Source: an uncultured Oscillospiraceae bacterium (GTDB lineage Bacteria; Bacillota; Clostridia; Oscillospirales; Ruminococcaceae). Taken from it: a stretch of 64,000 nt of DNA. The first letter of the stretch is position 1. The number at the start of each line of letters is the position of its first letter. The stretch covers positions 22,508 through 86,507 of the forward strand of contig CAJTQM010000004.1 of the NCBI GenBank assembly GCA_910578255.1. The letters run 5' to 3'. The translations under genes and the position numbers were made by a program. A model generated the notes under the pieces. It saw nothing but the letters and a program-made list of their open reading frames with translations, was not told where the DNA came from and made no database searches. Positions 1 to 64,000 of the stretch are shown here, in pieces.

Positions 1-381
1 ATCTTCCAAAGAAGCGAAGACGGTACGGCGGATAATGTAAGCAACTACGCGCTGTCGCTTTATCACGCGATTTCCGACGGGACCCAGCTGTTTGATTCCA
101 ACGGCGAGGAGTTTACCGGAACCTTTTTGGATTATGTCAAAGGCTATGTGACCACGCTGGCGGAGGATATCAGCTACCTGCAAAGCCGGCACACGGCCAC
201 CTCGACCATCCTGAACACCCTGCAGGATAACCGCGATGAGGTTTCCGGCGTTGTGGTGGACGAAGAGGTTGCCAACGTCATGCTTTACCAAAAAACGCTG
301 TCCGCCGCCTCGCGGCTGATGACTGCGATGGACGAAGCGCTGGACGTGATCATCAATCGGACGGGTCGGGTAGGCCTCTAA
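1..381 (+). CDS. flgK: Flagellar hook-associated protein 1 (FlgK), C-terminal part
   Basis: The frame is open from base 1, so the gene begins upstream of the window and only the last 126 residues are visible. FlgK forms the first junction layer between hook and filament outside the cell. The end, with SGVVVDEEVANVMLYQKTLS followed by ASRLMTAMDEALDVIINR, is the D0 helix typical of FlgK, which packs in a coiled coil like the hook and rod proteins. The gene is followed 29 bp later by flgL, the usual order. The identification rests on this C-terminal helix and on the neighbour, and is firm. Confidence 0.93.
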   Translation: MFQRSEDGTADNVSNYALSLYHAISDGTQLFDSNGEEFTGTFLDYVKGYVTTLAEDISYLQSRHTATSTILNTLQDNRDEVSGVVVDEEVANVMLYQKTLSAASRLMTAMDEALDVIINRTGRVGL

Positions 382-410
382 TCGTATGAAGCAGAGAAAG
401 GATGATAGAG

Positions 411-1466
411 ATGCGCGTTGCGCAGCGAATGATCAGCCGCAATTATATGCGGACTTTAAATAACACCCTGTCTAAGCGGGCCCAGAGCCTGGAGCGCGGC
501 GATTCGGGCTTAAAATTCAATAAGCTTTCGGACAATGTTTCCGACGGCAGCCGCGCCATGCACATTCAGGAGGAGCGGTACCAGAGTACCCAGCAGTTAG
601 ACAATGTTGAGAACCTGTACGCTGAAATGAAATCGGTGGACAGCAATATGGAATCCATCCATTCGATTTTACAGTCGGTGCAGGAGAAGGTGCTGCAGGC
701 GATGAGTGAAGACTACGGTGCGACCAGCCGCGAGGTCATCGCAAAGCAGATTGAAAAGAATAAAGAGGAAATTATTCAGTTTGCCAATGCGCAGTTTGCT
801 GGAAAGTATCTGTTCAGCGGCACCAATAACAGCACCCAGCCTTTTACCGTAAACGAGCAAAGCGGCAAGCTGCAGTTTAACGGCGTAGAGGTAGAAAAAA
901 TCTACAAGGATACGGATGGGAAGTTTTATTACGACGATCCGGCCAACACACCGCCCAAGACGCTGGTTCCCAACAGCGAGGATATTTACGCGGATATCGG
1001 ATTGGGATTGAAGATCGCCGACAGCGCGCAGGTAGATCCCCGCACGGCGTTTCAGGTTTCCTTCTCCGGATTGGATATTCTGGGATTTGGCGAGGGAATC
1101 ACCGGCAAGGACGGGACGCCGAACGTCGCTTCCAATGTGTATGATCTGCTCACCCAGATTCAGAACGCCATCACCCCCAGTTTGGCAAAGACGGACGCGG
1201 ACGATATGCATCGCCAGCTGGTTAACCTGACCGATAAAGTGGGCATGATGCGGACGGATTTGGGAACCCGCATGAATTTCTTGGAGAGAACGAAGACGGG
1301 TCTGGAGGCGGACATTGAAAATATGACCGGGCTGGAGACCGACCTGATTTCATCCGACCCTGCGGAGGAAGCGATGAAGATGAAGGACTGTGAATACTCT
1401 TGGCTTGCGATTTTACAGCTGGGAAGCAAGGTTTTGCCTTCCTCTCTGCTTGACTTTATGAACTAA
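411..1466 (+). CDS. flgL: Flagellar hook-associated protein 3 (FlgL)
   Basis: FlgL is the second hook-filament junction protein. The N-terminus MRVAQRMISRNYMRTLNNTL is a flagellin-type D0 helix, and the region around FAGKYLFSGTNNSTQPF is a FlgL signature. The product is 351 residues, a normal length. An in-frame ATG exists at 402, but the GAGAAAGGA ribosome site ends right against it; ATG 411 has a normal spacer of about 8 bases and matches the family start. The C-terminus reads MKMKDCEYSWLAILQLGSKV, keeping the family's final helix, but ends in an LPSSLLDFMN tail. Transcribed with flgK and the DUF6470 gene. Confidence 0.95.
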   Translation: MRVAQRMISRNYMRTLNNTLSKRAQSLERGDSGLKFNKLSDNVSDGSRAMHIQEERYQSTQQLDNVENLYAEMKSVDSNMESIHSILQSVQEKVLQAMSEDYGATSREVIAKQIEKNKEEIIQFANAQFAGKYLFSGTNNSTQPFTVNEQSGKLQFNGVEVEKIYKDTDGKFYYDDPANTPPKTLVPNSEDIYADIGLGLKIADSAQVDPRTAFQVSFSGLDILGFGEGITGKDGTPNVASNVYDLLTQIQNAITPSLAKTDADDMHRQLVNLTDKVGMMRTDLGTRMNFLERTKTGLEADIENMTGLETDLISSDPAEEAMKMKDCEYSWLAILQLGSKVLPSSLLDFMN

Positions 1467-1502
1467 CGAGGCTTTGGATGTAACCCGAAGGAAGGTGTTC
1501 TT

Positions 1503-2099
1503 ATGCAATTGCTGAAAATAACAAATGTACCAATTGAATATAATTTCAGCATTGAACCGGCCCGGCTGGAGATGAAGCAGTCGCAGAATCCCCGGCATCG
1601 GCTGATACGTGATCCGTCGCAAATGAATATTGATTCTCACAATATTGAAGTGCGTTTGGACAGTACAGAGTTGCGGGCCAGCTTGAATTTGCGTAATCCC
1701 GGTGAGTTCGCCCGGTATTATGGGCAAAAAGGCAATCAAACCGCCTACCAGACCATTGGGGAGAACGTTCAGTTTGGAAACCAGATGGCGCGGATTCAGG
1801 ATGGTGTTACCATCAGCGAGATTATGCGGCAAAAGGTTTTGGAGCAGCCAACGACCTATACGACGTTTCTGCCTTCGGCGGGAACGGATATTTCCTGGCA
1901 GCCCCAGCAGCTGAATCTTGATTACGATCCGGGATCGGTGAATTTTGACTGGGAAGTTATGCGCAATGTCATGGATTATGTCCCCGGAAAATTCCAGATG
2001 CATATTACACAGTACCCAGAGGTTCAGATTGAGTATTTGGGCGAACCGCGTTATGTTCCGCCCAGTTCCAGCCCGACCTATGAAGAGGAAAGCGCTTAG
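1503..2099 (+). CDS. DUF6470 family protein (YviE-like)
   Basis: This 198-residue soluble protein has no signal peptide or membrane segment. It begins MQLLKITNVPIEYNFSIEPA, contains repeated beta-strand-like stretches and ends in a short acidic and proline-containing tail (PPSSSPTYEEESA). Position and sequence match the DUF6470 family, whose Bacillus member YviE sits between flgL and fliW, exactly as here. The function of the family is not established; the conserved location suggests a role in filament junction assembly or in FliW/CsrA control. A strong ribosome site (GAAGGAAGG) precedes ATG 1503. A terminator-like hairpin follows the gene. Confidence 0.8.
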   Translation: MQLLKITNVPIEYNFSIEPARLEMKQSQNPRHRLIRDPSQMNIDSHNIEVRLDSTELRASLNLRNPGEFARYYGQKGNQTAYQTIGENVQFGNQMARIQDGVTISEIMRQKVLEQPTTYTTFLPSAGTDISWQPQQLNLDYDPGSVNFDWEVMRNVMDYVPGKFQMHITQYPEVQIEYLGEPRYVPPSSSPTYEEESA

Positions 2100-2136
2100 T
2101 TTTGTCCTTTGGGCTGCATGGAACGCGCGAAAAAGC

Positions 2137-2173
2137 AAAGCGGCTATGCGGGATGATCCGCATAGCCGCTTTT
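2137..2173 (+). terminator. Terminator or attenuator hairpin between the DUF6470 gene and fliW
   Basis: A perfect 15-bp stem (arms 2137-2151 and 2158-2172) with a 6-base loop is followed by a short T run. It looks like an intrinsic terminator. It lies only 35 bases before fliW, and no promoter is obvious in between, so fliW-csrA would depend on readthrough. Confidence 0.7.
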
Positions 2174-2207
2174 AATAAAGATCACTGCGAAAGGCAGGTA
2201 ATTTGAT

Positions 2208-2630
2208 ATGAAGCTGAATACACGTGATTTTGGAGAAATCGAGATAGATGAAAAAGATCTGATCACCTTTACAAGCCCCATTTACGGTTTTGAGCACTAT
2301 AAACGTTTTGCTTTTTTGTACCATAAGGAGATCAGCGAGCATTTTATCTGGCTGCAATCGGTAGAGGAGCAGGCGCTGTGTTTTCTTTTAGTGGAGCCAG
2401 AACTGGTGAGCGACCATTATCGGCCCAAGCTTCCGGGGGAGGCGACGCGGCTTTTAGGAGAAGGAGATTGCATGTGCTGGCTGATGGCCTCGATTCGGGA
2501 GCCTTTTGCCAAGTCGACTGTCAATTTGAAAAGCCCCATTGTAGTCAACCCTCAACGGCATTTGGCCGCGCAGCTTATTTTAGAAGAGGATTTCCCAATC
2601 CGCTATCCTCTGTTCCGGGAGGAGAAGTAA
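2208..2630 (+). CDS. fliW: Flagellar assembly factor FliW
   Basis: FliW is a small cytoplasmic protein that binds either flagellin or CsrA. When flagellin accumulates it takes FliW, freeing CsrA to repress flagellin translation. The 140-residue product has the family length and typical segments, including [20 protein letters not shown] near the N-terminus and the central [17 protein letters not shown]. The stop is immediately followed by csrA (1 base gap), so the two are translationally linked, as in other Firmicutes. The flagellin leader in this window carries CsrA-type sites that fit this circuit. Confidence 0.95.
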
Positions 2631-2631
2631 A

Positions 2632-2874
2632 ATGTTGGTTTTATCAAGAAAAATTGGCGAGTCCGTTCTTTTGGATTCGACGCTGTTGGAAAGCGGGATT
2701 GAGATTAAGATCACCGAAATCAGCGGCGACCGGGTGAAAATCGGGATTACAGCTCCGGCGAATATCAAGGTGTACCGGGAGGAGTTGTACGCGACGATTC
2801 AGGAGAACCAGACGGCGGCAAAGGCGGCCGCCATCGACGAGGTCAAAGATTTTTTCCTTCGGATGAAGGAATAG
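2632..2874 (+). CDS. csrA: Carbon storage regulator CsrA, flagellin translation repressor
   Basis: CsrA is an RNA-binding homodimer that recognises GGA in hairpin loops and at ribosome sites. The 80-residue product starts with the diagnostic [14 protein letters not shown], has the [20 protein letters not shown] core with the conserved RNA-contact arginine in YREE, and carries the longer C-terminal helix of CsrA proteins antagonised by FliW. The ribosome site GGAGGAG lies in the end of fliW. The last 32 bp overlap the 3' end of the convergent PilZ-like gene, so their transcripts are complementary there. Confidence 0.96.
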
Positions 2875-3544
2875 CGTCGGCGTTTGGAAACATCTTGCTG
2901 GCAAGACTTAGTTTGCGCACGTATTCCTCCAGCTGCATATAGTTGTATCCTGCCAGGTCCAGAATATTGCAGCGGTAGCTGTGCGTTTGTGCGGCGCCGA
3001 AGGTAATGGCCAGATCCACCTGCATGGGCAGCGATTTTAAGCGCACCGGGTGCCGGACATCCAGAATCAGGCGCTGATCTTTTTCCAGTACCACGTCGCA
3101 GGTGAACTTAAGCTGTGACAGGGAAATTTCGTAGATCGAGACAGGGAAGGACTGGGGCAGCGGTATTGTTTTGGGCTTGTGCAGAAGCGAAAAACGTTTC
3201 GGCGATTCTGCTGCAAGAAATTTTACCGAGGCTTGTCCGTCCATTTTTGTGTCGTAGGATTCCACCGAAGAAGCGCCGGGAAGAATTTCGTCTTCGACGG
3301 CAATTAGGCGCAGCAGATGCTGGGAAGAAAGATAGACTTCGCCTTCAAAGCTGCGGACCTCGATGTCTTTTTGCACATGGACGACCTTTAGGCGCATTCC
3401 CATTTTAAAAATCGGAACAAAGTCGCTTGTAAAATCAAGGCTTTGATCTTTTAAAGAAACGTAAGCGGTTCCATACTCGACAATTCTGTCCTCTAATGTC
3501 TTTAAAACCGCTGTGAATTTCTTTGTCAGTTTATCATAACTCAA
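2843..3544 (-). CDS. PilZ-like protein, degenerate motif
   Basis: A 233-residue soluble protein read toward csrA. It starts at TTG 3544 behind a very strong GGGGAGGGG site. The second half resembles a PilZ fold: a basic stretch ([12 protein letters not shown]), then [14 protein letters not shown], which aligns with the PilZ strand normally written (D/N)-x-S-x-x-G. Here the acidic residue is Glu and the glycine is replaced, so cyclic-di-GMP binding is uncertain. The N-terminal half ([31 protein letters not shown]) looks like a YcgR-type beta domain. In a flagellar cluster such a protein could be a motor brake or an RNA-level partner of csrA; this is inference. An unrelated beta-rich protein remains possible. 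Confidence 0.55.
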
Positions 3545-3582
3545 AGGTTACCCCTCCCCAACGAAAAAATCCCTTTCTACTT

Positions 3583-3610
3583 ATCATAATACAATTATCA
3601 AATTTTTCAA
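3583..3610 (-). promoter_or_regulatory. Sigma-A type promoter for the PilZ-like gene
   Basis: On the minus strand TTGAAA (3605-3610) and TATGAT (3583-3588) are separated by 16 bases, about 40 bases before the TTG start. The surrounding sequence is AT-rich. Confidence 0.55.
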
Positions 3611-3649
3611 GGGGGTTCCTGTTGGGTTGAAAGGATTCGTGAGGAAAAA

Positions 3650-4120
3650 ATGACCAATTTATCGCAGATTCTAGAGACCCTGCAAAAAAAACAGCAGGTT
3701 TTGCTTTTGTTTGAAGAGGCGACGCAGCAGATGCTGTCCTGCCCGGAAGAGCAGTTGGAGGAACTGGTGGAGGAACGCCAGAGTTTGCTTGCAAAGATTG
3801 ACAGTCTGGAGAAGGAGTTGCAGACGCTTTGCCAAGAGGATCCGGACAAAGAGCAGCTGATTTCGGCCATTGGGGGAAGGGCGGACGCCGGTGATTTTCC
3901 GGAAGATTTGCAGCCTTTGTACGAAGAGGGAATGAAGATCCGGGCGGTATTCAGCCGTTTGCGGCAAAGCGACCAGCAGGCGCAGCTGCGGTTAAAGACG
4001 GAACAAAACCGGATTCTTAAAAAGATTAAGCAGATGAACCAGGGGACAAATGCCAAGGCCGCCCGCTTTTATTCCAATGCCGGCGCGTCCGACGGCAGAT
4101 CCAGGCTGGGAAACGCATAA
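3650..4120 (+). CDS. Flagellar export chaperone, FliT/FlgN-like
   Basis: This 156-residue protein is almost entirely helical and charged, with heptad-like stretches (EEQLEELVEERQSLLAKIDS, LEKELQTLCQ, RLKTEQNRILKKIKQMNQ). These are the features of FlgN/FliT substrate chaperones, which keep junction and cap proteins soluble and bring them to the export gate. The gene lies directly before fliD, whose product is the client of FliT, so a FliD chaperone is the likely role. Sequence alone does not decide between FliT and FlgN. Divergent from the PilZ-like gene; a sigma-28 promoter for fliD begins just after its stop. Confidence 0.65.
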   Translation: MTNLSQILETLQKKQQVLLLFEEATQQMLSCPEEQLEELVEERQSLLAKIDSLEKELQTLCQEDPDKEQLISAIGGRADAGDFPEDLQPLYEEGMKIRAVFSRLRQSDQQAQLRLKTEQNRILKKIKQMNQGTNAKAARFYSNAGASDGRSRLGNA

Positions 4121-4126
4121 AAGCGC

Positions 4127-4153
4127 TTTGGTTTCCAGCCACAAGGCCGATAA
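4127..4153 (+). promoter_or_regulatory. Sigma-28 type promoter for fliD
   Basis: TTTGGTTT (4127-4134), 11 bases, then GCCGATAA (4146-4153), which is identical to the classical sigma-28 -10 element. Transcription would begin near 4160. This leaves almost no leader for an ATG at 4164 and favours GTG 4191 as the fliD start. Confidence 0.75.
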
Positions 4154-4190
4154 TCTTAATTAGATGACTTTTTGGAATGGGGGATTTAAC

Positions 4191-7160
4191 GTGGATGTGA
4201 ATTCGACGAGCACCTATGTAAATAAAGCCAGTAGTAATAAAGGATTTTCCGGGCTCGCATCCGGAATGGATACGGAGAGTATGGTTGAGTCCATGCTTTC
4301 GGGAACGCAGAACAAAATTGACAAGCAGAACGCGATTAAGCAGCAGCTGGAGTGGAAGCAGGAGATTTACCGGGATATTATCGGTCAGATCAACACCTTT
4401 CAGGAAAAATACTTTAGTTTCAGTTCTAGCAGCAACCTGTTGGCGCAAAGCTATTTTAACGCCATGAGCGCCGCCTGTTCTTCCAAGGCGTTTAAGGTTT
4501 CGGCGACCAGTTCGGCCACGACCGGCGTCACCTCCATGGAAGTGCGGCGGCTTGCCACCAACAGCAGCATTTCCTCCGGCGCGAAGGTCAGCGGCAAGAT
4601 GGCGGGGGAAATAGATATCGAGGCTCTTTCCAAGCTGGCAAAAGAGCAGCTGGGCGAAAACGGCGAATACAAGGTTCAATTCCAGGTCGGGGACAAGACA
4701 GTCGAAGCGGACCTGCGGGATGTTTTCGTGGATGGAAATTCCTTCCGAAGCTTTTCCAGCATTTCGCAGCGTGACGCAGCCATTGAAGAGAAGCTGACCG
4801 AGGCTTTTTCCGGCACGGGAGTAAAGGTCACGGTGAAGGATGGAGCGGTGAATCTGGTCAACAGTGACGATCCGCCCAAAACGATCAGTGTTTCCACTGA
4901 TTCCGGGGCCATCGGTTTAAAACGGCTGGGACTTGCAGCGGGGGCTCATTCCTCTTTGTCCAGCAGCAAAAAATCTTCCGGCCTGTCCGGAAAAGTAAAC
5001 GAGGTGCCGGAGTTTAGTTTTTCGGTGACGCTGGACGATTTGAAAAAAGATGTAAAAATGGATTTGCGGGATGTTCTGAATGCCGACGGGTCGGTAGATC
5101 TGGAGAAATTTAAGACTTCATTGCAAAAAGGGCTTGACAATGCCCACGGAAAAAATCAGGTGCGGGTGATCTCCTCTGGCAATGGCTTTGAGTTGAGCGT
5201 TTCGGACGGCCGCAAGGTAATGGTGGACGGCAATTCGCCTTTGCTTGGCGCCATGGGTATGGAAAATGGACAGTCCAACCGCATTGAAATGGGCAGCAAG
5301 TTAAAGGATCTGCATTTTGCCGGAGGTTTGCAGGGATCTCGTTTTCAATTTACCATTAACGGCGAGCAGTTCAGTTTTTCTGAAAACGATACGCTGATTG
5401 ACGTCATTTCGGAAATCAACGGCAGCGACGCTGGCGTACGTTTGGTCTACCGCACACAGGCGGACACCTTTACCTTAGAGGCGACCGATTCCGGCGCGGG
5501 ACGCAATATCTCTATGACCCAGCAGGAGGGCAACTTCCTGAATGTGCTGCTGGGCGCCGGCGGCGCGGATTCCCAGATTCTTTCGGGCAATCGGGCGGTT
5601 TCCGGCCTGACAAAAGGCGTAATCTCCGGGGACATCACCCTGTCTGATCTGGGCCTGACCGGCATCTATGACAAAAACGGCAAGGCGGTTTCCGGCAGCA
5701 CCAAGCTTTCGGAGCTGACCGAAAAGATGGGGAGTCTGTCCTACCTGTCGGGAGATACGACCCTGTCCGAGTTGGGGTTAGACGAGTTGTACGACAAAGA
5801 GGGCAAGGCGCTGGCCGGCAGCACCAAGCTTTCGGAGTTGACGGGCGGCGCAGAAAGTCCCGTTTATGTAACCGGCGACACGACATTGGGCCAGCTGGGC
5901 CTGACCGGGCTGACCGGAAAAGACGGGTCGCCCCTTTCCGCAGATACCAAGCTTTCGCAGCTGGGAGAGAAGACCAATGAGCTGTCCTATGAAAACGGTC
6001 AAATCGTTTTGACCGGCTCCGGCACAGTCCAGGTTGGGGACGCGGACACCATGCAGAAGCTGTTTAAGGCGGATTCGCTGGAGCTGGGCGTTGCCTCGGG
6101 CGCGGCCTCGAAGGTTGTGGAGGGGGAAAACGCGCTGATCAAGATCGATGGGATGCTGACCGAAAGAAGCAGCAACGCCTTTACGGTCAACGGCCTGAGC
6201 TTTAACCTGCAAAGCATCACCGGCACCTATGCTGCCGCCAGCGGCAGTCTGATGGATGCGGAAAACAATCCGGTTGTTCTTCAGCAGGGCCAGTATGTGG
6301 AGGACGGCGTTTTATACGACAAGGACGGAACCCAGCTGCAATCGGGCATCACCTATCAGGGAGCGGATGGATCCCTGGTAGCGGCCACCGGTATTTCCTA
6401 CGATCCGGCCACCGGCGGTGCCAGAATATTTACCGGCGAAGCGGAAAAAATCGACGTTTCCCGCAATACCGATCAGATTGTAGACGGGATCAAGCAGTTT
6501 ATTGACTCCTATAATCAGCTGGTCAAGACGCTTAACGACTATTTGAACGAGGACGCCAACTATCGGGATTACGCGCCCCTGACCGCCGACCAGAAAAAGG
6601 AGATGAGCGAGCGGGAGATCGAGCTTTGGGAGGAAAAGGCGAAACAGGGTCTTCTGCGGCGCGATTCGACCGTCAGCACCTTTTTACAGTCCATGCGCTC
6701 TGTTTTATATCAGAAGCCGGAGGGATGCCGCTACGCTTTGTATGAGCTGGGCATTGAGACTGGCGAGTGGGAGACAAGAGGCCAGCTGACCTTTTCCACC
6801 GATGGTGAGGCGAAGCTGCGCCAGATTCTGGAAACCGATCCCAACAGCATAATGCAGCTGTTTACCGACAGTGAAAACGGTTTGGCCGTAAGGCTCAACG
6901 AGATTATTAAGGAGACGGCCAGCACAAGCTCCGGTTCTCCGGGCAGCCTGGTGGAAATCGCGGGCGTAAAGGGAAAGGCTTCTGAAACCAACAATACCAT
7001 TTACAAGCGTTTAAAGGATATTGACAGCAGAATCGCCGCTTTGAAGCTTACCTATGAAAAAGAAAAAACAAGATATTGGAACCAGTTTAACTCCATGGAG
7101 CAGATGATCGCCAATATGAGCAGCCAAAGTGCCTGGCTGACTCAGATGATGGGCTATTAA
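4191..7160 (+). CDS. fliD: Flagellar filament cap protein FliD, enlarged
   Basis: FliD caps the growing filament and folds flagellin onto it. The N-terminus carries GFSGLASGMDTESMVESMLS, the FliD_N signature, and the C-terminus has the FliD_C features FIDSYNQLVKTLNDYL and a final coiled coil ending WLTQMMGY. A flagellin-IN motif (FQFTINGEQFSFSENDTLID) sits in the middle. At 989 residues it is about twice the common length; the extra mass includes three exact-period 41-residue repeats (5628-5996) and variable outer domains. GTG 4191 is chosen over ATG 4164 because a GGGGGA site precedes it and the promoter ends at 4153. Followed by fliS. Confidence 0.95.
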   Translation: MDVNSTSTYVNKASSNKGFSGLASGMDTESMVESMLSGTQNKIDKQNAIKQQLEWKQEIYRDIIGQINTFQEKYFSFSSSSNLLAQSYFNAMSAACSSKAFKVSATSSATTGVTSMEVRRLATNSSISSGAKVSGKMAGEIDIEALSKLAKEQLGENGEYKVQFQVGDKTVEADLRDVFVDGNSFRSFSSISQRDAAIEEKLTEAFSGTGVKVTVKDGAVNLVNSDDPPKTISVSTDSGAIGLKRLGLAAGAHSSLSSSKKSSGLSGKVNEVPEFSFSVTLDDLKKDVKMDLRDVLNADGSVDLEKFKTSLQKGLDNAHGKNQVRVISSGNGFELSVSDGRKVMVDGNSPLLGAMGMENGQSNRIEMGSKLKDLHFAGGLQGSRFQFTINGEQFSFSENDTLIDVISEINGSDAGVRLVYRTQADTFTLEATDSGAGRNISMTQQEGNFLNVLLGAGGADSQILSGNRAVSGLTKGVISGDITLSDLGLTGIYDKNGKAVSGSTKLSELTEKMGSLSYLSGDTTLSELGLDELYDKEGKALAGSTKLSELTGGAESPVYVTGDTTLGQLGLTGLTGKDGSPLSADTKLSQLGEKTNELSYENGQIVLTGSGTVQVGDADTMQKLFKADSLELGVASGAASKVVEGENALIKIDGMLTERSSNAFTVNGLSFNLQSITGTYAAASGSLMDAENNPVVLQQGQYVEDGVLYDKDGTQLQSGITYQGADGSLVAATGISYDPATGGARIFTGEAEKIDVSRNTDQIVDGIKQFIDSYNQLVKTLNDYLNEDANYRDYAPLTADQKKEMSEREIELWEEKAKQGLLRRDSTVSTFLQSMRSVLYQKPEGCRYALYELGIETGEWETRGQLTFSTDGEAKLRQILETDPNSIMQLFTDSENGLAVRLNEIIKETASTSSGSPGSLVEIAGVKGKASETNNTIYKRLKDIDSRIAALKLTYEKEKTRYWNQFNSMEQMIANMSSQSAWLTQMMGY
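5628..5996 (+). repeat. Three tandem 123-bp coding repeats inside fliD
   Basis: Copies start at 5628, 5751 and 5874, an exact 123-bp period. Each encodes a 41-residue unit of the form GD-T/I-TL--LGL------GK---G-TKLS-L. A partial fourth unit seems to begin at 5997 (GQIVLTGSG). Confidence 0.85.
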
Positions 7161-7181
7161 CAAAGCGAACGAGGTGAAAAA

Positions 7182-7571
7182 ATGACGCTGAATGCTTATC
7201 AGAATGCATATCAGAAATACCAGCAGCAATCTGTAACGACGATGACCCAAGGGGAAATGCTGATTAAGCTGTATGATGGGATCGTTAAGCAGCTCAACGC
7301 GGTGAAGCAGTTTAACGATGCAAAGGATTATGGGATGGCGAACATCGCTTCGCAAAAGGCGCAGCAGATCATCCAGCATCTGGACTCCACGCTGAACTTT
7401 AAATATGAGATTTCCAACAATCTGAGCGCTTTGTACGAATATTTTAACCATCAGCTTGTTCAGGCGAATCTGCACAAGGATAACGCCATCGTTGACGAGG
7501 TGCTTTCGATGGTCTGCGACCTGCGGGAAACGTTTATCCAGGCGGATAAAAATGCCAGAGGAGCCAATTAG
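7182..7571 (+). CDS. fliS: Flagellin export chaperone FliS
   Basis: FliS binds the C-terminal helix of newly made flagellin and prevents early polymerisation. The 129-residue product has the family pattern: NAYQNAYQKYQQQSVTTMTQ at the start, then GEMLIKLYDGIVKQLN and the later helices through LRETFIQADKNA. A good ribosome site (AACGAGGTG) lies 6 bases ahead. It is co-transcribed with fliD, as in most Firmicutes. No fliT follows it, which supports the gene upstream of fliD as the FliT equivalent. Confidence 0.95.
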   Translation: MTLNAYQNAYQKYQQQSVTTMTQGEMLIKLYDGIVKQLNAVKQFNDAKDYGMANIASQKAQQIIQHLDSTLNFKYEISNNLSALYEYFNHQLVQANLHKDNAIVDEVLSMVCDLRETFIQADKNARGAN

Positions 7572-7663
7572 CCGTCTTTGTTTTTGCGGCGTCCGGATTT
7601 CGTTTCTGTGATTTTTCTTAAGGTGTATTTGCGGTTTATTATGTGGAGGAGCGCTATTGTTTT

Positions 7664-8032
7664 ATGCCAGGACATAACTTATCGGGAACACAAAAAGAAA
7701 ATGGACAGATTCACGCCAAAATGGCGTCTCCTCTGACAGAAACAAGCTTCTATATTCTTCTGTCCCTGAAGGAAGGGCCCAGGCATGGCTATGAGATGAT
7801 CCAATGGGTTAGAAAGTTTACGGACGGCGAGGTGGAGTTACAGGGCGGGACGGTGTACAACTGTCTTTTGCGCATGGAGCGGGAGGGACTGGTCAGTATG
7901 GTCCGGGAAGAAACCCGCCGCAAGTACTATGCGCTTACCGAACAAGGGGAGACGGTGCTTCATCTTGAATGTATGCGCTTGGAGCGGATGTATGAAAACA
8001 GCAAAAACCTGCCATGGAAGGGAAAAAGATAG
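7664..8032 (+). CDS. PadR family transcriptional regulator
   Basis: A 122-residue winged-helix protein. The PadR core is clear: LTETSFYILLSLKEGPRHGY, then GGTVYNCLLRMEREGLVSMV (recognition helix and start of the wing) and RRKYYALTEQGE. After it comes only a short helix, so it is a PadR-s1 type dimer. ATG 7664 is used, behind GGAGGAG with a long 12-base spacer; an in-frame GTG at 7643 overlaps that site. It sits between fliS and the surface-protein operon. Regulation of that operon is possible but not shown. Confidence 0.85.
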   Translation: MPGHNLSGTQKENGQIHAKMASPLTETSFYILLSLKEGPRHGYEMIQWVRKFTDGEVELQGGTVYNCLLRMEREGLVSMVREETRRKYYALTEQGETVLHLECMRLERMYENSKNLPWKGKR

Positions 8033-8071
8033 GCTTTTTGCGAAAAAAGGATCCTTTTTATAAGGAAAAGG

Positions 8072-8122
8072 AAGCCAGCGACTGCGTTATGGGATATGAC
8101 GGTGATTCGCTGGCTTTTTCTT
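8072..8122 (+). terminator. Rho-independent terminator after the padR gene
   Basis: Ten-base complementary arms (starting at 8072 and ending about 8116, core GCCAGCGA/TCGCTGGC) enclose a 25-base loop and are followed by TTTTTCTTTT. Confidence 0.65.
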
Positions 8123-8179
8123 TTGGCAGAAAAAGAAAATAAAAGGGGGATTTTGGAAGGGGTATTTTTTTCGTAACGC

Positions 8180-8206
8180 TTTAGTTTCATCATTGCCTGA
8201 CGAATA
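8180..8206 (+). promoter_or_regulatory. Sigma-28 type promoter for the surface-protein/sortase operon
   Basis: TTTAGTTT (8180-8187), 11 bases, GACGAATA (8199-8206). The flagellin gene has TTTAGTTT-N11-AACGAATA at 15928-15954, the same -35 octamer, spacing and seven of eight -10 bases. This shared form argues for transcription by the same sigma factor. Confidence 0.6.
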
Positions 8207-8402
8207 TAAAATGAGTAGGAAAGGTATATGCTGATCCGGCTTTGGAAAATGGGCCGCGCTGTCATGGAAAACTGGAAAAACAGCGCATAGAAAGGCTTTA
8301 TCCGCCCGGATGAGGGGTATATCCGCCGAATTTCTTCTACATCGGCGTAACAGGGGGCTGCTTTTTCCAGTTGGCGGTCCGGGATGCAAATCGGAGGTTA
8401 CA
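8207..8402 (+). other. Structured untranslated leader, no recognised riboswitch
   Basis: About 190 bases separate the promoter from the start at 8403. Two hairpins are visible: arms GCGCTGT/ACAGCGC (8256-8286) and CGCCGA/TCGGCG (8324-8347). I looked for cyclic-di-GMP (GEMM) riboswitch core motifs and did not find them. The ribosome site CGGAGG is at 8392-8397. Confidence 0.4.
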
Positions 8403-11400
8403 ATGAAATTCAGAAAGATTCAATCCGTTTTATTGGCGGCAGCGATGGCCTTTACCATTTTGCCGCTGGGTTCCATACAGGCTTTGGCCGCTGCGACCAA
8501 GCCGACAACCCCTACGACCACCAAGCCGGTCCTTTCCTTTGAAAAAGGGGATGACGGGGACTCGGGTAAGGCTTCGATTGTTACAGGGCGAAGCATTGAT
8601 ATTTTGGAAACCTTCCCCGGCACGGTGACTTTTGTGCGGGAGAGTATGACCATTAAAAACAACGCCGAGGGCGGCAGCTATAACGCGGGTATTACAGTCA
8701 ACAAGGACTCAATCTCGGTGGCTGAGGCGTTTAATCCGGGCGCGGGTACCGAAGGAGGTTCTTATACGCCGGAGAGCGATCCGGCGACCAAGGGCGACTT
8801 CAACGTGACCGGAAACTATTATACCGTAACCGCTGAAGGCGTTTTGTGGGAAGAGAATACAGCCAGTGGCGCGAAGGCCACCGGTTATGTCCGGTCGGAT
8901 ACGCCTTCGGCTATTACCATGCTCAGTTCCATTACGCTCAGATGTACCTCGGCGGAAAAGCTGAACCAGGAGCCGGGATTTGAGGTGGTGCCGGACAGCG
9001 CCAGCGGCTCGCTGGAAAAGTTTGAGGGCGGCGATGTAGGTGTCATCAGCTATACCCAGGACCCCAAAAAGCAAAAAGAAATCCGTCTGGCGATTCAAAA
9101 GGGCAACTATCGAATTGAATTGACCTTAAACCCGAAATTGCAGTACAGCTTTGAGACAGACGACAAAGGCAACCAGATTCTGGTGGACGATGGAACGGGA
9201 AACAAGGTCCCGGTTCCGAAGGAGACGGATAACTTTGTCCGCGAGGGAACCACCTTCCGGCTGGATTTCCAGCTTCCCCAGTCCAACCCGATTATGCTGA
9301 CGGTGTACACCCCCCAGGCGGCGATGAACGAGGTTGAGACAAGGGTGGAAAACAGCGCTGGTTCCCGGCTGACCGACAGCGACAGAAAAGAAATCGACTG
9401 GGAAAAGCTGACCGACGCCCAGAAGGAAAAGCTTTACGCTTATATGCTCAGCGCCAACAACGATTTTGGCTATATTACCGGCAACTTTATGCTGCGCCAG
9501 TATATTCGCGAGTTTAACGCCCGGTTTAAAATCGAGTGGGAATGGAGGCCGGCAGACCCGGCGGACCAGAATGCGATTATAAAAGAGGGAACCAATACCG
9601 AATGGCAGCAGATGACGGTTACGGCCCAGGAGGACGATATTACCGGCACGCTGGAAGCGACGGTTTATTACGAAACCAAGGAGGGCAGCGGCGTTTGGCA
9701 GAAATCCAACACTGGCGCCATATCCAAGCCGGTGACCATTCGGGGCCGCGGCAAGCTGGTAGGTGTGACCCAGGTGCAGGAGATCGGTGAGAGCGGGACG
9801 AAAAGATACCCTGTCGCCGACCCGGACGCGCCGGAGGATGAGAAAACCACCGATCTGCCGGGCATCAAAACGCTGGACGCCTACAAGGGCAACGTCCCGG
9901 GGCTTGACATTCATCCGGTGGGCCCGTATCAGTATGATTTGCAGCTGAACATGGGCGCCAAAAATGGTGCCGCCAAATATGCCAGCGTTACCGTAGACGG
10001 CAAGGACGACGTGGCAAAGAATTCGGTGGTGCTGCGGACCTGGACCGGATCAGATACGCCGAGGGATTATACGCCGGGGGCGGAAATTTTCAATCCCCAA
10101 ACGGTATTGAGCAGCGAAACGCCGGGACTTGTCAACCTGTCGGTGATCGCCCAGCAGCTGCCGCCAAAGGCCGGGCCGCAGCAGGTGACGCTGACCTTCC
10201 GTTTCTTTGTGCAGGACCGTAACGGCCAGATTGTGCCCAGCTCTGAAAAGTTTTCGATTACCATCAACGTGCGGGACAGTTCCCCCAGCCAGGACAGTTC
10301 GCTGACGGCGCTGGAGATCCGCGACCAGGAGAATGAGAAGATCGAGTATCCCTTTGCTTCGGATCAGCTTTCTTATACCCAGAATACCACCGGAACCGTC
10401 CATATTCCGTGGAAATCGGAGGAGATCACCCTGACGCCGTTTGTCAACAGCGACTGGGGCCGGGACAAACCGATGAGCCTTACCTGGTATGACAGCAGCG
10501 GCAAACAAATCGGCGGCCCGGAGGAGATATTCGACGGCCAAAAGAGCGTCGCCATCCCGTTCGAAAAGGCAAACAGTCTGGTGAAGCTGAAGGTCCTGGT
10601 AAAATGCGAGGATCCGCGGGAGACTTATTGGTCCACCTACGAGCTGGATGTGATTCGGGATCTGCCCAGCGACGACGCTACCTTAAAGTCGCTCGGCATC
10701 TATTTCGAGGACGACAGCGAAATGGCAAACAACCTGATTTCCAATTTTGATCCGGCGGAAACGGAATACAGCATCGAGGTTCCCTATTCCACCAACCGGC
10801 TGCGGATTCGGGCGGAAAAGAACCACAAGCGGGCGAAGGGTCCGACGATTACGCCGGAGCTGGTGGGAAATAATCAGTACGACAAGGATCTGCAGTGGCT
10901 GGATGGTCTGAAGACAAGGTTTACCGAGGCGACGGACGGTATAGTGGATGTGACCTTTGAGATGCTGGCGGAAGACGGCGTGACCACCCGCACCTACACG
11001 GTACATATGCGCAGGCTGGATCCCAATAACGATCCGACCCTGAGCGGACTGCTGGTAGGCAATGCGGATGAGGAGAACGTCCCTTACGAGCCGGGCTTTA
11101 AGGCGGATACGCTTACCTATACGGCGGATATTCCGTACCAGACCAAACAGATCAAGCTGAACATCACGCCGACGGATTTAAATGTGTCCAACATCCAGAT
11201 TTATTCGCTGAACAAGGACCACCTTGTGTTCGAGATGAGCCAGGGTCAGGTGAAAGCCGGCGCGTGGACCTCGGCCATGGATGTTCTGCCCATTGACGAT
11301 GACACGATTTTGCGTGTTGGCCATCACACCTTCTACATTGTAGTGACGGCGGAAAATGAGACGGATACCCAGGAATACGAACTGCGGGTGCGCAGAGCCG

Positions 11401-13046
11401 AGCCCAGTGACGACGCTTTGTTAAAGTCCCTGGAATTGCAGGATCAGGACGGGAACAAGATTAAGACCTTTGGTTTCCATCCGGACGAGACCAGTTATAG
11501 TTTAAAAGTTCCTTACGAGACCAACGGGGTCAGCTTTACGCCCAATACCAATCATATGTGGGCCACCGTTCAGATCAATGAGGGGACGCAGATGGACATA
11601 GTGAGGCCGTATGTCATTGCCAGCGGCAAAACCTCCAAGGTCTTTAAACTCAACGATCCGGGCAATCCTAAGGAGTTTCAGGTAGTCATTACGGCGGAAG
11701 ACGGAGAAACCCAGAAGACATACAATATTTCCATCGACAGAGAGCCGCCCAGCAGCGACGCCCGGTTAAAAGGGCTGAAGGTAGATAATGCGGAGGAATT
11801 TAGTCCAGTTTTCGTCTCCAATGAGACCGATTACTCTGCGACCATTCCGGAAGGGGTCCAAGGGGCGATCATTACGGCAACGGTCAACCAGCCGGGCGCG
11901 ACGATCCGGATTGGCTATGTGTTGAGCGACGGAAGCTTTCAGGTGATTCAGGCGGCAGAAAGCGGGAAGCCTTCCGATATGATTGAAATCATTGAGGTAA
12001 ATCAAACGATTGGCGTTGAGGTTACGGCCCAGGACGGCGAAACCAAAATCATTTATAAGATCAACTTTACCAACGAAAACCTTGTCGAAAAGACCAACAA
12101 CGCCGATCTGCGGTCTTTGGTTGTGAACAAGGGGCAGATGACGCCGGACTTCCAGGCGGCGGTGACCGAATATGAGGTGGCCGTAACCGAGGATACCTGG
12201 TCGGTGGATATCATCCCGCGGGTGGCCGATCCGCTGGCAACGATGCGGGTGCTGGCGGGAACTAAGGAAATCGGTGACTACAACGGCAACTATGCACTGG
12301 CGCTGGTGGACGGGGAAAACGCCGTGACCATCGAGGTCACCTCTCCGGACGGGACGACAGTGAAGAATTACAGCCTGAAGATTTACCGCAACGAAGAGGG
12401 AAAACTGAAAAATCTGACCCCGCTGGAAGCGGAGCAGGTGGACTATAAGAATTCAGACAACGTGATCACAGTGATGATCAGCGAGTATCCGCGGGTTGGC
12501 GCCAGCGTCTTTAATACGCTGCGGGATTATCCGGAAAAGACGATCGTCTTCCAGGGAAATGACTATTCTTTGGAATTTAAAGCGTCGGATATCGACCGGG
12601 TTGTGCCGCAAAAAACAGTTTACGACTTTAGAATGTCCTTTGACTCGCCGGATTCGTCGGATATTTACAGTGAGATCGATTCCTATCAGGGCAACGGCGA
12701 CATTATCAACCGGGCGGTCTTTGTTTACTTCGAGGACGGCTCCAGCGACGATATGCTTCCGCTGCCGGGTCCTGCGGTTCTGCATTTGAACCTTGGCAAC
12801 AAATATGGAAGTCAAACGCTGTACTGGCACTACTACAACCGGGCGAGAGAACGGATTGATTATTACGGAACGATCAGAAGCAATAAACAGGGGACGGTTG
12901 CGGTTCGGATTGACCATTTTTCCACCTACATTGTCACGCCGTTCCATCGCATTGTCGGCTCGGAGGATTTGTCCAGTTCCATTGACGCGCTGGGCGCCGG
13001 TGGCAAGACCAATCCATATACTGGTTTGCGGGAGGTAAGATTTTGA
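8403..13046 (+). CDS. Large secreted protein with cadherin-like beta-sandwich repeats
   Basis: A 1547-residue protein with a signal peptide (MKFRKIQSVLLAAAMAFTIL, then LGSIQALAA). A Thr/Pro stretch and an N-terminal region of unknown fold reach to about residue 625. Six cadherin-like beta-sandwich units follow, starting near residues 630, 756, 876, 1002, 1117 and 1233, each with a D-(S/A/P)-x-L-x-x-L opening and a Y-x-(L/V/I) closing strand. The C-terminal region ends in KTNPYTGLREVRF. NPYTG resembles a class B sortase motif, but no hydrophobic helix follows. ATG 8403 has a good CGGAGG site. The stop overlaps the sortase start by 4 bp, so the sortase is the likely partner. Role unknown; adhesin or flagellum-associated surface layer are guesses. 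Confidence 0.8.
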   Translation: MKFRKIQSVLLAAAMAFTILPLGSIQALAAATKPTTPTTTKPVLSFEKGDDGDSGKASIVTGRSIDILETFPGTVTFVRESMTIKNNAEGGSYNAGITVNKDSISVAEAFNPGAGTEGGSYTPESDPATKGDFNVTGNYYTVTAEGVLWEENTASGAKATGYVRSDTPSAITMLSSITLRCTSAEKLNQEPGFEVVPDSASGSLEKFEGGDVGVISYTQDPKKQKEIRLAIQKGNYRIELTLNPKLQYSFETDDKGNQILVDDGTGNKVPVPKETDNFVREGTTFRLDFQLPQSNPIMLTVYTPQAAMNEVETRVENSAGSRLTDSDRKEIDWEKLTDAQKEKLYAYMLSANNDFGYITGNFMLRQYIREFNARFKIEWEWRPADPADQNAIIKEGTNTEWQQMTVTAQEDDITGTLEATVYYETKEGSGVWQKSNTGAISKPVTIRGRGKLVGVTQVQEIGESGTKRYPVADPDAPEDEKTTDLPGIKTLDAYKGNVPGLDIHPVGPYQYDLQLNMGAKNGAAKYASVTVDGKDDVAKNSVVLRTWTGSDTPRDYTPGAEIFNPQTVLSSETPGLVNLSVIAQQLPPKAGPQQVTLTFRFFVQDRNGQIVPSSEKFSITINVRDSSPSQDSSLTALEIRDQENEKIEYPFASDQLSYTQNTTGTVHIPWKSEEITLTPFVNSDWGRDKPMSLTWYDSSGKQIGGPEEIFDGQKSVAIPFEKANSLVKLKVLVKCEDPRETYWSTYELDVIRDLPSDDATLKSLGIYFEDDSEMANNLISNFDPAETEYSIEVPYSTNRLRIRAEKNHKRAKGPTITPELVGNNQYDKDLQWLDGLKTRFTEATDGIVDVTFEMLAEDGVTTRTYTVHMRRLDPNNDPTLSGLLVGNADEENVPYEPGFKADTLTYTADIPYQTKQIKLNITPTDLNVSNIQIYSLNKDHLVFEMSQGQVKAGAWTSAMDVLPIDDDTILRVGHHTFYIVVTAENETDTQEYELRVRRAEPSDDALLKSLELQDQDGNKIKTFGFHPDETSYSLKVPYETNGVSFTPNTNHMWATVQINEGTQMDIVRPYVIASGKTSKVFKLNDPGNPKEFQVVITAEDGETQKTYNISIDREPPSSDARLKGLKVDNAEEFSPVFVSNETDYSATIPEGVQGAIITATVNQPGATIRIGYVLSDGSFQVIQAAESGKPSDMIEIIEVNQTIGVEVTAQDGETKIIYKINFTNENLVEKTNNADLRSLVVNKGQMTPDFQAAVTEYEVAVTEDTWSVDIIPRVADPLATMRVLAGTKEIGDYNGNYALALVDGENAVTIEVTSPDGTTVKNYSLKIYRNEEGKLKNLTPLEAEQVDYKNSDNVITVMISEYPRVGASVFNTLRDYPEKTIVFQGNDYSLEFKASDIDRVVPQKTVYDFRMSFDSPDSSDIYSEIDSYQGNGDIINRAVFVYFEDGSSDDMLPLPGPAVLHLNLGNKYGSQTLYWHYYNRARERIDYYGTIRSNKQGTVAVRIDHFSTYIVTPFHRIVGSEDLSSSIDALGAGGKTNPYTGLREVRF

Positions 13047-13864
13047 AAAAATTCCTGCTGGTACTTGGGATAGTGTTGACATTCGCGCTGCTGTTGGGAG
13101 CGGCCGCTTATGTTCTCCTTTTCATGGAGGACCCAGTCCCAGAGGAGGTAGGACAATCTGCCAGTATCGCCGAGAAGGTCAGCAAACCGAAAAACGCCGA
13201 TGTGCGCGACCAGGCAGAAACCCAGGCGGATATCCTGGAAATGCTGGACTACGAAACCCGCAAGAATCGGGATACGGTGGGCTGGCTGGTGGTGCCGGGA
13301 ACCAAGATTAACAACAGCGTTCTCCAGTCGTATGACAATGCGGTTTATCTGCGGCAGGATGAGCGGCGGGAATACGACCTGTACGGCTGCTATTTTGTGG
13401 ATTATGAGTGCTCGGTGGGCTCTCGGGAGGAATTGAGCCCCAACACCATCATCTATGGGCACAGCGACCTAAAGGACAATCCGGACGGACCGAGATTTTC
13501 CCAGTTGTACCATTTTACCGACGCGGATTTTGCCCGGGAAACGCCGGTGATACAATTTTCCACGCTGGACGGTTTTATGTACTGGGAGGTTTTTGCGGTA
13601 TTGTATACGGAACTGAACGACAGCTTTATTTCGCCGGATCCGCCGGAGGGCATTGACCGGATGGCGGCGGCGGCGATGGAAAAATCCCTATACGACTATG
13701 GTGTGGAGGTCGGGCCGCAGGACCATGTCCTGCTCCTTTCCACCTGCACTGGCAGCTATGGCGCCAACGATACGAATCACCGGTTTGTCGTGCTGGCAAA
13801 GCTTTTGCCGGAGGACGCCGAGATTCCCACCCAGGCGCAGCTGGAGGTTCGAACAGAAAGTTAG
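13043..13864 (+). CDS. srtB: Class B sortase
   Basis: A membrane-anchored transpeptidase that links surface proteins to the wall or to each other. Residues 4-28 form the N-terminal membrane anchor, typical of class B. The catalytic residues are visible: His140 (YGHSD), Cys235 (LSTCTGSY) and Arg247 (HRFVVLAKL). The length of 273 and the long spacing between His and Cys fit SrtB. Translation starts at TTG 13043, overlapping the stop of the surface protein and preceded by GGGAGG, so it is coupled to its probable substrate. The gene continues closely into flgB (12 bp), putting rod genes in the same transcript. Confidence 0.92.
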   Translation: MKKFLLVLGIVLTFALLLGAAAYVLLFMEDPVPEEVGQSASIAEKVSKPKNADVRDQAETQADILEMLDYETRKNRDTVGWLVVPGTKINNSVLQSYDNAVYLRQDERREYDLYGCYFVDYECSVGSREELSPNTIIYGHSDLKDNPDGPRFSQLYHFTDADFARETPVIQFSTLDGFMYWEVFAVLYTELNDSFISPDPPEGIDRMAAAAMEKSLYDYGVEVGPQDHVLLLSTCTGSYGANDTNHRFVVLAKLLPEDAEIPTQAQLEVRTES

Positions 13865-13876
13865 GAGGAAAAACCA

Positions 13877-14224
13877 ATGTTTTTTGATTCCAAGCAGTTT
13901 TCCGTTATGCGCGGCGGCTTAGAGGGTCTGGCCATTCAGCAGCAGACGATTCTGCACAATCTGGCAAACCTGGACACGCCGGGCTATAAGGCCCGGTCGG
14001 TAAGCTTTGAGAATGTATTGAAGGATTCCAAAAGCCGGTACGATCTGAAGGCCTACATCTACACCGACGACGCGACCTCGATCCGGCCGGATGGAAATAA
14101 CGTGGACGCCGATACCGAGAGTTTGAAGCTTTATCAAAACTATGTACAGCAGCTGTATCTGTACCAGAAAATCAGCGGACAGTTCAGCAATCTTCGGTAT
14201 GTGATGAACCAGTCGGCCAAATAG
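13877..14224 (+). CDS. flgB: Flagellar proximal rod protein FlgB
   Basis: FlgB is the first rod component, built on the MS ring/FliE in the envelope. The 115-residue product begins with the N-terminal helix and rod signature (QTILHNLANLDTPGYKARSV) and ends in the C-terminal helix (LYQNYVQQLYLYQKISGQ). The length is close to the family's. It has an AGGAGG site and lies 18 bp before flgC. Unlike the common flgB-flgC-fliE order, fliE is about 8 kb away at the head of another operon. Confidence 0.93.
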   Translation: MFFDSKQFSVMRGGLEGLAIQQQTILHNLANLDTPGYKARSVSFENVLKDSKSRYDLKAYIYTDDATSIRPDGNNVDADTESLKLYQNYVQQLYLYQKISGQFSNLRYVMNQSAK

Positions 14225-14242
14225 CACAAAGGAGGGCTTTTC

Positions 14243-14677
14243 ATGTCTTTACTTGATTCGATGAACATTACCGGCTCTGCTCTGACCGCAGAACGCTTTC
14301 GCATGGATGTTGCTTTGCAGAATCTGGCCAACGTAAACAACACCCGCACCGCTGCCGGCGAGCCCTATCGCCGCAAGCAGGTGATCTTCCAGGAACGGGG
14401 GGTCAGCTTTGCCAGCGCGCTGCGGGAAGAAGAGGCCCGGGTAAAAGGCGGCGGTGTCCGGGTGACCCGGGTGGTCGAGAGCCAGCGGGACTTTATCCCG
14501 GTGTACGATCCGGCTCATCCCGACGCCAATGAGGAGGGCTACGTCATGATGCCAAATGTGGACGCCACCGAGGAGCGGATCGACCTGATGGCCGCCTCCA
14601 ATTCCTACGAAGCGAACCTGACCGCCCTTTCGCTGGTGAAATCTTTGGCGCTGAAGGCGCTGGAAATCGGCAAATAG
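14243..14677 (+). CDS. flgC: Flagellar proximal rod protein FlgC
   Basis: FlgC continues the rod above FlgB. The 144-residue protein shows the signature ALQNLANVNNTRTAAGEPYR near the N-terminus, the GVRVTRVVESQRDFIPVYDP segment of the family, and the C-terminal helix IDLMAASNSYEANLTALSLV. AAAGGAGGG precedes ATG 14243. It is followed after 72 bp by the MotA-like gene rather than fliE. Confidence 0.95.
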   Translation: MSLLDSMNITGSALTAERFRMDVALQNLANVNNTRTAAGEPYRRKQVIFQERGVSFASALREEEARVKGGGVRVTRVVESQRDFIPVYDPAHPDANEEGYVMMPNVDATEERIDLMAASNSYEANLTALSLVKSLALKALEIGK

Positions 14678-14749
14678 CAGGTACGGACACGTTAAGGCGT
14701 TTGCCCAAAGACGGGCCGGCGGCCAGATTTGCCAAGACGGAGGATTTTT

Positions 14750-15202
14750 ATGCAGTATACAATGAGCGCCGAATATTTCGCTCAGCAGATTCAATGCACC
14801 CGCGAAGGAAAACACGAGACGTTGCCGACGGTCCGCCAGCTGGTAGAACTGGCCTTTGCGGCGCGCAGCGAGGGACTGCTGAAAATGGACGATATGGTCA
14901 ACGACTACGCAAGATTCCCGGACCCGTTTTTGCGCAAGGCGGTGAACCTTGTGGTGGAGGTCGCCAATCCCGACGCCATTCGTCAGGTGCTTTATAACTT
15001 TATCCTCTCGTCGAAACGGGTTGCCAACAATAATCAGTTTCTCAATCAGGTGGTCATCACCGAGACAATGCTGGCCATCAGCCGGTCGGATGATTTGGAC
15101 TACGTGTTCACCTACCTCGTTCCCTCTTTTTTTGGGGTGGAGTACGAGCGGGAAGTGGTGAACGTTTACCGCAACTACAAAAAACAGCTGTTGGGAAGAT
15201 AA
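14750..15202 (+). CDS. Soluble protein resembling the MotA cytoplasmic region
   Basis: A 150-residue protein without membrane segments. Residues about 25-80 (VELAFAARSEGLLKMDDMVN, then DPFLRKAVNLVVEVANPDAI) align with the cytoplasmic loop of MotA encoded at 32427-33248 (VDLAKEARINGLLSLESKLE, DPFLKNSMMLVVDAVEPEKV): the LA-AR--GLL, DPFL and LVV-----P blocks match. The four MotA transmembrane helices are absent and the rest is helical. It may bind FliG or the stator, or be a diverged remnant kept for another use. The start is ATG 14750, behind GGAGG with a 6-base spacer. It sits between flgC and comFB in a flagellar operon. The similarity is by eye. Confidence 0.6.
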   Translation: MQYTMSAEYFAQQIQCTREGKHETLPTVRQLVELAFAARSEGLLKMDDMVNDYARFPDPFLRKAVNLVVEVANPDAIRQVLYNFILSSKRVANNNQFLNQVVITETMLAISRSDDLDYVFTYLVPSFFGVEYEREVVNVYRNYKKQLLGR

Positions 15203-15238
15203 CACCCCATCTGCCACGAGTCAGAAAGGATGATCGGG

Positions 15239-15502
15239 ATGTCGGATTACAAAAACGTAATGGAAGATTTGATCGAGGAGGAGTTTGACAGCCTGCAGCC
15301 CACCTTGGACTGCTGCACCTGCGAGGCCTGCCGCAGCGATATGATCGCTTATGCTTTGAATCAGCTGCCGCCCAAATACGTAGCTACCCGCAAGGGGGAG
15401 GTCTACTCCAAAACCTTTATTTTGCGCAATCAGCACCGGACCGACATTATGGCCGCGCTGACCAAGGCTGCCAGCGTTGTAAAGGCCAATCCCCGTCACT
15501 AG
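15239..15502 (+). CDS. comFB: ComFB family protein
   Basis: An 87-residue protein with the ComFB pattern: an acidic helix (NVMEDLIEEEFDSLQPTLDC), a Cys cluster CCTCEACRSD, then MIAYALNQLPPKYVATRKGE. The Cys cluster suggests metal binding. The family was named from a competence operon in Bacillus; members have more recently been reported to bind cyclic dinucleotides and affect motility, which would suit this location. ATG 15239 is preferred over ATG 15230 because AGAAAGG ends right at the latter. It is the last gene of the surface-protein/rod operon and is followed by a terminator at 15635. Confidence 0.85.
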   Translation: MSDYKNVMEDLIEEEFDSLQPTLDCCTCEACRSDMIAYALNQLPPKYVATRKGEVYSKTFILRNQHRTDIMAALTKAASVVKANPRH

Positions 15503-15634
15503 TTTTGCGTAAAACGGCTGTGGAGCCGCGAAAAAAGCGTCGGCTGACGTTTGAACCGGCGCGGCGTATACCAAAAATACACAAAAGAGGCGCTGTCAGC
15601 AGACGGTTTGTCCTCATGATTTAGTCAAAGAATT

Positions 15635-15673
15635 TGACCGCAACATTTGGAGGATGGGCGGTCATTTTCTTTT
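15635..15673 (+). terminator. Terminator after comFB
   Basis: TGACCGC (15635-15641) pairs with GCGGTCA (15658-15664) and is followed by TTTTCTTTT. Confidence 0.65.
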
Positions 15674-15927
15674 GCAAATCTGGCAAACCAGCGGTTACAA
15701 CGCCCAGGATCACCATGCAAAAAAGCCCTTCGTATGGAACCGTGCGCATCACCTGCTTTCAAAAGGGGAGTGACAAACCGCCTGCCGAATGCGACAGCGC
15801 CAAAAATATTTTAGAAAATTGGTTTGAACAATGCAGGACAGCCCGCGCCGTTTTCCTGCGAAAACCGCTTTCCACGGCCGTTTTTTGCGTCCTGCTCGAA
15901 TTCGAGAAAAAATTTGCCAGAATCCGC
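15674..15927 (+). other. Non-coding stretch upstream of the flagellin promoter
   Basis: No convincing gene or ribosome site was seen. A 7-bp long-range inverted repeat (GCAGGAC near 15832 with GTCCTGC near 15889) is the only structure noted; its meaning is unclear. Confidence 0.4.
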
Positions 15928-15954
15928 TTTAGTTTTTGGCAGGAGCAACGAATA
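15928..15954 (+). promoter_or_regulatory. Sigma-28 type promoter of the flagellin gene
   Basis: TTTAGTTT (15928-15935), 11 bases, AACGAATA (15947-15954). The -35 is six of eight to TAAAGTTT and the spacing is exact; the -10 keeps CGA. It is nearly identical to the element at 8180-8206. It predicts a leader of about 117 bases. Confidence 0.6.
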
Positions 15955-15982
15955 TTGTTGTTGAAAGCAAATTTGGTTTTCG

Positions 15983-16017
15983 GTTCCGGCCCTTGCAGGG
16001 CCCGCGGGGGGCGGAAC
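15983..16017 (+). promoter_or_regulatory. Hairpin in the flagellin mRNA leader
   Basis: An outer stem GTTCCG/CGGAAC encloses an inner GCCC-TTGCA-GGGC hairpin. No T run follows, so it is more likely a stabilising or regulatory leader element than a terminator. Confidence 0.5.
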
Positions 16018-16036
16018 TTGAAAATAAACAAAGCGT

Positions 16037-16071
16037 GGCTTCAAGGATGAGGCCGCATATTACAAGGAGGT
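16037..16071 (+). promoter_or_regulatory. Two CsrA-type binding sites in the flagellin leader
   Basis: Site 1 is a 6-bp hairpin (arms 16037-16042 and 16049-16054, one G-U pair) presenting loop AAGGAU; its CAAGGAUG core matches the CsrA consensus RUACARGGAUGU. Site 2, UUACAAGGAGGU at 16060-16071, matches ten of twelve and contains the ribosome site. The GGA cores are 21 bases apart, which would let one CsrA dimer bridge them. Confidence 0.75.
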
Positions 16072-16077
16072 TTCACC

Positions 16078-18111
16078 ATGGGAATGGTAGTAAGAACAAA
16101 CACAATGGCACTGAACGCATACCGTCAGCTGGGCATGAACAACAGCGCGGTATCTAAATCTCTGGAAAAACTGTCTTCCGGCTTCCGCATTAACCGCGCT
16201 GGCGACGACGCCGCTGGCCTGGCGATCAGCGAGAAGATGAAAGCGCAGATCAAAGGCTTGGAGACTGCTTCTGCCAACGCGCAGGACGGCATCAGCCTGA
16301 TCCAGACTGCTGAGGGGAACCTCAACGAAGTACACGATATGCTCAACCGTATGGTAGAGCTGGCAGGCAAATCCGCCAACGGCACCTACACCTCTCAGGA
16401 GCGTAAGGCGCTGCAGGATGAGGTTGACTCTCTGCTTTCCGAAATTGATCGTATCAGCCAGTCCGCTAACTTCAACGGCACCAAGCTGCTCAACGGCACT
16501 ATGGGTCTGAACAACGAGGGAATCGGCATCGGCGCTTCTAGCGAGTATGTTGCCGCTGGCGAGAAATCTATGACGGTTGACCCATTGCATGCCAGCGCTT
16601 CTGGCTCTGAAGTAAAACCGTCCTTCACCGTTGACTTTGCTGATTTCTCTGTAGCATATGATAAAGCAGGTGCGGCTGCGAAATCTGGTGCGGATGTTGG
16701 TCTGTCCATTGGCGGCCAGGCGGTTAAGATGTGGGATGGTGCCGACAGCTTTGATGCTACTCTCAAAAGCGAAGGTAATACTAATGATACTGCCCATACG
16801 ATTGACGGCGCGGCGCTGCAAACATTGCTGACTACTGCTGGCGCTGTCCAAATTGGTGACTATGTGTATAAAGCAGAAGCTGGTACTGGTGAAAATGCTG
16901 TAAAATTCACCTTCCTTGGCAAAGCAGAAGCAACACCTACCAACAATCCGACTGCTGACACGAAGGTTCCGGAAGATCTGGAAATCCCGAAAGGCAACCT
17001 CACTGTTTCGCTCACCAACGAATCTGGTGACAAGACCGAGACCAATCGTATTGACTGCCCGGTATACGACATTAAAGACCCCGCTGCCGGCGCAGATCCG
17101 GTTCGTGCAGGCGCGACCACAACTTTGAGCGCTGACATGATCAAGGCTGGCAACACCCTGACCATCGGCAAGACGGTTTTCACCTTCAAAGAAGGTAAAT
17201 TGCCTACTACTTTGGCTGATAACTCTGGCGCTAACCAGGATATTTATGTAGACAGCAGCCTGAGCGCTGACGAGCAGATGGAAATGGTAACCGCTCAGCT
17301 GTCCCATATGTCCGCGAAGATTGAAAAAGATGTGAACGGCACGAAGACGGAGTTCACCTTTAACATCGGTCGTAGCGCTGACGGCAAGAGCATTGAGATT
17401 GAGGAAAAAGTTCAGACCAATGCAGCTAACCTTGGTAAATTCACCGCAGATGAATTGAAAGCTGCGTTCAAAGTAAGCACCCAGGAAGCGATGGCCAGCA
17501 CCGAGATCACCTTTAAGGACAACGATAAGCTGGCCACCAAAGAGACCATTTTGGTTGACGGCAAAGAGATCGAGTTCGAAAAGGGCAAAGATACCGCTGA
17601 GACGATGGCAAACCTGCAGGCGAAGCTGGGTGATTATACTGTTACCGTTAACGGCAACAAGATGACCATCGCTGCAAAAACCTCTGCTGGTACTGCTCCG
17701 AAGATCGCTGGCGCTGGCCTGACCCTGCAAATTGGCGATACCGCTGACAGCTACAACAAGATGAATGTCAAGGTAGCTGACATGAGCACTAAGGGTCTGG
17801 GCATCAATGGTCTGTCCATCATGAACGAGGTTTCCGCCTCCGAAGCGATTGACACCATCAAGAATGCGATCAACGACGTTTCTACTGCTCGTGCAGGTAT
17901 GGGCGCTCTGCAGAACCGCTTAGAGCACACCATCAACAACTTGGATGTTGCGGTAGAGAATCTGAGCGCTGCAAACAGCCGTATCCGTGACACTGATATG
18001 GCCAAAGAGATGATGAACTACACCAAGATGAACGTACTGGTACAGTCCGCTCAGGCTATGTTGGCCCAGGCGAACCAGCAGCCTCAGTCCGTACTGCAGC
18101 TGCTCCAGTAA
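16078..18111 (+). CDS. fliC: Flagellin
   Basis: The filament subunit, exported by the flagellar apparatus. The N-terminal D0/D1 region is clear (LEKLSSGFRINRAGDDAAGL, then the AISEKMKAQIKGLETA stretch), as is the C-terminus (NLSAANSRIRDTDMAKEMMN through QANQQPQSVLQLLQ), which closely resembles Bacillus Hag where FliW and FliS bind. Residues from about 145 to 590 form a large variable outer domain, giving 677 residues against about 275-500 in many relatives. The segment NRMVELA corresponds to the TLR5-contact helix of enterobacterial flagellin and keeps its Arg and Leu. Strong AAGGAGG site 7 bases before ATG. Controlled by a sigma-28 type promoter and probably CsrA/FliW. Confidence 0.97.
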   Translation: MGMVVRTNTMALNAYRQLGMNNSAVSKSLEKLSSGFRINRAGDDAAGLAISEKMKAQIKGLETASANAQDGISLIQTAEGNLNEVHDMLNRMVELAGKSANGTYTSQERKALQDEVDSLLSEIDRISQSANFNGTKLLNGTMGLNNEGIGIGASSEYVAAGEKSMTVDPLHASASGSEVKPSFTVDFADFSVAYDKAGAAAKSGADVGLSIGGQAVKMWDGADSFDATLKSEGNTNDTAHTIDGAALQTLLTTAGAVQIGDYVYKAEAGTGENAVKFTFLGKAEATPTNNPTADTKVPEDLEIPKGNLTVSLTNESGDKTETNRIDCPVYDIKDPAAGADPVRAGATTTLSADMIKAGNTLTIGKTVFTFKEGKLPTTLADNSGANQDIYVDSSLSADEQMEMVTAQLSHMSAKIEKDVNGTKTEFTFNIGRSADGKSIEIEEKVQTNAANLGKFTADELKAAFKVSTQEAMASTEITFKDNDKLATKETILVDGKEIEFEKGKDTAETMANLQAKLGDYTVTVNGNKMTIAAKTSAGTAPKIAGAGLTLQIGDTADSYNKMNVKVADMSTKGLGINGLSIMNEVSASEAIDTIKNAINDVSTARAGMGALQNRLEHTINNLDVAVENLSAANSRIRDTDMAKEMMNYTKMNVLVQSAQAMLAQANQQPQSVLQLLQ

Positions 18112-18176
18112 GCATCCGGTTCAAATTCTCATCACGCTTTCGCCGTTTTGGCGGCAAATCACAAATGGTGAGAGAA

Positions 18177-18206
18177 GGGGGAAGCGAAAGCTTCCCTCTT
18201 TTTTTT
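18177..18206 (+). terminator. Strong terminator after flagellin
   Basis: GGGAAGC (18179-18185), a GAAA tetraloop, GCTTCCC (18190-18196), then TC and eight Ts. A smaller CGCC-GTTTT-GGCG hairpin precedes it near 18141-18153. Confidence 0.88.
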
Positions 18207-18225
18207 CGAAAGGGGGAGGTAGACC

Positions 18226-18774
18226 GTGGGGGTTGGAACGGTCCAAAACTATGTAAAAATGATGTCGATGCAGCAAAAATGGCAGCAGCGGCAGCAGGGG
18301 ATCGCCCTGGAACAGCAGACGGCCAATCTGCTGGAAAGCGCCGAAAAATCCGGATCGGACCAGGCGAACAGCGCCCGGCGGTCGGGCATCGCGGCAAAGC
18401 TGAAGGCAGGCAAGCGGCTTTCCCCCGGGGATTTGGCGTGGCTACAGCAGAACGATCCGGCGCTGTACATCCGGGCCAAGCAGATCGAGTTGGAGCGGTC
18501 GCAGCAAAAAAGCGCTTTGCAGCTGTGCAAAAGCCGGGAGCAGGCGGGGCAGGTGTACCGGCGGTTTTCCCAGTGGGCGGCCTGCGACGCGGTGACGGCG
18601 GTGCGCAAGGCTTCTACCGTGTCGGAACGGATGGAGATTTCGGAAAGCGGGCAGATGCGGCAGTCGGCGCTGCGCGAGGAGTACAGCCTGTTCAAGCGGA
18701 CCACAAAATGGAAGAAGCTTCCGGTCCGCAAGCCGGTGAAAAACCGGTTCGGGCGGTGGGGGCGGCTGGCGTAG
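18226..18774 (+). CDS. Unknown 182-residue basic protein downstream of flagellin
   Basis: I do not recognise a named family. The protein starts at GTG 18226 behind GGGGGAGG and is hydrophilic, Gln-rich at the start (QQKWQQRQQGIALEQQ) and strongly basic at the end (KWKKLPVRKPVKNRFGRWGR). The middle has RRSGIAAKLKAGKRLSPGDL then AWLQQNDPALYIRAKQIE; I have an impression of similar segments in proteins of other Clostridia, but cannot confirm it. No signal peptide or membrane helix. Its ribosome site begins just 6 bases after the T run of the flagellin terminator and no separate promoter is visible, so it probably gets a small share of flagellin transcription by readthrough. A terminator follows. 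Confidence 0.7.
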   Translation: MGVGTVQNYVKMMSMQQKWQQRQQGIALEQQTANLLESAEKSGSDQANSARRSGIAAKLKAGKRLSPGDLAWLQQNDPALYIRAKQIELERSQQKSALQLCKSREQAGQVYRRFSQWAACDAVTAVRKASTVSERMEISESGQMRQSALREEYSLFKRTTKWKKLPVRKPVKNRFGRWGRLA

Positions 18775-18788
18775 TCCGGCAAAAAGAG

Positions 18789-18828
18789 CGGCGAGACGGG
18801 GCCAGAGGGACCGTCCTGCCGTTTTTTT
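18789..18828 (+). terminator. Terminator after the 182-residue gene
   Basis: Arms 18789-18799 and 18811-18821 pair as CGGC/GCCG plus GACGG/CCGTC around a 2 x 2 internal loop, followed by seven Ts. Confidence 0.8.
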
Positions 18829-18861
18829 GCATAAATTTTAAAAAAATCCGCCAAAAAGGAC

Positions 18862-18888
18862 TAGTCTTTTCTAAAATCATGTCGATAA
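18862..18888 (+). promoter_or_regulatory. Sigma-28 type promoter of the chemoreceptor gene
   Basis: TAGTCTTT (18862-18869), 11 bases, GTCGATAA (18881-18888), seven of eight to the sigma-28 -10. The leader to the start at 19059 is about 165 bases and contains AAGGA-GGGA-TCCTT followed by a T run near 19000-19021. Confidence 0.7.
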
Positions 18889-19058
18889 AGATTTATGATG
18901 GGAGTTTGAATGAGGTAGACTGTAGAGAATTGCTCTTGCTCATTTCGAGGTTCCCTTGGATTACAACTGTAGATTTTCTCATTCCTTTATTTTTGGTAAA
19001 AGGAGGGATCCTTGTTTTTTTGCAACCATAATTTGAAAAAATGAGAGGAGCCAAATCT

Positions 19059-20810
19059 ATGCTTAAGAACATGAAAATAAAGATGAGCCTACTTTTGGGT
19101 TTCGGTATCACGCTGGTGCTTTCGGTGGCCATCGTTGTTGTTACGCTGTTTATGATGAGCGGACAGAAAACCAACTTCAGCAATGCAATTAGCCAAGAGG
19201 GACGCGCTACTTCTATCGTTTTAGAGTGCCGATTAAATGTACGCAATTCCATGGTCAACGGCTATGAGATGCTGGTGCGCCAAAACGCTTCGGTGACTCG
19301 GGAGAAGGAAGCTGCCATCAACAGCTATCTGGATGGCGTCGACAGCCTGCTTTCCGAGCTGCGCACGATTTACCCGCTGCGCGACAACCGGGTGGAGGAG
19401 TACGCGCAGCATATCAGCAAATGGCGCAGCCTGATGTCGCAGCTGGTCGGCGAGGTTGAGGCTGGCGATACAAACGGTGCAGTTGCGCTGCTGACCGGAG
19501 ACATCGCCGATACGCTGAGCGCCATGACCGATCTCACCGCGGGCATCAGCAATGACTTGAGCGCGGCGGAGAGCGAGGTCGTTTCCAAGGCAGAGCGGGA
19601 TAGCCAGATTACTATTCTTGTGATCGCAGCGGTTTTGGTGATTGCCGTTATCTTCGTATTGATGCTTTCGACCAAAATCATCAAGAATATTACGATTCCT
19701 ACCGAGGAGGTCCACAATGCGCTGGTTGGCTACAGCGAGGGCAATCTGACGGTTCCAGTAAACTTCGAAAGCACCAACGAACTGGGCGAAATGTGCGAAG
19801 CGTTGCGCAAGAGCCAGCGGATTTTGGGTGGCGTCATCGAGGACGAGGCCTATCTGTTGGAGAAAATGGCCAACGGCGATTTCAATGTCAAGAGCAAGGA
19901 TACTTCTTTGTATGTAGGTGCGCTCAGTTCTGTACTTGAGTCTTTGAGAGGACTGAAAAAGAATCTCAGCGGCACTTTGATGCAGATCCATCAGGCGGCG
20001 GAGCAGGTTTCCGCCGGATCCGATCAGGTTTCTGCCGGCGCGCAAGCGCTTTCTCAGGGCGCTACCGAGCAGGCGTCTTCTGTCCAGGAGTTGGCTGCCA
20101 CGATTACCAAAATTTCTGAGCAGATCGCTTCTAACGCAGAGAGCGCGCAGAAAACCAGCAAGATGGCCAACGAGGTCGGCGAAGAGATTACTCGCAGCAA
20201 TGAGCAGATGAAGGCGATGAACGCGGCCATGAGCGAGATCACCGCTAAGTCTCAGGAAATCGGGAAGATTATCAAAACGATTGAGGATATTGCGTTCCAG
20301 ACCAATATTCTTGCGCTGAACGCTGCGGTTGAGGCAGCTCGCGCAGGTGCTGCCGGTAAGGGCTTTGCGGTTGTGGCCAACGAGGTTCGTAGTCTGGCCA
20401 GCAAATCTGCGGATGCTTCGAAGAATACGGCTGCTTTAATTGAGAATTCTCTGCAAGCTGTTGAGAACGGCGACCGGATTGCTACCGAGACGGCGCAGGC
20501 TTTGGAAAAGGTTGTAGAGGGTGCAGCGGAGATCACGTCGGTTATCGACCAGATCGCTTCCGCTTCTCAGCAGCAGGCTGACGCGGTGGTACAGATCACC
20601 GAAGGTATGGATCAGATTTCCAGCGTTATTCAGACCAACTCGGCTACTTCTGAGGAGTCTGCGGCTGCCAGTGAGGAATTGTCCGGTCAGGCAAATATGC
20701 TGAAGGAGTTGGTAGGCGGCTTTAAGTTGGAGGATGGCGGCGATACCTCTATGTCGGATTCGCTTTCTTACCAGGTCGTTCCGGATTCCTTTGGGAGTGA
20801 CAAATATTAA
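19059..20810 (+). CDS. Methyl-accepting chemotaxis protein
   Basis: A membrane chemoreceptor of 583 residues. TM1 is at about residues 8-30, an extracellular four-helix-bundle-type sensor extends to about 180, TM2 is near 184-204, and HAMP follows to about 258. The signalling domain covers about 300-560, with the conserved tip [20 protein letters not shown] and [15 protein letters not shown]. The start at ATG 19059 ([14 protein letters not shown]) uses AGAGGAG; ATG 19041 precedes that site. There is no C-terminal CheR/CheB pentapeptide, and the tail ends PDSFGSDKY. The ligand cannot be told. The sigma-28 type promoter places it with the late motility genes. Confidence 0.96.
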
Positions 20811-20847
20811 GTTCGCGCCGATTGTTTTACATAGAAAGGTGTGATAC

Positions 20848-21036
20848 GTGATGGATGTTTTGGCTGCAGGAGCGTTAAGCATTGCCATGCATCAGACACA
20901 ATTGGAGCAATATGCAAATATTGCTGTCATGAAAAAAGCAATGAATCTCCAAGAGTCGCAGGCAGCTGCCTTAATTGAGGATTTGCAGCAGTCGGTTCCA
21001 TTCCCGGGAGATCACCAGTTGGATGTTTTAGCTTAA
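20848..21036 (+). CDS. YjfB family putative motility protein
   Basis: A 62-residue protein of the YjfB motility family: ALSIAMHQTQLEQYANIAVM followed by KKAMNLQESQAAALIEDLQQ and a short C-terminal tail ending LDVLA. In Bacillus yjfB is controlled by the flagellar sigma factor; its molecular function is not known. GTG 20848 is immediately followed by ATG 20851, and either may be used behind AGAAAGG. It lies 37 bp after the chemoreceptor gene and is probably co-transcribed with it. A GCCGATTG at 20817 resembles a sigma-28 -10 but lacks a matching -35. Confidence 0.85.
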   Translation: MMDVLAAGALSIAMHQTQLEQYANIAVMKKAMNLQESQAAALIEDLQQSVPFPGDHQLDVLA

Positions 21037-21041
21037 GGATC

Positions 21042-21090
21042 AAGGCATTGGTGAGTGCCCATGAACTGGACACTATCCAATGCCTTTTTT
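21042..21090 (+). terminator. Terminator after the YjfB-family gene
   Basis: A 10-bp stem (21042-21051 with 21077-21086) and an inner AGTG/CACT pairing are followed by a run of Ts. Confidence 0.85.
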
Positions 21091-21164
21091 CATCAAGCCT
21101 TAATACGGTTTTCTTTTCTTTCCGGCCTGCTTGCCGAAAATTTAAAATGATACGTGGTTTTTGC

Positions 21165-21193
21165 TTGCATATTAACCGATCAATTGTTATGAT
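21165..21193 (+). promoter_or_regulatory. Sigma-A type promoter of cheV
   Basis: TTGCAT (21165-21170), 17 bases, TATGAT (21188-21193). The predicted start of transcription near 21200 supports GTG 21224 as the translation start. Confidence 0.7.
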
Positions 21194-21223
21194 AAGGTAG
21201 AAGTGGAATGGGAGGGCTGTACT

Positions 21224-22141
21224 GTGCAACAGGAAAAAAACACGGAAATTTTGCTGGAAACGGGCACAAATGAATTTGAAGTAATGGAGTTTATGATCGC
21301 CGGTCAGAATTATGGAATCAATGTGGCAAAGGTTCGGGAGATCATGATGGTTTGCCCTGTAAAGCCTATGCAAAAAGCGCAAAAGGATATCGAGGGTATT
21401 TTTAAGTCCAGAGATATGATTGTAACGGTCATTGATTTGGCAAGTTATTTGGGGCTTACGCCTTCAGAAGATCCGGAACGGGATATTTTCATTGTCACCA
21501 ATTTTAACAACAATGATTTTGCGTTCCATGTCCATAAAGTGGTCGGAATCGAGCGTATTTCCTGGAAGCAGATCAATAAACCGGACAAAATCATTTACGG
21601 CGGTGAAGAGGGCGTAGCCACTGGCATTGCCGACATAAACGGCCATCTGATCACCATATTGGATTTTGAAAAAATTGTTTCGGAGATCAGCCCCGAACTG
21701 GGTATTCAATATGAAGATCTGGAGAAACTCGGCCCCCGTGAACGCAGTGATAAGCCGGTGCTATTGGCAGAGGACTCGATGCTTTTGTCGAAAATGATTG
21801 TAGAATCTCTGTCGCGGGCCGGTTATGTCAATCTGACCAAAACCGACAATGGCCAGGAGGCTTGGAATTTTTTACAGGAGGCCAAAGAATCTGGAGATCC
21901 GATCCGCGACCACGTTTGCTGTGTTGTCACGGATATTGAAATGCCTTTAATGGACGGCCACCGTTTATGTAAACTGATTAAAGAGGATCCGGTTTTGAAG
22001 GAACTTCCTGTCATTCTGTTCTCTTCTCTGATTAACGATGAGATTCGTCGTAAAGGAGAATCGGTGGGAGCAGATGCTCAGATTACAAAACCGGAAATTG
22101 CCAATTTGGTTACATTGATTGACAAGCTGATTTTAAAATAG
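21224..22141 (+). CDS. cheV: Chemotaxis coupling protein CheV (CheW-REC)
   Basis: CheV couples receptors to CheA and can be phosphorylated for adaptation. The first 165 residues form a CheW domain (MEFMIAGQNYGINVAKVREI; DIEGIFKSRDMIVTVIDLAS). A receiver domain follows from about 178 to 300, with the acidic LAEDSMLLSK, the phosphoryl Asp237 (VVTDIEMPLMDG) and the Lys in ITKPE. The 305-residue length is normal. GTG 21224 has a GGGAGGG site 7 bases ahead. It stands alone between terminators with its own promoter; no cheA or cheW is in the window. Confidence 0.95.
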   Translation: MQQEKNTEILLETGTNEFEVMEFMIAGQNYGINVAKVREIMMVCPVKPMQKAQKDIEGIFKSRDMIVTVIDLASYLGLTPSEDPERDIFIVTNFNNNDFAFHVHKVVGIERISWKQINKPDKIIYGGEEGVATGIADINGHLITILDFEKIVSEISPELGIQYEDLEKLGPRERSDKPVLLAEDSMLLSKMIVESLSRAGYVNLTKTDNGQEAWNFLQEAKESGDPIRDHVCCVVTDIEMPLMDGHRLCKLIKEDPVLKELPVILFSSLINDEIRRKGESVGADAQITKPEIANLVTLIDKLILK

Positions 22142-22171
22142 CTGTTTAAAATCGCTTGCAGAAACAACAGA

Positions 22172-22217
22172 AAATAAGGGAAGAGACCATCACAATGGTT
22201 TTCTTCCCTTATTTTTC
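22172..22217. terminator. Bidirectional terminator after cheV
   Basis: AATAAGGGAAGA pairs with TCTTCCCTTATT around an inner ACCA/TGGT stem; T runs are present on both strands. Confidence 0.8.
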
Positions 22218-22382
22218 TAAAAAATTCCGAAAAAATCCACAATTTTTGCAAGAATATGGTGGGAACCATTCTTCTTTTTTCCGGTGATTTCGCATTTGGC
22301 TGTTGCATAGTTTTATGTTAGGAAGAATGTGGCAAAGTTTTGGAGATTTTCTGAAAAATCATAATAAAATTGGAGTTTATGG

Positions 22383-22411
22383 TTTACAAGAGGTCATTTA
22401 TTCGCTATAAT
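22383..22411 (+). promoter_or_regulatory. Sigma-A promoter of the main fla/che operon
   Basis: TTTACA (22383-22388), exactly 17 bases, TATAAT (22406-22411). It precedes fliE by about 95 bases and is the only strong promoter seen before about 23 kb of closely packed genes. The rest of 22218-22382 is AT-rich with no feature I can name. Confidence 0.82.
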
Positions 22412-22506
22412 GTAGGAGACAATGTATGTAGTCAAAACCTATTTTGTGTTCGTTGTAAATCTCTAAGAATCTTCATATTTCATGATCAGTTTTGGAGGAC
22501 AAAAAC

Positions 22507-22809
22507 ATGTATTTAGTTCCTTTAAGCAGTTTAACGCCTATTACCAGTATTCAGGATGTACCGGAAAACACGACGTCTGAGGCGGGAAGCGGTTCGTTCA
22601 AAAGCATTATGAAGGACGCTTTGAATACCTTACAGGAAAGCCAGAAGGCTGCGGCGGAGGATTCTTATAATCTGGCCATGGGCGATATTTCCAGTCTTCA
22701 TTCCCTGATGATTAATTCCGCGATGGAAGCCACGGCAGTGGAAACGGTTGTACAGCTTACCTCCCGTGCGGTAAGTACTTATAAAGAGATTATGCAAATG
22801 CAGATCTAG
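22507..22809 (+). CDS. fliE: Flagellar hook-basal body complex protein FliE
   Basis: FliE joins the MS ring to the rod. The 100-residue product has the family features SFKSIMKDALNTLQESQKAA, then a stretch ending DISSLHSLMINSAMEATAVE and the C-terminal TSRAVSTYKEIMQMQI. ATG 22507 follows TTTTGGAGG with an 8-base spacer. It opens the long operon, separate from flgB-flgC with which it is usually grouped. Confidence 0.93.
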   Translation: MYLVPLSSLTPITSIQDVPENTTSEAGSGSFKSIMKDALNTLQESQKAAAEDSYNLAMGDISSLHSLMINSAMEATAVETVVQLTSRAVSTYKEIMQMQI

Positions 22810-22862
22810 ACCGAAAAATAAGAAGGAAAAAAATCAGTACTTAATGGGTTGGTAAAAAGTCT

Positions 22863-24461
22863 ATGAAAATCAACTTTAAGGAAATTTTAGAACATATCAA
22901 AGAATTCTGGAAAAAGTTGTCCGAAAAAAGCAAAAAATTGTTTTTTATCATCAGCGGGACTGTACTGGCCATCATTGTTTTGGTATCGCTTTTTTCATGG
23001 TACGCCAAATCCCAATACCGGGTTATTTTTCCCGGCATGAGCGATGAGGAGAAGGCGCAGGTCTATGCGACCTTGCAGGAAATGAACGTAAAGGCCAAGG
23101 TCGATTTAAGCGGACAGGTCCTGGTCCCACAGAGCGAGTGGGATGACCTGGTTTTCCAGCTGAACGCTGCGGGATATCCGAAAACAACGCTGAGTTACGA
23201 CACTTTTACCAGTTCCACCGGCTTTACCTCTACAGAGTTTGAAAAGCGGACGGCGCTTCTTTATCAGGCGCAGGACCGTATGCAGCAGACACTGCTGCGG
23301 CAGGAGGGAATTGCTGAGGCCACGGTAACCTTTACCGTTCCTGAAACAAGCAACTATATCTGGGACCAGTCCCAACAAAAGGAGAGCACTGCCGGCGTTA
23401 CGGTGCTGATGAAGGCCGGCTACGAGTTGAATCCGGAGAGGGTTTCCGCCATCAAGCATTTGGCGTCAACCTCGGTTCCAAACCTGAGCGCAGACAATGT
23501 GGTGGTAGTGGACGCGGCTACCGGGGTCGAAATGGTTGGGTTGGAGGATCCGGCAAGTTCCGGCTATTACAGCGTTCAGCGGATGGATTTTGAACGACAG
23601 GTCAGCAAACAGATTGAGGATAAAATAAAGCGGCTTCTCTCCAGCAGATATGGCGCTGACGGTGTTACCGCTGTTGCAACCGTTGCGATTGATTATTCCA
23701 AAATGGTTTCGGAGACCAAAGAATACATCGATCAGAACAACAGCGGCAGCGGGGTCAGAAATTATTTGGAAGAGGATTATTCGCTCAACGGAAACGTACC
23801 GGTAGAAGGCATTGTGGGCGAGGAGAACAATACGGACGCGCCGCCGATTTATCCCAACGACGATGGAACCGGGGACGGCTCCGCCACCAACTATCATCGG
23901 GAAATCAAGTACGATGTGGGATATGTGCTGACCCAAATTGAGAAGGGCGAACCGATTTTGCAAAAGGCGTCGGTGGCTGTCATCGTAGACGATCCTGCGT
24001 TTGACGCGGAGGTTGAAGAGATGCTGGTCGGACTGATCTCGAAGGCGGTAAACATCACGTCTGATAATATCCGGGTGACCAATCTGAACTTCAGCCAGCC
24101 AGGAGAAGAGCCGGTTCCCAACGGATGGATTTTTGGTCAGCGGACGTGGCTCTTGATCGGCCTAGGGTGCCTTATCCTGTTCCTGATTTTGGTACTGATC
24201 TTTGTACTGCTGTTTCGCCGGGCGAAAAAACGCCGTGACCGGGAGGAAGAGGAAGCGCTTTTGCAGGAAGAGGAAGAGCGGCAGCGGCAGCTTAATCTTG
24301 AAAAAGAAATTGAAGATCATAAACGGCAGCTTCAGAATGAGGCAATGGCAACAGCGCAGACAAAAGAAAACGCCATTACAGAAGAGGTTCGGAATTTTGC
24401 GAAGGAGAATCCCGAAATTGCTGCGGCCTTGCTTCGCTCTATGATGCGGGAGGAGGGGTAA
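22863..24461 (+). CDS. fliF: Flagellar MS-ring protein FliF
   Basis: FliF forms the membrane ring at the base of the flagellum. The 532-residue protein has an N-terminal membrane helix (about 23-42), the ring-building motif region (VIFPGMSDEEKAQVYATLQE; TTLSYDTFTSSTGFTSTEFE), and a second membrane helix near 425-447 followed by a charged cytoplasmic tail that binds FliG. The ribosome site is poor and ATG 22863 comes 53 bases after fliE, so initiation may depend on RNA folding or coupling. The tail is rich in Glu and Arg (REEEEALLQEEEERQRQ). Confidence 0.96.
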   Translation: MKINFKEILEHIKEFWKKLSEKSKKLFFIISGTVLAIIVLVSLFSWYAKSQYRVIFPGMSDEEKAQVYATLQEMNVKAKVDLSGQVLVPQSEWDDLVFQLNAAGYPKTTLSYDTFTSSTGFTSTEFEKRTALLYQAQDRMQQTLLRQEGIAEATVTFTVPETSNYIWDQSQQKESTAGVTVLMKAGYELNPERVSAIKHLASTSVPNLSADNVVVVDAATGVEMVGLEDPASSGYYSVQRMDFERQVSKQIEDKIKRLLSSRYGADGVTAVATVAIDYSKMVSETKEYIDQNNSGSGVRNYLEEDYSLNGNVPVEGIVGEENNTDAPPIYPNDDGTGDGSATNYHREIKYDVGYVLTQIEKGEPILQKASVAVIVDDPAFDAEVEEMLVGLISKAVNITSDNIRVTNLNFSQPGEEPVPNGWIFGQRTWLLIGLGCLILFLILVLIFVLLFRRAKKRRDREEEEALLQEEEERQRQLNLEKEIEDHKRQLQNEAMATAQTKENAITEEVRNFAKENPEIAAALLRSMMREEG

Positions 24462-24462
24462 T

Positions 24463-25467
24463 ATGGCACAGCAGAAGCTTTCCTCTATCCAAAGGGCTGC
24501 GACGGTTATTGTCGCGTTGGGCGCCGATTGCGCCTCCGGCGTTTACAAGTATTTAAAGGAGGACGAGGTCGAGCAGCTTTCTTTGGAAATCGCCAAGCTG
24601 GACCGGTTGGCTCCTGAGGATATGCAGGGCACCATTGAGGATTTCTATGGCCTTTGCGTAACCCAAAAAGTGATCAACGAAGGCGGCGTGATCTACGCGC
24701 GGGACGTGCTGGAGCGGGCTTTTGGCTCGCAGCTTGCCTCCTCTTACATGGAACGCCTTTCCCAGTCTTTACATACCAAGGCCTTTGAATTTGTCAGAAA
24801 AGCCGACTACAAAAACTTACAGATGATGCTGCAAAACGAGCATCCGCAGACGATTGCGCTGGTGTTATCCTATGCAAAGTCTGAGCAGGCGGCGCAGATT
24901 ATTGCGGAACTGCCCCGGAATACCCAGCTGGATGTAATCGAGCGTATTGCGGGGCTTGACCGCGTTTCGCCGGAGATGATCAGCATTGTGGAAAAAACGC
25001 TGGAGAAGCGCTTCTCCAACATCGCTTCTACCGATCAGGTGGAGGTGGGCGGCATCCCCTACATCGCGGAGATCATGAACCGCGTGGACCGCTCTACCGA
25101 GAAATATATTTTCGACGCCCTCGACGAGAAAGACGCCGCCTTGTCGGATGAGATCCATAAGCTGATGTTTGTCTTCGAGGATATCATCAACCTCGACAGC
25201 ATGGCGATTCAGCGCTTTATCCGCGAGGTGGATACCAAGGATCTGGCGGTTGCATTAAAGGCCGCAAACGAAGAGGTCAAACAGGTCATCCTCAAAAACA
25301 TGTCTACCAGAATGCGGGATACCATCGAGCAGGATATCAAATATCTGCAAAATATCCGTATGCGCGATGTGGAAGAGGCACAGCAGAAAATTGTGGATAT
25401 TATCCGTCAGTTGGAGTCTGCTGGTGAGATCGTAGTTGCAAGAGGAGGGGATGATGTCCTTGTCTAA
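24463..25467 (+). CDS. fliG: Flagellar motor switch protein FliG
   Basis: FliG forms the rotor face that contacts MotA. The 334-residue product contains the middle-domain EHPQTIALVLSYAKSEQAAQ (EHPQ motif) and the C-terminal torque helix FVFEDIINLDSMAIQRFIRE, with conserved charged residues. It starts one base after the fliF stop behind GGAGGAGGGG. The 3' end overlaps fliH. Confidence 0.97.
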   Translation: MAQQKLSSIQRAATVIVALGADCASGVYKYLKEDEVEQLSLEIAKLDRLAPEDMQGTIEDFYGLCVTQKVINEGGVIYARDVLERAFGSQLASSYMERLSQSLHTKAFEFVRKADYKNLQMMLQNEHPQTIALVLSYAKSEQAAQIIAELPRNTQLDVIERIAGLDRVSPEMISIVEKTLEKRFSNIASTDQVEVGGIPYIAEIMNRVDRSTEKYIFDALDEKDAALSDEIHKLMFVFEDIINLDSMAIQRFIREVDTKDLAVALKAANEEVKQVILKNMSTRMRDTIEQDIKYLQNIRMRDVEEAQQKIVDIIRQLESAGEIVVARGGDDVLV

Positions 25468-26194
25468 GGTGATTAAGCCGGTTCATCTGGTCACCTCTGA
25501 CGAAGTGGTACAGATCCCGGACGCACCGCTTCTGCTGGAAAATCAGGAAGAAGAGGAAATCTCCGAATCGAATGAAAAACAGCTGGTCACTGAAGAACAA
25601 ATCAGGCATACAATAGAAAAGAACGCTTTGGAAAAAGCGAACGAGATGTCCCACAAGATTTTGCAAAGCGCTCGGCTGGAGCGGGAAACGCTGATTGCCC
25701 AGGCGCAGGAAGACGCCAAGCGAATCCGAATAGAGGCCCAGCAGTCCGCCTATCAAAAGGTCTTGGAGGAAAAGCACCAGCAGATAGACGAATGCATTTC
25801 CAGGGTGAATCTTTTGCTGGAGGATCTGCAAAAACAGCAGCAGAGCTTTTTGCAGCAGTATGAAGACGGACTGTTTTCTCTGGCCTTGGAAATTGCGGAA
25901 AAGGTGGTCAGAACATCGATTCCTCAGCATGAGGAGCTAATGGTCCCCTTGGTGCGCGAAGCGGTTTCCGCCGTAAAAAACGCCGATTGGATTGGGGTGG
26001 AAATCTCGGATCAGCTGCCCAAGCTGGTAGAAGCGCTGAAGCAGGAATTTGCCGCCTGGAAGTCCATCCAGGTATCCGCAGCCGAATTACCGGTGGATGG
26101 GTGCCTTGTGAATACGCCGGATGGCGTGGTGGACGCTTCCGCTTCGGTTCAGTTGGAAAATCTGAAGGTTTTATTCGAAAAATCCATGGGTTAA
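25454..26194 (+). CDS. fliH: Flagellar export apparatus protein FliH
   Basis: FliH holds and regulates the FliI ATPase. The 246-residue protein has an acidic N-terminal part, a long helical and Gln-rich middle (RIEAQQSAYQKVLEEKHQQI) and the V-type ATPase E-like C-terminal region (SLALEIAEKVVRTSIPQHEE; LPVDGCLVNTPDGVVDASAS). Several starts are possible; ATG 25454 has AGGAGG 5 bases ahead and overlaps the end of fliG by 14 bp. Followed by fliI as usual. Confidence 0.92.
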   Translation: MSLSKVIKPVHLVTSDEVVQIPDAPLLLENQEEEEISESNEKQLVTEEQIRHTIEKNALEKANEMSHKILQSARLERETLIAQAQEDAKRIRIEAQQSAYQKVLEEKHQQIDECISRVNLLLEDLQKQQQSFLQQYEDGLFSLALEIAEKVVRTSIPQHEELMVPLVREAVSAVKNADWIGVEISDQLPKLVEALKQEFAAWKSIQVSAAELPVDGCLVNTPDGVVDASASVQLENLKVLFEKSMG

Positions 26195-26215
26195 CGGTAT
26201 AGGAGGGAGCAAAGC

Positions 26216-27541
26216 TTGACAAGAAATCAACCTGTTTTGGATCTGTCCGCATACAGGCAGCTGATCCGGCTGAGCGACCTTTATACATACAAAGGCAAAA
26301 TCAACAAAATCATGGGGCTGACGGTAGAAGCGACCGGGTTGATCTGCAATATCGGCGATATCTGCAAAATTCAGGTCAACGAAAACCAGACCATTTTGGG
26401 AGAGGTCGTGGGCTTAAAGGAAAATATCGTTCAGCTGATGCCTTATCAGGAAATTGACGGAATCGGGTCGGATAGCATTGTGGTCAACACCGGTGACAAG
26501 CTGGAAATCGGCGTCTGCGACGCCATGACCGGCCGGGCGATCGACGCGCTGGGCAATCCCATCGACGGCGGTCCTCCTATCGAGGCGACCGATTGGTATC
26601 CTATTAACGGCACCCACTCCAACCCGATGAACCGTCCGCCGATTTCGGAAGTAATGGAATTGGGTGTCAAGGCGATCGACGGCCTTTTGACGATGGGAAA
26701 AGGGCAGAGAATGGGCATTTTCGCCGGAAGCGGCGTGGGAAAAAGTACGCTGATGGGCATGATCGCCCGCAATGTCAAGGCGGATATCAACGTTATTGCC
26801 CTGGTGGGCGAGCGTGGCCGTGAGGTTGTGGAGTTTATCAACCGGGATTTGGGTCCCGAGGGCATGAGCCGAACGGTTTTGGTCATCGCAACGTCGGATC
26901 AGCCGGCTATGATGCGTTCAAAATGCTCGCTGACTGCCACCGCTATTGCGGAATACTTCCGGGACCAGGGCAAGGATGTCCTGCTGATGATGGATTCTCT
27001 CACCCGTTTTTGCATGGCTCAGCGGGAAATTGGCCTGTCCACCGGCGAGCCGCCGGTTGCCCGAGGATACACCCCTTCCATTTATACGGTGCTGCCAAAG
27101 CTTTTGGAGCGGTCGGGGAATTTTGAGAGAGGTTCCATTACCGGGATTTACACGGTTCTGGTGGAAGGCGACGACACCAACGAGCCGATTTCCGATACGG
27201 TCCGAGGCATTGTAGACGGTCACATCGTTCTTTCCCGAAAGGTGGCGATGCGCAACCATTATCCTGCCATTGATATTCTGCCCAGCATCAGCCGTTTGAT
27301 GAGCAGCATCGTGGCGCCGGAGCATCAGCGGGCAGCGGGAAAAATCCGGCAGATGATGTCGGTTTACCAGGAAAATACCGACTTGCTTTCCATCGGCGCT
27401 TATAAAAGTGGAAGTAACCCGGAACTGGATGAGGCGATTCGCCATATGGACGCCATTAACGGACTTTTGCAGCAGTCGGTGGGAAAGAAAGAAGCGTTTC
27501 AAGATACCGTTACGCAGATGGAAGAGATTGTGGAGAGTTAA
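26216..27541 (+). CDS. fliI: Flagellum-specific ATPase FliI
   Basis: FliI energises substrate entry into the export gate. It is an F1-beta-like ATPase with Walker A at residues 171-177 (GSGVGKS), Walker B in DVLLMMDSLTRFCMAQREIG, and the family segments GRAIDALGNPIDGG and GERGREVVEFINRDLG. The 441-residue length is standard. Initiation is at TTG 26216 with AGGAGGG ahead. Confidence 0.97.
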   Translation: MTRNQPVLDLSAYRQLIRLSDLYTYKGKINKIMGLTVEATGLICNIGDICKIQVNENQTILGEVVGLKENIVQLMPYQEIDGIGSDSIVVNTGDKLEIGVCDAMTGRAIDALGNPIDGGPPIEATDWYPINGTHSNPMNRPPISEVMELGVKAIDGLLTMGKGQRMGIFAGSGVGKSTLMGMIARNVKADINVIALVGERGREVVEFINRDLGPEGMSRTVLVIATSDQPAMMRSKCSLTATAIAEYFRDQGKDVLLMMDSLTRFCMAQREIGLSTGEPPVARGYTPSIYTVLPKLLERSGNFERGSITGIYTVLVEGDDTNEPISDTVRGIVDGHIVLSRKVAMRNHYPAIDILPSISRLMSSIVAPEHQRAAGKIRQMMSVYQENTDLLSIGAYKSGSNPELDEAIRHMDAINGLLQQSVGKKEAFQDTVTQMEEIVES

Positions 27542-27554
27542 TTAGGAGACTTTT

Positions 27555-28004
27555 ATGAAAAAATTTCAGTTTTCTTTAAGCCATATGCGGGAATATAAGG
27601 ATCGAATTCTGGATGAGGAGCTGGGGGTCCTCCAGCGCTTAAAAGGAGAGCGGGACCAAATCCAGCAGAAAATTGACAATTTGAATAGAGAGTTTCAGTC
27701 CATCTCTTTGCAGATGCTGAAGGCCCAGGAAAAGGGCAGCACCATTATGGAGGTGCGGGGCTACAACGTGCAGCTGACCAATATCCGTATGCAGCTGCAG
27801 GATTTAGAAAGCGCTTTGCAGCGCGCGGCGAAGAAGGTATTTGCCCAAACGCAGGTGGTAGTGGCTGCGAATCAGGAGGTTTCCAAGCTGGATAAGCTGC
27901 AGGACAGACAGTACGAGGCTTACCGCCAGCATATGCAAAAGGAAGAAGAGCTGCGAATTGAGGAGCTCGTCACATTAGGCCTCAGCCGGCAGAATGTCGG
28001 ATGA
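27555..28004 (+). CDS. fliJ: Flagellar export protein FliJ
   Basis: FliJ is the coiled-coil stalk of the export ATPase. The 149-residue product starts KKFQFSLSHMREYKDRILDE, as in the family, and is nearly all amphipathic helix, with a second long helix around SALQRAAKKVFAQTQVVVAA. Position between fliI and fliK is canonical. TAGGAG ribosome site. Confidence 0.92.
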   Translation: MKKFQFSLSHMREYKDRILDEELGVLQRLKGERDQIQQKIDNLNREFQSISLQMLKAQEKGSTIMEVRGYNVQLTNIRMQLQDLESALQRAAKKVFAQTQVVVAANQEVSKLDKLQDRQYEAYRQHMQKEEELRIEELVTLGLSRQNVG

Positions 28005-28041
28005 GATAGATATTTTACCCATTGAAAGGAGGTGAGAAAGA

Positions 28042-29112
28042 ATGGAACAGATAGCAGCTGTACAGACAGCAGCCCCACAGGTAAGCCTGAGAAGCATTCT
28101 GGGCATGGCTGCCGGGCAGCAAGCGCAGGGCGACGCCTTTGCGATGATCTTTCAGCAGCTGATGGGTCAAGAGGACGGATTCGGTTCACTGCTTTCCCAG
28201 TTGGCGGGCGTTCAGCAGGATGACCAGGAAAAAGCCAATGAATTGGGTATGCAGATGATGGCGGAGATGCTTTATGCCAATCCGGACATTCAGAACCTTC
28301 TGCCGCTGATGCAGCAGGTGATGCAGCCGGAGGAAAGTGTACAGAGCGTTGGCCAGGGAATTCGAAATAGTGTGGCGGCGCTTCAGAATCCTGTTGTCCA
28401 GCCCGAGGAAAAGGAATCTGAGCAGCCGGTGGAAAAAGCGGAGGCAAAGGATTTTTATACGGTACTTCAGGATAGCTGGAAGGAGCGGCAGCCTTCCTTC
28501 GGCATCCGGCTGGAAGGGGATACGCTCCGGCAGGCCAGACAGCTGTTGGCCCAAAAGCCGAAGGAGACAGTCCAAGCGCAGGATGTGGAAAGTCTGCAGG
28601 CCGATGTTGACGCCAGGCGTTTTTTAAGCGTTGAAAGCGTTGCGCCCCAAAAGCTGGCCGAGCTTACGGATGTGCAGGAGATTGCCGATCAGCTGAAAAC
28701 CGGGATTGCGGAAAATATTTCCCAGGGCAAAAACGAGTTTATTGTCCGGCTGAAGCCGGAGGGCTTAGGCGAGGTAGTGGTCAAGCTTTCGGAAAACAAG
28801 GAAAAGATTGCGCTGAGCATCTTTACTTCCAGCGAGCAGACGGCGAAATGGATTACCGACGAGGTTTTGAGCCTGCAGAACGCTTTGCGTCCCCTGCATG
28901 CTGAGGTACAGCAGGTAACGGTTACGCCGGATGGACGGGTCGCCGAATATGCTGCGCAGAATTCGATGAACGATCAGAGCCAGCAGTTTGCGGGCCAGCA
29001 GTTCGCCGAGCAGTGGCAGCAGAGTTTCCGCTCTCAGATGCAGGAAAGCGGCGATTTTGGAAGCGTTGTCGAGCAGATTTTGCCGGATGACGGGCTTGAC
29101 ACCTATATCTAA
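28042..29112 (+). CDS. fliK: Flagellar hook-length control protein FliK
   Basis: FliK measures the hook and switches export specificity. The 356-residue protein has a low-conservation, Gln-rich N-terminal half and the conserved C-terminal hook-length domain: GKNEFIVRLKPEGLGEVVVK, then LSENKEKIALSIFTSSEQTA and LRPLHAEVQQVTV. The end is Gln-rich (SQQFAGQQFAEQWQQSF). AAAGGAGGTGAG precedes ATG 28042. Followed by flgD, as expected. Confidence 0.93.
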   Translation: MEQIAAVQTAAPQVSLRSILGMAAGQQAQGDAFAMIFQQLMGQEDGFGSLLSQLAGVQQDDQEKANELGMQMMAEMLYANPDIQNLLPLMQQVMQPEESVQSVGQGIRNSVAALQNPVVQPEEKESEQPVEKAEAKDFYTVLQDSWKERQPSFGIRLEGDTLRQARQLLAQKPKETVQAQDVESLQADVDARRFLSVESVAPQKLAELTDVQEIADQLKTGIAENISQGKNEFIVRLKPEGLGEVVVKLSENKEKIALSIFTSSEQTAKWITDEVLSLQNALRPLHAEVQQVTVTPDGRVAEYAAQNSMNDQSQQFAGQQFAEQWQQSFRSQMQESGDFGSVVEQILPDDGLDTYI

Positions 29113-29127
29113 GAAAGGAGGAAACAT

Positions 29128-29901
29128 ATGGCGGTTGGAGGAGTCAGCGGCAGCAGCAATAATTACAGCTACCGTGACCAGTTTATGGACAAATTGACCG
29201 GCGAAGAGGTAGAAGGCAGCGAAGAGACCAAAAAGGAAGTCTGGAATGCGGTTTTTACCGACGAAAAGAGCAATAACATCTCGGTAAATGACTTTTTGAC
29301 CCTGATGGTGGCGCAGCTTAAGAACCAGGATTTTATGAATCCCGTGGACGATACCCAGTACGTTACCCAGCTGGCTCAGTTTGCAACCATGCAGCAGATG
29401 CAGGATATGGCCACCTATATGAAGACAAATTACGTGATGTCGTTGGTTGGCAAAAACGTGACGGCGGCGAAATTCAGCGTTTCCGGAGAACTTCAAAAAG
29501 AGGTTGGCGCGGTACAAAAGGTTTCTTTGGTGGATAACGAGTATTCGATCTATGTAAACGGCACAAAGTTTTCCTTAGAGCAGATCATGGAGATCAACGG
29601 TACAGCTTCCTCTTCCGGTTCCGGCGATAAGAACCCGGGCGCCAGTGACCCAGCCAAGGTGGAGTACATGCAGTCCTTGATGGGCAAAGAGGTTACGGTG
29701 CGGCAGCGGGACGATAAGGGCGAGCCGACCAGCAAGTACACAGGCGTTGTGGAAAGATATTCGACCGAAGACGGAAAATACCGTATCCGCGTGGATGGAA
29801 CCTGGTACCCGCTGGAGGATGTGTTGGAAGTGGGCGATTACGTAGAAGAGGAGCTTCCCGACGAGGATGAAAGCGACAAAGAGCCTGCTTTTATCTGGTA
29901 A
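29128..29901 (+). CDS. flgD: Flagellar hook assembly protein FlgD
   Basis: FlgD caps the growing hook. The N-terminal signature is clear (NDFLTLMVAQLKNQDFMNPV, then DDTQYVTQLAQFATMQQMQD). The 257-residue protein carries two small beta modules later (MSLVGKNVTAAKF and MQSLMGKEVTVRQRDDKGEP), a duplication-like arrangement, and an acidic end (EEELPDEDESDKEPAF). AAAGGAGG site before ATG 29128. Confidence 0.94.
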   Translation: MAVGGVSGSSNNYSYRDQFMDKLTGEEVEGSEETKKEVWNAVFTDEKSNNISVNDFLTLMVAQLKNQDFMNPVDDTQYVTQLAQFATMQQMQDMATYMKTNYVMSLVGKNVTAAKFSVSGELQKEVGAVQKVSLVDNEYSIYVNGTKFSLEQIMEINGTASSSGSGDKNPGASDPAKVEYMQSLMGKEVTVRQRDDKGEPTSKYTGVVERYSTEDGKYRIRVDGTWYPLEDVLEVGDYVEEELPDEDESDKEPAFIW

Positions 29902-29968
29902 AAGATCGTTCGGGGAAGTGGGCAGGGACGCCCAGGAAAACGGATGAAAACACAAAAGGAGTGAGGTT

Positions 29969-30361
29969 ATGGAAGATCTGTTGGTACGCAGCAGATTGAA
30001 TATTGCCGTAACCACAGGAATCCCGATAGCGCCTGCGGCCCAACCAAAGGGACGGGCAAAAGAGGCGGTTTCCTTCCAGCAGGTTCTGGAACGGACGGCG
30101 CAGACGCAGGACATTTCGTTTTCCAAGCATGCGGCCCAGCGGGTTGCAACGCGGGAGATTCAATTGACCCAGGCGGGCTTGGAAAAACTAAACGAGGGCT
30201 TAAAAATCGCGTGGGACAAGGGAATGGACGATGCGCTGATTTTGGTAGACGGCTCGGCGTTTATCGTGAACGCGAAAAACGGACGGGTGATTACCGCGCT
30301 CGACGGTCGGGAAACAGATGGAAAAGCAATTACAAACATTAGTGGGGCCGTAATTTTTTGA
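29969..30361 (+). CDS. Flagellar operon protein, TIGR02530 type
   Basis: A 130-residue protein between flgD and flgE with the features of the TIGR02530 family: a Q-(V)-LE stretch, FSKHAAQRVATREIQLTQAG, then LEKLNEGLKIAWDKGMDDAL and NGRVITALDG. The family is nearly always found at this place in Gram-positive flagellar operons; its function is not settled. AAAAGGAGTGAGG precedes ATG 29969. Confidence 0.88.
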   Translation: MEDLLVRSRLNIAVTTGIPIAPAAQPKGRAKEAVSFQQVLERTAQTQDISFSKHAAQRVATREIQLTQAGLEKLNEGLKIAWDKGMDDALILVDGSAFIVNAKNGRVITALDGRETDGKAITNISGAVIF

Positions 30362-30363
30362 CT

Positions 30364-30446
30364 GGACCGAAAAGGAGGTCAACAGGCTTTGAATGATGGA
30401 TAAGCCTGTACGGTCCCGGAAGGGAGCATTTTTAGAAAATGGTTAG
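30364..30446 (+). promoter_or_regulatory. Structured flgE leader with a tiny overlapping reading frame
   Basis: GGACCG (30364-30369) can pair with CGGTCC (30411-30416), enclosing an ACAGGCTT/AAGCCTGT hairpin (30382-30409) whose loop holds GGA. A competing hairpin TCCC-GGAA-GGGA (30414-30425) places another GGA in its loop at the flgE ribosome site. A strong AAAGGAGG (30371-30378) precedes a 17-codon frame (ATG 30393 to TAG 30446) that overlaps the flgE start. Expression of that frame is unproven. Confidence 0.45.
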
Positions 30447-32100
30447 ATCAATGTATTCTGGCGTAGCCGGCATGAAATCCAATCAGAGCAGAATGGACGT
30501 TATCGGTAACAATATCGCGAACTCGAGCACCTACGGCTTTAAATCCAGCCGCGCTACCTTTCGCGACGTGTATTACCAGCAGATCCGTGGCGCTTCTGCC
30601 GGTACGGCAACCCGCGGCGGTATTAACCCGTCGATGATCGGTTACGGCTCGCAGCTGGCCAGTGTCGATCTGATGATGGGCCAGTCCTCCATGACCTCTA
30701 CCGGAAATCCGCTGGATGTGTGCATTACCGGCGAAGGCTTTTTCCAGGTTATGGACCCGGACGGCAATGTCTACTACACCAAAGCCGGTATGCTGGATAT
30801 CGACCCTGCCACCGGTGCACTGGTCGATTCCAACGGTAACTTTGTGCTGGGTACCAGCGCCACCAACGGCAAGCTGGACAGCATCGACCCCGGTAGCAAC
30901 AAAATTATTATCACGGTGGATCCGGTTCAGGCCAGCGTGGCAGAAGTACAGCAGGAGATCAGCGGCAAACTGCTGACCATTTCCTCTACCAACCAGAACA
31001 AGGCGGCCAATGTGGGCTTCACCTTTACCAAAGCCACCGATATGCCCGATGGGCAGAAGGTTCTGGCCATTACCGACAGCACCAGTTCGGTGATCAACAT
31101 TAAATTAAACGCCAACGCAACCTTCTCCAGCATGAGCGAACTGCAGGAGGAGATCAATAAGGCGATTACCGATTCCTACGGCGGCCCGCATCCGGGCGGC
31201 GATTTTGTCTTCACTCTGGAGCCGGACCCCTTTGAGAACGGAACCGTTTCTCTGACCGGCGCGCAGATTGTCGAAACCTCCAGCGCCGCGTACGACGGCG
31301 GCAGTCTGGAAATGGATCCGGCGCTCCCCAACGGCATCTTCTTGGAGGGTTTTAAGGTGGCGGGCACCGGATTGATGTTCTCCGGCGAAGGCGAAACCAA
31401 GGTGAAGGTGGAAAAACAGGCGGCGGATGATACGACCACGCCTCCGACTCCGGAAGGGTATGTGGTTACACTGACCACCGATACCACCGAGTATACCGGC
31501 TTTATCAGCCAGGAGCGGGCGGAAACCTCCTCCGGCGGCAATACGGTTATGCTCCAGGGCGGCACTGGTACCGCCAACGACACCATCACCCTGTCCTACC
31601 CCAACGCAACCAAGATTGACGCAGCCGTTGCCGCCGGCGAGGCGGTCATCGGCGAGGCGACCGCCAGCAAGCCCACCCAGAATCTGGGCTTGGGCAAATC
31701 CACCTTTACCCTGACCGGCGGTACAGAATTCACCGAGCAGGGCATCGGCAATCTGACCGGTATTTCCATCGGCGCTGACGGTACCATAGTAGGTACCTCC
31801 GCTGCCGGATTGCAGACTCTGGGCCGCATCGACCTTGCTACCTTTGGCAACGCCGCGGGCCTGATGCAGTCGGGCAATACCTACTTTACCGAGACGGCCA
31901 ACTCCGGCCCGGCTAAGCTGGCCATCGCCGGCGAGGACGGAACCGGTAAAATCAAAAACAGCAGCTTGGAAATGTCCAACGTGGATCTGGCGCAGGAATT
32001 CTCGGATATGATCGTAACCCAGAGAGGATTCCAGGCTTGCTCCCGCCTGATCACCGTTTCCGACACCATGCTGGAGGAACTTATTAACCTGAAACGATAA
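30439..32100 (+). CDS. flgE: Flagellar hook protein FlgE
   Basis: FlgE builds the hook. The N-terminus MVRSMYSGVAGMKSNQSRMD and VIGNNIANSSTYGFKSSRAT is diagnostic, and the C-terminal helix MSNVDLAQEFSDMIVTQRGF, then QACSRLITVSDTMLEELINL, is typical. At 553 residues it is larger than many (about 260-450), with additional outer domains rich in Thr and Gly between residues 160 and 480. The ribosome site GGGAG is 12 bases before ATG, rather far, and lies inside a potential hairpin. A large hairpin follows the stop. Confidence 0.96.
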   Translation: MVRSMYSGVAGMKSNQSRMDVIGNNIANSSTYGFKSSRATFRDVYYQQIRGASAGTATRGGINPSMIGYGSQLASVDLMMGQSSMTSTGNPLDVCITGEGFFQVMDPDGNVYYTKAGMLDIDPATGALVDSNGNFVLGTSATNGKLDSIDPGSNKIIITVDPVQASVAEVQQEISGKLLTISSTNQNKAANVGFTFTKATDMPDGQKVLAITDSTSSVINIKLNANATFSSMSELQEEINKAITDSYGGPHPGGDFVFTLEPDPFENGTVSLTGAQIVETSSAAYDGGSLEMDPALPNGIFLEGFKVAGTGLMFSGEGETKVKVEKQAADDTTTPPTPEGYVVTLTTDTTEYTGFISQERAETSSGGNTVMLQGGTGTANDTITLSYPNATKIDAAVAAGEAVIGEATASKPTQNLGLGKSTFTLTGGTEFTEQGIGNLTGISIGADGTIVGTSAAGLQTLGRIDLATFGNAAGLMQSGNTYFTETANSGPAKLAIAGEDGTGKIKNSSLEMSNVDLAQEFSDMIVTQRGFQACSRLITVSDTMLEELINLKR

Positions 32101-32109
32101 GCCTATATG

Positions 32110-32179
32110 CTGGCAGCGATTCCGGTCGCTGCCAGAGGAATGCCGAAATCCTTTAGGGATTCCGGCATTCCTCTGGCAG
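32110..32179 (+). promoter_or_regulatory. Mutually exclusive hairpins between flgE and flbD
   Basis: Hairpin A pairs 32110-32118 with 32127-32135 (9 bp). Hairpin B pairs 32129-32145 with 32163-32179 (17 bp, perfect) plus an inner AATCC/GGATT. They share 32129-32135, so only one forms at a time. No T run follows, so this is unlikely to be a simple terminator; a processing or mRNA-stability element is more likely. Confidence 0.7.
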
Positions 32180-32205
32180 GAATCCTAGAAGAAAAGAGGT
32201 TTTGT

Positions 32206-32424
32206 ATGATCATTTTAAACAACTTGAAGGGTGAGATATTCGCGCTCAACTGCAATTTGATTGAAACGATTTCAGAAAGCCCTGATACAATTATCTTGCT
32301 GACAAATGGAAAAATTCACATTGTGAAAGAATCGATGCAGGAGGTTATCAACAAGACAATTGAATACCACCGGCAGATTTTCGAGGAGAATATCTTAGAT
32401 AGAATAAAGGCAAAGGATGAATAA
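32206..32424 (+). CDS. flbD: Flagellar protein FlbD
   Basis: A 72-residue FlbD-family protein of unknown biochemical role, regularly found after flgE. The start MIILNNLKGEIFALNCNLIE and the DTIILLTNGKIHIVKES core match the family (in Bacillus, YlzI/SwrD, which supports motor torque). ATG 32206 with an AAAGAGG site is chosen; an upstream in-frame ATG falls in the hairpin region. The stop is 2 bases before motA, whose ribosome site is inside flbD. Confidence 0.9.
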   Translation: MIILNNLKGEIFALNCNLIETISESPDTIILLTNGKIHIVKESMQEVINKTIEYHRQIFEENILDRIKAKDE

Positions 32425-32426
32425 CA

Positions 32427-33248
32427 ATGGATATAATGTCGATATTGGGCCTGGTTGTTGTCATCGGTACCATTCTGTTTGGTATTTTGTTCGACAGCGA
32501 AGCTGGTTTTGTTTTTGACAACCTGGGGAATTTCTTTGACCCCGCCAGTATTGCAGTTGTATTGGGCGGCGTTATCGCGGCCTTGATGATTTCCTTCCCG
32601 CTAAAAAACTTCACAAAGATCGGGAAGCATCTGAAGATTGTGCTGTTTCCCACAAAATATAACCCGAAAGAATACATCGCGCAGATTGTGGATCTGGCGA
32701 AGGAAGCGCGCATCAACGGCCTGCTTTCTTTGGAAAGCAAGCTGGAAGAGACAAAGGACCCGTTCTTAAAAAACAGCATGATGCTGGTGGTGGACGCGGT
32801 CGAGCCGGAAAAGGTCAAGCAGCTTTTGGAAAAAGAGTTGGATTATTTGGACGAGCGTCATGCGCAGGACCGGGCGTTTTATGATAAGGCCGCTGCGTAT
32901 GGTCCGGCTTTCGGTATGATCGGTACCTTGATGGGCCTTATTAACCTGATGAAAAAATTGAGCGACCCTGACGCGATCCCGCCGGCCATGGCGCTGGCAC
33001 TGGTTACCACCTTCTACGGATCGATTTTGGCCAACTGTATTTTCACCCCGATTTCCAACAAGCTGAAGATCCGGCATGAAGAGGAATATCTGTGTAAGCT
33101 AATCGTTGCCGAAGGAGTCGAATCCATCCAGGCGGGCGACAACCCGACCTTTATCGAGGAAAAACTCACCCAGCTGATCCCGGGCTATTTGATGAAGAAG
33201 GGCCTGCCGGGCGGCAAGAAGTCCGAGGGAGAAGACGCCGGGAAATAA
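32427..33248 (+). CDS. motA: Flagellar motor stator protein MotA
   Basis: MotA forms the pentameric ring of the ion-driven stator. The 273-residue protein has four membrane helices (about 4-20, 34-52, 150-170 and 185-205) and a cytoplasmic loop with the charged and GLL/DPFL segments that meet FliG. AAYGPAFGMIGTLMGLINLM is the conserved MotA/ExbB region. It lies within the main operon at the position where Bacillus has fliL. A soluble protein similar to its cytoplasmic loop is encoded at 14750-15202. Confidence 0.96.
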   Translation: MDIMSILGLVVVIGTILFGILFDSEAGFVFDNLGNFFDPASIAVVLGGVIAALMISFPLKNFTKIGKHLKIVLFPTKYNPKEYIAQIVDLAKEARINGLLSLESKLEETKDPFLKNSMMLVVDAVEPEKVKQLLEKELDYLDERHAQDRAFYDKAAAYGPAFGMIGTLMGLINLMKKLSDPDAIPPAMALALVTTFYGSILANCIFTPISNKLKIRHEEEYLCKLIVAEGVESIQAGDNPTFIEEKLTQLIPGYLMKKGLPGGKKSEGEDAGK

Positions 33249-33275
33249 CCGCCGGCAGAAAGGAGAGAAACAGCA

Positions 33276-34232
33276 ATGAGAAAACGGCCGCAGGAAGAAG
33301 GCGGCGGCGATTCGTGGATGAATACATATTCAGACATGGTCACCCTTCTGCTTTGCTTTTTTGTACTTTTGCTCAGCTTTTCCGAGGTTAACGCGGAAAA
33401 ATGGGAGCAGTTTGTCAAAGCCTTTATGCATCCTGGAAACGACACGGCGCAGATTGTTGTTATCGATCCCAACCAGGTGCAGCCGGGAGACGGGCCAATC
33501 CCCAACGATAATGCCGGGCAGCCTCCGGATGGAATGACCCAGTTGCCGGAAAATTCCACTCTGCCAGAAGATTTTGACGATCTGTTCCTCTATCTTCAGT
33601 CTTATATTGAAGAAAACAATTTAGGCGGTTCGGTAGAGGTGAGCACCGACGGCGAAAATGTCGTCTACATCCGTTTTCAGAACAAGCTTTTCTTTAGTCC
33701 GGATAAATATAACCTTCTTCCCTCCGCCATCGAAATACTGGGCTTTGTGGGAGACTGCCTGCACAATGTAGAGGATCAGATTTATATTATCAGCATCAAC
33801 GGCCATACGGCCGACGTTGAGCAGGAAGATTACGCGGTTTCTGACTGGATGCTTTCCAGCGAACGGGCAAGCAACGTGGCAATTTATCTTGAAGAACAAA
33901 AGCAGATCACGCCGCAGAAACTCAGGCCCATGGGATACGGAAAGAATTATCCGGTTGCCTCTAACGACACGCCGGAAGGGCGCGAGCAGAACCGGCGGGT
34001 AGATATCACGATTATCCGGGATGCGGGAGACGGTATGAACGATTCGATGAACGACGAATTGGCCAGCCTGTTCGACCCTGCCCAGTTCCCCAAATCCGGC
34101 GGCGCACTAGAGGCTCTTTCGCCGGATACGCCACCGGAAACCCAGCCGGATACACCACCAGAGGTTTCGCCAGAAACGCCAGAAACGCCGCAGGAGCCCC
34201 CGGTTTCTCCAGACAATACTGGAAATTCATAA
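33276..34232 (+). CDS. motB: Flagellar motor stator protein MotB
   Basis: MotB pairs with MotA and anchors the stator to peptidoglycan. The single N-terminal membrane helix carries the ion-binding aspartate (Asp20 in TYSDMVTLLLCFFVLLLSFS). An OmpA-like domain spans about 150-250 (INGHTADVEQEDYAVSDWML; NRRVDITIIRD). The C-terminal tail is unusual: about 45 residues rich in Pro, Glu and Thr (PDTPPETQPDTPPEVSPETP), possibly a wall-spanning or interaction tail. 318 residues. AAAGGAG site. Confidence 0.95.
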   Translation: MRKRPQEEGGGDSWMNTYSDMVTLLLCFFVLLLSFSEVNAEKWEQFVKAFMHPGNDTAQIVVIDPNQVQPGDGPIPNDNAGQPPDGMTQLPENSTLPEDFDDLFLYLQSYIEENNLGGSVEVSTDGENVVYIRFQNKLFFSPDKYNLLPSAIEILGFVGDCLHNVEDQIYIISINGHTADVEQEDYAVSDWMLSSERASNVAIYLEEQKQITPQKLRPMGYGKNYPVASNDTPEGREQNRRVDITIIRDAGDGMNDSMNDELASLFDPAQFPKSGGALEALSPDTPPETQPDTPPEVSPETPETPQEPPVSPDNTGNS

Positions 34233-34255
34233 GCTAAGATCAAAGGAGGGAGGAT

Positions 34256-35281
34256 ATGCCGGAGCAACTGTCACAAAGCCAGATTGATGCGCTCCTCCAA
34301 AAAATGAATTCTGGAGAGGTCCACGTTGAAGAGGAATCCAGAAAGGTTCGGGAATACGATTTCAAATCGCCGAAAAAATTCACAAAAGAGCAGTTAAAAT
34401 CGCTGGACAGCCTGCACGAAACCTTTTCTCGTATGCTGGCACCCTACTTTTCGGGTCTTTTGCGAACGGTCTGCGAAATCGAGGTATCGAATATTGAGGA
34501 GCAGCGCTATTACGAATACAACAATGCTTTGCCGGATTCAGCTTTGATCGGTCTGGTTGAAATGAAGCCGGAAAACAAACACTTTGATGACGCCCGCATG
34601 ATGATGGATATTCCAACATCGGTTGGGTTTTATCTGGTGGATCGGGTGTTGGGCGGTCCGGGTACTGGGATTGACTATGACCGGGACTATACCGACATCG
34701 AAATCGCCATTCTGACCAATATTCTGACCAGCATTACCCAGCGCTTGGAAGACACTTGGAACAATCATTTTGACGTAACGGCCAAGCTTAGCAATCTCGA
34801 AACAAATCCGCGGCTTTTGCAGATATTTGCTCCGGAGGATATTGTCGTAATCGTCATGATGAGCATCAAGCTGGGGGACCATCTAAACGGCTCTTTAAGT
34901 ATCTGTATTCCCGCAGAATTTTTAGAGCAGGTGATCGACACCTTCAATCTGCGGTATACCCATTCCAATAAGCGGAAGGATCCGGAAAAGGAAGAAGCCA
35001 AAAAGCGGGTGATTTTGGAAACCGTGTGCGCTTCGAATATGGAAATCCGGGCGGTCTTTGATGAATTTAAGATGTCTTTAAAGGACATCGTTCAGCTGCA
35101 ACCGGACGATGTGATTCCGCTTAATAAATCCATCAACAGTGATATAACCGTCACCATTGATAAGGTCCCATGGTTTACGGCGAAATTGGGCGAAACCAAG
35201 AAGAAAAAGGCGATTAAGCTGCAAAATATAGTAAATAATGGAGATGAGGAGATCCAATGGAAGAACGTAACCAACCAGTAG
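34256..35281 (+). CDS. fliM: Flagellar motor switch protein FliM
   Basis: FliM receives CheY-P and sets rotation direction. The N-terminal CheY-binding peptide is present (LSQSQIDALLQKMNSGE), followed by the CheC-like middle domain (LGGPGTGIDYDRDYTDIEIA, with the GGxG motif) and the C-terminal SpoA domain (LKDIVQLQPDDVIPLNKSIN). 341 residues is normal. The 3' end overlaps fliY by 25 bp. No fliL precedes it. Confidence 0.97.
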   Translation: MPEQLSQSQIDALLQKMNSGEVHVEEESRKVREYDFKSPKKFTKEQLKSLDSLHETFSRMLAPYFSGLLRTVCEIEVSNIEEQRYYEYNNALPDSALIGLVEMKPENKHFDDARMMMDIPTSVGFYLVDRVLGGPGTGIDYDRDYTDIEIAILTNILTSITQRLEDTWNNHFDVTAKLSNLETNPRLLQIFAPEDIVVIVMMSIKLGDHLNGSLSICIPAEFLEQVIDTFNLRYTHSNKRKDPEKEEAKKRVILETVCASNMEIRAVFDEFKMSLKDIVQLQPDDVIPLNKSINSDITVTIDKVPWFTAKLGETKKKKAIKLQNIVNNGDEEIQWKNVTNQ

Positions 35282-36558
35282 ATGGGAATGGTTTTCTCAC
35301 GAACCTGGAAGTCGATACAATTGGAGAGATCTTAAATATCAGCATGGGTTCGGCAGCCACGGCGATCTCTACGATGCTGGATAAGCAGGTAATCATTTCC
35401 ACGCCCACCGTGGAGGTTCGGAAATTCAGTACAATGGACTATGCCGCTTTAGAACCAGCCATTCTTGTCAAGATCGGCTATGTGGAGGGAATTTCCGGTT
35501 CAAACGTTATGATTTTCCGTCAGCGGGACATGCAGATCATCCTGAATCTGCTGATGGGAAATACAGATCCGCCTAGCGATGATTTTGTGTTCGACGAGTT
35601 GAGCATGAGCGCCGCCTGTGAAGTTATGAACCAGATGATGGGCGCTTCTGCGACCGCGCTTTCGGATTTGCTGGGGCGGGTTGTCAATATTTCCACACCC
35701 GAGGCTAGCGTTGTCGGGTCGGAAAGCAGCTACAGCGAAGCGGTAAATGTAAAAGAAGGCGACGAGATTGTCGCGGTCTCCTTCCAGCTGACGATTGAAA
35801 ATGTCATGGATACGAATTTCGCCAGCATTTTGGATCGTGAACTGGTAAAGCAAATTGCCGGGCAGGTGATCGGCAATCAGGAAGAGGATTTGGAGAATAT
35901 CCAGCCTGCTGTGGCACCAGCGGCTCCCGCGCAGGCAGCGCCCGCGCCTGCTGCACCGGCGGCTCCAACTCCCGCCCCAGCCCCTGCGGTTCCGCCTGCG
36001 CCGGCTCCCGGCCAGGAGGCAGCGCAGGCACAGGCGCCCGGGCAGATACCGCCGCCGGCCGGATATCCCGATCCTGCCGCGGCTTATGGGCAGCAGGCGC
36101 CTTACGGAGGATATCCGCCGTATTATGGCTATCCGGGCTATCCGCCGGCGCCCTATCCGCCTTACCCGGGCTATGGAGCGGCCCCGCAGCAGGATGGGTC
36201 GCAGCAGGTGATCAAGCAGCCGACAATCAATGTCCAGACCCCCCAGTTTCCGCAGTTTGGAGTGCAGAATTCCCCAACGCCTAACGTCAACGGCAATATT
36301 GATATGCTGATGGGCGTTTCGCTGGATGTTTCGGTGGAGATCGGTAAGTCAAAACGGAAAATCCGTGAGATTATCGAGTTTGGTCAGGGAACGGTGATTG
36401 AGTTAAACAAGCAGGCCGGCGCACCGGTGGATATTGTGGTGAACGGTCAATTGCTGGCGCGCGGAGACGTTGTGGTAATCGACGATAATTTCGGCGTGAG
36501 AATCACCGAGATTCTGGGGACAAAAGAGTTGATGGAAAGTTTAAAGCTGGAAGAATAA
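35257..36558 (+). CDS. fliY: Flagellar motor switch phosphatase FliY
   Basis: FliY combines a CheC-like CheY-P phosphatase with a FliN switch domain. Residues 1-215 contain two phosphatase motifs of the D/S-xxx-E-xx-N type (DTIGEILN and SAACEVMN), each followed by a proline about 22 residues later. A linker of about 128 residues follows, first Pro/Ala-rich, then Tyr/Pro/Gly-rich (GGYPPYYGYPGYPPAPYPPY). The FliN/SpoA domain is at about 344-433 (MGVSLDVSVEIGKSKRKIRE; DIVVNGQLLARGDVVVIDDN). The linker is long and of odd composition. Start at ATG 35257 inside fliM. Confidence 0.95.
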   Translation: MEERNQPVDGNGFLTNLEVDTIGEILNISMGSAATAISTMLDKQVIISTPTVEVRKFSTMDYAALEPAILVKIGYVEGISGSNVMIFRQRDMQIILNLLMGNTDPPSDDFVFDELSMSAACEVMNQMMGASATALSDLLGRVVNISTPEASVVGSESSYSEAVNVKEGDEIVAVSFQLTIENVMDTNFASILDRELVKQIAGQVIGNQEEDLENIQPAVAPAAPAQAAPAPAAPAAPTPAPAPAVPPAPAPGQEAAQAQAPGQIPPPAGYPDPAAAYGQQAPYGGYPPYYGYPGYPPAPYPPYPGYGAAPQQDGSQQVIKQPTINVQTPQFPQFGVQNSPTPNVNGNIDMLMGVSLDVSVEIGKSKRKIREIIEFGQGTVIELNKQAGAPVDIVVNGQLLARGDVVVIDDNFGVRITEILGTKELMESLKLEE

Positions 36559-36613
36559 CAGGCTTTAAACTGGAATATTGAAAAACTAAAATCCATTAAA
36601 GGAGACTATGTAC

Positions 36614-36976
36614 ATGGGTAAGAAAATTATGCTGGTAGACGACGCGGCGTTTATGCGAATGACCATTAAAAACGCCTTGACAAAGGCAGGATACACGGAA
36701 CTGATCGAAGCTTCGGATGGGCAGCAGGCGGTTGAGACCTATGATCAGGAACATCCGGACCTGATTATCATGGACATCACCATGCCGAACATGGATGGGA
36801 TCCAGGCGCTTCAGGCGATCAAAGCCAAAGATAGCAACGCAAAAATCGTTATGTGTTCCGCCATGGGCCAGGAGGCAATGGTCGTGGAGGCAATCAAGCT
36901 GGGCGCATTGGATTTTATCGTAAAGCCGTTTAAGCCCGACCGTATTTTGCAGACGGTAAGTAAAGTATTAGGCTAA
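36614..36976 (+). CDS. cheY: Chemotaxis response regulator CheY
   Basis: A single receiver domain of 120 residues that carries the signal to the switch. It shows the acidic pair (LVDDAAFMR), phosphoryl Asp54 (IIMDITMPNMDG), Ser/Thr (VMCSAMGQ) and Lys (IVKPFKPDR). ATG 36614 is preferred over ATG 36608, as AAAGGAG is too near the latter. Its place between fliY and fliO is as in Bacillus. Confidence 0.95.
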   Translation: MGKKIMLVDDAAFMRMTIKNALTKAGYTELIEASDGQQAVETYDQEHPDLIIMDITMPNMDGIQALQAIKAKDSNAKIVMCSAMGQEAMVVEAIKLGALDFIVKPFKPDRILQTVSKVLG

Positions 36977-36995
36977 TCAATTGGAGGAACAGGCC

Positions 36996-37421
36996 ATGCC
37001 GCAGGGACAGTTTTCGATTGTACTCTCTTTAATTGGAAGTATTCTTCTGTTTGGGCTGGTTTTGTTCCTGGCCTGGTTTTGCACCCGATGGATCAGCAAA
37101 CGCTTTGGCCTGCGCACAGCGGCCGGCGGCAGCAAGATCAAGATGCTGGACCGGATGGCCTTGGGAGCGGATCGTTCCCTGGTTGTGGTCCGGCTGGAGG
37201 ATCGGGTTTGGCTTTTGGGTGTGACAGCGCACCATGTCAGCAAAATCGATGAGTTGGATCCGGAGATATTTACCGAAGAGGAACTTTCGCAGGAAGAGGG
37301 CTCCTCCCATGGGGTATCGGCTATACTGTCCGGTTCGTCAAATTTTGCTGCGGCACTGAAGAACGCGTTAAAGGGAAGGACTTCGGAGAAAAAAAACGAA
37401 AAGGATAAGTTTGATGAATGA
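36996..37421 (+). CDS. fliO: Flagellar biosynthetic protein FliO (FliZ)
   Basis: FliO helps assemble the FliP ring of the export gate. The 141-residue protein has one N-terminal membrane helix (about 8-30, SIVLSLIGSILLFGLVLFLA) and then the conserved KIKMLDRMALGADRSLVVVR and WLLGVTAHHVSKIDEL. ATG 36996 follows GGAGG by 8 bases. The end overlaps fliP by a few bases. Confidence 0.9.
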   Translation: MPQGQFSIVLSLIGSILLFGLVLFLAWFCTRWISKRFGLRTAAGGSKIKMLDRMALGADRSLVVVRLEDRVWLLGVTAHHVSKIDELDPEIFTEEELSQEEGSSHGVSAILSGSSNFAAALKNALKGRTSEKKNEKDKFDE

Positions 37422-38229
37422 GATCATCGAAAAAAAGAAGGAATTGCGCAAAAATGTAAAAAAATTCCTGCTGTCGGCGGCGGTTATCCTGGTGGTTGTG
37501 ACAGGATTTTTTCTGGTCAGGGCCTATGCGGCGCCGGTTGTGACGGTGGATCTTGGGTCCGGAGACGCTTCCCAAAGTCAATTTGGCATTTTAGACGCGT
37601 TGCTGACCGTAATCCTTTTAGCGCTTGCACCCTCGATTTTGATCATGATGACAAGCTTTACCCGGATTGTCATCGTACTTTCTTTTTTACGCAATGCCTT
37701 GGGCACACAGCAAAGTCCGCCAAACCAGGTTTTGGTGGGATTGGCGCTGTTTTTAACCCTTTTTATCATGTCGCCGGTGTTAACGCAGATCAATGAAACC
37801 GCCTATCAGCCTTACCGGGCCGAGGAAATTACCCAGGAAGAGGCGATTGAGCGAGCAACCGTTCCGCTGAAGGAATTTATGATCCGCCAGATTTATACAA
37901 ACGACTTAAATTTGTTTATCTCCATTTCCAATGAAAAGACCGACTCGCAGATCGTGTTGACTGGCGAGCAGGAGGAACTGCTTGAACTTGGGATGGAAAT
38001 TGTCGTTCCGGCGTTTATCACCAGTGAATTGAAAAGGGCTTTTTCCATCGGCTTTTTGCTGTTTATCCCGTTTTTGATTATTGATATGGTCGTTTCCAGT
38101 ACGCTGATGTCCATGGGAATGGTCATGCTGCCGCCTTCTACGATTGCTCTGCCTTTTAAAATTATGACATTTGTATTGGTTGACGGCTGGGGCTTGCTGA
38201 TCGGAACGCTTATAAGCGGGTTTAAATAG
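37414..38229 (+). CDS. fliP: Flagellar export gate protein FliP
   Basis: FliP forms the core of the export pore. The 271-residue protein has a cleavable-type hydrophobic N-terminus, then the family blocks LALAPSILIMMTSFTRIVIV, LRNALGTQQSPPNQVLVGLA and the C-terminal FLIIDMVVSSTLMSMGMVML, PFKIMTFVLVDGWGLL. ATG 37414 (or TTG 37411) overlaps fliO and is translationally coupled. Confidence 0.97.
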   Translation: MNEIIEKKKELRKNVKKFLLSAAVILVVVTGFFLVRAYAAPVVTVDLGSGDASQSQFGILDALLTVILLALAPSILIMMTSFTRIVIVLSFLRNALGTQQSPPNQVLVGLALFLTLFIMSPVLTQINETAYQPYRAEEITQEEAIERATVPLKEFMIRQIYTNDLNLFISISNEKTDSQIVLTGEQEELLELGMEIVVPAFITSELKRAFSIGFLLFIPFLIIDMVVSSTLMSMGMVMLPPSTIALPFKIMTFVLVDGWGLLIGTLISGFK

Positions 38230-38256
38230 CAATTTGCTTAAAGGGGGTGGGATTTC

Positions 38257-38520
38257 ATGACCCAAGGGGATGTGATGGGCGTTTTTCAGGAGGCAATGCT
38301 GGTCGCCTTTAAGCTGGCGGGTCCGATCCTGCTGATTAGTATTTTGATCGGACTGGTTATTGCGATTTTCCAGGCGGCAACCCAGATTCACGAGCAGACC
38401 TTGACCTTTGTGCCAAAGGTTTTGGCCATCGCTTTGATGCTTATGGTATCCGGCTCCTGGATGATTACCCTGATAAGCGACCTGGTGAAAAAACTTTTCA
38501 ACCTGATGGCTGGTTTATAA
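38257..38520 (+). CDS. fliQ: Flagellar export gate protein FliQ
   Basis: FliQ is a two-helix gate subunit. The 87-residue protein has hydrophobic helices at about 16-38 and 50-72 and the conserved GLVIAIFQAATQIHEQTLTF then VPKVLAIALML. AAGGGGGTGGG precedes ATG 38257. fliR starts 1 base after its stop. Confidence 0.95.
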   Translation: MTQGDVMGVFQEAMLVAFKLAGPILLISILIGLVIAIFQAATQIHEQTLTFVPKVLAIALMLMVSGSWMITLISDLVKKLFNLMAGL

Positions 38521-38521
38521 T

Positions 38522-39295
38522 ATGGTCGATTCAATTTTGTCCAATACAACCGTATGGCTTTTGGTCTTTGCCCGAATGGGCGGCCTAATTGGAATGAATC
38601 CGCTGTTCGCCCGTAGAAATGTTCCTGCTATAGTGCGGGCGGGGCTGACCTTTCTGCTGACACTACTGGTTGCGCCGGGATTATCCGCGCCTGAATTGGC
38701 CGGGTGGAACTCGCTGGATTTGTTCGTGGGGCTACTGCGGGAACTTTTTGTGGGCCTTGCCTGCGGATTTGTGTTCCAGATTTACTACTACATGCTTTTT
38801 TTTGCCGGCGATTTGATGGATGTGCAGTTCGGCCTTTCGATGGCAAAGGTGTTTGACCCGGGAACGAATATCCAAATGTCTATTTCCAGTAACTTTTTGA
38901 ATATTCTGTTCGCCCTGTTTATCTTCGCCACCGACAGTCACCTGCTGCTGATTCGGATTTTTACGGCATCTTTTGACATTTTGCCTCTTGGAAGCGCATC
39001 CTTTTCTCCGGAATGCGCGCAGTTTTTCCTGGAACTGTTCATCGGCGCCTTTTCGCTGGGACTGCGCCTGGCGTTGCCGTTTATGGCGGCGGAGTTTGTA
39101 CTGGAGTTGTCCATGGGCGTTTTGATGAAACTGATTCCCCAGATTCATGTGTTTGTAATCAACATTCAGTTTAAAGTCCTTTTGGGGATTTTACTTTTGC
39201 TGGCGTTTGCAAATCCGATTGCTTCTTTTACGGATCACTATATGCGCCTGATGCTGGAAAATTTGCAGCGCGCATTTATGGCGTTGGCTTCGTAA
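38522..39295 (+). CDS. fliR: Flagellar export gate protein FliR
   Basis: FliR completes the FliPQR pore. The 257-residue protein has several membrane helices and typical segments (FARMGGLIGMNPLFARRNVP; LRELFVGLACGFVFQIYYYM; GFSMAK-like FGLSMAKVFDPGTNIQMSIS). Its own ribosome site is weak, and the start is adjacent to the fliQ stop, so translation is probably coupled. Not fused to flhB. Confidence 0.95.
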   Translation: MVDSILSNTTVWLLVFARMGGLIGMNPLFARRNVPAIVRAGLTFLLTLLVAPGLSAPELAGWNSLDLFVGLLRELFVGLACGFVFQIYYYMLFFAGDLMDVQFGLSMAKVFDPGTNIQMSISSNFLNILFALFIFATDSHLLLIRIFTASFDILPLGSASFSPECAQFFLELFIGAFSLGLRLALPFMAAEFVLELSMGVLMKLIPQIHVFVINIQFKVLLGILLLLAFANPIASFTDHYMRLMLENLQRAFMALAS

Positions 39296-39328
39296 CGCTT
39301 TAGACGGGTTATAAAGGGGGGATTTTGC

Positions 39329-40390
39329 TTGGCCGGCGAGAAAACCGAAAAAGCTACACCCAAACGAAAACAAGACGAACGAAAGAAAGGTAATATATTT
39401 CAAAGCCGTGAAGTCGTTGTTGTGTTTTCGTTGTTGGCGACCTTTTATGGACTGAAGCTGTTAAGTCCCCTTATTTTAACCACGCTGCAAAACTGCATGA
39501 CGAACTTTTTTGGCCGGGCAGGGTCCTTATCGGAGTTTGGAACCTCTGAGGTAGCCGCATTTTTTGTGGAGGCCTGCGGTGTTTTTACCATCGCCGCCAT
39601 GCCGATGCTGCTGATTTGCAGCGGCGTTACCATCCTTTTTACGGTGGCCCAAACCCGGGGACTGTTCGCCATGAAAGCGGCGGCCCCCAAATTTAACCGT
39701 TTGAACCCGCTGCAGGGAATAAAAAGAATGTTTTCTTTGCGCGGAGTGATTGAACTTTTCAAATCTCTGGCGAAAATATTTATATTAGGGTATATTATTT
39801 ATAATCTGTTCCGGCAGGAATTTTGGAATTTTCCAAGGATGCTGGATATGGACTTTGGCCAGATTATGGCTATGACCGGAGATATGATCCTGTCCATAGC
39901 GCAGATGGCTGCGATTGTCATGATTTTCGTGGCGGCGGCCGACTTCTTTTATCAGTGGTGGGACTACGAAAAAAATCTGCGGATGTCCAAGCAGGAAATT
40001 AAGGAAGAGTATAAGCAGACCGAAGGAGATCCACAGGTTAAGGGAAAAATTCGAGAGAAGCAGCAGGCCCAGGCCCGTCAGCGTATGATGCAGCAGGTCC
40101 CCAGCGCGGATGTGGTTATCCGTAACCCGACCCATTTTGCCGTGGCGATCCGGTACGAGCCGGAGCACAACAATGCGCCGGTCGTGGTCGCTAAGGGGAT
40201 GGACAGTCTGGCGCTGCGTATTGTAAAAGTAGCCGAAGAAAACGGCGTTTTTGTCACAGAAAACAGACCTCTGGCCCGAGGTCTTTATGAAACGGTCGAT
40301 TTGGACCATGAGATTCCGGATAAGTTTTACCAGCCGGTTGCCGAAGTGCTGGCATTTGTATACAGTCTGAAGAAAAAGGATTTGAATTAG
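39329..40390 (+). CDS. flhB: Flagellar export switch protein FlhB
   Basis: FlhB switches export from hook to filament substrates through self-cleavage. The 353-residue protein starts AGEKTEKATPKRKQDERKKG, has four membrane helices in the first 210 residues, and has the cleavage motif NPTH at 266-269, followed by FAVAIRYEPEHNNAPVVVAK. TTG 39329 is the start, behind a GGGGGG site. Closely followed by flhA. Confidence 0.96.
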   Translation: MAGEKTEKATPKRKQDERKKGNIFQSREVVVVFSLLATFYGLKLLSPLILTTLQNCMTNFFGRAGSLSEFGTSEVAAFFVEACGVFTIAAMPMLLICSGVTILFTVAQTRGLFAMKAAAPKFNRLNPLQGIKRMFSLRGVIELFKSLAKIFILGYIIYNLFRQEFWNFPRMLDMDFGQIMAMTGDMILSIAQMAAIVMIFVAAADFFYQWWDYEKNLRMSKQEIKEEYKQTEGDPQVKGKIREKQQAQARQRMMQQVPSADVVIRNPTHFAVAIRYEPEHNNAPVVVAKGMDSLALRIVKVAEENGVFVTENRPLARGLYETVDLDHEIPDKFYQPVAEVLAFVYSLKKKDLN

Positions 40391-40391
40391 A

Positions 40392-42437
40392 TTGAAACTC
40401 TTTAACAATACAGTTTCCGCTTTTGTGGTGGCAGTGATCTTCCTGTTGATCGTTCCGCTGCCCACCTGGCTTTTGGACTTTATGTTCATCGCCAATCTGA
40501 CCATTTCTTTTGTGATCCTGCTGACGACCATGTATATTAAGGAGTCGCTGGAGTTTTCCATTTATCCCTCTTTACTGTTGATTACCACGCTGTTTCGCTT
40601 GGCGTTAAACGTTTCTTCTACCCGAAAAATTCTGACAAACGGCGGCTACGCCGGCGAGGTGGTAAAAACCTTCGGCGAATTTGTTATCCAAGGCAACGTC
40701 GTCGTGGGACTGGTCATCTTCCTCATCATCGTGTTGGTTCAGTTCATTGTTATTACCAAAGGCTCCGAGCGTGTGGCGGAGGTTTCCGCCCGTTTCACCT
40801 TGGACGCGATGCCCGGTAAGCAGATGGCCATCGACGCCGATTTAAGTTCCGGCTTAATCGATGAGGAAACCGCCCGAACCCGCCGCTCAAAAATCCAGCG
40901 GGAAGCGGATTTCTTTGGCGCAATGGATGGTGCTTCCAAATTCGTAAAGGGCGACGCCATCATGTCGCTGCTGGTCACCTTTATCAATCTGGTCGGCGGT
41001 ATCGTGATTGGATTTATCAACAATGTGGGCACCTTTCAGGAGATCATGCAGATCTACTCCACCTCAACGGTGGGCGACGGCCTGATGTCCCAGATCCCGG
41101 CGCTGCTGATTTCGGTGGCGACCGGTATGATCGTCACCCGGTCCGCTTCAGAGGCCAATTTGAACGAGGACGTGATCCATCAGTTTTCTTCGCAGCCGAT
41201 GGTGCTCATTATGGCGGCGATTGCCATGTCGATGCTGTGCTTCATCGGATTCCCGATTCCGCAGGTGCTGACCATGTCGGCGATCCTTTTGATTCTGGGG
41301 CTGATGCTGATGCGCAAAGGCCCGGAAGTGGTCCCGGCGGGGGAAGCGCCCCCGGTTACCGAAGAGGTAACCAGCGAAGCCGATTATTACAAGAACATTG
41401 ACAATGTATACAATCTTTTAAATGTAGATCAGATTTCCATGGAATTTGGATATAGCCTGATCCCCCTGGTGGATGAGGCCAGCGGCGGAAATTTTGTGGA
41501 CCGGGTGGTCATGTTCCGCAAGCAGTTTGCCACCGAAATGGGGCTGGTGTTCCCCTCGGTCCGCCTAAAGGACAGCGGACAGGTGAACCCGAACCAGTAT
41601 TCCATCAGCATCAAGGGCGAACAGGTGGCCCAGGGAGAGGTTTTGGTGGACCACTATCTGGCGCTTGCGCCGGATCCGGATCATGATACACTGGAAGGAA
41701 TCGAAACGGTGGAGCCGGCCTTTGGCATTGCGGCCAAATGGATCAGCGAGGACCGGCGGGTCAAAGCGGAATTGGCCGGATACACGTTAATCGACCCGAC
41801 GTCGGTGATTATCACCCATCTGTCGGAAATCATCAAGGTCCATGCCCACGAACTGCTAAACCGGCAGGAGGTCAACAATATTTTAACCAATCTGCGCAAG
41901 GTCAACGAGGCGCTTGTCAACGATACGGTACCGACGATTGTCACCGTGGGCACCTTGCAGAAGGTGCTTTGCAACCTTTTGCGGGAAGGGGTGCCGATTC
42001 GGGATACCGAAACGATTTTGGAAACGCTGGCCGATTACGGCATGACGGTGAAGGACATGGATATGCTGACCGAATATGTCCGGCAGTCTTTGAAGCGGAC
42101 CATTACCCACCGGTTTGCGGAGGCAGGTCAGCTAAAGGTCATCAGCTTGGACGCCAATATTGAAAACCAGATCATGGGCGCGGTGAAAAAGATGGAGACA
42201 GGCTCTTATCTGGCGCTGGAGCCGCAGACAATCCAGGGCATTGTTTCGGCCACGACAAAAGAGATCGACAAAATCAAGGATCTGGTCGCCACACCGATTA
42301 TCATCACTTCACCCATTGTCCGGGTATATTTTAAAAAGCTGATCGACCAGTTTTATCCGAATACAACGGTTTTGTCCTTTAATGAAATTGATCCCGACGT
42401 AAAAATTCAGGCTCTAGGCAATATCACGGTTGCGTAA
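40392..42437 (+). CDS. flhA: Flagellar export gate protein FlhA
   Basis: FlhA is the nonameric export gate that docks chaperone-substrate complexes. The 681-residue protein has about eight N-terminal membrane helices, the FHIPEP-family loop (TKGSERVAEVSARFTLDAMP, GKQMAIDADLSSGLIDEETA) and the cytoplasmic domain from about 330. TTG 40392 lies 1 base after the flhB stop. The gene is followed by the sigma-28 gene, not by flhF/flhG. Confidence 0.97.
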   Translation: MKLFNNTVSAFVVAVIFLLIVPLPTWLLDFMFIANLTISFVILLTTMYIKESLEFSIYPSLLLITTLFRLALNVSSTRKILTNGGYAGEVVKTFGEFVIQGNVVVGLVIFLIIVLVQFIVITKGSERVAEVSARFTLDAMPGKQMAIDADLSSGLIDEETARTRRSKIQREADFFGAMDGASKFVKGDAIMSLLVTFINLVGGIVIGFINNVGTFQEIMQIYSTSTVGDGLMSQIPALLISVATGMIVTRSASEANLNEDVIHQFSSQPMVLIMAAIAMSMLCFIGFPIPQVLTMSAILLILGLMLMRKGPEVVPAGEAPPVTEEVTSEADYYKNIDNVYNLLNVDQISMEFGYSLIPLVDEASGGNFVDRVVMFRKQFATEMGLVFPSVRLKDSGQVNPNQYSISIKGEQVAQGEVLVDHYLALAPDPDHDTLEGIETVEPAFGIAAKWISEDRRVKAELAGYTLIDPTSVIITHLSEIIKVHAHELLNRQEVNNILTNLRKVNEALVNDTVPTIVTVGTLQKVLCNLLREGVPIRDTETILETLADYGMTVKDMDMLTEYVRQSLKRTITHRFAEAGQLKVISLDANIENQIMGAVKKMETGSYLALEPQTIQGIVSATTKEIDKIKDLVATPIIITSPIVRVYFKKLIDQFYPNTTVLSFNEIDPDVKIQALGNITVA

Positions 42438-42472
42438 AATGCCATAATGCTGGGAAAGGGGGGTTCAGAACT

Positions 42473-43255
42473 GTGATATTAACAGAGTTGCAAAATGAGA
42501 AATTCACCGCTGAAGAAGCGGAACGACTTGTGCGGGTATATAAACAAAACGGTTCATTGGAACTCCGAAACCAGCTGGTGATGCACTACAGCTACATTGT
42601 AAAAGGGATTGTTTCCAAAATGGCAAACACCTTTTACAAATACGCTTCGGCGGAAGAGATGCTCAACCAGGGAATTATCGCGATTATTGACAGCTTACAG
42701 CGGTTTGAGCCGGACCGGGACGTAAAGTTTTCCACCTATGCTTTTACCAAAGTCCGTGGTTCGATTATTGATTATGTCCGCAAGCAGGATTGGCTGCCGC
42801 GGCGGGTAAGGCAGACGAATATACGAATCAACAACATTGAGCGGGAGTTGACCGCCAAGCTGGGAAGATCCCCGACCCGAGCGGAGATGGCGAAGGAAGC
42901 GGGCATGTCCCTAAAAGAGTTTGACCAATGTATGATAGAAATGTCGGGGGATAATCTCAGTTCCTTCGAGGCGCTTTTGGCGGCGCCGTCGCAGATGCAT
43001 CCTTCCACCGTGTACGGGGACGAATTCGACCCGGAACGCAACATCGACCGGCAGGAGATGAAGCAGGCGCTGATGGAAGCGATTGACTCCTTGAACGAGC
43101 AGGAGCGCACCGTTCTCTCGCTGTATTATTACGAAAATCTGACCATGAAGGAAATCGGGCAGACGATGGGAGTAAGCGAGCAGCGGATTGGGCAGATCAA
43201 TCGAAAGCTGATTAAGAAATTACGGGATAAAATGTCCCAGTACATAGGAGGTTGA
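42473..43255 (+). CDS. sigD: Flagellar RNA polymerase sigma-28 factor (SigD/FliA)
   Basis: This sigma factor directs late motility genes. The 260-residue protein has region 2 (AEEMLNQGIIAIIDSLQRFE, then the VKFSTYAFTKVRGSIIDYVR segment with the FliA/WhiG-type RGSIID), region 3 (ERELTAKLGRSPTRAEMAKE) and region 4 (YYYENLTMKEIGQTMGVSEQ, RIGQI). GTG 42473 with a GGGGGG-rich site is the start. The predicted targets in this window are the promoters at 4127, 8180, 15928 and 18862. An anti-sigma FlgM is not in the window, although flgM commonly lies just upstream of flgK. Confidence 0.96.
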   Translation: MILTELQNEKFTAEEAERLVRVYKQNGSLELRNQLVMHYSYIVKGIVSKMANTFYKYASAEEMLNQGIIAIIDSLQRFEPDRDVKFSTYAFTKVRGSIIDYVRKQDWLPRRVRQTNIRINNIERELTAKLGRSPTRAEMAKEAGMSLKEFDQCMIEMSGDNLSSFEALLAAPSQMHPSTVYGDEFDPERNIDRQEMKQALMEAIDSLNEQERTVLSLYYYENLTMKEIGQTMGVSEQRIGQINRKLIKKLRDKMSQYIGG

Positions 43256-43261
43256 TTTTTC

Positions 43262-44032
43262 ATGTTGAGAGGGTTCTACACAGCTGCGTCGGGGATCTTG
43301 ACACAGCAGCGCACCTTAAACGTCCTGACGAACAATATCGCCAACGCCCAGACTCCGGGGTTTCGCGGTTCACGGGTGGTGACCACGACGTTTGAACATG
43401 AGTTACTCACCCGGATTGAGGGCTACAACACCGGGCGGATTGGAACCGGGACGCCGATGCGCATGGTTTCCGAGGTTCCGATTCGGTTTGATCCCACCTC
43501 GTTGGAGGAAACCGAGCGGCCTTACGACATTGCGATTGACGGCGAAGGGTATTTTAACGTTCAGGCTGCGGCAGACGAAGAGGGGAACGAAGGGGCGCGG
43601 TATCTTACCCGCAACGGCAGCTTTGATCTGGACGAGCAAAACCAGCTGGTCCTGCCGGGCGTTGGAGTCGTTTTAGGGGAAAAAGGCGCCATTAAGCTGA
43701 ATACTGCCTATTTTACCGTAGAGTCGGACGGTACGATTTATGACGAAAGCGGCAAGGTGGTAGATAAGCTGCTGGTGACCATTCCGCCGGAAGGGACTGA
43801 AATCAACCAGATCCAAAACGGTCTGTATCAGACTGCGGATATGGACGCCAATCAGCCGGTAACCGCGCAGACAAAGCTGGTGCAGGGCTGGTTTGAGCGC
43901 TCAAATATCGATGTGAACCGGGAGTATACCCTGGTGATGGAAGCGCAGCGCGCTTTCCAGGCGTGCAGCACGGCCTTGCAGATCATCGACAATATTGATC
44001 AGAAGGCGGCCGCCCAGATCGCGGCTGTTTAA
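43262..44032 (+). CDS. Flagellar hook-basal body rod protein, FlgF/FlgG family (first copy)
   Basis: A 256-residue axial protein. LRGFYTAASGILTQQRTLNV then LTNNIANAQTPGFRGSR is the N-terminal rod/hook signature; IAIDGEGYFNV is the FlgF/FlgG core; the C-terminal helix is YTLVMEAQRAFQACSTALQI. It corresponds to Bacillus FlhO, a FlgF/FlgG-type distal or transition rod protein; which of the two it equals cannot be fixed by eye. The AGGAGG site overlaps the end of the sigma gene. Confidence 0.88.
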   Translation: MLRGFYTAASGILTQQRTLNVLTNNIANAQTPGFRGSRVVTTTFEHELLTRIEGYNTGRIGTGTPMRMVSEVPIRFDPTSLEETERPYDIAIDGEGYFNVQAAADEEGNEGARYLTRNGSFDLDEQNQLVLPGVGVVLGEKGAIKLNTAYFTVESDGTIYDESGKVVDKLLVTIPPEGTEINQIQNGLYQTADMDANQPVTAQTKLVQGWFERSNIDVNREYTLVMEAQRAFQACSTALQIIDNIDQKAAAQIAAV

Positions 44033-44065
44033 TCTTGAATTTTAGAAAGGAAGGCGGTAAGGAAA

Positions 44066-44818
44066 ATGAATATTTCTTTCTTTAACGGCGTGTCCGGGCT
44101 GATCGCTTATCAAGAAAGTCTGAACCGTACCTCCCACAACATTGCCAACAGCAATACGGTGGGGTATAAGCCGAGCAAATCCACCTTCAGCGATTTGCTT
44201 TATACGCGGATGGCGGTGAACAGTCCCGAAGAGCCTCTTGTGGGGCACGGCGTAAGATTTTTGGATTCCCGTCTGCTTTATAAACAGGGCCCGGTCATCC
44301 AGACGGAGAACACGCTGGATTTTGGGTTGATGGGCGATGGCTTTTTTGCGTTGCAGCTGCCGGATAACAGCATTCAGTATACCCGCAACGGCGCGTTTGA
44401 TATCAGCATTGAGGGAGGCACCGGCTATCTGGTAAACGCCTCGGGCTATTATGTGCTGGACGGCCAGGGTCGGAAAATCGCGTTGACGGCCGGCTCGCAG
44501 GAAGGGCTTTTTGACCTGTCCGACCTGAAAGAGAAGATTGGCATTTACGATTTTCCCAATCCCTATGGATTGGAGCCGGTTACGGGAAATTCCTTTCTGA
44601 AAACAGAGAATTCGGGAGAGGCGGTATCGGTTAATAACGGCCCGCCCGCCAATTACGACCGGCACTATCAGCTGATCCAAAGCGCCTTAGAGCAGTCCGG
44701 CGTGAACTTGGGCGACGAGATGGTATCGGTTATTGTAACACAGAAAGCGTATCAACTGAATGCGCGGATGGTGCAGACAGCAGATGAGTTGGAACAGCTT
44801 ATCAATAATTTGCGGTAA
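44066..44818 (+). CDS. Flagellar hook-basal body rod protein, FlgF/FlgG family (second copy)
   Basis: A 250-residue paralogue of the preceding gene, comparable to Bacillus FlhP. It has NRTSHNIANSNTVGYKPSKS, LDFGLMGDGFFALQLPDNSI with the YTRNGAFDIS strand, and the C-terminal helix ending AYQLNARMVQTADELEQLIN. It differs from the first by the start MNISFFNGVSGLIAYQESL. The distal rod needs two such proteins, so both are probably structural. Followed by cheC after 19 bp. Confidence 0.88.
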   Translation: MNISFFNGVSGLIAYQESLNRTSHNIANSNTVGYKPSKSTFSDLLYTRMAVNSPEEPLVGHGVRFLDSRLLYKQGPVIQTENTLDFGLMGDGFFALQLPDNSIQYTRNGAFDISIEGGTGYLVNASGYYVLDGQGRKIALTAGSQEGLFDLSDLKEKIGIYDFPNPYGLEPVTGNSFLKTENSGEAVSVNNGPPANYDRHYQLIQSALEQSGVNLGDEMVSVIVTQKAYQLNARMVQTADELEQLINNLR

Positions 44819-44837
44819 AGGAAAAGAGGGGAAAAAT

Positions 44838-45461
44838 TTGGCGTTTGAAACATATGAAGATTTGAATGATATCCATCTAGACGTACTGCGTGAAATCGGG
44901 AATATCGGTTCCGGAAATGCGGCTTCTTCGCTGGCGTCGATGCTGAGCACACCGGTGAATATTTCGGTGCCTGCGGTTCGGATTCTTGATTATGGTCAGG
45001 TTGAAGAGGAGATGGGTGGCCCAGAGCAGATGATTGTGGGCTTATTGCTGTCTCTGGAAGGGGACGTCAATGGCATGATTATGTTCCTTCTCCATCAGGA
45101 TTTTGCCAATATGATGCTCAACTCTTTGCTGGGCCAGCCGTTGCCGCCGTCCGGCGAAATTGATGAGATGAGTTATTCCGCGATCCAGGAAATGGCAAAT
45201 ATTATGGCCGCCTCTTATGTCAACGCGATTGTTGAAATGACGGGGCTGAGCATCAATATTACAGTGCCTTCGATGTGCGTTGACATGCTTGGCGCGATTT
45301 TAAGTGTACCGGCGATTCACTATGCCAACATCAGCGATAAAATTATCTTTATCAACAATGAGTTTAATGGCATTGATTTGCATGCGCCGAATCATATTCT
45401 GCTGATTCCGGATGTGGAGTCTTTAGAAAAAATTATGACAAACCTGGGGATAGAACTATGA
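44838..45461 (+). CDS. cheC: CheY-P phosphatase CheC
   Basis: CheC removes phosphate from CheY-P and is stimulated by CheD. The 207-residue protein has both active-site motifs: Asp15/Glu19/Asn22 (LDVLREIGN) and SAIQEMAN, each with the downstream Pro (VNISVP and INITVP). TTG 44838, 6 bases after AGAGGGG, is the right start; earlier in-frame codons fall inside the preceding gene. The stop overlaps cheD as ATGA. Confidence 0.94.
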   Translation: MAFETYEDLNDIHLDVLREIGNIGSGNAASSLASMLSTPVNISVPAVRILDYGQVEEEMGGPEQMIVGLLLSLEGDVNGMIMFLLHQDFANMMLNSLLGQPLPPSGEIDEMSYSAIQEMANIMAASYVNAIVEMTGLSINITVPSMCVDMLGAILSVPAIHYANISDKIIFINNEFNGIDLHAPNHILLIPDVESLEKIMTNLGIEL

Positions 45462-45940
45462 GTCAGTTAGTCAAGGTCGGTATTTCAGACCTAAATGTCG
45501 TGCGTTCTCCCGACGCCCTTGTAACCTTTGCGTTGGGTTCTTGTATCGGTATCTGCCTGTACGACCGGGTGAAAAAAGTGGCGGGACTTTCCCACATCAT
45601 GTTGCCGGTTAATACAAACAAGGATTCAAAGCAGGCATACCGGTTTGCCGACACGGCCATTGTGATTTTGGTACAGAAAATGTTGGCCGCCGGCGCGGAT
45701 AAACGCAGGCTTACCGCGAAAATCGCTGGCGGCGCCCGTATGTTTACTGCGATATCCAATAACGCGCTGGCCAGTATTGGACAAAGGAACATCGAGGCGG
45801 TTCGAAAGGAACTTTCCCGCTTGGGGATTCCCATCATTGCGGACGATACGGGCAAGGATTTTGGACGCACCGTTTACTTTTATGCGGAGGACGGCTCCAT
45901 GCATGTGAAGTCGGCCAGCAAAGGCGAATGGGTCCTTTAG
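45458..45940 (+). CDS. cheD: Chemoreceptor glutamine deamidase CheD
   Basis: CheD deamidates receptor glutamines and binds CheC. The 160-residue protein shows the catalytic Cys29 (FALGSCIGICLYD) and His46 (GLSHIMLP), plus the family segment KIAGGARMFTAISN and the C-terminal FGRTVYFYAEDGSMHVKSAS. Start ATG 45458 overlaps the cheC stop by 4 bp. It ends the long operon; two terminators follow. Confidence 0.95.
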   Translation: MSQLVKVGISDLNVVRSPDALVTFALGSCIGICLYDRVKKVAGLSHIMLPVNTNKDSKQAYRFADTAIVILVQKMLAAGADKRRLTAKIAGGARMFTAISNNALASIGQRNIEAVRKELSRLGIPIIADDTGKDFGRTVYFYAEDGSMHVKSASKGEWVL

Positions 45941-46050
45941 AGAATCCCACCCTTTGTCTTACAAGGTCGATGAATTGTATTTTTCAAGAAGGATAATACA
46001 AATCGTATAAAACGATCTGAGAATTGGCTGTTTTCCGCAAAAAATCCTGC

Positions 46051-46100
46051 GATAAAAAGTACCGGATGATTTGTTCTTTCATGGTCCGGCGCTTTTTATC
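46051..46100. terminator. Terminator of the fla/che operon
   Basis: GATAAAAAG and CCGGA arms pair with TCCGG and CTTTTTATC around a 17-base loop, ending in a T-rich arm; the symmetrical A/T flanks would allow both directions. Confidence 0.7.
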
Positions 46101-46111
46101 ACAGGAAGATA

Positions 46112-46146
46112 AAAAGCCCTCCCCTTAAAACAAGGGGAGGGCTTTT
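46112..46146. terminator. Bidirectional terminator between cheD and guaB
   Basis: A perfect 15-bp stem (46112-46126 with 46132-46146) and 5-base loop with A/T ends. It closes guaB from the other side. Confidence 0.88.
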
Positions 46147-46172
46147 GCATAGCGGTTTTGCCGGGGAAAAGA

Positions 46173-47678
46173 TTACTTTTCAACTTTGTTGTTGTCCTTG
46201 AGTACCACGTCGTGGGCGCCGCCTTCTACAATGCTGGTGGCAGAGACCATGGTGATCTTGGCTTTCTGCTGCAGTTCGGGAATGGTGAGCGCACCACAGT
46301 TGCACATGGTGGAGCGCACCTTGTATAAAGTGATATTCAGGTTATCCTTTAACGAGCCGGCGTAGGGGACATAGGAGTCTACCCCTTCCTCGAAGGAGAG
46401 TTTTGCCTCGCCGCCAAGATCATAGCGCTGCCAGTTTCTTGCGCGGCTGGAGCCTTCACCCCAATATTCCTTCATGTAGTTGCCGTTGATCATTACCTTG
46501 CTGGTGGGACTTTCGTCAAACCGGGAGAAATAACGGCCCAACATAATAAAATCCGCGCCCATGGCCAGCGCCAGGGTGACGTGGTAATCGTGAACGATAC
46601 CGCCATCCGAGCAGACGGGGACATAAACGCCGGTCCGCTCATAGTATTCGTCCCGGGCTTTGGCCACCTCGATCAGCGCGGTGGCCTGTCCGCGGCCGAT
46701 GCCCTTTTGCTCGCGGGTGATGCAGATCGAACCGCCGCCGATACCGACCTTGACGAAATCGGCGCCTGCCTCGGCCAAAAAGAGGAAGCCCTCCCGATCA
46801 ACCACATTGCCCGCGCCGATTTTAACCGAATCGCCGTATTTGGCCCGGGTCCAGTCCAGCGTCCGTTTCTGCCATTCGGAAAAGCCTTCGGAAGAGTCGA
46901 TGCACAAAACATCGGCCCCGGCCGCTACCAAAGCGGGGATTCTTTCCTCGTAGTCGCGGGTATTGATCCCGGCGCCTACCACATACCGTTTCGAAGCGTC
47001 TAATAATTCCAATGGATTTTCTTTGTGGGAGTCATAGTCCTTGCGGAAAACCATGTATAAAAGCCGCTGGTTGTCGTCGATCACCGGAAGGCTGTTCAGC
47101 TTGTGATCCCAAATAATGTTGTTGGCCTCTTTTAAGGTAATGCCCTCTTTGGCGTAAATCAGATTTTCAAAGGGGGTCATGAACTGAGATACGCAGGTAG
47201 CGGGATCCATACGGCTGACCCGGTAGTCGCGGCTGGTCACAATGCCCAGAAGCTTTCCCTCGGCGGTGCCGTCGTCGGTTACCGCAACGGTGGAATGGCC
47301 GGTTTTGGCCTTTAGGTCCAGAATATCCCGCAGGGTCTGGTCCGGGCGGATGTTTGAGTCGCTGCGGACAAAACCCGCTTTATGGTTTTTTACCCGCGCC
47401 ACCATAGCCGCCTCGTCCTGGATGGACTGGGAACCGTAAATGAAGGAGATCCCACCCTCCCGAGCGAGGGCGACAGCCATTCTTTCACCGGATACCGCCT
47501 GCATGATGGCGGATACCAACGGGATGTTCATCGTCAGGGCCGACTCTTCCCCTTTTTTGTATTTGACCACAGGGGTTTTTAAGCTTACATTGTTGGGAAT
47601 GCATTCCGAAGAGGAGTAACCGGGAACCAGGAGGTATTCGCTGAAGGTGCGGGAGGGTTCTTCGTAAAAATAAGCCAT
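46173..47678 (-). CDS. guaB: Inosine-5'-monophosphate dehydrogenase
   Basis: GuaB oxidises IMP to XMP, the committed step of GMP synthesis, in the cytosol. The 501-residue protein has a barrel split by two CBS domains (about 105-215), the catalytic loop [19 protein letters not shown] with Cys319, and the later [20 protein letters not shown] and [13 protein letters not shown] segments. The N-terminus ([16 protein letters not shown]) is a clostridial-type variant. It is transcribed alone from a near-consensus promoter at 47759-47787. It is unrelated to motility except as a GTP supply. Confidence 0.95.
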
Positions 47679-47737
47679 CGTTTTCCAATCTCCTATCTGC
47701 TGAAAACAGCGCTCAAAAAATCCTTTTTCTTCTGTAG

Positions 47738-47766
47738 TTGACTTTTGTATTACCTTGTATTATAAA
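47738..47766 (+). promoter_or_regulatory. Possible promoter toward the ABC transporter genes
   Basis: TTGACT (47738-47743), 17 bases, TATAAA (47761-47766). It overlaps the guaB promoter on the other strand, and the two -35 elements form an inverted repeat of TTGACTTTT. Confidence 0.5.
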
Positions 47767-47787
47767 AAAAACAGCGAAAAAAGTCAA
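47759..47787 (-). promoter_or_regulatory. Sigma-A promoter of guaB
   Basis: On the minus strand TTGACT (47782-47787), 17 bases, TATAAT (47759-47764), about 75 bases before the guaB start. Confidence 0.8.
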
Positions 47788-47919
47788 CCGCAGAAGCCGC
47801 CGGTTTTCATTGTTTTTTTACGGATTATTTACCGCTTGCTGACGAAAAAATCGCTGCAAATATGGTAAAATAAAAATAGAATGGAAAAGTTGTTTTTTGG
47901 CTGTCGGAGGTATTTTTGC

Positions 47920-48624
47920 ATGTCTGCATTTGTGGAACTTAAAAATGTGAAAAAGGAATACCGGATGGGTGAAGTGACGATCACCGCCGCGGACGGCGTG
48001 AATTTTGAGATCAAAAAAGGCGAATTCTGCGTGATCGTAGGGCCTTCCGGCGCGGGGAAAACCACCGTGCTGAATATTCTGGGTGGGATGGACAGCTGCA
48101 CCAGCGGCGATGTGCTGGTCGACGGCCAAAACATCAGCCGCCTTTCCCCCAAAGAGTTAATTGGGTACCGCCGGTTTGATATCGGGTTTGTCTTTCAGTT
48201 TTACAATCTGGTACAAAACCTTACGGCAAAGGAAAACGTGGAACTGGCCTCACAGATTTGCCCCAATCCGGTGGACGCGGCCCAGATTCTGACCGAGGTT
48301 GGACTGGGCGGAAGGCTTAACAACTTTCCGGCGCAGCTTTCCGGCGGCGAGCAGCAGCGGGTAGCCATCGCCCGGGCGCTGGCCAAGCGCCCCAAGCTGC
48401 TTTTGTGCGACGAGCCCACCGGCGCGCTGGACTATCTGACCGGAAAAAGTATCCTGAAGCTTTTGCAGGATACCTGCCGCAAAGGAGGAACGACCGTTAT
48501 CATCATCACCCACAACTCGGCGCTGACCCCCATGGCGGACCGGATTATCCGCATGAAAAACGCGCGGGTGGAGCGTATGGAGAAAAATCCGCACATTGTA
48601 CCGGTGGAGGCGATTGAATGGTAA
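47920..48624 (+). CDS. ABC transporter ATP-binding protein (MacB/LolD type)
   Basis: A 234-residue nucleotide-binding subunit of a type VII (MacB-like) transporter. Walker A is GPSGAGKTT, the signature is [20 protein letters not shown] and Walker B is [12 protein letters not shown]; the Q-loop reads [14 protein letters not shown], typical of this class. ATG 47920, preceded by CGGAGG, is chosen over ATG 47881. It overlaps the permease gene by 7 bp. With a permease that carries a long extracellular coiled coil, it is more likely a mechanotransmission device than a classical importer. Confidence 0.94.
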
Positions 48625-51600
48625 AAAGGATGCGTGCAGGCGTATTTGCCAAGGACCTTTTGCGCGAGATCGCCAAAAGCAAAAACCGTTTTTTATCCAT
48701 TTTTCTTATTGTGGCCATTGGCGTTGGCTTTTTCGCCGGACTGACCGCCTCCGGGCCGGATATGAAGCTGACCGCCGACACCTATTTTGCGCGGCAGCGT
48801 CTTAGCGATTTCCGGCTTTTATCTACCATGGGCTTTACCGATGAGGATCTGCAGGCTCTGCGGGATACCGAGGGGGTGCGAGCGGTGCTGCCCGGCCATT
48901 GGGTGGATACGGTGCTGGAGACGGGAGGAGACAGCGAAGTCGTAAAGGCGATGGGCTATGATTTTGACCGGCTGGAAAAAGAGGATTCGGACCGGATGAA
49001 CCTGCCGGTTCTGCTGGAAGGGCGGTTTCCTCAGTCGCCGGACGAATGTGTCGTTGAGGCCGCCGAGGAGATTTTTGGGGTCTCCTTTCAGCTGGGGGAC
49101 AGCATCACCCTGACCAACGGCAAGCCGGATACCGATTTGACCGACATCCTTCGCACCGACCGCTTTACCATTGTGGGAATCGTGCAGAGTCCTTTGTATA
49201 TCAGCATTGGGCGCGGGACCTCGACCATTGGCAGCGGAAAGGTCAACGCGTTTATTATGATTCCCAACGAGACGTTTTTAGAGGATTATTATACAGAGGT
49301 TTACCTGCTTGCTGACGGGGTAGAGGGGCTTTCCTCCTATTCACAGGAATACCAAAACCGCATTGACCAGCTGGCTTCGCGCTTAGAGCGGCTGGGAGAA
49401 GAGCGGGCGACGATCCGGCTGGAGCAGGTTCGGACCGAAGCGGCAGAAAAAATTGCCGACGCCCAAAATGCGCTGGACGAGGGCATCCGGACCCAGCAGG
49501 AGGGGTTGGACAAAGGGCGGCAGGAGTTAGACGACGCTCGCGGTCAGCTGAGCCAGGGGGAGAGAGACTTGGCGGAGGCTACCCAGACCTATTACGATTC
49601 GATTGCCGACGCCCAAAAACAGCTGGACGACGCCCGGCAGGAGTTAAACGACGGGGAGAAATCGTATGAATCGGGTCTGCGGGCGTATGAAAGAGGGCAG
49701 GACGCCTACGACCGGGCGCTGGAAGAGGGTCTGGCGCAGATACAAAGCGCCCAAAAGGTCTTGGACGAGACCCAGGCGCAGCTGACCCAGGGCCAGGCCC
49801 AGTACGATCAGGTCCGTGCGCTGGTGCCGGACGAGGGAAGCGCCGCCTTTGTGTTAAACGATCCGGCTGCCGACCCGGGGCAGACCGCCCGGCTGGCGGC
49901 CCAGCTTTCGGCTCTGGCCCAATCGGGCGCGGGGCAGGATTGGGCCGGAGATCTGGCGGACTATCTTTCCGACCCGGCGGCCATGACGCCCCAGCAGAGC
50001 GCCTACCATCTGGCGGTGGTCCGGCAGGTCAATCAGGAGATGGACGCCCAAGGCCGGCAGCTTCAAGAGGGCTGGGCGCAGCTAAATGAGGGGAAAGAAC
50101 AGCTGGAGGAGGGCCGCAGACGGCTGGCCGAGGCTGGCAGGCAGCTGGATGAAGCCGCCGATCAGCTAAGAGAAGCCCGCGAAACCTTAGACGAGGGTTG
50201 GACACAGCTGGCGGAAAAAGAGCGGGAGTTTCTCGACAAAAAAGAAGAGGGATGGCAGGAACTTGTAAAGGCAGGTCAGGAAATTTCGGACGGCCGTCGA
50301 GAATTGGCCGACGGAGAAAAGGAATGGGAAGAGGGAAAGGCCCAGTCGGACCAGGAGATCGCCGATGCCCGGGAAAAGCTGGACAAGGCCAAAAAAGATC
50401 TGGCGGCGCTGAAAACGCCGGAATGGTATGTGTTGGACCGCACCGACTATCCGGGCCACGCGGATTTTGGCAGCGATGCCGACCGGATTTCCGCCATCGC
50501 CCGGGTGTTCCCGCTGTTTTTCCTGCTGGTGGCGGCGCTGGTCTGCCTGACCACCATGACCCGGATGGTGGAGGAACAGCGGGTCCAAATCGGGACCTTG
50601 AAGGCACTGGGCTACCGGTCCGGCGTGATAGGAGCCAAGTTTTTAATCTACGCGCTGGCCGCCACGGTGGCGGGAAGTCTGGCCGGCTTGTTGGTGGGAA
50701 TGCGTCTGTTTCCGACGATTATTTATAACGCCTACGGCATTTTGTATACCATGATCCCTGTCCAGGCGCCGTTTCGGGCCGGGGTAGCGGCTTTGTCCAC
50801 CCTGGCGGCCGCCGCCACGGTTTTGGCGACGGTTTTGCTGTGTTGCCGCCGGGAGTTGGCAGAGCAGCCGGCCCTGCTGATGCGGCCCAAGGCCCCCAAG
50901 GCGGGCAAGAGGGTCCTCTTAGAGCGGATCGGCTTTTTGTGGAACCGGCTTTCCTTCAGCTACAAGGTGACCTTCCGAAATCTGTTCCGCTACAAAAAAA
51001 GGATGCTGATGACGGTGGTGGGCATTGCCGGATGCAGTGCGCTGATGCTGACCGGCTTTGGCCTGTACGACGCCATCCGGGACATTGTGGGCATTCAGTT
51101 TGGCCAGCTGTACCACTATGATCTGACCACCGTGCTGGAACAGGATCTGTCCGATTCCCAGCGCCGGGAGGCCGAATCCCTGCTGTTTTCCCATCCGCAG
51201 GTAGAGAATTCTCTGTATGTCCGGCAGGAGTCGTTCCAGTTTAAAGGGGCCGGCGGCAAGACCTACGATCTGTATTTGTTTGTGCCGGAAAACCCCCGGC
51301 AGATGGAAGATTTTGTCACCCTGCGCACCCGCAAAGGGCATGAATCTTTATCTTTGGAAAAAGAGGAGGTTATCCTGACCGAAAAGGCCGCCCGTTTTCT
51401 TAATGTCGGGCCGGGGGAGCAGATCACCATAACCGACGCGGACCACCGTTCTTATACCGTGACGGTGGGAGCAGTAGCCGAGCAGTACACCGGCCATTAT
51501 TTGTACATGACGCCCCGGGCCTATGAAGAGTACTTCCATCAGCCGGCCTCTTTTAATATGGTGCAGTCCATTCTGCGCGCGCCGGGCATTGGCGAGCAGG

Positions 51601-52097
51601 AGGAACTTTCCCGCCGCCTGACCGCCTGCGACGGCGTACTGGCGGTATCGGATACCATGACGATCAAAAGCCAGTTTGACGACATGATCCACAGCATGAC
51701 CTACGTAATGCTGGTGCTGATTGTTTCCGCCGGCGCGCTGGCGTTCGTGGTTTTATACAATCTGTCCAACATCAATGCAAACGAGCGGATACGGGAAATC
51801 GCGACGATTAAGGTGCTGGGCTTTTACGACCGGGAGGTATCGGCTTATCTGTACCGGGAAAATATCTTTTTAACGCTGCTGGGAACCCTGGCCGGGCTGA
51901 TTTTGGGCGTTTTTTTGCACCATTACGTAGTGGTGACGGCGGAAACGGATATCGTCATGTTTGGCCGGACGATCCGGTGGATGAGTTATGTCTTTTCCGG
52001 CGCGCTGACGCTGATCTTTTCCCTTTTGGTCAATGGGGTGATGCATTTTAAGCTAAAAAAGGTCAGTATGGTGGAATCGTTAAAATCCATAGAGTGA
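48618..52097 (+). CDS. FtsX-like ABC permease with a long extracellular coiled coil
   Basis: A 1159-residue membrane protein. One helix near residues 20-40 is followed by an extracellular MacB-like domain. Residues about 267-600 form a coiled coil built of repeating L-x-x-G/A-x-x-x-L-x-x-A units (for example EQLEEGRRRLAEAGRQLDEA). A first FtsX domain with three membrane helices lies at about 630-750, a second extracellular domain to about 1020, and a second FtsX domain at about 1025-1155. This double-FtsX layout is common in Clostridia. The substrate is unknown; cell-wall or lipoprotein/peptide handling is likely. RNA starts with the ATPase gene. Confidence 0.9.
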   Translation: MVKRMRAGVFAKDLLREIAKSKNRFLSIFLIVAIGVGFFAGLTASGPDMKLTADTYFARQRLSDFRLLSTMGFTDEDLQALRDTEGVRAVLPGHWVDTVLETGGDSEVVKAMGYDFDRLEKEDSDRMNLPVLLEGRFPQSPDECVVEAAEEIFGVSFQLGDSITLTNGKPDTDLTDILRTDRFTIVGIVQSPLYISIGRGTSTIGSGKVNAFIMIPNETFLEDYYTEVYLLADGVEGLSSYSQEYQNRIDQLASRLERLGEERATIRLEQVRTEAAEKIADAQNALDEGIRTQQEGLDKGRQELDDARGQLSQGERDLAEATQTYYDSIADAQKQLDDARQELNDGEKSYESGLRAYERGQDAYDRALEEGLAQIQSAQKVLDETQAQLTQGQAQYDQVRALVPDEGSAAFVLNDPAADPGQTARLAAQLSALAQSGAGQDWAGDLADYLSDPAAMTPQQSAYHLAVVRQVNQEMDAQGRQLQEGWAQLNEGKEQLEEGRRRLAEAGRQLDEAADQLREARETLDEGWTQLAEKEREFLDKKEEGWQELVKAGQEISDGRRELADGEKEWEEGKAQSDQEIADAREKLDKAKKDLAALKTPEWYVLDRTDYPGHADFGSDADRISAIARVFPLFFLLVAALVCLTTMTRMVEEQRVQIGTLKALGYRSGVIGAKFLIYALAATVAGSLAGLLVGMRLFPTIIYNAYGILYTMIPVQAPFRAGVAALSTLAAAATVLATVLLCCRRELAEQPALLMRPKAPKAGKRVLLERIGFLWNRLSFSYKVTFRNLFRYKKRMLMTVVGIAGCSALMLTGFGLYDAIRDIVGIQFGQLYHYDLTTVLEQDLSDSQRREAESLLFSHPQVENSLYVRQESFQFKGAGGKTYDLYLFVPENPRQMEDFVTLRTRKGHESLSLEKEEVILTEKAARFLNVGPGEQITITDADHRSYTVTVGAVAEQYTGHYLYMTPRAYEEYFHQPASFNMVQSILRAPGIGEQEELSRRLTACDGVLAVSDTMTIKSQFDDMIHSMTYVMLVLIVSAGALAFVVLYNLSNINANERIREIATIKVLGFYDREVSAYLYRENIFLTLLGTLAGLILGVFLHHYVVVTAETDIVMFGRTIRWMSYVFSGALTLIFSLLVNGVMHFKLKKVSMVESLKSIE

Positions 52098-52168
52098 TGC
52101 AATAAAATCCCGGAATTTCTGCACTTATTTGACAAAGGGACAGTTTTAAACAGACAAGGAGGGGTTTT

Positions 52169-53164
52169 ATGAAAAGAAGATGGCTTTTGGCGGTTCTTTG
52201 CGCGGCGGTTTTGCTTACACTGCTGACAGGATGCGGCGCGACCAGTCTGACAGATAAAGCGGTCGGCGGGAATCAGGGCTATGCGCCGCCCCAGGCCGCA
52301 CCGGGGAACGGCGCGGCAGAGAATGGGGTGGCAGAGGACACGACAATGGGGGACATGGCCTTTTCCACGTCGGAATCCCCCGTTTCGGGGTTTATGATCC
52401 CGGCGGAGGAGCCAGCGGGCCGAAAGATCATCTGGCGGGTGGAACTGGAGGCGGAGACGCTGGAGTTTGACTCGTTTTTGTCCGAATTGGAAAAGGCGGT
52501 GCGGGAATTTGACGGATATCTGGAAGGCTCCTCGGTCAGCGGCAACGCCATCACTTATTCGTCCAACCGTTACGGCTCTTTGACCATTCGCATCCCCAGC
52601 GGTAAGCTGGACAGCTTTTTGGGGCAGGTGGGGCAGCTTTGCACCGTTACCCACACGAGCAAATCCTCCGAGGATGTGACGCTGGATTACGTGGACGTAC
52701 AAGCCCGGATCGAGACGCTTACCATCGAGCAAGAGCGGCTGCTGGCGCTGTTGGAGTCGGCGCAGGATTTGGAATCGGTGATTCAGCTGGAAAGCCGCCT
52801 GTCGGAGGTGCGATATCAGCTGGAAAGCTATCAGTCCACAAAAAACCGTTACGACAGTCTGATTGATTACAGCACGGTCACCCTTTCGGTACACGAGGTA
52901 CAAAGGGTAACGGTGGTGCCGGATCAGTCGGTATGGCAGCGCATCGGCTCCGGTTGGTCCAATACCATGTACCGGCTGAAGACCGGCTTGGTGGATTTCT
53001 TTGTATGGTTCGTGGTCAACCTGCCTTATCTTCTGATCTGGGCGGCCTTTGCCGGGGTTGTAGTCTGGCTTAGCCTGCGCGGCGCCAAAAAGCATCGGGA
53101 GAAAAAACTGCCGGTGAGATTTGTGCCGTCGGACGAGAAGACCATTCCTACCGAGACAAAATAG
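52169..53164 (+). CDS. DUF4349 lipoprotein
   Basis: A 331-residue membrane-anchored protein with a lipoprotein signal (lipobox LLTGC, Cys near residue 22). Residues about 85-265 form the DUF4349 domain: a beta part (TIRIPSGKLDSFLGQVGQLC), then a coiled coil (LTIEQERLLALLESAQDLES to VRYQLESYQSTKNRYDSLID) and a strand (YSTVTLSVHEV). A C-terminal membrane helix lies near 290-310. It follows the ABC permease by 71 bp and may work with it. The biochemical role of DUF4349 is unknown. AAGGAGGGG site. Confidence 0.9.
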   Translation: MKRRWLLAVLCAAVLLTLLTGCGATSLTDKAVGGNQGYAPPQAAPGNGAAENGVAEDTTMGDMAFSTSESPVSGFMIPAEEPAGRKIIWRVELEAETLEFDSFLSELEKAVREFDGYLEGSSVSGNAITYSSNRYGSLTIRIPSGKLDSFLGQVGQLCTVTHTSKSSEDVTLDYVDVQARIETLTIEQERLLALLESAQDLESVIQLESRLSEVRYQLESYQSTKNRYDSLIDYSTVTLSVHEVQRVTVVPDQSVWQRIGSGWSNTMYRLKTGLVDFFVWFVVNLPYLLIWAAFAGVVVWLSLRGAKKHREKKLPVRFVPSDEKTIPTETK

Positions 53165-53225
53165 AAAAAGATCAAGCGATGGTTTTGCGCATCCGCCTAT
53201 TTAGGCGGACGCATGAAGATCATAA

Positions 53226-53266
53226 AGGCCGTGGGCGCGAAGGAGCGTCCACGGCCTGTTTTTTAT
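53226..53266 (+). terminator. Terminator after the DUF4349 gene
   Basis: A 9-bp GC-rich stem (53226-53234 with 53249-53257) followed by GTTTTTTAT. Another hairpin, CCGCCT-ATTT-AGGCGG (53193-53208), precedes it. Confidence 0.8.
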
Positions 53267-53304
53267 CGTTTGCCATAGACAAACGATAAAAAATCCTGTA
53301 TGAT
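53262..53304 (+). promoter_or_regulatory. Promoter with an 11-bp inverted repeat over the -35
   Basis: TAGACA (53276-53281), 17 bases, TATGAT (53299-53304) form a sigma-A type promoter for the cyclic-di-GMP enzyme gene. A perfect 11-bp inverted repeat (53262-53272 and 53280-53290) covers the -35 and could be an operator; it also overlaps the T run of the preceding terminator. Confidence 0.55.
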
Positions 53305-53342
53305 TGTTTACAACGAGAAAAACATTCCCTGGGAGTATGCCT

Positions 53343-55406
53343 ATGAAAAGTGAAATCAGAAAGAAACAAAAGGTCCTGATTGCCGACGATTCGGAGATGA
53401 ACCGTTCGATTCTGACCGATATGCTGGGAGAGGATTTCGAAATCATCGAGGCGGTAGACGGCAAGCAGGCAGTTACCATGCTGCAAAAGCATAATTTAGA
53501 ATTTTCTATTCTGCTTTTGGATATTGTCATGCCGGAAATGGATGGTTTTGAAGTGCTGGCAATGATGAACCAGTATCATTGGATTGAAGACGTGCCGGTG
53601 ATTATGATCTCGGCGGAGACTTCACCTTCTTATATCGAGCGGGCGTACGAGTTGGGTGTAACCGATTTTGTCAGCCGCCCCTTCGACGAATTGATTGTCC
53701 GGCGGCGGGTGCTCAATACCATCATGCTTTACGCCAAGCAGAAAAAGCTGGTGGGTCTGGTATCCGACCAGATCTATGAAAAAGAAAAAAACAGCGATCT
53801 GATGGTGAATATCCTCAGCCATATCGTCGAGTTCCGCAATGGAGAGAGCGGGCTGCATGTGCTGCATATTCAGACGATTACCGAAATGCTTTTAAAAAAG
53901 CTGGTACAGATCACCGGTCAATACCGATTGAGCGCTTCGGATATTTCGCTGATCGGAAAAGCCTCCGCGCTGCACGATATTGGAAAAATTGCCATTCCGG
54001 ATGAAGTTCTCAATAAGCCGGGGCGCTTTACCCCAGAAGAGTATGAGCAAATGAAGACCCATGCGGCCATCGGCGCGTCTATGTTGGAGGAACTGCCCTT
54101 CTACGGGGACGAACCGCTGGTGAAAATCGCCTATCAAATCTGCCGCTGGCACCACGAAAGGTATGATGGAAAGGGCTACCCGGATGGGCTGAAGGGGGAA
54201 GAAATCCCCATTGCGGCGCAGATTGTCTCCTTGGCGGATGTGTATGACGCGCTTACCAGCAAGCGGGTTTACAAGGACGCCTATTCCCACGAAAAGGCGA
54301 TACAGATGATTATAAACGGCGAATGCGGTGCGTTTAATCCTGTTTTGCTGGAATGCCTGCAAGCCATTGGGGAGAGTATCCGCTCGGAACTTCAGGTCAA
54401 TTCTCCCAATCAGCACAGCCAGCGGGAGATTCAAAATGTAACGGCGGAAATTCTGCGTCATGAGGAGTTGGGCGTATCGGAACGCACATTGCGTTTATTA
54501 GAGCACGAGCGGACCAAGTTTCAGTTTTTCGCGTCCTTGTCTCAGGAGATTCAGTTTGAGTACACAACACAGCCTCCGATGCTTTCGGTGTACGATTGGG
54601 GCGCGCATCAGCTGGGGTTAAACGAGATTATCATGAATCCTGAAGAGGACGAGAAGTTCATTGAGGTAATCGGAAAGGACAATCTGCACCAGCTGACCGA
54701 AAAGCTACATAAAACAACGCCGGAGAATCCGGTGGCCCAGATTGACTGTGAGATCCAGATTAACGGCAGCCCCCGCTGGAGCCGGATCATCAGCCGGACC
54801 ATGTGGTTTGACGAGGAGAATCCCCAGTGCACCGGCGCCATCGGCAAGGTGGTGGATATCCATGAGGAGCGTTTGCAGATGGCGGCTCTGCGGCATCGTG
54901 CCTCCCACGATCTGCTGACCGGACTTATGAACCACACCTATGCCAGGGAATATATTCAGCAAAGGATTAAGAGCCGTCCGGACGGAAATTTTGCGCTGGT
55001 GATTTTTGATCTGGATCATTTTAAGCAGGCCAACGACAATTATGGTCATTCTTTTGGCGATCAGGTGCTTCAGTATGTGGCGGATAAGCTGAGCCGCAGC
55101 ATCCGTGGAGAGGACGTTGCCGCGCGGGCCGGCGGCGATGAATTTTTGATCTTTTTGGAGTACAAAACGGATTTGGAAGCGGCGATCCAGCGTATTTTCC
55201 GCACGCTGACCGGCGAATTCAACGGATTTCCTATCTCTTTGAGCATGGGAATTGCCACGACCGAGGATGGTGAAAACGAATACGGTGCGCTTTTCCACCG
55301 GGCGGATCAGGCACTTTACGCGGTGAAACGGGGCGGTCGGGGGCACTATCGGTACTACGACGATTCCATTAAGGATACGCTTTCGGTGATCTCGTCAATT
55401 GATTAG
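53343..55406 (+). CDS. Response regulator with HD-GYP and GGDEF domains
   Basis: A 687-residue cytoplasmic protein for cyclic-di-GMP turnover. Receiver domain at about 8-125 with phosphoryl Asp60 (LLLDIVMPEMDG). HD-GYP domain at about 150-345: HDIGK (His211, Asp212), then WHHERYDGKGYPDGLKGEEI, which has the GYP motif and the metal ligands. A PAS-like segment lies at about 400-510. GGDEF domain at about 525-680, with the intact active site GGDEF at 597-601 and an inhibitory site RGED just upstream. Both synthesis and breakdown residues are present. ATG 53343 follows GGGAG by 7 bases. An Hpt gene follows. Confidence 0.92.
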   Translation: MKSEIRKKQKVLIADDSEMNRSILTDMLGEDFEIIEAVDGKQAVTMLQKHNLEFSILLLDIVMPEMDGFEVLAMMNQYHWIEDVPVIMISAETSPSYIERAYELGVTDFVSRPFDELIVRRRVLNTIMLYAKQKKLVGLVSDQIYEKEKNSDLMVNILSHIVEFRNGESGLHVLHIQTITEMLLKKLVQITGQYRLSASDISLIGKASALHDIGKIAIPDEVLNKPGRFTPEEYEQMKTHAAIGASMLEELPFYGDEPLVKIAYQICRWHHERYDGKGYPDGLKGEEIPIAAQIVSLADVYDALTSKRVYKDAYSHEKAIQMIINGECGAFNPVLLECLQAIGESIRSELQVNSPNQHSQREIQNVTAEILRHEELGVSERTLRLLEHERTKFQFFASLSQEIQFEYTTQPPMLSVYDWGAHQLGLNEIIMNPEEDEKFIEVIGKDNLHQLTEKLHKTTPENPVAQIDCEIQINGSPRWSRIISRTMWFDEENPQCTGAIGKVVDIHEERLQMAALRHRASHDLLTGLMNHTYAREYIQQRIKSRPDGNFALVIFDLDHFKQANDNYGHSFGDQVLQYVADKLSRSIRGEDVAARAGGDEFLIFLEYKTDLEAAIQRIFRTLTGEFNGFPISLSMGIATTEDGENEYGALFHRADQALYAVKRGGRGHYRYYDDSIKDTLSVISSID

Positions 55407-55447
55407 AAGGCCGTTGGAACACAAAATGCAGAAAAGGGGAAGATGGG

Positions 55448-55813
55448 ATGACATTACAAGAATGCTATGAGAAGTTTGGCGGCAGCTACGAGGATGTGTC
55501 CGGCCGCCTTCGCAAAGAGGCGCTGATCCGAAAATTTGTGCTGAAATTTTTGGATGATCCCAGCTATGATACGCTTTGCCGGGCAATGGAAAGCAAAAAT
55601 CAGGAGGAGGCGTTTCGCGCGGCCCACACGCTGAAGGGCGTGTGCCAGAATTTGGCGTTTTCCCGGTTATACGAATCCAGCAGGGATTTAACCGAGCAGC
55701 TGCGTTCCGGGCAGGACATGGAAAAAGTAGACGCCGCGCTTTTTGCCCGTTTACAGGAGGATTACCGCCAGACGGCGGATGCCATCCGCCTGCTGGATCC
55801 GGCGGAAGCTTAA
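55448..55813 (+). CDS. Histidine phosphotransfer (Hpt) protein
   Basis: A 121-residue helical protein with an Hpt domain; the phospho-accepting histidine lies in FRAAHTLKGVCQNLAFSRLY. It starts TLQECYEKFGGSYEDVSGRL, common in clostridial Hpt proteins. It lies 41 bp after the REC-HD-GYP-GGDEF gene and probably passes phosphate to or from its receiver domain. The kinase is not in the window. GGGGAAG site before ATG 55448; strong terminator after. Confidence 0.9.
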   Translation: MTLQECYEKFGGSYEDVSGRLRKEALIRKFVLKFLDDPSYDTLCRAMESKNQEEAFRAAHTLKGVCQNLAFSRLYESSRDLTEQLRSGQDMEKVDAALFARLQEDYRQTADAIRLLDPAEA

Positions 55814-55892
55814 AATGGGCAGACCGGTTTTTTGTATAGATCACAACAAAAAGGCACCGGGGTCGAATGATGAGGCGCCATAACGAAGGGTT

Positions 55893-55932
55893 AAAAATCG
55901 AGGCAGAGTCAACAGACTCTGCCTCGATTTTT
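55893..55932. terminator. Strong terminator after the Hpt gene
   Basis: A perfect 17-bp stem (55893-55909 with 55916-55932), 6-base loop, A run on the left and T run on the right, so it could act both ways. Confidence 0.9.
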
Positions 55933-55962
55933 GCTATATATTACTTGCCTGAAAGAACGTAA

Positions 55963-56008
55963 CCCACTACGACACTTTCGGACAGAGTCCGAAAAGATGT
56001 CATGTGGG
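55963..56008. repeat. Imperfect palindromic element
   Basis: CCCAC/GTGGG at the ends, GACA/TGTC and a central TTTCGGA-CAGAG-TCCGAAA form a nested hairpin of 46 bases. It lies between the Hpt terminator and the low-GC DUF3795 gene. It has no T run, so a repetitive intergenic element is as likely as a terminator. Confidence 0.45.
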
Positions 56009-56017
56009 AGATTTTGT

Positions 56018-56401
56018 TCATTTTGTTCGTCTAAGCAAATTCAGAACTTCGTTTTCATTTGGCAAATCATAGTCGCCCAGAATACCCGATCTATGATAAA
56101 CGATTCCGTCTTTTTCGTTTTGCTCTAAGTAACCGATGAATTCTTTCATTCCATCTTCTTTGATGCACTGAACAAACGCCCGTATTTTTATTTTATCAGG
56201 CGCAAGCATATCCCTATCACAAGGAAAATCAGAGCATTCCCAGCAGCCGTTTATACCTTTGGCTGTACAACACGTATACTGGTAACAACCTTGTGGGGAC
56301 AATCTTTTCCCGCAATTGTTTTCTGATTTGCAGCTGCATTTCCCGTCGGAACAACAAAAACTACAAACCAATCCGCAATATGCAATTGCGTTCTCAGTCA
56401 T
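56018..56401 (-). CDS. DUF3795 cysteine-rich protein
   Basis: A 127-residue protein with the DUF3795 pattern: AYCGLVCSFC near the start, then CSCKSENNC, and GCYQYTCCTAKGINGCWECS followed by FPCDRDML. The many cysteines suggest zinc or an iron-sulfur cluster. The C-terminal half is an ordinary helical region (AFVQCIKEDGMKEFIGYLEQ). Function unknown. The DNA is visibly poorer in G+C than all neighbours, and an odd hairpin lies just beyond its end, which hints at recent acquisition. Confidence 0.85.
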   Translation of the reverse strand: MTENAIAYCGLVCSFCCSDGKCSCKSENNCGKRLSPQGCYQYTCCTAKGINGCWECSDFPCDRDMLAPDKIKIRAFVQCIKEDGMKEFIGYLEQNEKDGIVYHRSGILGDYDLPNENEVLNLLRRTK

Positions 56402-56474
56402 ATGCCTATCTCCAATTCTAAATAATCTTTCGTTATCCCACCTTGGCTAAATGTCCTGTGCCTTTGTGCAATTG

Positions 56475-57245
56475 CTAAAGGGAAGAAACGGTATCGAAAA
56501 TCAGCTTGACCACCAAAAGTCCCATAGCGGCCAGCAGCACCGGGCGGATAAATTTTCCGCCGATTTTAATGGCCATCCGGGTGCCGATGTAGTTGCCGAG
56601 AATAGAGCAGGCCGCCGCCGGAATCCCCAGCAAAAACAGGACGTTTCCATGGTAGATATAGGTGATAAGACTGCCGACGTTAGAAGCGAGGTTTACAAGC
56701 TTGGCGTTGCCGCTGGCGCGGATTAAGGAGTATCCCAGCAAGGAGGTGAAGGCCAGCACCATAAACGTGCCGGTACCGGGACCGAAAAAGCCGTCGTAGG
56801 CGCCGATAACCAGACCGATGACGGCGCTGAGCAGATACAGCTTTTTCCCGGTGACCTCCTCTTTTTCCGTTTTACCAATGTTTCGGTTGAGAATCATAAA
56901 AACCGCGATCACCGGCAGCAAAATCGTGGTGCAGAATTGAAGGGTCTGGGGGGAGAGCATGACCACCAGCCGCGCGCCGAACCAGGAGCCGATTAGGGAC
57001 ATGGCGGCGCAGACAAATCCGGGCTTCCAGTGGATAAAGCCGCCGCGGCCGTAGTTAAAGGTGGCGATGGCGGTGCCGAAGCTGTTGCCGAATTTATTGG
57101 TGGCATAGGCCATATGGATGGGAACGCCAGCAAACAGATAGGCCGGCAACGTAATAATCCCGCCGCCACCTGCTACCGCATCCATAAATCCGCCTAAAAA
57201 GACCAGCGGGCAGACAATCGCAAAGGTTTGCCAACTAAGTTCCAT
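56475..57245 (-). CDS. TSUP family transporter (TauE/SafE)
   Basis: A 256-residue membrane protein with about eight helices. The family repeats are visible: FLGGFMDAVAGGGGIITLPA near the N-terminus and GLVIGAYDGFFGPGTGTFMV in the second half. Members export sulfite, sulfoacetate or related organic anions; the substrate here cannot be told. ATG 57245 is preferred over TTG 57260, since the GGGGG ribosome site overlaps the latter. Divergent from the SpoVB-like gene. Confidence 0.92.
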   Translation of the reverse strand: MELSWQTFAIVCPLVFLGGFMDAVAGGGGIITLPAYLFAGVPIHMAYATNKFGNSFGTAIATFNYGRGGFIHWKPGFVCAAMSLIGSWFGARLVVMLSPQTLQFCTTILLPVIAVFMILNRNIGKTEKEEVTGKKLYLLSAVIGLVIGAYDGFFGPGTGTFMVLAFTSLLGYSLIRASGNAKLVNLASNVGSLITYIYHGNVLFLLGIPAAACSILGNYIGTRMAIKIGGKFIRPVLLAAMGLLVVKLIFDTVSSL

Positions 57246-57462
57246 CGAAAATACCCCCAACAGGATTCCGGCAGTCCGGCGGCCGTAGGCTTTTGACCGG
57301 ACAGGGACCTTTTTTGCGTTTTTGACAGGGACCGGTTTTTCCTTATTTCTACAAAAGCCGCTTTTATCTTACGCCCTGAGACGGCGCTTGTCAATGAAAA
57401 AAGAAAGGGCAAGTCTTAAATTTCGATTGCTTTCATAAACTGGCTGTATGGAGGGTCACTTT

Positions 57463-59004
57463 ATGAAAATTGGGAAACAGTCGGTTTTTTATAACGCTTT
57501 TTTTCTGTGCCTTTCGTCTATCGGGCTACAGCTGATCGGATTTTTGTACCGAATCGGCTTAAGCCGGTTTGGCGGCGCTCAGGTTATGGGAATGTATCAG
57601 CTGATTATGCCCGCCTATTCGGTGATTATGTCCTTTACCATGTCCGGGCTTACCTTAGCGGTTTCGCGGCTGTGCGCCCAATATCAGGCGGCAAAAGACG
57701 CCGCCGGCGTACGGGGAACCGTTCGGTTTGCCCAGCTGGTGTTTTTGTGTCTGTTCGCCTGCGCCGCCATACCGGTTTGTCTGTTTCCGGATTTTCTTGC
57801 GGGAGTGGTGCTGGGGGAAAAAAAGATCAAGGGGGCGCTGCTACTGCTTTTGCCCTGTCTGTTTTTAACAGGATTTGAAAACATCTTTAAATCCTGCTTT
57901 CACGGGATCAAATATATCCTGCCGCCGATTGTGTCGGAGTTGACCGAACAGCTGGTCCGCACCATCGCGGGACTGGGACTGCTGCTGCTTTTGTGCCCGT
58001 CCGACCCGGGGGCCGCCACCGCCATGATCGTTTTGGGAATGGTCATCAGCGAAGTGTTCAGCGTTGTGATTTTGCTGCTGTTTTACAAAAAGGCCGGCCG
58101 CTCCCTTTTGCCCCGGCGGTTAGGCGGCGCAAAAATCCCCAAGGGAATGTTTCGAAAGGTGGCAGCCATCGCCGTACCGGTTTCCTCGGCGGGACTGCTC
58201 AACAATTTTTTGTCCAGCGCCACCACCGTTTTAATCCCCAATCGGCTGATTGCGGCTGGGGCCTCCGCCCAGGAAGCCATGTCCAGCTTTGGGGTGATGG
58301 TTGGAATGACCATGCCGCTTTTAATGCTGCCCACCGCCTTTATCCATCCGCTGAACACCGTGCTGCTGCCGCGATTTTCCCAGTACAGCGCAAAAGGCAG
58401 CGAGGCCCAGACCCGGCGAAAGGCGGGAAAGGCGATTCAGGTCACCGGCATACTGACCGCGGCGTCTTTGGCGGTGATGCTGCCGGTGGGAAAGCCGCTG
58501 GCTCAGCTGATTTACAAAAATCCCCTGGCGGGAGAACACCTGCTTTCTTTGTCCGCGGCGGCGGCTTTGACCTTTTACCATATTACCACCGGCAGCATAC
58601 TCAACGGCATCGGTATGCAAAAGCAGGCTTCTATCAGCATTGTGGTCACCGGGATCAGCGAAATCGTCTTCACCTGGATGACGGTTGGCACAATGGGAAT
58701 CGGCGGCTATGCCCTGGCCTGTATCGGCAGCGAACTGGCGGGGGTGGCGATGAATTTTTACTGGGTCATCCGGGGGGCGAAAATAAAAATCCAATGGAAA
58801 AACTGGTTTGTCACCCCGCTTCTTTCTGGCGCGGCGGCGGGCTTTGCGGCCAGACTGCTGCTGACTTTTCTCTCGCAGAGCGGATTGCCGTCCGTTTGGC
58901 CCGTTTTGGCCAGCGTGCTTTTTGCGTTTACCATTTTTCTGTTGTGCCTGTCCTTTTTAGGCATTCGTTTTTCCCAGTATCTGAAAACGCTTTTTGCCCA
59001 TTGA
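57463..59004 (+). CDS. SpoVB-like polysaccharide/lipid flippase
   Basis: A 513-residue protein of the MVF/MOP superfamily with about 12-14 membrane helices. KQSVFYNAFFLCLSSIGLQL, then RIGLSRFGGAQVMGMYQLIM and GLTLAVSRLCAQYQAA are typical of SpoVB (stage V sporulation protein B). Such proteins move lipid-linked precursors across the membrane during cortex formation. The presence suggests a spore-forming ancestry. ATG 57463 follows GGAGGG by 7 bases. A paralogue used for other wall polymers is an alternative. Confidence 0.88.
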   Translation: MKIGKQSVFYNAFFLCLSSIGLQLIGFLYRIGLSRFGGAQVMGMYQLIMPAYSVIMSFTMSGLTLAVSRLCAQYQAAKDAAGVRGTVRFAQLVFLCLFACAAIPVCLFPDFLAGVVLGEKKIKGALLLLLPCLFLTGFENIFKSCFHGIKYILPPIVSELTEQLVRTIAGLGLLLLLCPSDPGAATAMIVLGMVISEVFSVVILLLFYKKAGRSLLPRRLGGAKIPKGMFRKVAAIAVPVSSAGLLNNFLSSATTVLIPNRLIAAGASAQEAMSSFGVMVGMTMPLLMLPTAFIHPLNTVLLPRFSQYSAKGSEAQTRRKAGKAIQVTGILTAASLAVMLPVGKPLAQLIYKNPLAGEHLLSLSAAAALTFYHITTGSILNGIGMQKQASISIVVTGISEIVFTWMTVGTMGIGGYALACIGSELAGVAMNFYWVIRGAKIKIQWKNWFVTPLLSGAAAGFAARLLLTFLSQSGLPSVWPVLASVLFAFTIFLLCLSFLGIRFSQYLKTLFAH

Positions 59005-59029
59005 CAGGGATTCACGGCCGGCTCATTTG

Positions 59030-59038
59030 TGCTATAAT
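59030..59038 (+). promoter_or_regulatory. Extended -10 promoter of the radical SAM gene
   Basis: TGCTATAAT, an extended -10, with only a weak TTCACG about 16 bases upstream. It lies about 50 bases before the start at 59089. Confidence 0.55.
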
Positions 59039-59088
59039 CCTTTATAGTAAACTTATATACCCGTTTCATTTTAAGGAGGATGTTTAAA

Positions 59089-60027
59089 ATGGCGGCTTGT
59101 TATGACTGCCCCCGGCGCTGCGGGGTAAACCGCCCTGTTTCCTGTGAACAAGAGGGAGAAACCGGCGTTTGCGCCATGCCCCTTACCCCGGTGATCGCCC
59201 GGGCGGCGCTGCATTTTGGCGAAGAGCCCTGTATCAGCGGCTTTGGAGGCTCTGGCGCCGTATTCTTTAGCGGCTGCTCGCTGCGGTGTGTCTTCTGCCA
59301 GAATTACGCGATCAGCGCGGAGAATTTCGGCCGTCCGGTCAGTGTAGAACGGCTGCGGCAGATTTACGGCGAATTGATCGCCCAGGGAGCCCACAACATC
59401 AATCTGGTCAATCCGACCCATTTTGTACGGGCGGTTGCCCAATCGCTGAAAAAGCCGCTGCCGGTTCCGGTGGTCTACAACTGCGGCGGCTATGAATCGG
59501 TGGAATCACTGCGCCTTTTAGAGGGAAAGGTGCAGATTTATCTGCCGGATTTAAAATATGCCGACAACCGTCTGGCGGCCCGGTATTCCGGCGCGCCGGA
59601 TTATTTCGAGCGGGCCTGCGCCGCCATTTTGGAGATGGTGCGCCAGACCGGTCCCTATCAGCTGGACGAAGACGGGTTGCTTCGCCGCGGCGTTTTAATC
59701 CGCCATCTGATTCTGCCGGGGGAAACCGGGAACAGCAAGCGGGTGATCGACTGGATTGCGGACACCTTTTCCCCCGGGATGGTTTTATTTAGTCTGATGA
59801 GCCAATACGTTCCCTGTGGCCGGGCGGTGGATTTTCCCGGTCTAAACCGAACGCTGTATCAAAAGGAATATGACGAGGTGGAGGGGTATCTGTTTTCCCA
59901 GGGAATCGAGGACGGCTTTTTGCAGGAATTGTCCTCCGCTCAAAGCAGCTATATCCCTGCGTTTGACCTGACCGGCGTGCTTGCGAAGGAAGAAAAGGCC
60001 GCGCCGGAGGATCGGGACAGACAATAA
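59089..60027 (+). CDS. Radical SAM protein, PflA-like (COG1313 type)
   Basis: A 312-residue enzyme. The radical SAM cluster motif is SGCSLRCVFCQN (Cys63, Cys67, Cys70). Four extra cysteines at the start (CYDCPRRCGVNR and the later VSC) may bind a second cluster. VNPTHFVRAVAQSLKK, PVVYNCGGYESVESLRLLEG and LPDLKYADNRLAARYS are typical of the putative pyruvate formate-lyase activating family, whose real substrate is mostly unknown. ATG 59089 has AAGGAGG with a 9-base spacer. No partner glycyl-radical enzyme is nearby. Confidence 0.85.
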   Translation: MAACYDCPRRCGVNRPVSCEQEGETGVCAMPLTPVIARAALHFGEEPCISGFGGSGAVFFSGCSLRCVFCQNYAISAENFGRPVSVERLRQIYGELIAQGAHNINLVNPTHFVRAVAQSLKKPLPVPVVYNCGGYESVESLRLLEGKVQIYLPDLKYADNRLAARYSGAPDYFERACAAILEMVRQTGPYQLDEDGLLRRGVLIRHLILPGETGNSKRVIDWIADTFSPGMVLFSLMSQYVPCGRAVDFPGLNRTLYQKEYDEVEGYLFSQGIEDGFLQELSSAQSSYIPAFDLTGVLAKEEKAAPEDRDRQ

Positions 60028-60064
60028 AACCAGGCCGTCCTCCCTGTAGAAGACAGCCTGGTTT
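60027..60064. terminator. Shared terminator between convergent genes
   Basis: AAACCAGGC (60027-60035) pairs with GCCTGGTTT (60056-60064), with an inner GTC/GAC. The T run is short. Confidence 0.6.
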
Positions 60065-60096
60065 GGGCCGGGATCGGATTCGATGAAAAGGATGGA

Positions 60097-61227
60097 TCAA
60101 TCGTCTAAAAACAGATGCTCTTTATTGTGGATATAAACGCTCAGCGCAAGGCCGATTCCCATATAAAGGGTGGTTACGGAGGTTCCGCCGTAGCTAAAAA
60201 AGGGAAGGGTCACGCCGATCACCGGCAGGATGCTTATATTCATGCCGATGTTGACAATGCTCTGGAAGGCGATGGTGGCGAAAACGCCCACGCAGATAAA
60301 GCCGCCCAGCAGGTCGTTGGCTTTGCGCGAAAAGCCCAGCAGCCGCACACAGATCAAAAACAAAAGAAGAATCACCGACATACAGCCCACAAAGCCCAGG
60401 GATTGACCGATAAAGGAAAAAATAAAATCGTTATGGATTTCCGGCACATACACATGCTCGCCGATAAACAGTCCCTCGCCGAAACTGCCGCCGGACCCAA
60501 TGGCGATCTTGGCGTTATACTGTTGGTATAAAATCCCGTTTGTATCAAGATCCGGAATGAACAGCGCCAGTATACGAAGTTTTTGGTCGCTGCTTAATAG
60601 ATACAGCCAGGCCAGCGGCGCGGCGATGATCAGGGCTGAACCTGCGATGACGATATAGCGCCACTGGATACCCGCGGAAAAAAGCATGGACAAAAAGATA
60701 AAAAGAAAGATCAGCGCGGTGCCGTCGTCCCCCTGCAAATGGATGAGCAGGCAGGGGATGGCGCCGTGGATACACAGAAAAACCAGGTGTTTTAACTCCT
60801 TGATTCCGTCGCCCACCTTTTCCAGGTGCAGCGCAAAGGTCAAAATAAAGGCGATCTTCAAAAGTTCCGACGGTTGAAAGTTGATTCCTACAAAGGGAAT
60901 GGGAAGCCATGCTTTGTCATCCACCGATTCCACCCGCTGTTCGCCGAAGAAATAGGTCAAAATGACAAGGCCGATACAGACCGGATAATAAAGCTTCCAA
61001 AGCTTGGACAAAAAGCGATAGTCAAAGCTTGAGATGATCATGGCGGCGGCAAGACCCAAAAGCGAGGTGATGATCTGCATCTGGACCGCGCGGATCGTAG
61101 CCATGCCGGAATTGTGGATGCCGCACATCAGCAAAACGCTGACGGCAGAACAGATAAAGCATAAAAGAAGGAGGATTTTATCCGTCTCTTTAAAATAGCG
61201 GATAAGGCTGCGCCAAATTTTTTTCAC
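60097..61227 (-). CDS. rodA: RodA/FtsW family peptidoglycan polymerase
   Basis: A 376-residue SEDS protein with about ten membrane helices. It polymerises glycan strands together with a class B penicillin-binding protein. Visible family segments: FVGINFQPSELLKIAFILTF, QGDDGTALIFLFIFLSMLFS and GVTLPFFSYGGTSVTTLYMG. The end (GIGLALSVYIHNKEHLFLDD) and single-copy context suggest RodA rather than FtsW or SpoVE, but this is not certain. GTG 61227 (MKKIWRSLIRYF) follows AAGGAGC by 7 bases; a longer in-frame start would cover the promoter. Confidence 0.88.
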   Translation of the reverse strand: MKKIWRSLIRYFKETDKILLLLCFICSAVSVLLMCGIHNSGMATIRAVQMQIITSLLGLAAAMIISSFDYRFLSKLWKLYYPVCIGLVILTYFFGEQRVESVDDKAWLPIPFVGINFQPSELLKIAFILTFALHLEKVGDGIKELKHLVFLCIHGAIPCLLIHLQGDDGTALIFLFIFLSMLFSAGIQWRYIVIAGSALIIAAPLAWLYLLSSDQKLRILALFIPDLDTNGILYQQYNAKIAIGSGGSFGEGLFIGEHVYVPEIHNDFIFSFIGQSLGFVGCMSVILLLFLICVRLLGFSRKANDLLGGFICVGVFATIAFQSIVNIGMNISILPVIGVTLPFFSYGGTSVTTLYMGIGLALSVYIHNKEHLFLDD

Positions 61228-61321
61228 TTTCTTGCTCCTTTTTATTAGGAAAGGTTTTGCATATCTATAAAACGAAAACCATCGGGAATTTGTTGCAAAA
61301 AAGATGCGGTAGAATGCCCTT

Positions 61322-61350
61322 AGTATACCACAAGTTTTGCCCGAAACCAA
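61322..61350 (-). promoter_or_regulatory. Promoter of rodA
   Basis: On the minus strand TTGGTT (61345-61350), 17 bases, TATACT (61322-61327), about 95 bases before the GTG start. Confidence 0.6.
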
Positions 61351-61367
61351 CGGAATCGGAAAAAGAA

Positions 61368-61397
61368 TTGAAGTCTTTATAAAAAATATGGTATAAT
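61368..61397 (+). promoter_or_regulatory. Possible promoter of fhs
   Basis: TTGAAG (61368-61373), 18 bases, TATAAT (61392-61397). The -10 is part of a repeated GGTATAAT unit, so chance is not excluded. The leader would be about 240 bases. Confidence 0.45.
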
Positions 61398-61527
61398 AGC
61401 GGCAAAGCCGTTATTATACCTAGATTTCGATGGCCGCCCTACGGGCTGGCCCATTATACCATGGTCGGCTTCGCCTTCATGGTATAATAACGACAAAGCT
61501 GTTGTTGGCCGGATTCTTATGGCCGGT
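61388..61527 (+). repeat. Imperfect hairpin-bearing repeats upstream of fhs
   Basis: A 14-bp inverted repeat (61390-61403 with 61407-61420, one mismatch) recurs in degenerate form about 91 bases later (from 61479). Between them ATTATACCATG (61453-61463) is inverted as CATGGTATAAT (61478-61488). Both copies continue to ATGGCCG. Confidence 0.6.
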
Positions 61528-61643
61528 GTGCTGCTTTTGCGGTACGGCCGGAACAAAACGGCAGCGATACTCTATGTCAGCCGGTGTATGCCCTGCTGTC
61601 CCAGCGGCGGTATGCGGCAGAAAAAAGGAAAGGTGAGAAAAAC

Positions 61644-63311
61644 ATGCTAAGCGATATCGAAATTGCGCAGGGCGCAAAAATGCTTCCGATCACCGAAATT
61701 GCCCAGAAACTCCACATCCTCCCGGAGGAGTTAGAGCCGTACGGACGGTATAAGGCAAAGCTTTCCGAGGATATTTTTTCCCGTTTGAAGGACAAGCCGG
61801 ACGGCAAGCTGGTGCTGGTTACCGCCATTAATCCAACGCCGGCCGGAGAAGGAAAAACCACCACGTCGGTGGGACTGGGGCAGGCGATGGAAAAAATCGG
61901 CCAAAATGCGATTATCGCGCTGCGCGAACCGTCGTTGGGTCCGGTGTTTGGCATAAAGGGCGGCGCAGCCGGCGGCGGTTATTCCCAGGTGGTGCCCATG
62001 GAGGACATCAATCTGCATTTTACCGGGGATATGCACGCCATCACGGCGGCGAACAATCTTTTGTGCGCCATGATCGACAACCATCTGCAGCAGGGCAACG
62101 CACTGGGAATCGACCAGCGGCGGATTCTCTTTAAGCGCTGCTTGGATATGAACGACCGGGCGCTGCGGTTTGTCAACGTCGGTCTGGGCGGCAAGGTTAA
62201 CGGCGTACCGCGGGAGGATGGGTTCCAGATCACCGTTGCCAGCGAGGTGATGGCGATTTTGTGTCTGGCCTCGGATTTAGAGGATCTCAAGGAGCGGCTG
62301 GGTTCGATTCTGGTCGCCTACACTTATGGCAATCAGCCGGTTTACGCCCGGGATCTGCAGGTCCATGGGGCGATGGCAGCCCTTTTAAAGGACGCGTTAA
62401 AGCCCAACCTGGTCCAGACGCTGGAGAACACCCCGGCGCTGATGCACGGCGGGCCCTTCGCCAACATCGCCCACGGCTGCAACTCGGTGCGCGCCACCAA
62501 GCTGGCCTTGAAGATGGCCGACTACTGCATCACCGAGGCGGGCTTCGGCTCTGATTTGGGCGCGGAAAAGTTCTTGGACATCAAGTGCCGCTACGCGGGC
62601 CTGGCGCCCTCCTGCATTGTGATTGTGGCAACGCTGCGGGCGTTAAAATATAACGGCGGCGTACCGAAGGCGCAGGTTGCCGAGGAAAATGTACCGGCGC
62701 TGGAAAAAGGCTTAGTCAATCTGGAAGCGCATGTGGAAAATATGCGCAAATACGGGGTGCCGGTGGTTGTTGCCATCAACCGCTTTTTAACCGATACCGA
62801 AGAGGAAATCGCGGTGCTGGCCCAGTGCTGTCAGCGCCTGGGGGTGGAGTACTCCCTGTCCGAGGTGTTTGCCAAGGGCGGCGAAGGCGCGGTGGATTTG
62901 GCCCACAAGGTGGTCAATGCCTGTGAGCAGCCTTCGGAATTTAAGCTTTTATACGATGAAAAGGCGCCGATCAAAGAGAAGATTCAGACCATTGTCACCG
63001 AAATTTACGGCGGCAAGGATGTGGCCTATGCGCCCAAGGCGGAAAAAGCTATCCGGGACATTGAGGCGCTGGGCAAGGCGGACCTGCCGGTCTGCGTGGC
63101 CAAAACTCAGTATTCTTTGTCCGACGATCCGACAAAGCTGGGCCGGCCCACTGGTTTCACTGTCAATGTGCGGGATGTAAAGCTGTCCGCCGGCGCGGGC
63201 TTTATCGTTGTGATGTCCGGCGATATTATGACAATGCCCGGTCTGCCCAAAGCGCCTGCCGCCTGCCAGATCGATGTGGACGCGCAGGGCCATATCAAAG
63301 GGCTATTCTAA
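61644..63311 (+). CDS. fhs: Formate-tetrahydrofolate ligase
   Basis: Fhs joins formate to tetrahydrofolate with ATP, feeding one-carbon metabolism and, in acetogens, the methyl branch of the Wood-Ljungdahl pathway. The 555-residue protein has the P-loop [18 protein letters not shown] near residue 65-80 and the signature [20 protein letters not shown]. The length is standard. ATG 61644 ([16 protein letters not shown]) follows GGAAAGGTGAG. No other one-carbon gene is adjacent, so a folate supply role is likely; acetogenesis cannot be claimed. Confidence 0.97.
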
Positions 63312-63331
63312 AAAGAGAGGCAGCTTTATTT

Positions 63332-63760
63332 ATGCGATCAATCGTTACCGCCAGCGCACAGGAGACGGAAAGCTTTGCGCAGGAATTGGCGCGGCTTTTG
63401 CGTCCGGACGACATTCTGGCCTTTTTCGGAGGCCTGGGAATGGGCAAAACCACCTTTGTCCGGGGGCTTGCCCGGGGTCTGGGCGGACAGGACGAGGTGT
63501 CCAGTCCGACCTTTTCGCTGGTGCATGAATACGGGACCCAGCCGAAGCTGTACCATTTCGATATGTACCGGGTCACTTCGCTGGACGATCTGTACTCCAC
63601 CGGCTTTTTCGACTACCTGGATACAGGGGCGATTCTGGCCATTGAATGGAGCGAGAACATCGAGGGCGCCTTGCCGGATCAGGCGATCCAGGTGCGCTTT
63701 GAGCGGCTGGATGACGCCCGGCGGCGCATCACGGTAGAAGGGGATGAGCGCTTTTGCTGA
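63332..63760 (+). CDS. tsaE: tRNA threonylcarbamoyladenosine synthesis ATPase TsaE
   Basis: TsaE supports the TsaB-TsaD complex that makes the t6A modification of ANN-reading tRNAs. The 142-residue protein has Walker A FFGGLGMGKTTFVRGLARGL near residues 32-41, SSPTFSLVHEY, and the later AIEWSENIEGALPDQ, all typical. It is followed by tsaB, overlapping at the stop. AGAGAGG site before ATG 63332. Confidence 0.95.
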   Translation: MRSIVTASAQETESFAQELARLLRPDDILAFFGGLGMGKTTFVRGLARGLGGQDEVSSPTFSLVHEYGTQPKLYHFDMYRVTSLDDLYSTGFFDYLDTGAILAIEWSENIEGALPDQAIQVRFERLDDARRRITVEGDERFC

Positions 63761-64000
63761 TGCTGGGAATGGATACCTCCGCAGTGGCGGCCTCCGCCGC
63801 GCTGTGGGAGGATGAGCGGCTTGTAGGGGAAAGCTTTGTCAATGTAAAGCTGACCCACAGCCAGACGATCCTGCCGATGGTTCAAAGCCTTTTTGCCAGC
63901 TGCGGCCGGGAATTGTCCCAGGTGGATCGGTTTGCGGTTTCCACCGGCCCCGGCTCCTTTACCGGGCTTCGCATCGGGATTTCGGCGGTAAAGGGCATGG
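63760..64000 (+). CDS. tsaB: tRNA threonylcarbamoyladenosine protein TsaB, N-terminal part
   Basis: The first 80 residues are visible and the gene runs out of the window. LGMDTSAVAASAALWEDERL is the ASKHA-type start, HSQTILPMVQSLFASC follows, and VSTGPGSFTGLRIGISAVKG is the TsaB signature. TsaB is the non-catalytic partner of TsaD in t6A synthesis. ATG 63760 overlaps the tsaE stop; TTG 63754, in frame, is a possible alternative. Confidence 0.93.
   Translation, partial: MLGMDTSAVAASAALWEDERLVGESFVNVKLTHSQTILPMVQSLFASCGRELSQVDRFAVSTGPGSFTGLRIGISAVKGM

Follow-up and report, generated by a model that had tools for sequence, protein, structure and literature searches.

The SigD regulon of C. difficile, according to the available part of the published account (PMC3865298), comprises late flagellar genes together with the surface proteins cbpA and CD0514; in the same source flgB heads the hook-basal-body operon, has a SigA-like start and shows a less than 2-fold drop in a sigD mutant. 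In Eubacterium and Roseburia, flgB is located inside the flgB-fliA locus, and the accessible text of the report on these bacteria makes no mention of a sortase (PMC3720852). For the pairing of a surface protein with a sortase, the nearest precedent is, by analogy, the AbpA/SrtB system of oral streptococci. AbpA, as described in the available portion of that study, ends with LPKTS followed by AVK and carries no hydrophobic or charged segment, yet it is anchored by the adjoining class B sortase (PMC4974636).

We analysed a stretch of 64,000 nucleotides (hereafter the window; its features whose coordinates are written below with two dots lie on the + strand), which shares several properties with these systems, as far as they are covered by the available text of the three sources. 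It resembles the C. difficile regulon in its TAAA...CG-type promoters, in FlgM (found here in relatives) and in the predicted control of a surface protein along with late flagellar genes (PMC3865298), the Eubacterium/Roseburia flgB-fliA locus in its clostridial flagellar gene content and sigma28-type flagellin promoters (PMC3720852), and the AbpA/SrtB system in the location of a class B(-like) sortase beside its substrate and in a pentapeptide followed by a very short tail (PMC4974636). Unlike in C. difficile, flgBC of the window are placed behind a sigma28-type site, after a surface protein and a sortase. Unlike in Eubacterium and Roseburia, the main operon has fliE as its first gene, preceded by a sigmaA-type site, and flgBC stand apart with the sortase pair. 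The pair differs from AbpA/SrtB in its NPxTG-like motif, in a Cadherin-like substrate on a scale of 1.5 thousand residues and in its flagellar linkage; the NCBIfam model matching the AbpA/SrtB system (NF040525) gave 50.6 in the window, far under the cut-off of 200.

Surface proteins within a flagellar sigma regulon (C. difficile) and a short-tail signal combined with a class B sortase (AbpA) are thus already known. Our literature search (titles and abstracts, with most subscription journals outside its coverage) found no link between a sortase and the flagellum, and the literature searched likewise gave no case of such a pair that is linked to flgBC in the members of a family and preceded by a sigma28-type site. 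The linkage of the surface protein/sortase pair to flgBC behind a sigma28-type site is a new combination of known kinds.

We consider it likely that positions 8179-8206 are a sigma28 (FliA/SigD)-type promoter, from which one predicted transcript of about 7.4 kb would cover the genes of the surface protein, the class B-like sortase, flgB, flgC, a MotA-loop-like protein and comFB. This reading is favoured because of the site itself, its likeness to fliC and fliD sites, its conservation, an upstream hairpin, the tight spacing of the genes and the linkage to flgBC.

The promoter-like site and its counterparts in the window

An earlier note on this DNA had claimed that the sites at 8180 and 15928 are almost the same, which was borne out to the letter: TTTAGTTT-N11-GACGAATA (8180-8206) and TTTAGTTT-N11-AACGAATA (15928-15954) are both exact. 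No other place on either strand of the window has the pattern TTTAGTTT-N12-ACGAATA. The likeness continues to CGCTTTAGTTT-N12-ACGAATAT, which with up to 3 mismatches is matched by these two sites only (0.01 expected), the significance of this figure arising partly by construction, since the pattern was derived from the same two sites. Duplication of a single promoter (8179 vs 15927) was considered and rejected, as the spacers differ.

A scan of the window with the generic sigma28 consensus (TAAAGTTT-N11-GCCGATAA) placed the 8180 site at rank 218 and the 15928 site at rank 786. The former differs from this consensus in 5 of 16 letters and does not qualify as a site of the generic form. The generic consensus was rejected as a yardstick, many better chance matches being located within genes of the window; it serves poorly here because the family's own fliC site deviates from it even more (rank 786). 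With a looser pattern (2 mismatches), 10 matches were obtained against 5.2 expected, a number reached by 2 of 100 shuffles. As the generic consensus does not discriminate, it is the family-specific motif, as seen in relatives, that carries the case.

The matrix describing this motif was trained on 16 sites, all picked by eye upstream of fliC or fliD in the window and nine relatives. The flagellin sites came from the window and from 8 of the 17 flagellin upstream regions that were complete, the fliD sites from 7 of 9 regions. No such site was recognised by eye in nine flagellin upstream regions of relatives, at least four of which (L087, L096, L098 and L100) are, again by eye, preceded by a csrA-like frame. 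The flagellin site of one relative (G415) has N12 spacing, and it was one base out of register in the test that left out a locus's own genome.

When the window sites were left out of the matrix and all window positions on both strands were scored, the site before the surface operon (8179..8206; CTTTAGTTT-N11-GACGAATA) came first, followed by the promoter-like sites of fliD (4126..4153; CTTTGGTTT-N11-GCCGATAA), flagellin (15927..15954; CTTTAGTTT-N11-AACGAATA) and cheV (21113..21140; CTTTTCTTT-N11-GCCGAAAA; score 20.5). These four scored at least 20.5 bits and the fifth match 16.2. With a score of 25.5 and N11 spacing, the site at 8179 has the form of a sigma28 promoter of the family's fliC/fliD type. 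It was third (15927 sixth) with a matrix built from fliD sites only, while a fliC-only matrix placed 8179 and 15927 first and second. Identical spacing had also been claimed for the fliD and chemoreceptor promoters. The spacing itself was confirmed for both (fliD at 4127, GCCGATAA; chemoreceptor at 18862, TAGTCTTT and GTCGATAA), but the chemoreceptor site (18861..18888; CTAGTCTTT-N11-GTCGATAA) proved weak, being ninth with the fliD-only matrix and outside the top 22 of the other two matrix lists in the window scan.

Conservation of the site in related genomes

With the own genome excluded from training, the region upstream of the surface gene scored above dinucleotide shuffles in all eight loci (p 0.008 in L002 and, in the other seven, at its floor of 0.002); the loci come from relatives, some near-identical even in their sites, so that these p-values are not independent. 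Before the held-out test, a strict threshold was set at score 12 and p<0.01. It was reached in both held-out genomes with the gene order described below (G721 and G751), which have in common the site CTTGTGTTT-N11-GTCGAAAA; in L133 a second, repeat-like match outscores the CTTGTGTTT-N11-GTCGAAAA site. The same matrix was applied to eight further held-out loci. Three of them (L153, L155 and L157) reached the strict threshold and two (L149 and L150) gave p of 0.025 and 0.035, while no significant site was found before the surface gene in L152 (p 0.16), L156 (p 0.52) and L151 (p 0.90). In total, 5 of 10 held-out cases reached the strict threshold and 7 of 10 had p<0.05 (5 of 8 in the second batch).

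Of the 18 testable loci overall, 15 have a sigma28-type site (p<0.05) ahead of the surface gene, with the upstream sequence otherwise different; two loci truncated upstream of this gene (L067 and L154) were excluded from the count. This conservation supports the earlier suggestion that the surface operon and flagellin have a common promoter type. The surface-gene and flagellin sites also carry the same -35/-10 variant in several of the same genomes, according to lineage: TTTAGTTT..CGAATA in the window and G415, and TTAAG..CGAATA in G001.

In G660 and G736, two genomes in which the pair follows flgBC, the surface gene lacks a preceding sigma28-type site (0 of 2; p 0.14 and 0.20). The sequence CTTTCATTT-N11-GTCGAGTA upstream of flgB in G736 scores 9.1 (p 0.31); it shares CGAGTA with the fliD site of this genome, which scores 18.7 (p 0.005).

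The predicted transcript and its gene order

Upstream of the site, the window carries fliD, fliS and then a gene of a PadR-family regulator (7664..8032; PF03551, 67.8 bits), which could be a candidate regulator of the surface operon. Between this gene and the site there is a terminator-like hairpin (8071..8117; -22.8 kcal/mol, better than all 40 shuffles) followed by a T-rich tail, which separates the operon from fliS and padR; among six loci, all but L070 have such a hairpin that folds better than each of its 40 shuffles. The frame of the 1547-aa surface protein begins at 8403, about 200 nt downstream of the site. The frames of the surface protein and the sortase overlap in all 19 loci listed (by 4 nt in the window), and flgB starts no more than 100 nt after the sortase gene in 16 of them, the other three gaps being 292, 408 and 438 nt (L153, L155 and L157).

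In the window, flgB (13877..14224; TIGR01396, 75.1 bits) and flgC (14243..14677; TIGR01395, 154.6 bits), both over cut-off and both encoding proximal rod proteins, follow after 12 nt and are separated by 18 nt. In the hairpin analysis, no terminator-like structure stood out between the sortase gene and flgC. Next comes a gene (14750..15202), located directly after flgC in most relatives that share the order of the clade, for a 150-aa protein partly resembling the loop region of MotA (MotA matches below cut-off and no Pfam match); a comFB-family gene (15230..15502; PF10719, 87.9 bits) is the last in the predicted transcript. A possible terminator after comFB (15602..15663) is weak: its -20.4 lies within the range of the shuffles (mean -6.0, minimum -32.2), some of which fold better. 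The flagellin gene (16078..18111) lies beyond it; its N-terminus is 77-94% identical to flagellin N-termini of relatives at many loci. The upstream hairpin, the overlap of the surface and sortase frames and the 12-nt gap before flgB all agree with the proposal of the earlier note that flgB and flgC may belong to this transcript, and to judge from the gene arrangement they very probably lie in the one predicted from 8179-8206.

No Rfam family reached its gathering score in the window. A leader riboswitch was rejected, as the six sub-threshold Rfam matches near 8030-8420 were all far below cut-off.

Relatives were found by means of the surface protein (L001 and L002) and subsequently with the MotA-like protein as a marker, which was present in 24 of 396 sampled family genomes at E 1e-20; among 297 genomes sampled earlier, 31 had matched at E 0.001, including 19 with values below 1e-34. 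The figures below describe this sample, selected through the MotA-like gene, and not all flagellated family members; the genus of G415 was represented by one genome only. The order surface gene-sortase-flgB-flgC is present in 19 of the 23 family members having both the marker and flgC. Where the contig reaches far enough, fliD-fliS are located upstream, their place being taken by an Hpt gene in L001 and L002. The pair stands just behind flgB-flgC-MotA-like in G660 and G736, and two genomes (G440 and G419) gave no match to the surface alignment.

The main flagellar operon of the window is headed by fliE (22507) and includes the flagellar sigma factor gene fliA (42473..43255; above cut-off for TIGR02479 with 220.4 bits). 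It contains neither flgB nor flgC, and no second flgBC was found in this operon within the window. It is preceded by a sigmaA-type site (22383..22411; TTTACA-N17-TATAAT, 11/12), with TTTACA-N17-TA(T/A)AAT present at the same position before fliE in the window, L001 and L002 (p of about 0.03 each). A sigma70 consensus scan of 7500-23000 gave 13 sites against 12.5 in shuffles and is informative for the fliE site only. A single flgC was found in 23 of 24 genomes (none in G587), and because the relatives have only this one copy, the rod genes flgBC probably follow a late-type promoter.

The surface protein and the sortase

The predicted surface protein (8403..13046) has a signal-peptide-like N-terminus and five Cadherin-like domains (PF12733), and it ends with NPYTG and the six residues LREVRF (13000-13046), with no membrane anchor. 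A classical sorting signal consists of an LPxTG-like motif, a hydrophobic span and a charged tail. The end of the window protein is not a signal of this classical kind, as it has no hydrophobic span; judged by features alone, it is of the AbpA short-tail type, with NPYTG, six residues and a sortase gene overlapping by 4 nt.

Among the best 120 of 234 homologues, 108 have xPxTG within the last 60 residues (NPxTG in 93), followed by exactly six residues in 76 of the 108. None of these 108 had a hydrophobic, TM-like stretch above threshold in the last 60 residues (17-residue test). The remaining 12 of the 120 comprise eleven with NPxT and another residue and one without such a motif. An xPxTG end was also present in 18 of the 19 loci with a frame listing, L157 being the exception. 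An order-wide search with the surface alignment matched 49 of 394 genomes, full-length only in G002 itself; the other matches were partial and confined to the Cadherin-like part.

The sortase (13043..13864) carries a PF04203 domain over cut-off (33.0 vs 26.6 bits) and the catalytic YGH, LSTC and HRF; HRF as such was not found in the sortases of L068, L070 and L072. Its best NCBIfam match is the class B model TIGR03064, at 101.9 bits under the cut-off of 153.75, and this is still the best-matching class.

Timing of rod gene expression and alternative explanations

By the usual account, flagellar genes switch on in sequence, those of the rod and hook at the start and those of the filament once the flagellar sigma factor has been released. 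FlgM was over cut-off in 7 of 11 relatives, and the usual brake on this factor is therefore probably present; weak FlgM matches in three more are unreliable, since two archaeal controls likewise match below cut-off. In relatives, the only recognised flgB and flgC copies sit behind a late-type promoter, with the genes of a large secreted protein and a sortase ahead of them. If this is true, one family of Clostridia departs from the usual order of the flagellar programme, and the sortase with its substrate would be a candidate for a partnership with the flagellum of Gram-positive bacteria.

The mechanism that we infer starts with RNA polymerase carrying FliA, which would initiate at about 8213 (range about 8212-8216) and produce one message for the surface protein, the sortase, FlgB, FlgC, the MotA-like protein and ComFB. 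As free FliA rises, the cell would make filament proteins together with the secreted giant protein, which would exit via its signal peptide, be cut by the sortase at NPYTG and be joined to the cell wall. The same switch would supply more proximal rod for further flagella. Some FliA-independent expression of flgBC is needed because rod proteins are required before the brake is lifted; a low level of such transcript, from overlapping sigmaA-type elements or read-through, would start the first flagellum. Overlapping sigmaA elements of some relatives are a candidate source, none being recognised in the window. By this arrangement flgBC would enter a positive loop favouring cells already committed to motility.

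That ordering problem would be resolved if overlapping sigmaA and sigma28 elements formed a dual promoter, making the surface protein and rod genes early genes with a late boost. In L071 a perfect TTGACA-N17-TATAAT overlaps the sigma28-type site (p 0.003), and sigmaA-like matches were also found in L072 (TGA-TATAAT, p 0.007), L150 (p 0.045), L151 (p 0.005) and L155 (p 0.010, about 1.3 kb upstream); moreover, the available text on related gut Firmicutes describes two promoters per fliC gene, one of them housekeeping (PMC3720852). However, the 5 of 18 loci with such a match (p<0.05) before the surface gene are set against 13 of 18 without, and the best match was no better than shuffles in the window (p 0.85), L068, L001, L002, L133 and L134. 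We regard a dual promoter as possible, with the balance of the evidence inclining against it. It is unlikely that transcription from the site is confined to the surface and sortase genes, with flgB-flgC transcribed from a separate promoter, unrecognised or of sigmaA type. A separate start of this kind would be consistent with the sigmaA-like sites immediately upstream of flgB in L141 (p 0.020) and L143 (p 0.015), and likewise with the wide sortase-flgB gaps of these loci (292 and 408 nt; they are the same loci as L153 and L155, from genomes G636 and G525), the site before flgB in G440, which has no pair (p 0.005), and the SigA-like start given for C. difficile flgB in the accessible part of its description (PMC3865298). 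In the scan that gave the G440 match, the flgB start was misplaced for L073, L074, L133 and L136. The window, however, leaves only 12 nt between the sortase gene and flgB, and its best sigmaA-like match upstream of flgB is weak, 348 nt away and inside the sortase gene (p 0.050).

A chance likeness of AT-rich spacer DNA, with no promoter at all, would agree with rank 218 under the generic consensus, but the first rank obtained with an independent matrix and the retention of the site in 15 of 18 loci despite otherwise different upstream sequence make it extremely improbable. The single sigma28-type promoter thus remains the reading that we prefer. A bolder proposal, to which we attach rather little credence, is that the sortase and the giant NPxTG protein form a wall part of the flagellum, a covalent collar holding or sealing the rod in thick peptidoglycan and built in step with FlgB-FlgC, and that rod synthesis has come under the late sigma factor in this family, which would confine the building of new flagella mainly to filament-making cells.

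Additional observations

The cheV-like site (21113-21140), which was absent from the list in the earlier note, is located about 60 nt upstream of a cheV-like gene (21203) encoding CheW-like and receiver domains. The gene of the 150-aa MotA-like protein usually adjoins flgC or cheV in relatives. Among the loci searched, a PadR-type gene between fliS and the surface operon was observed in the window and G415 only (L068, 3740-4135), while the ComFB-family gene of the predicted transcript is present also in L068, L070 and L071. A 288-aa frame located between the flagellin and chemoreceptor genes (18165-19031) has no NCBIfam or Pfam match.

Two close relatives carry a repeat-like inverted element, TTTTGGTTC...TCCGAAAA, in different places (L133, about 2500-2560; L134, about 10380-10420), and in both loci flgB and flgC are separated by an additional 400-1170 nt. 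On a metagenome contig (L067, 3701-4555), the sortase frame is split in two.
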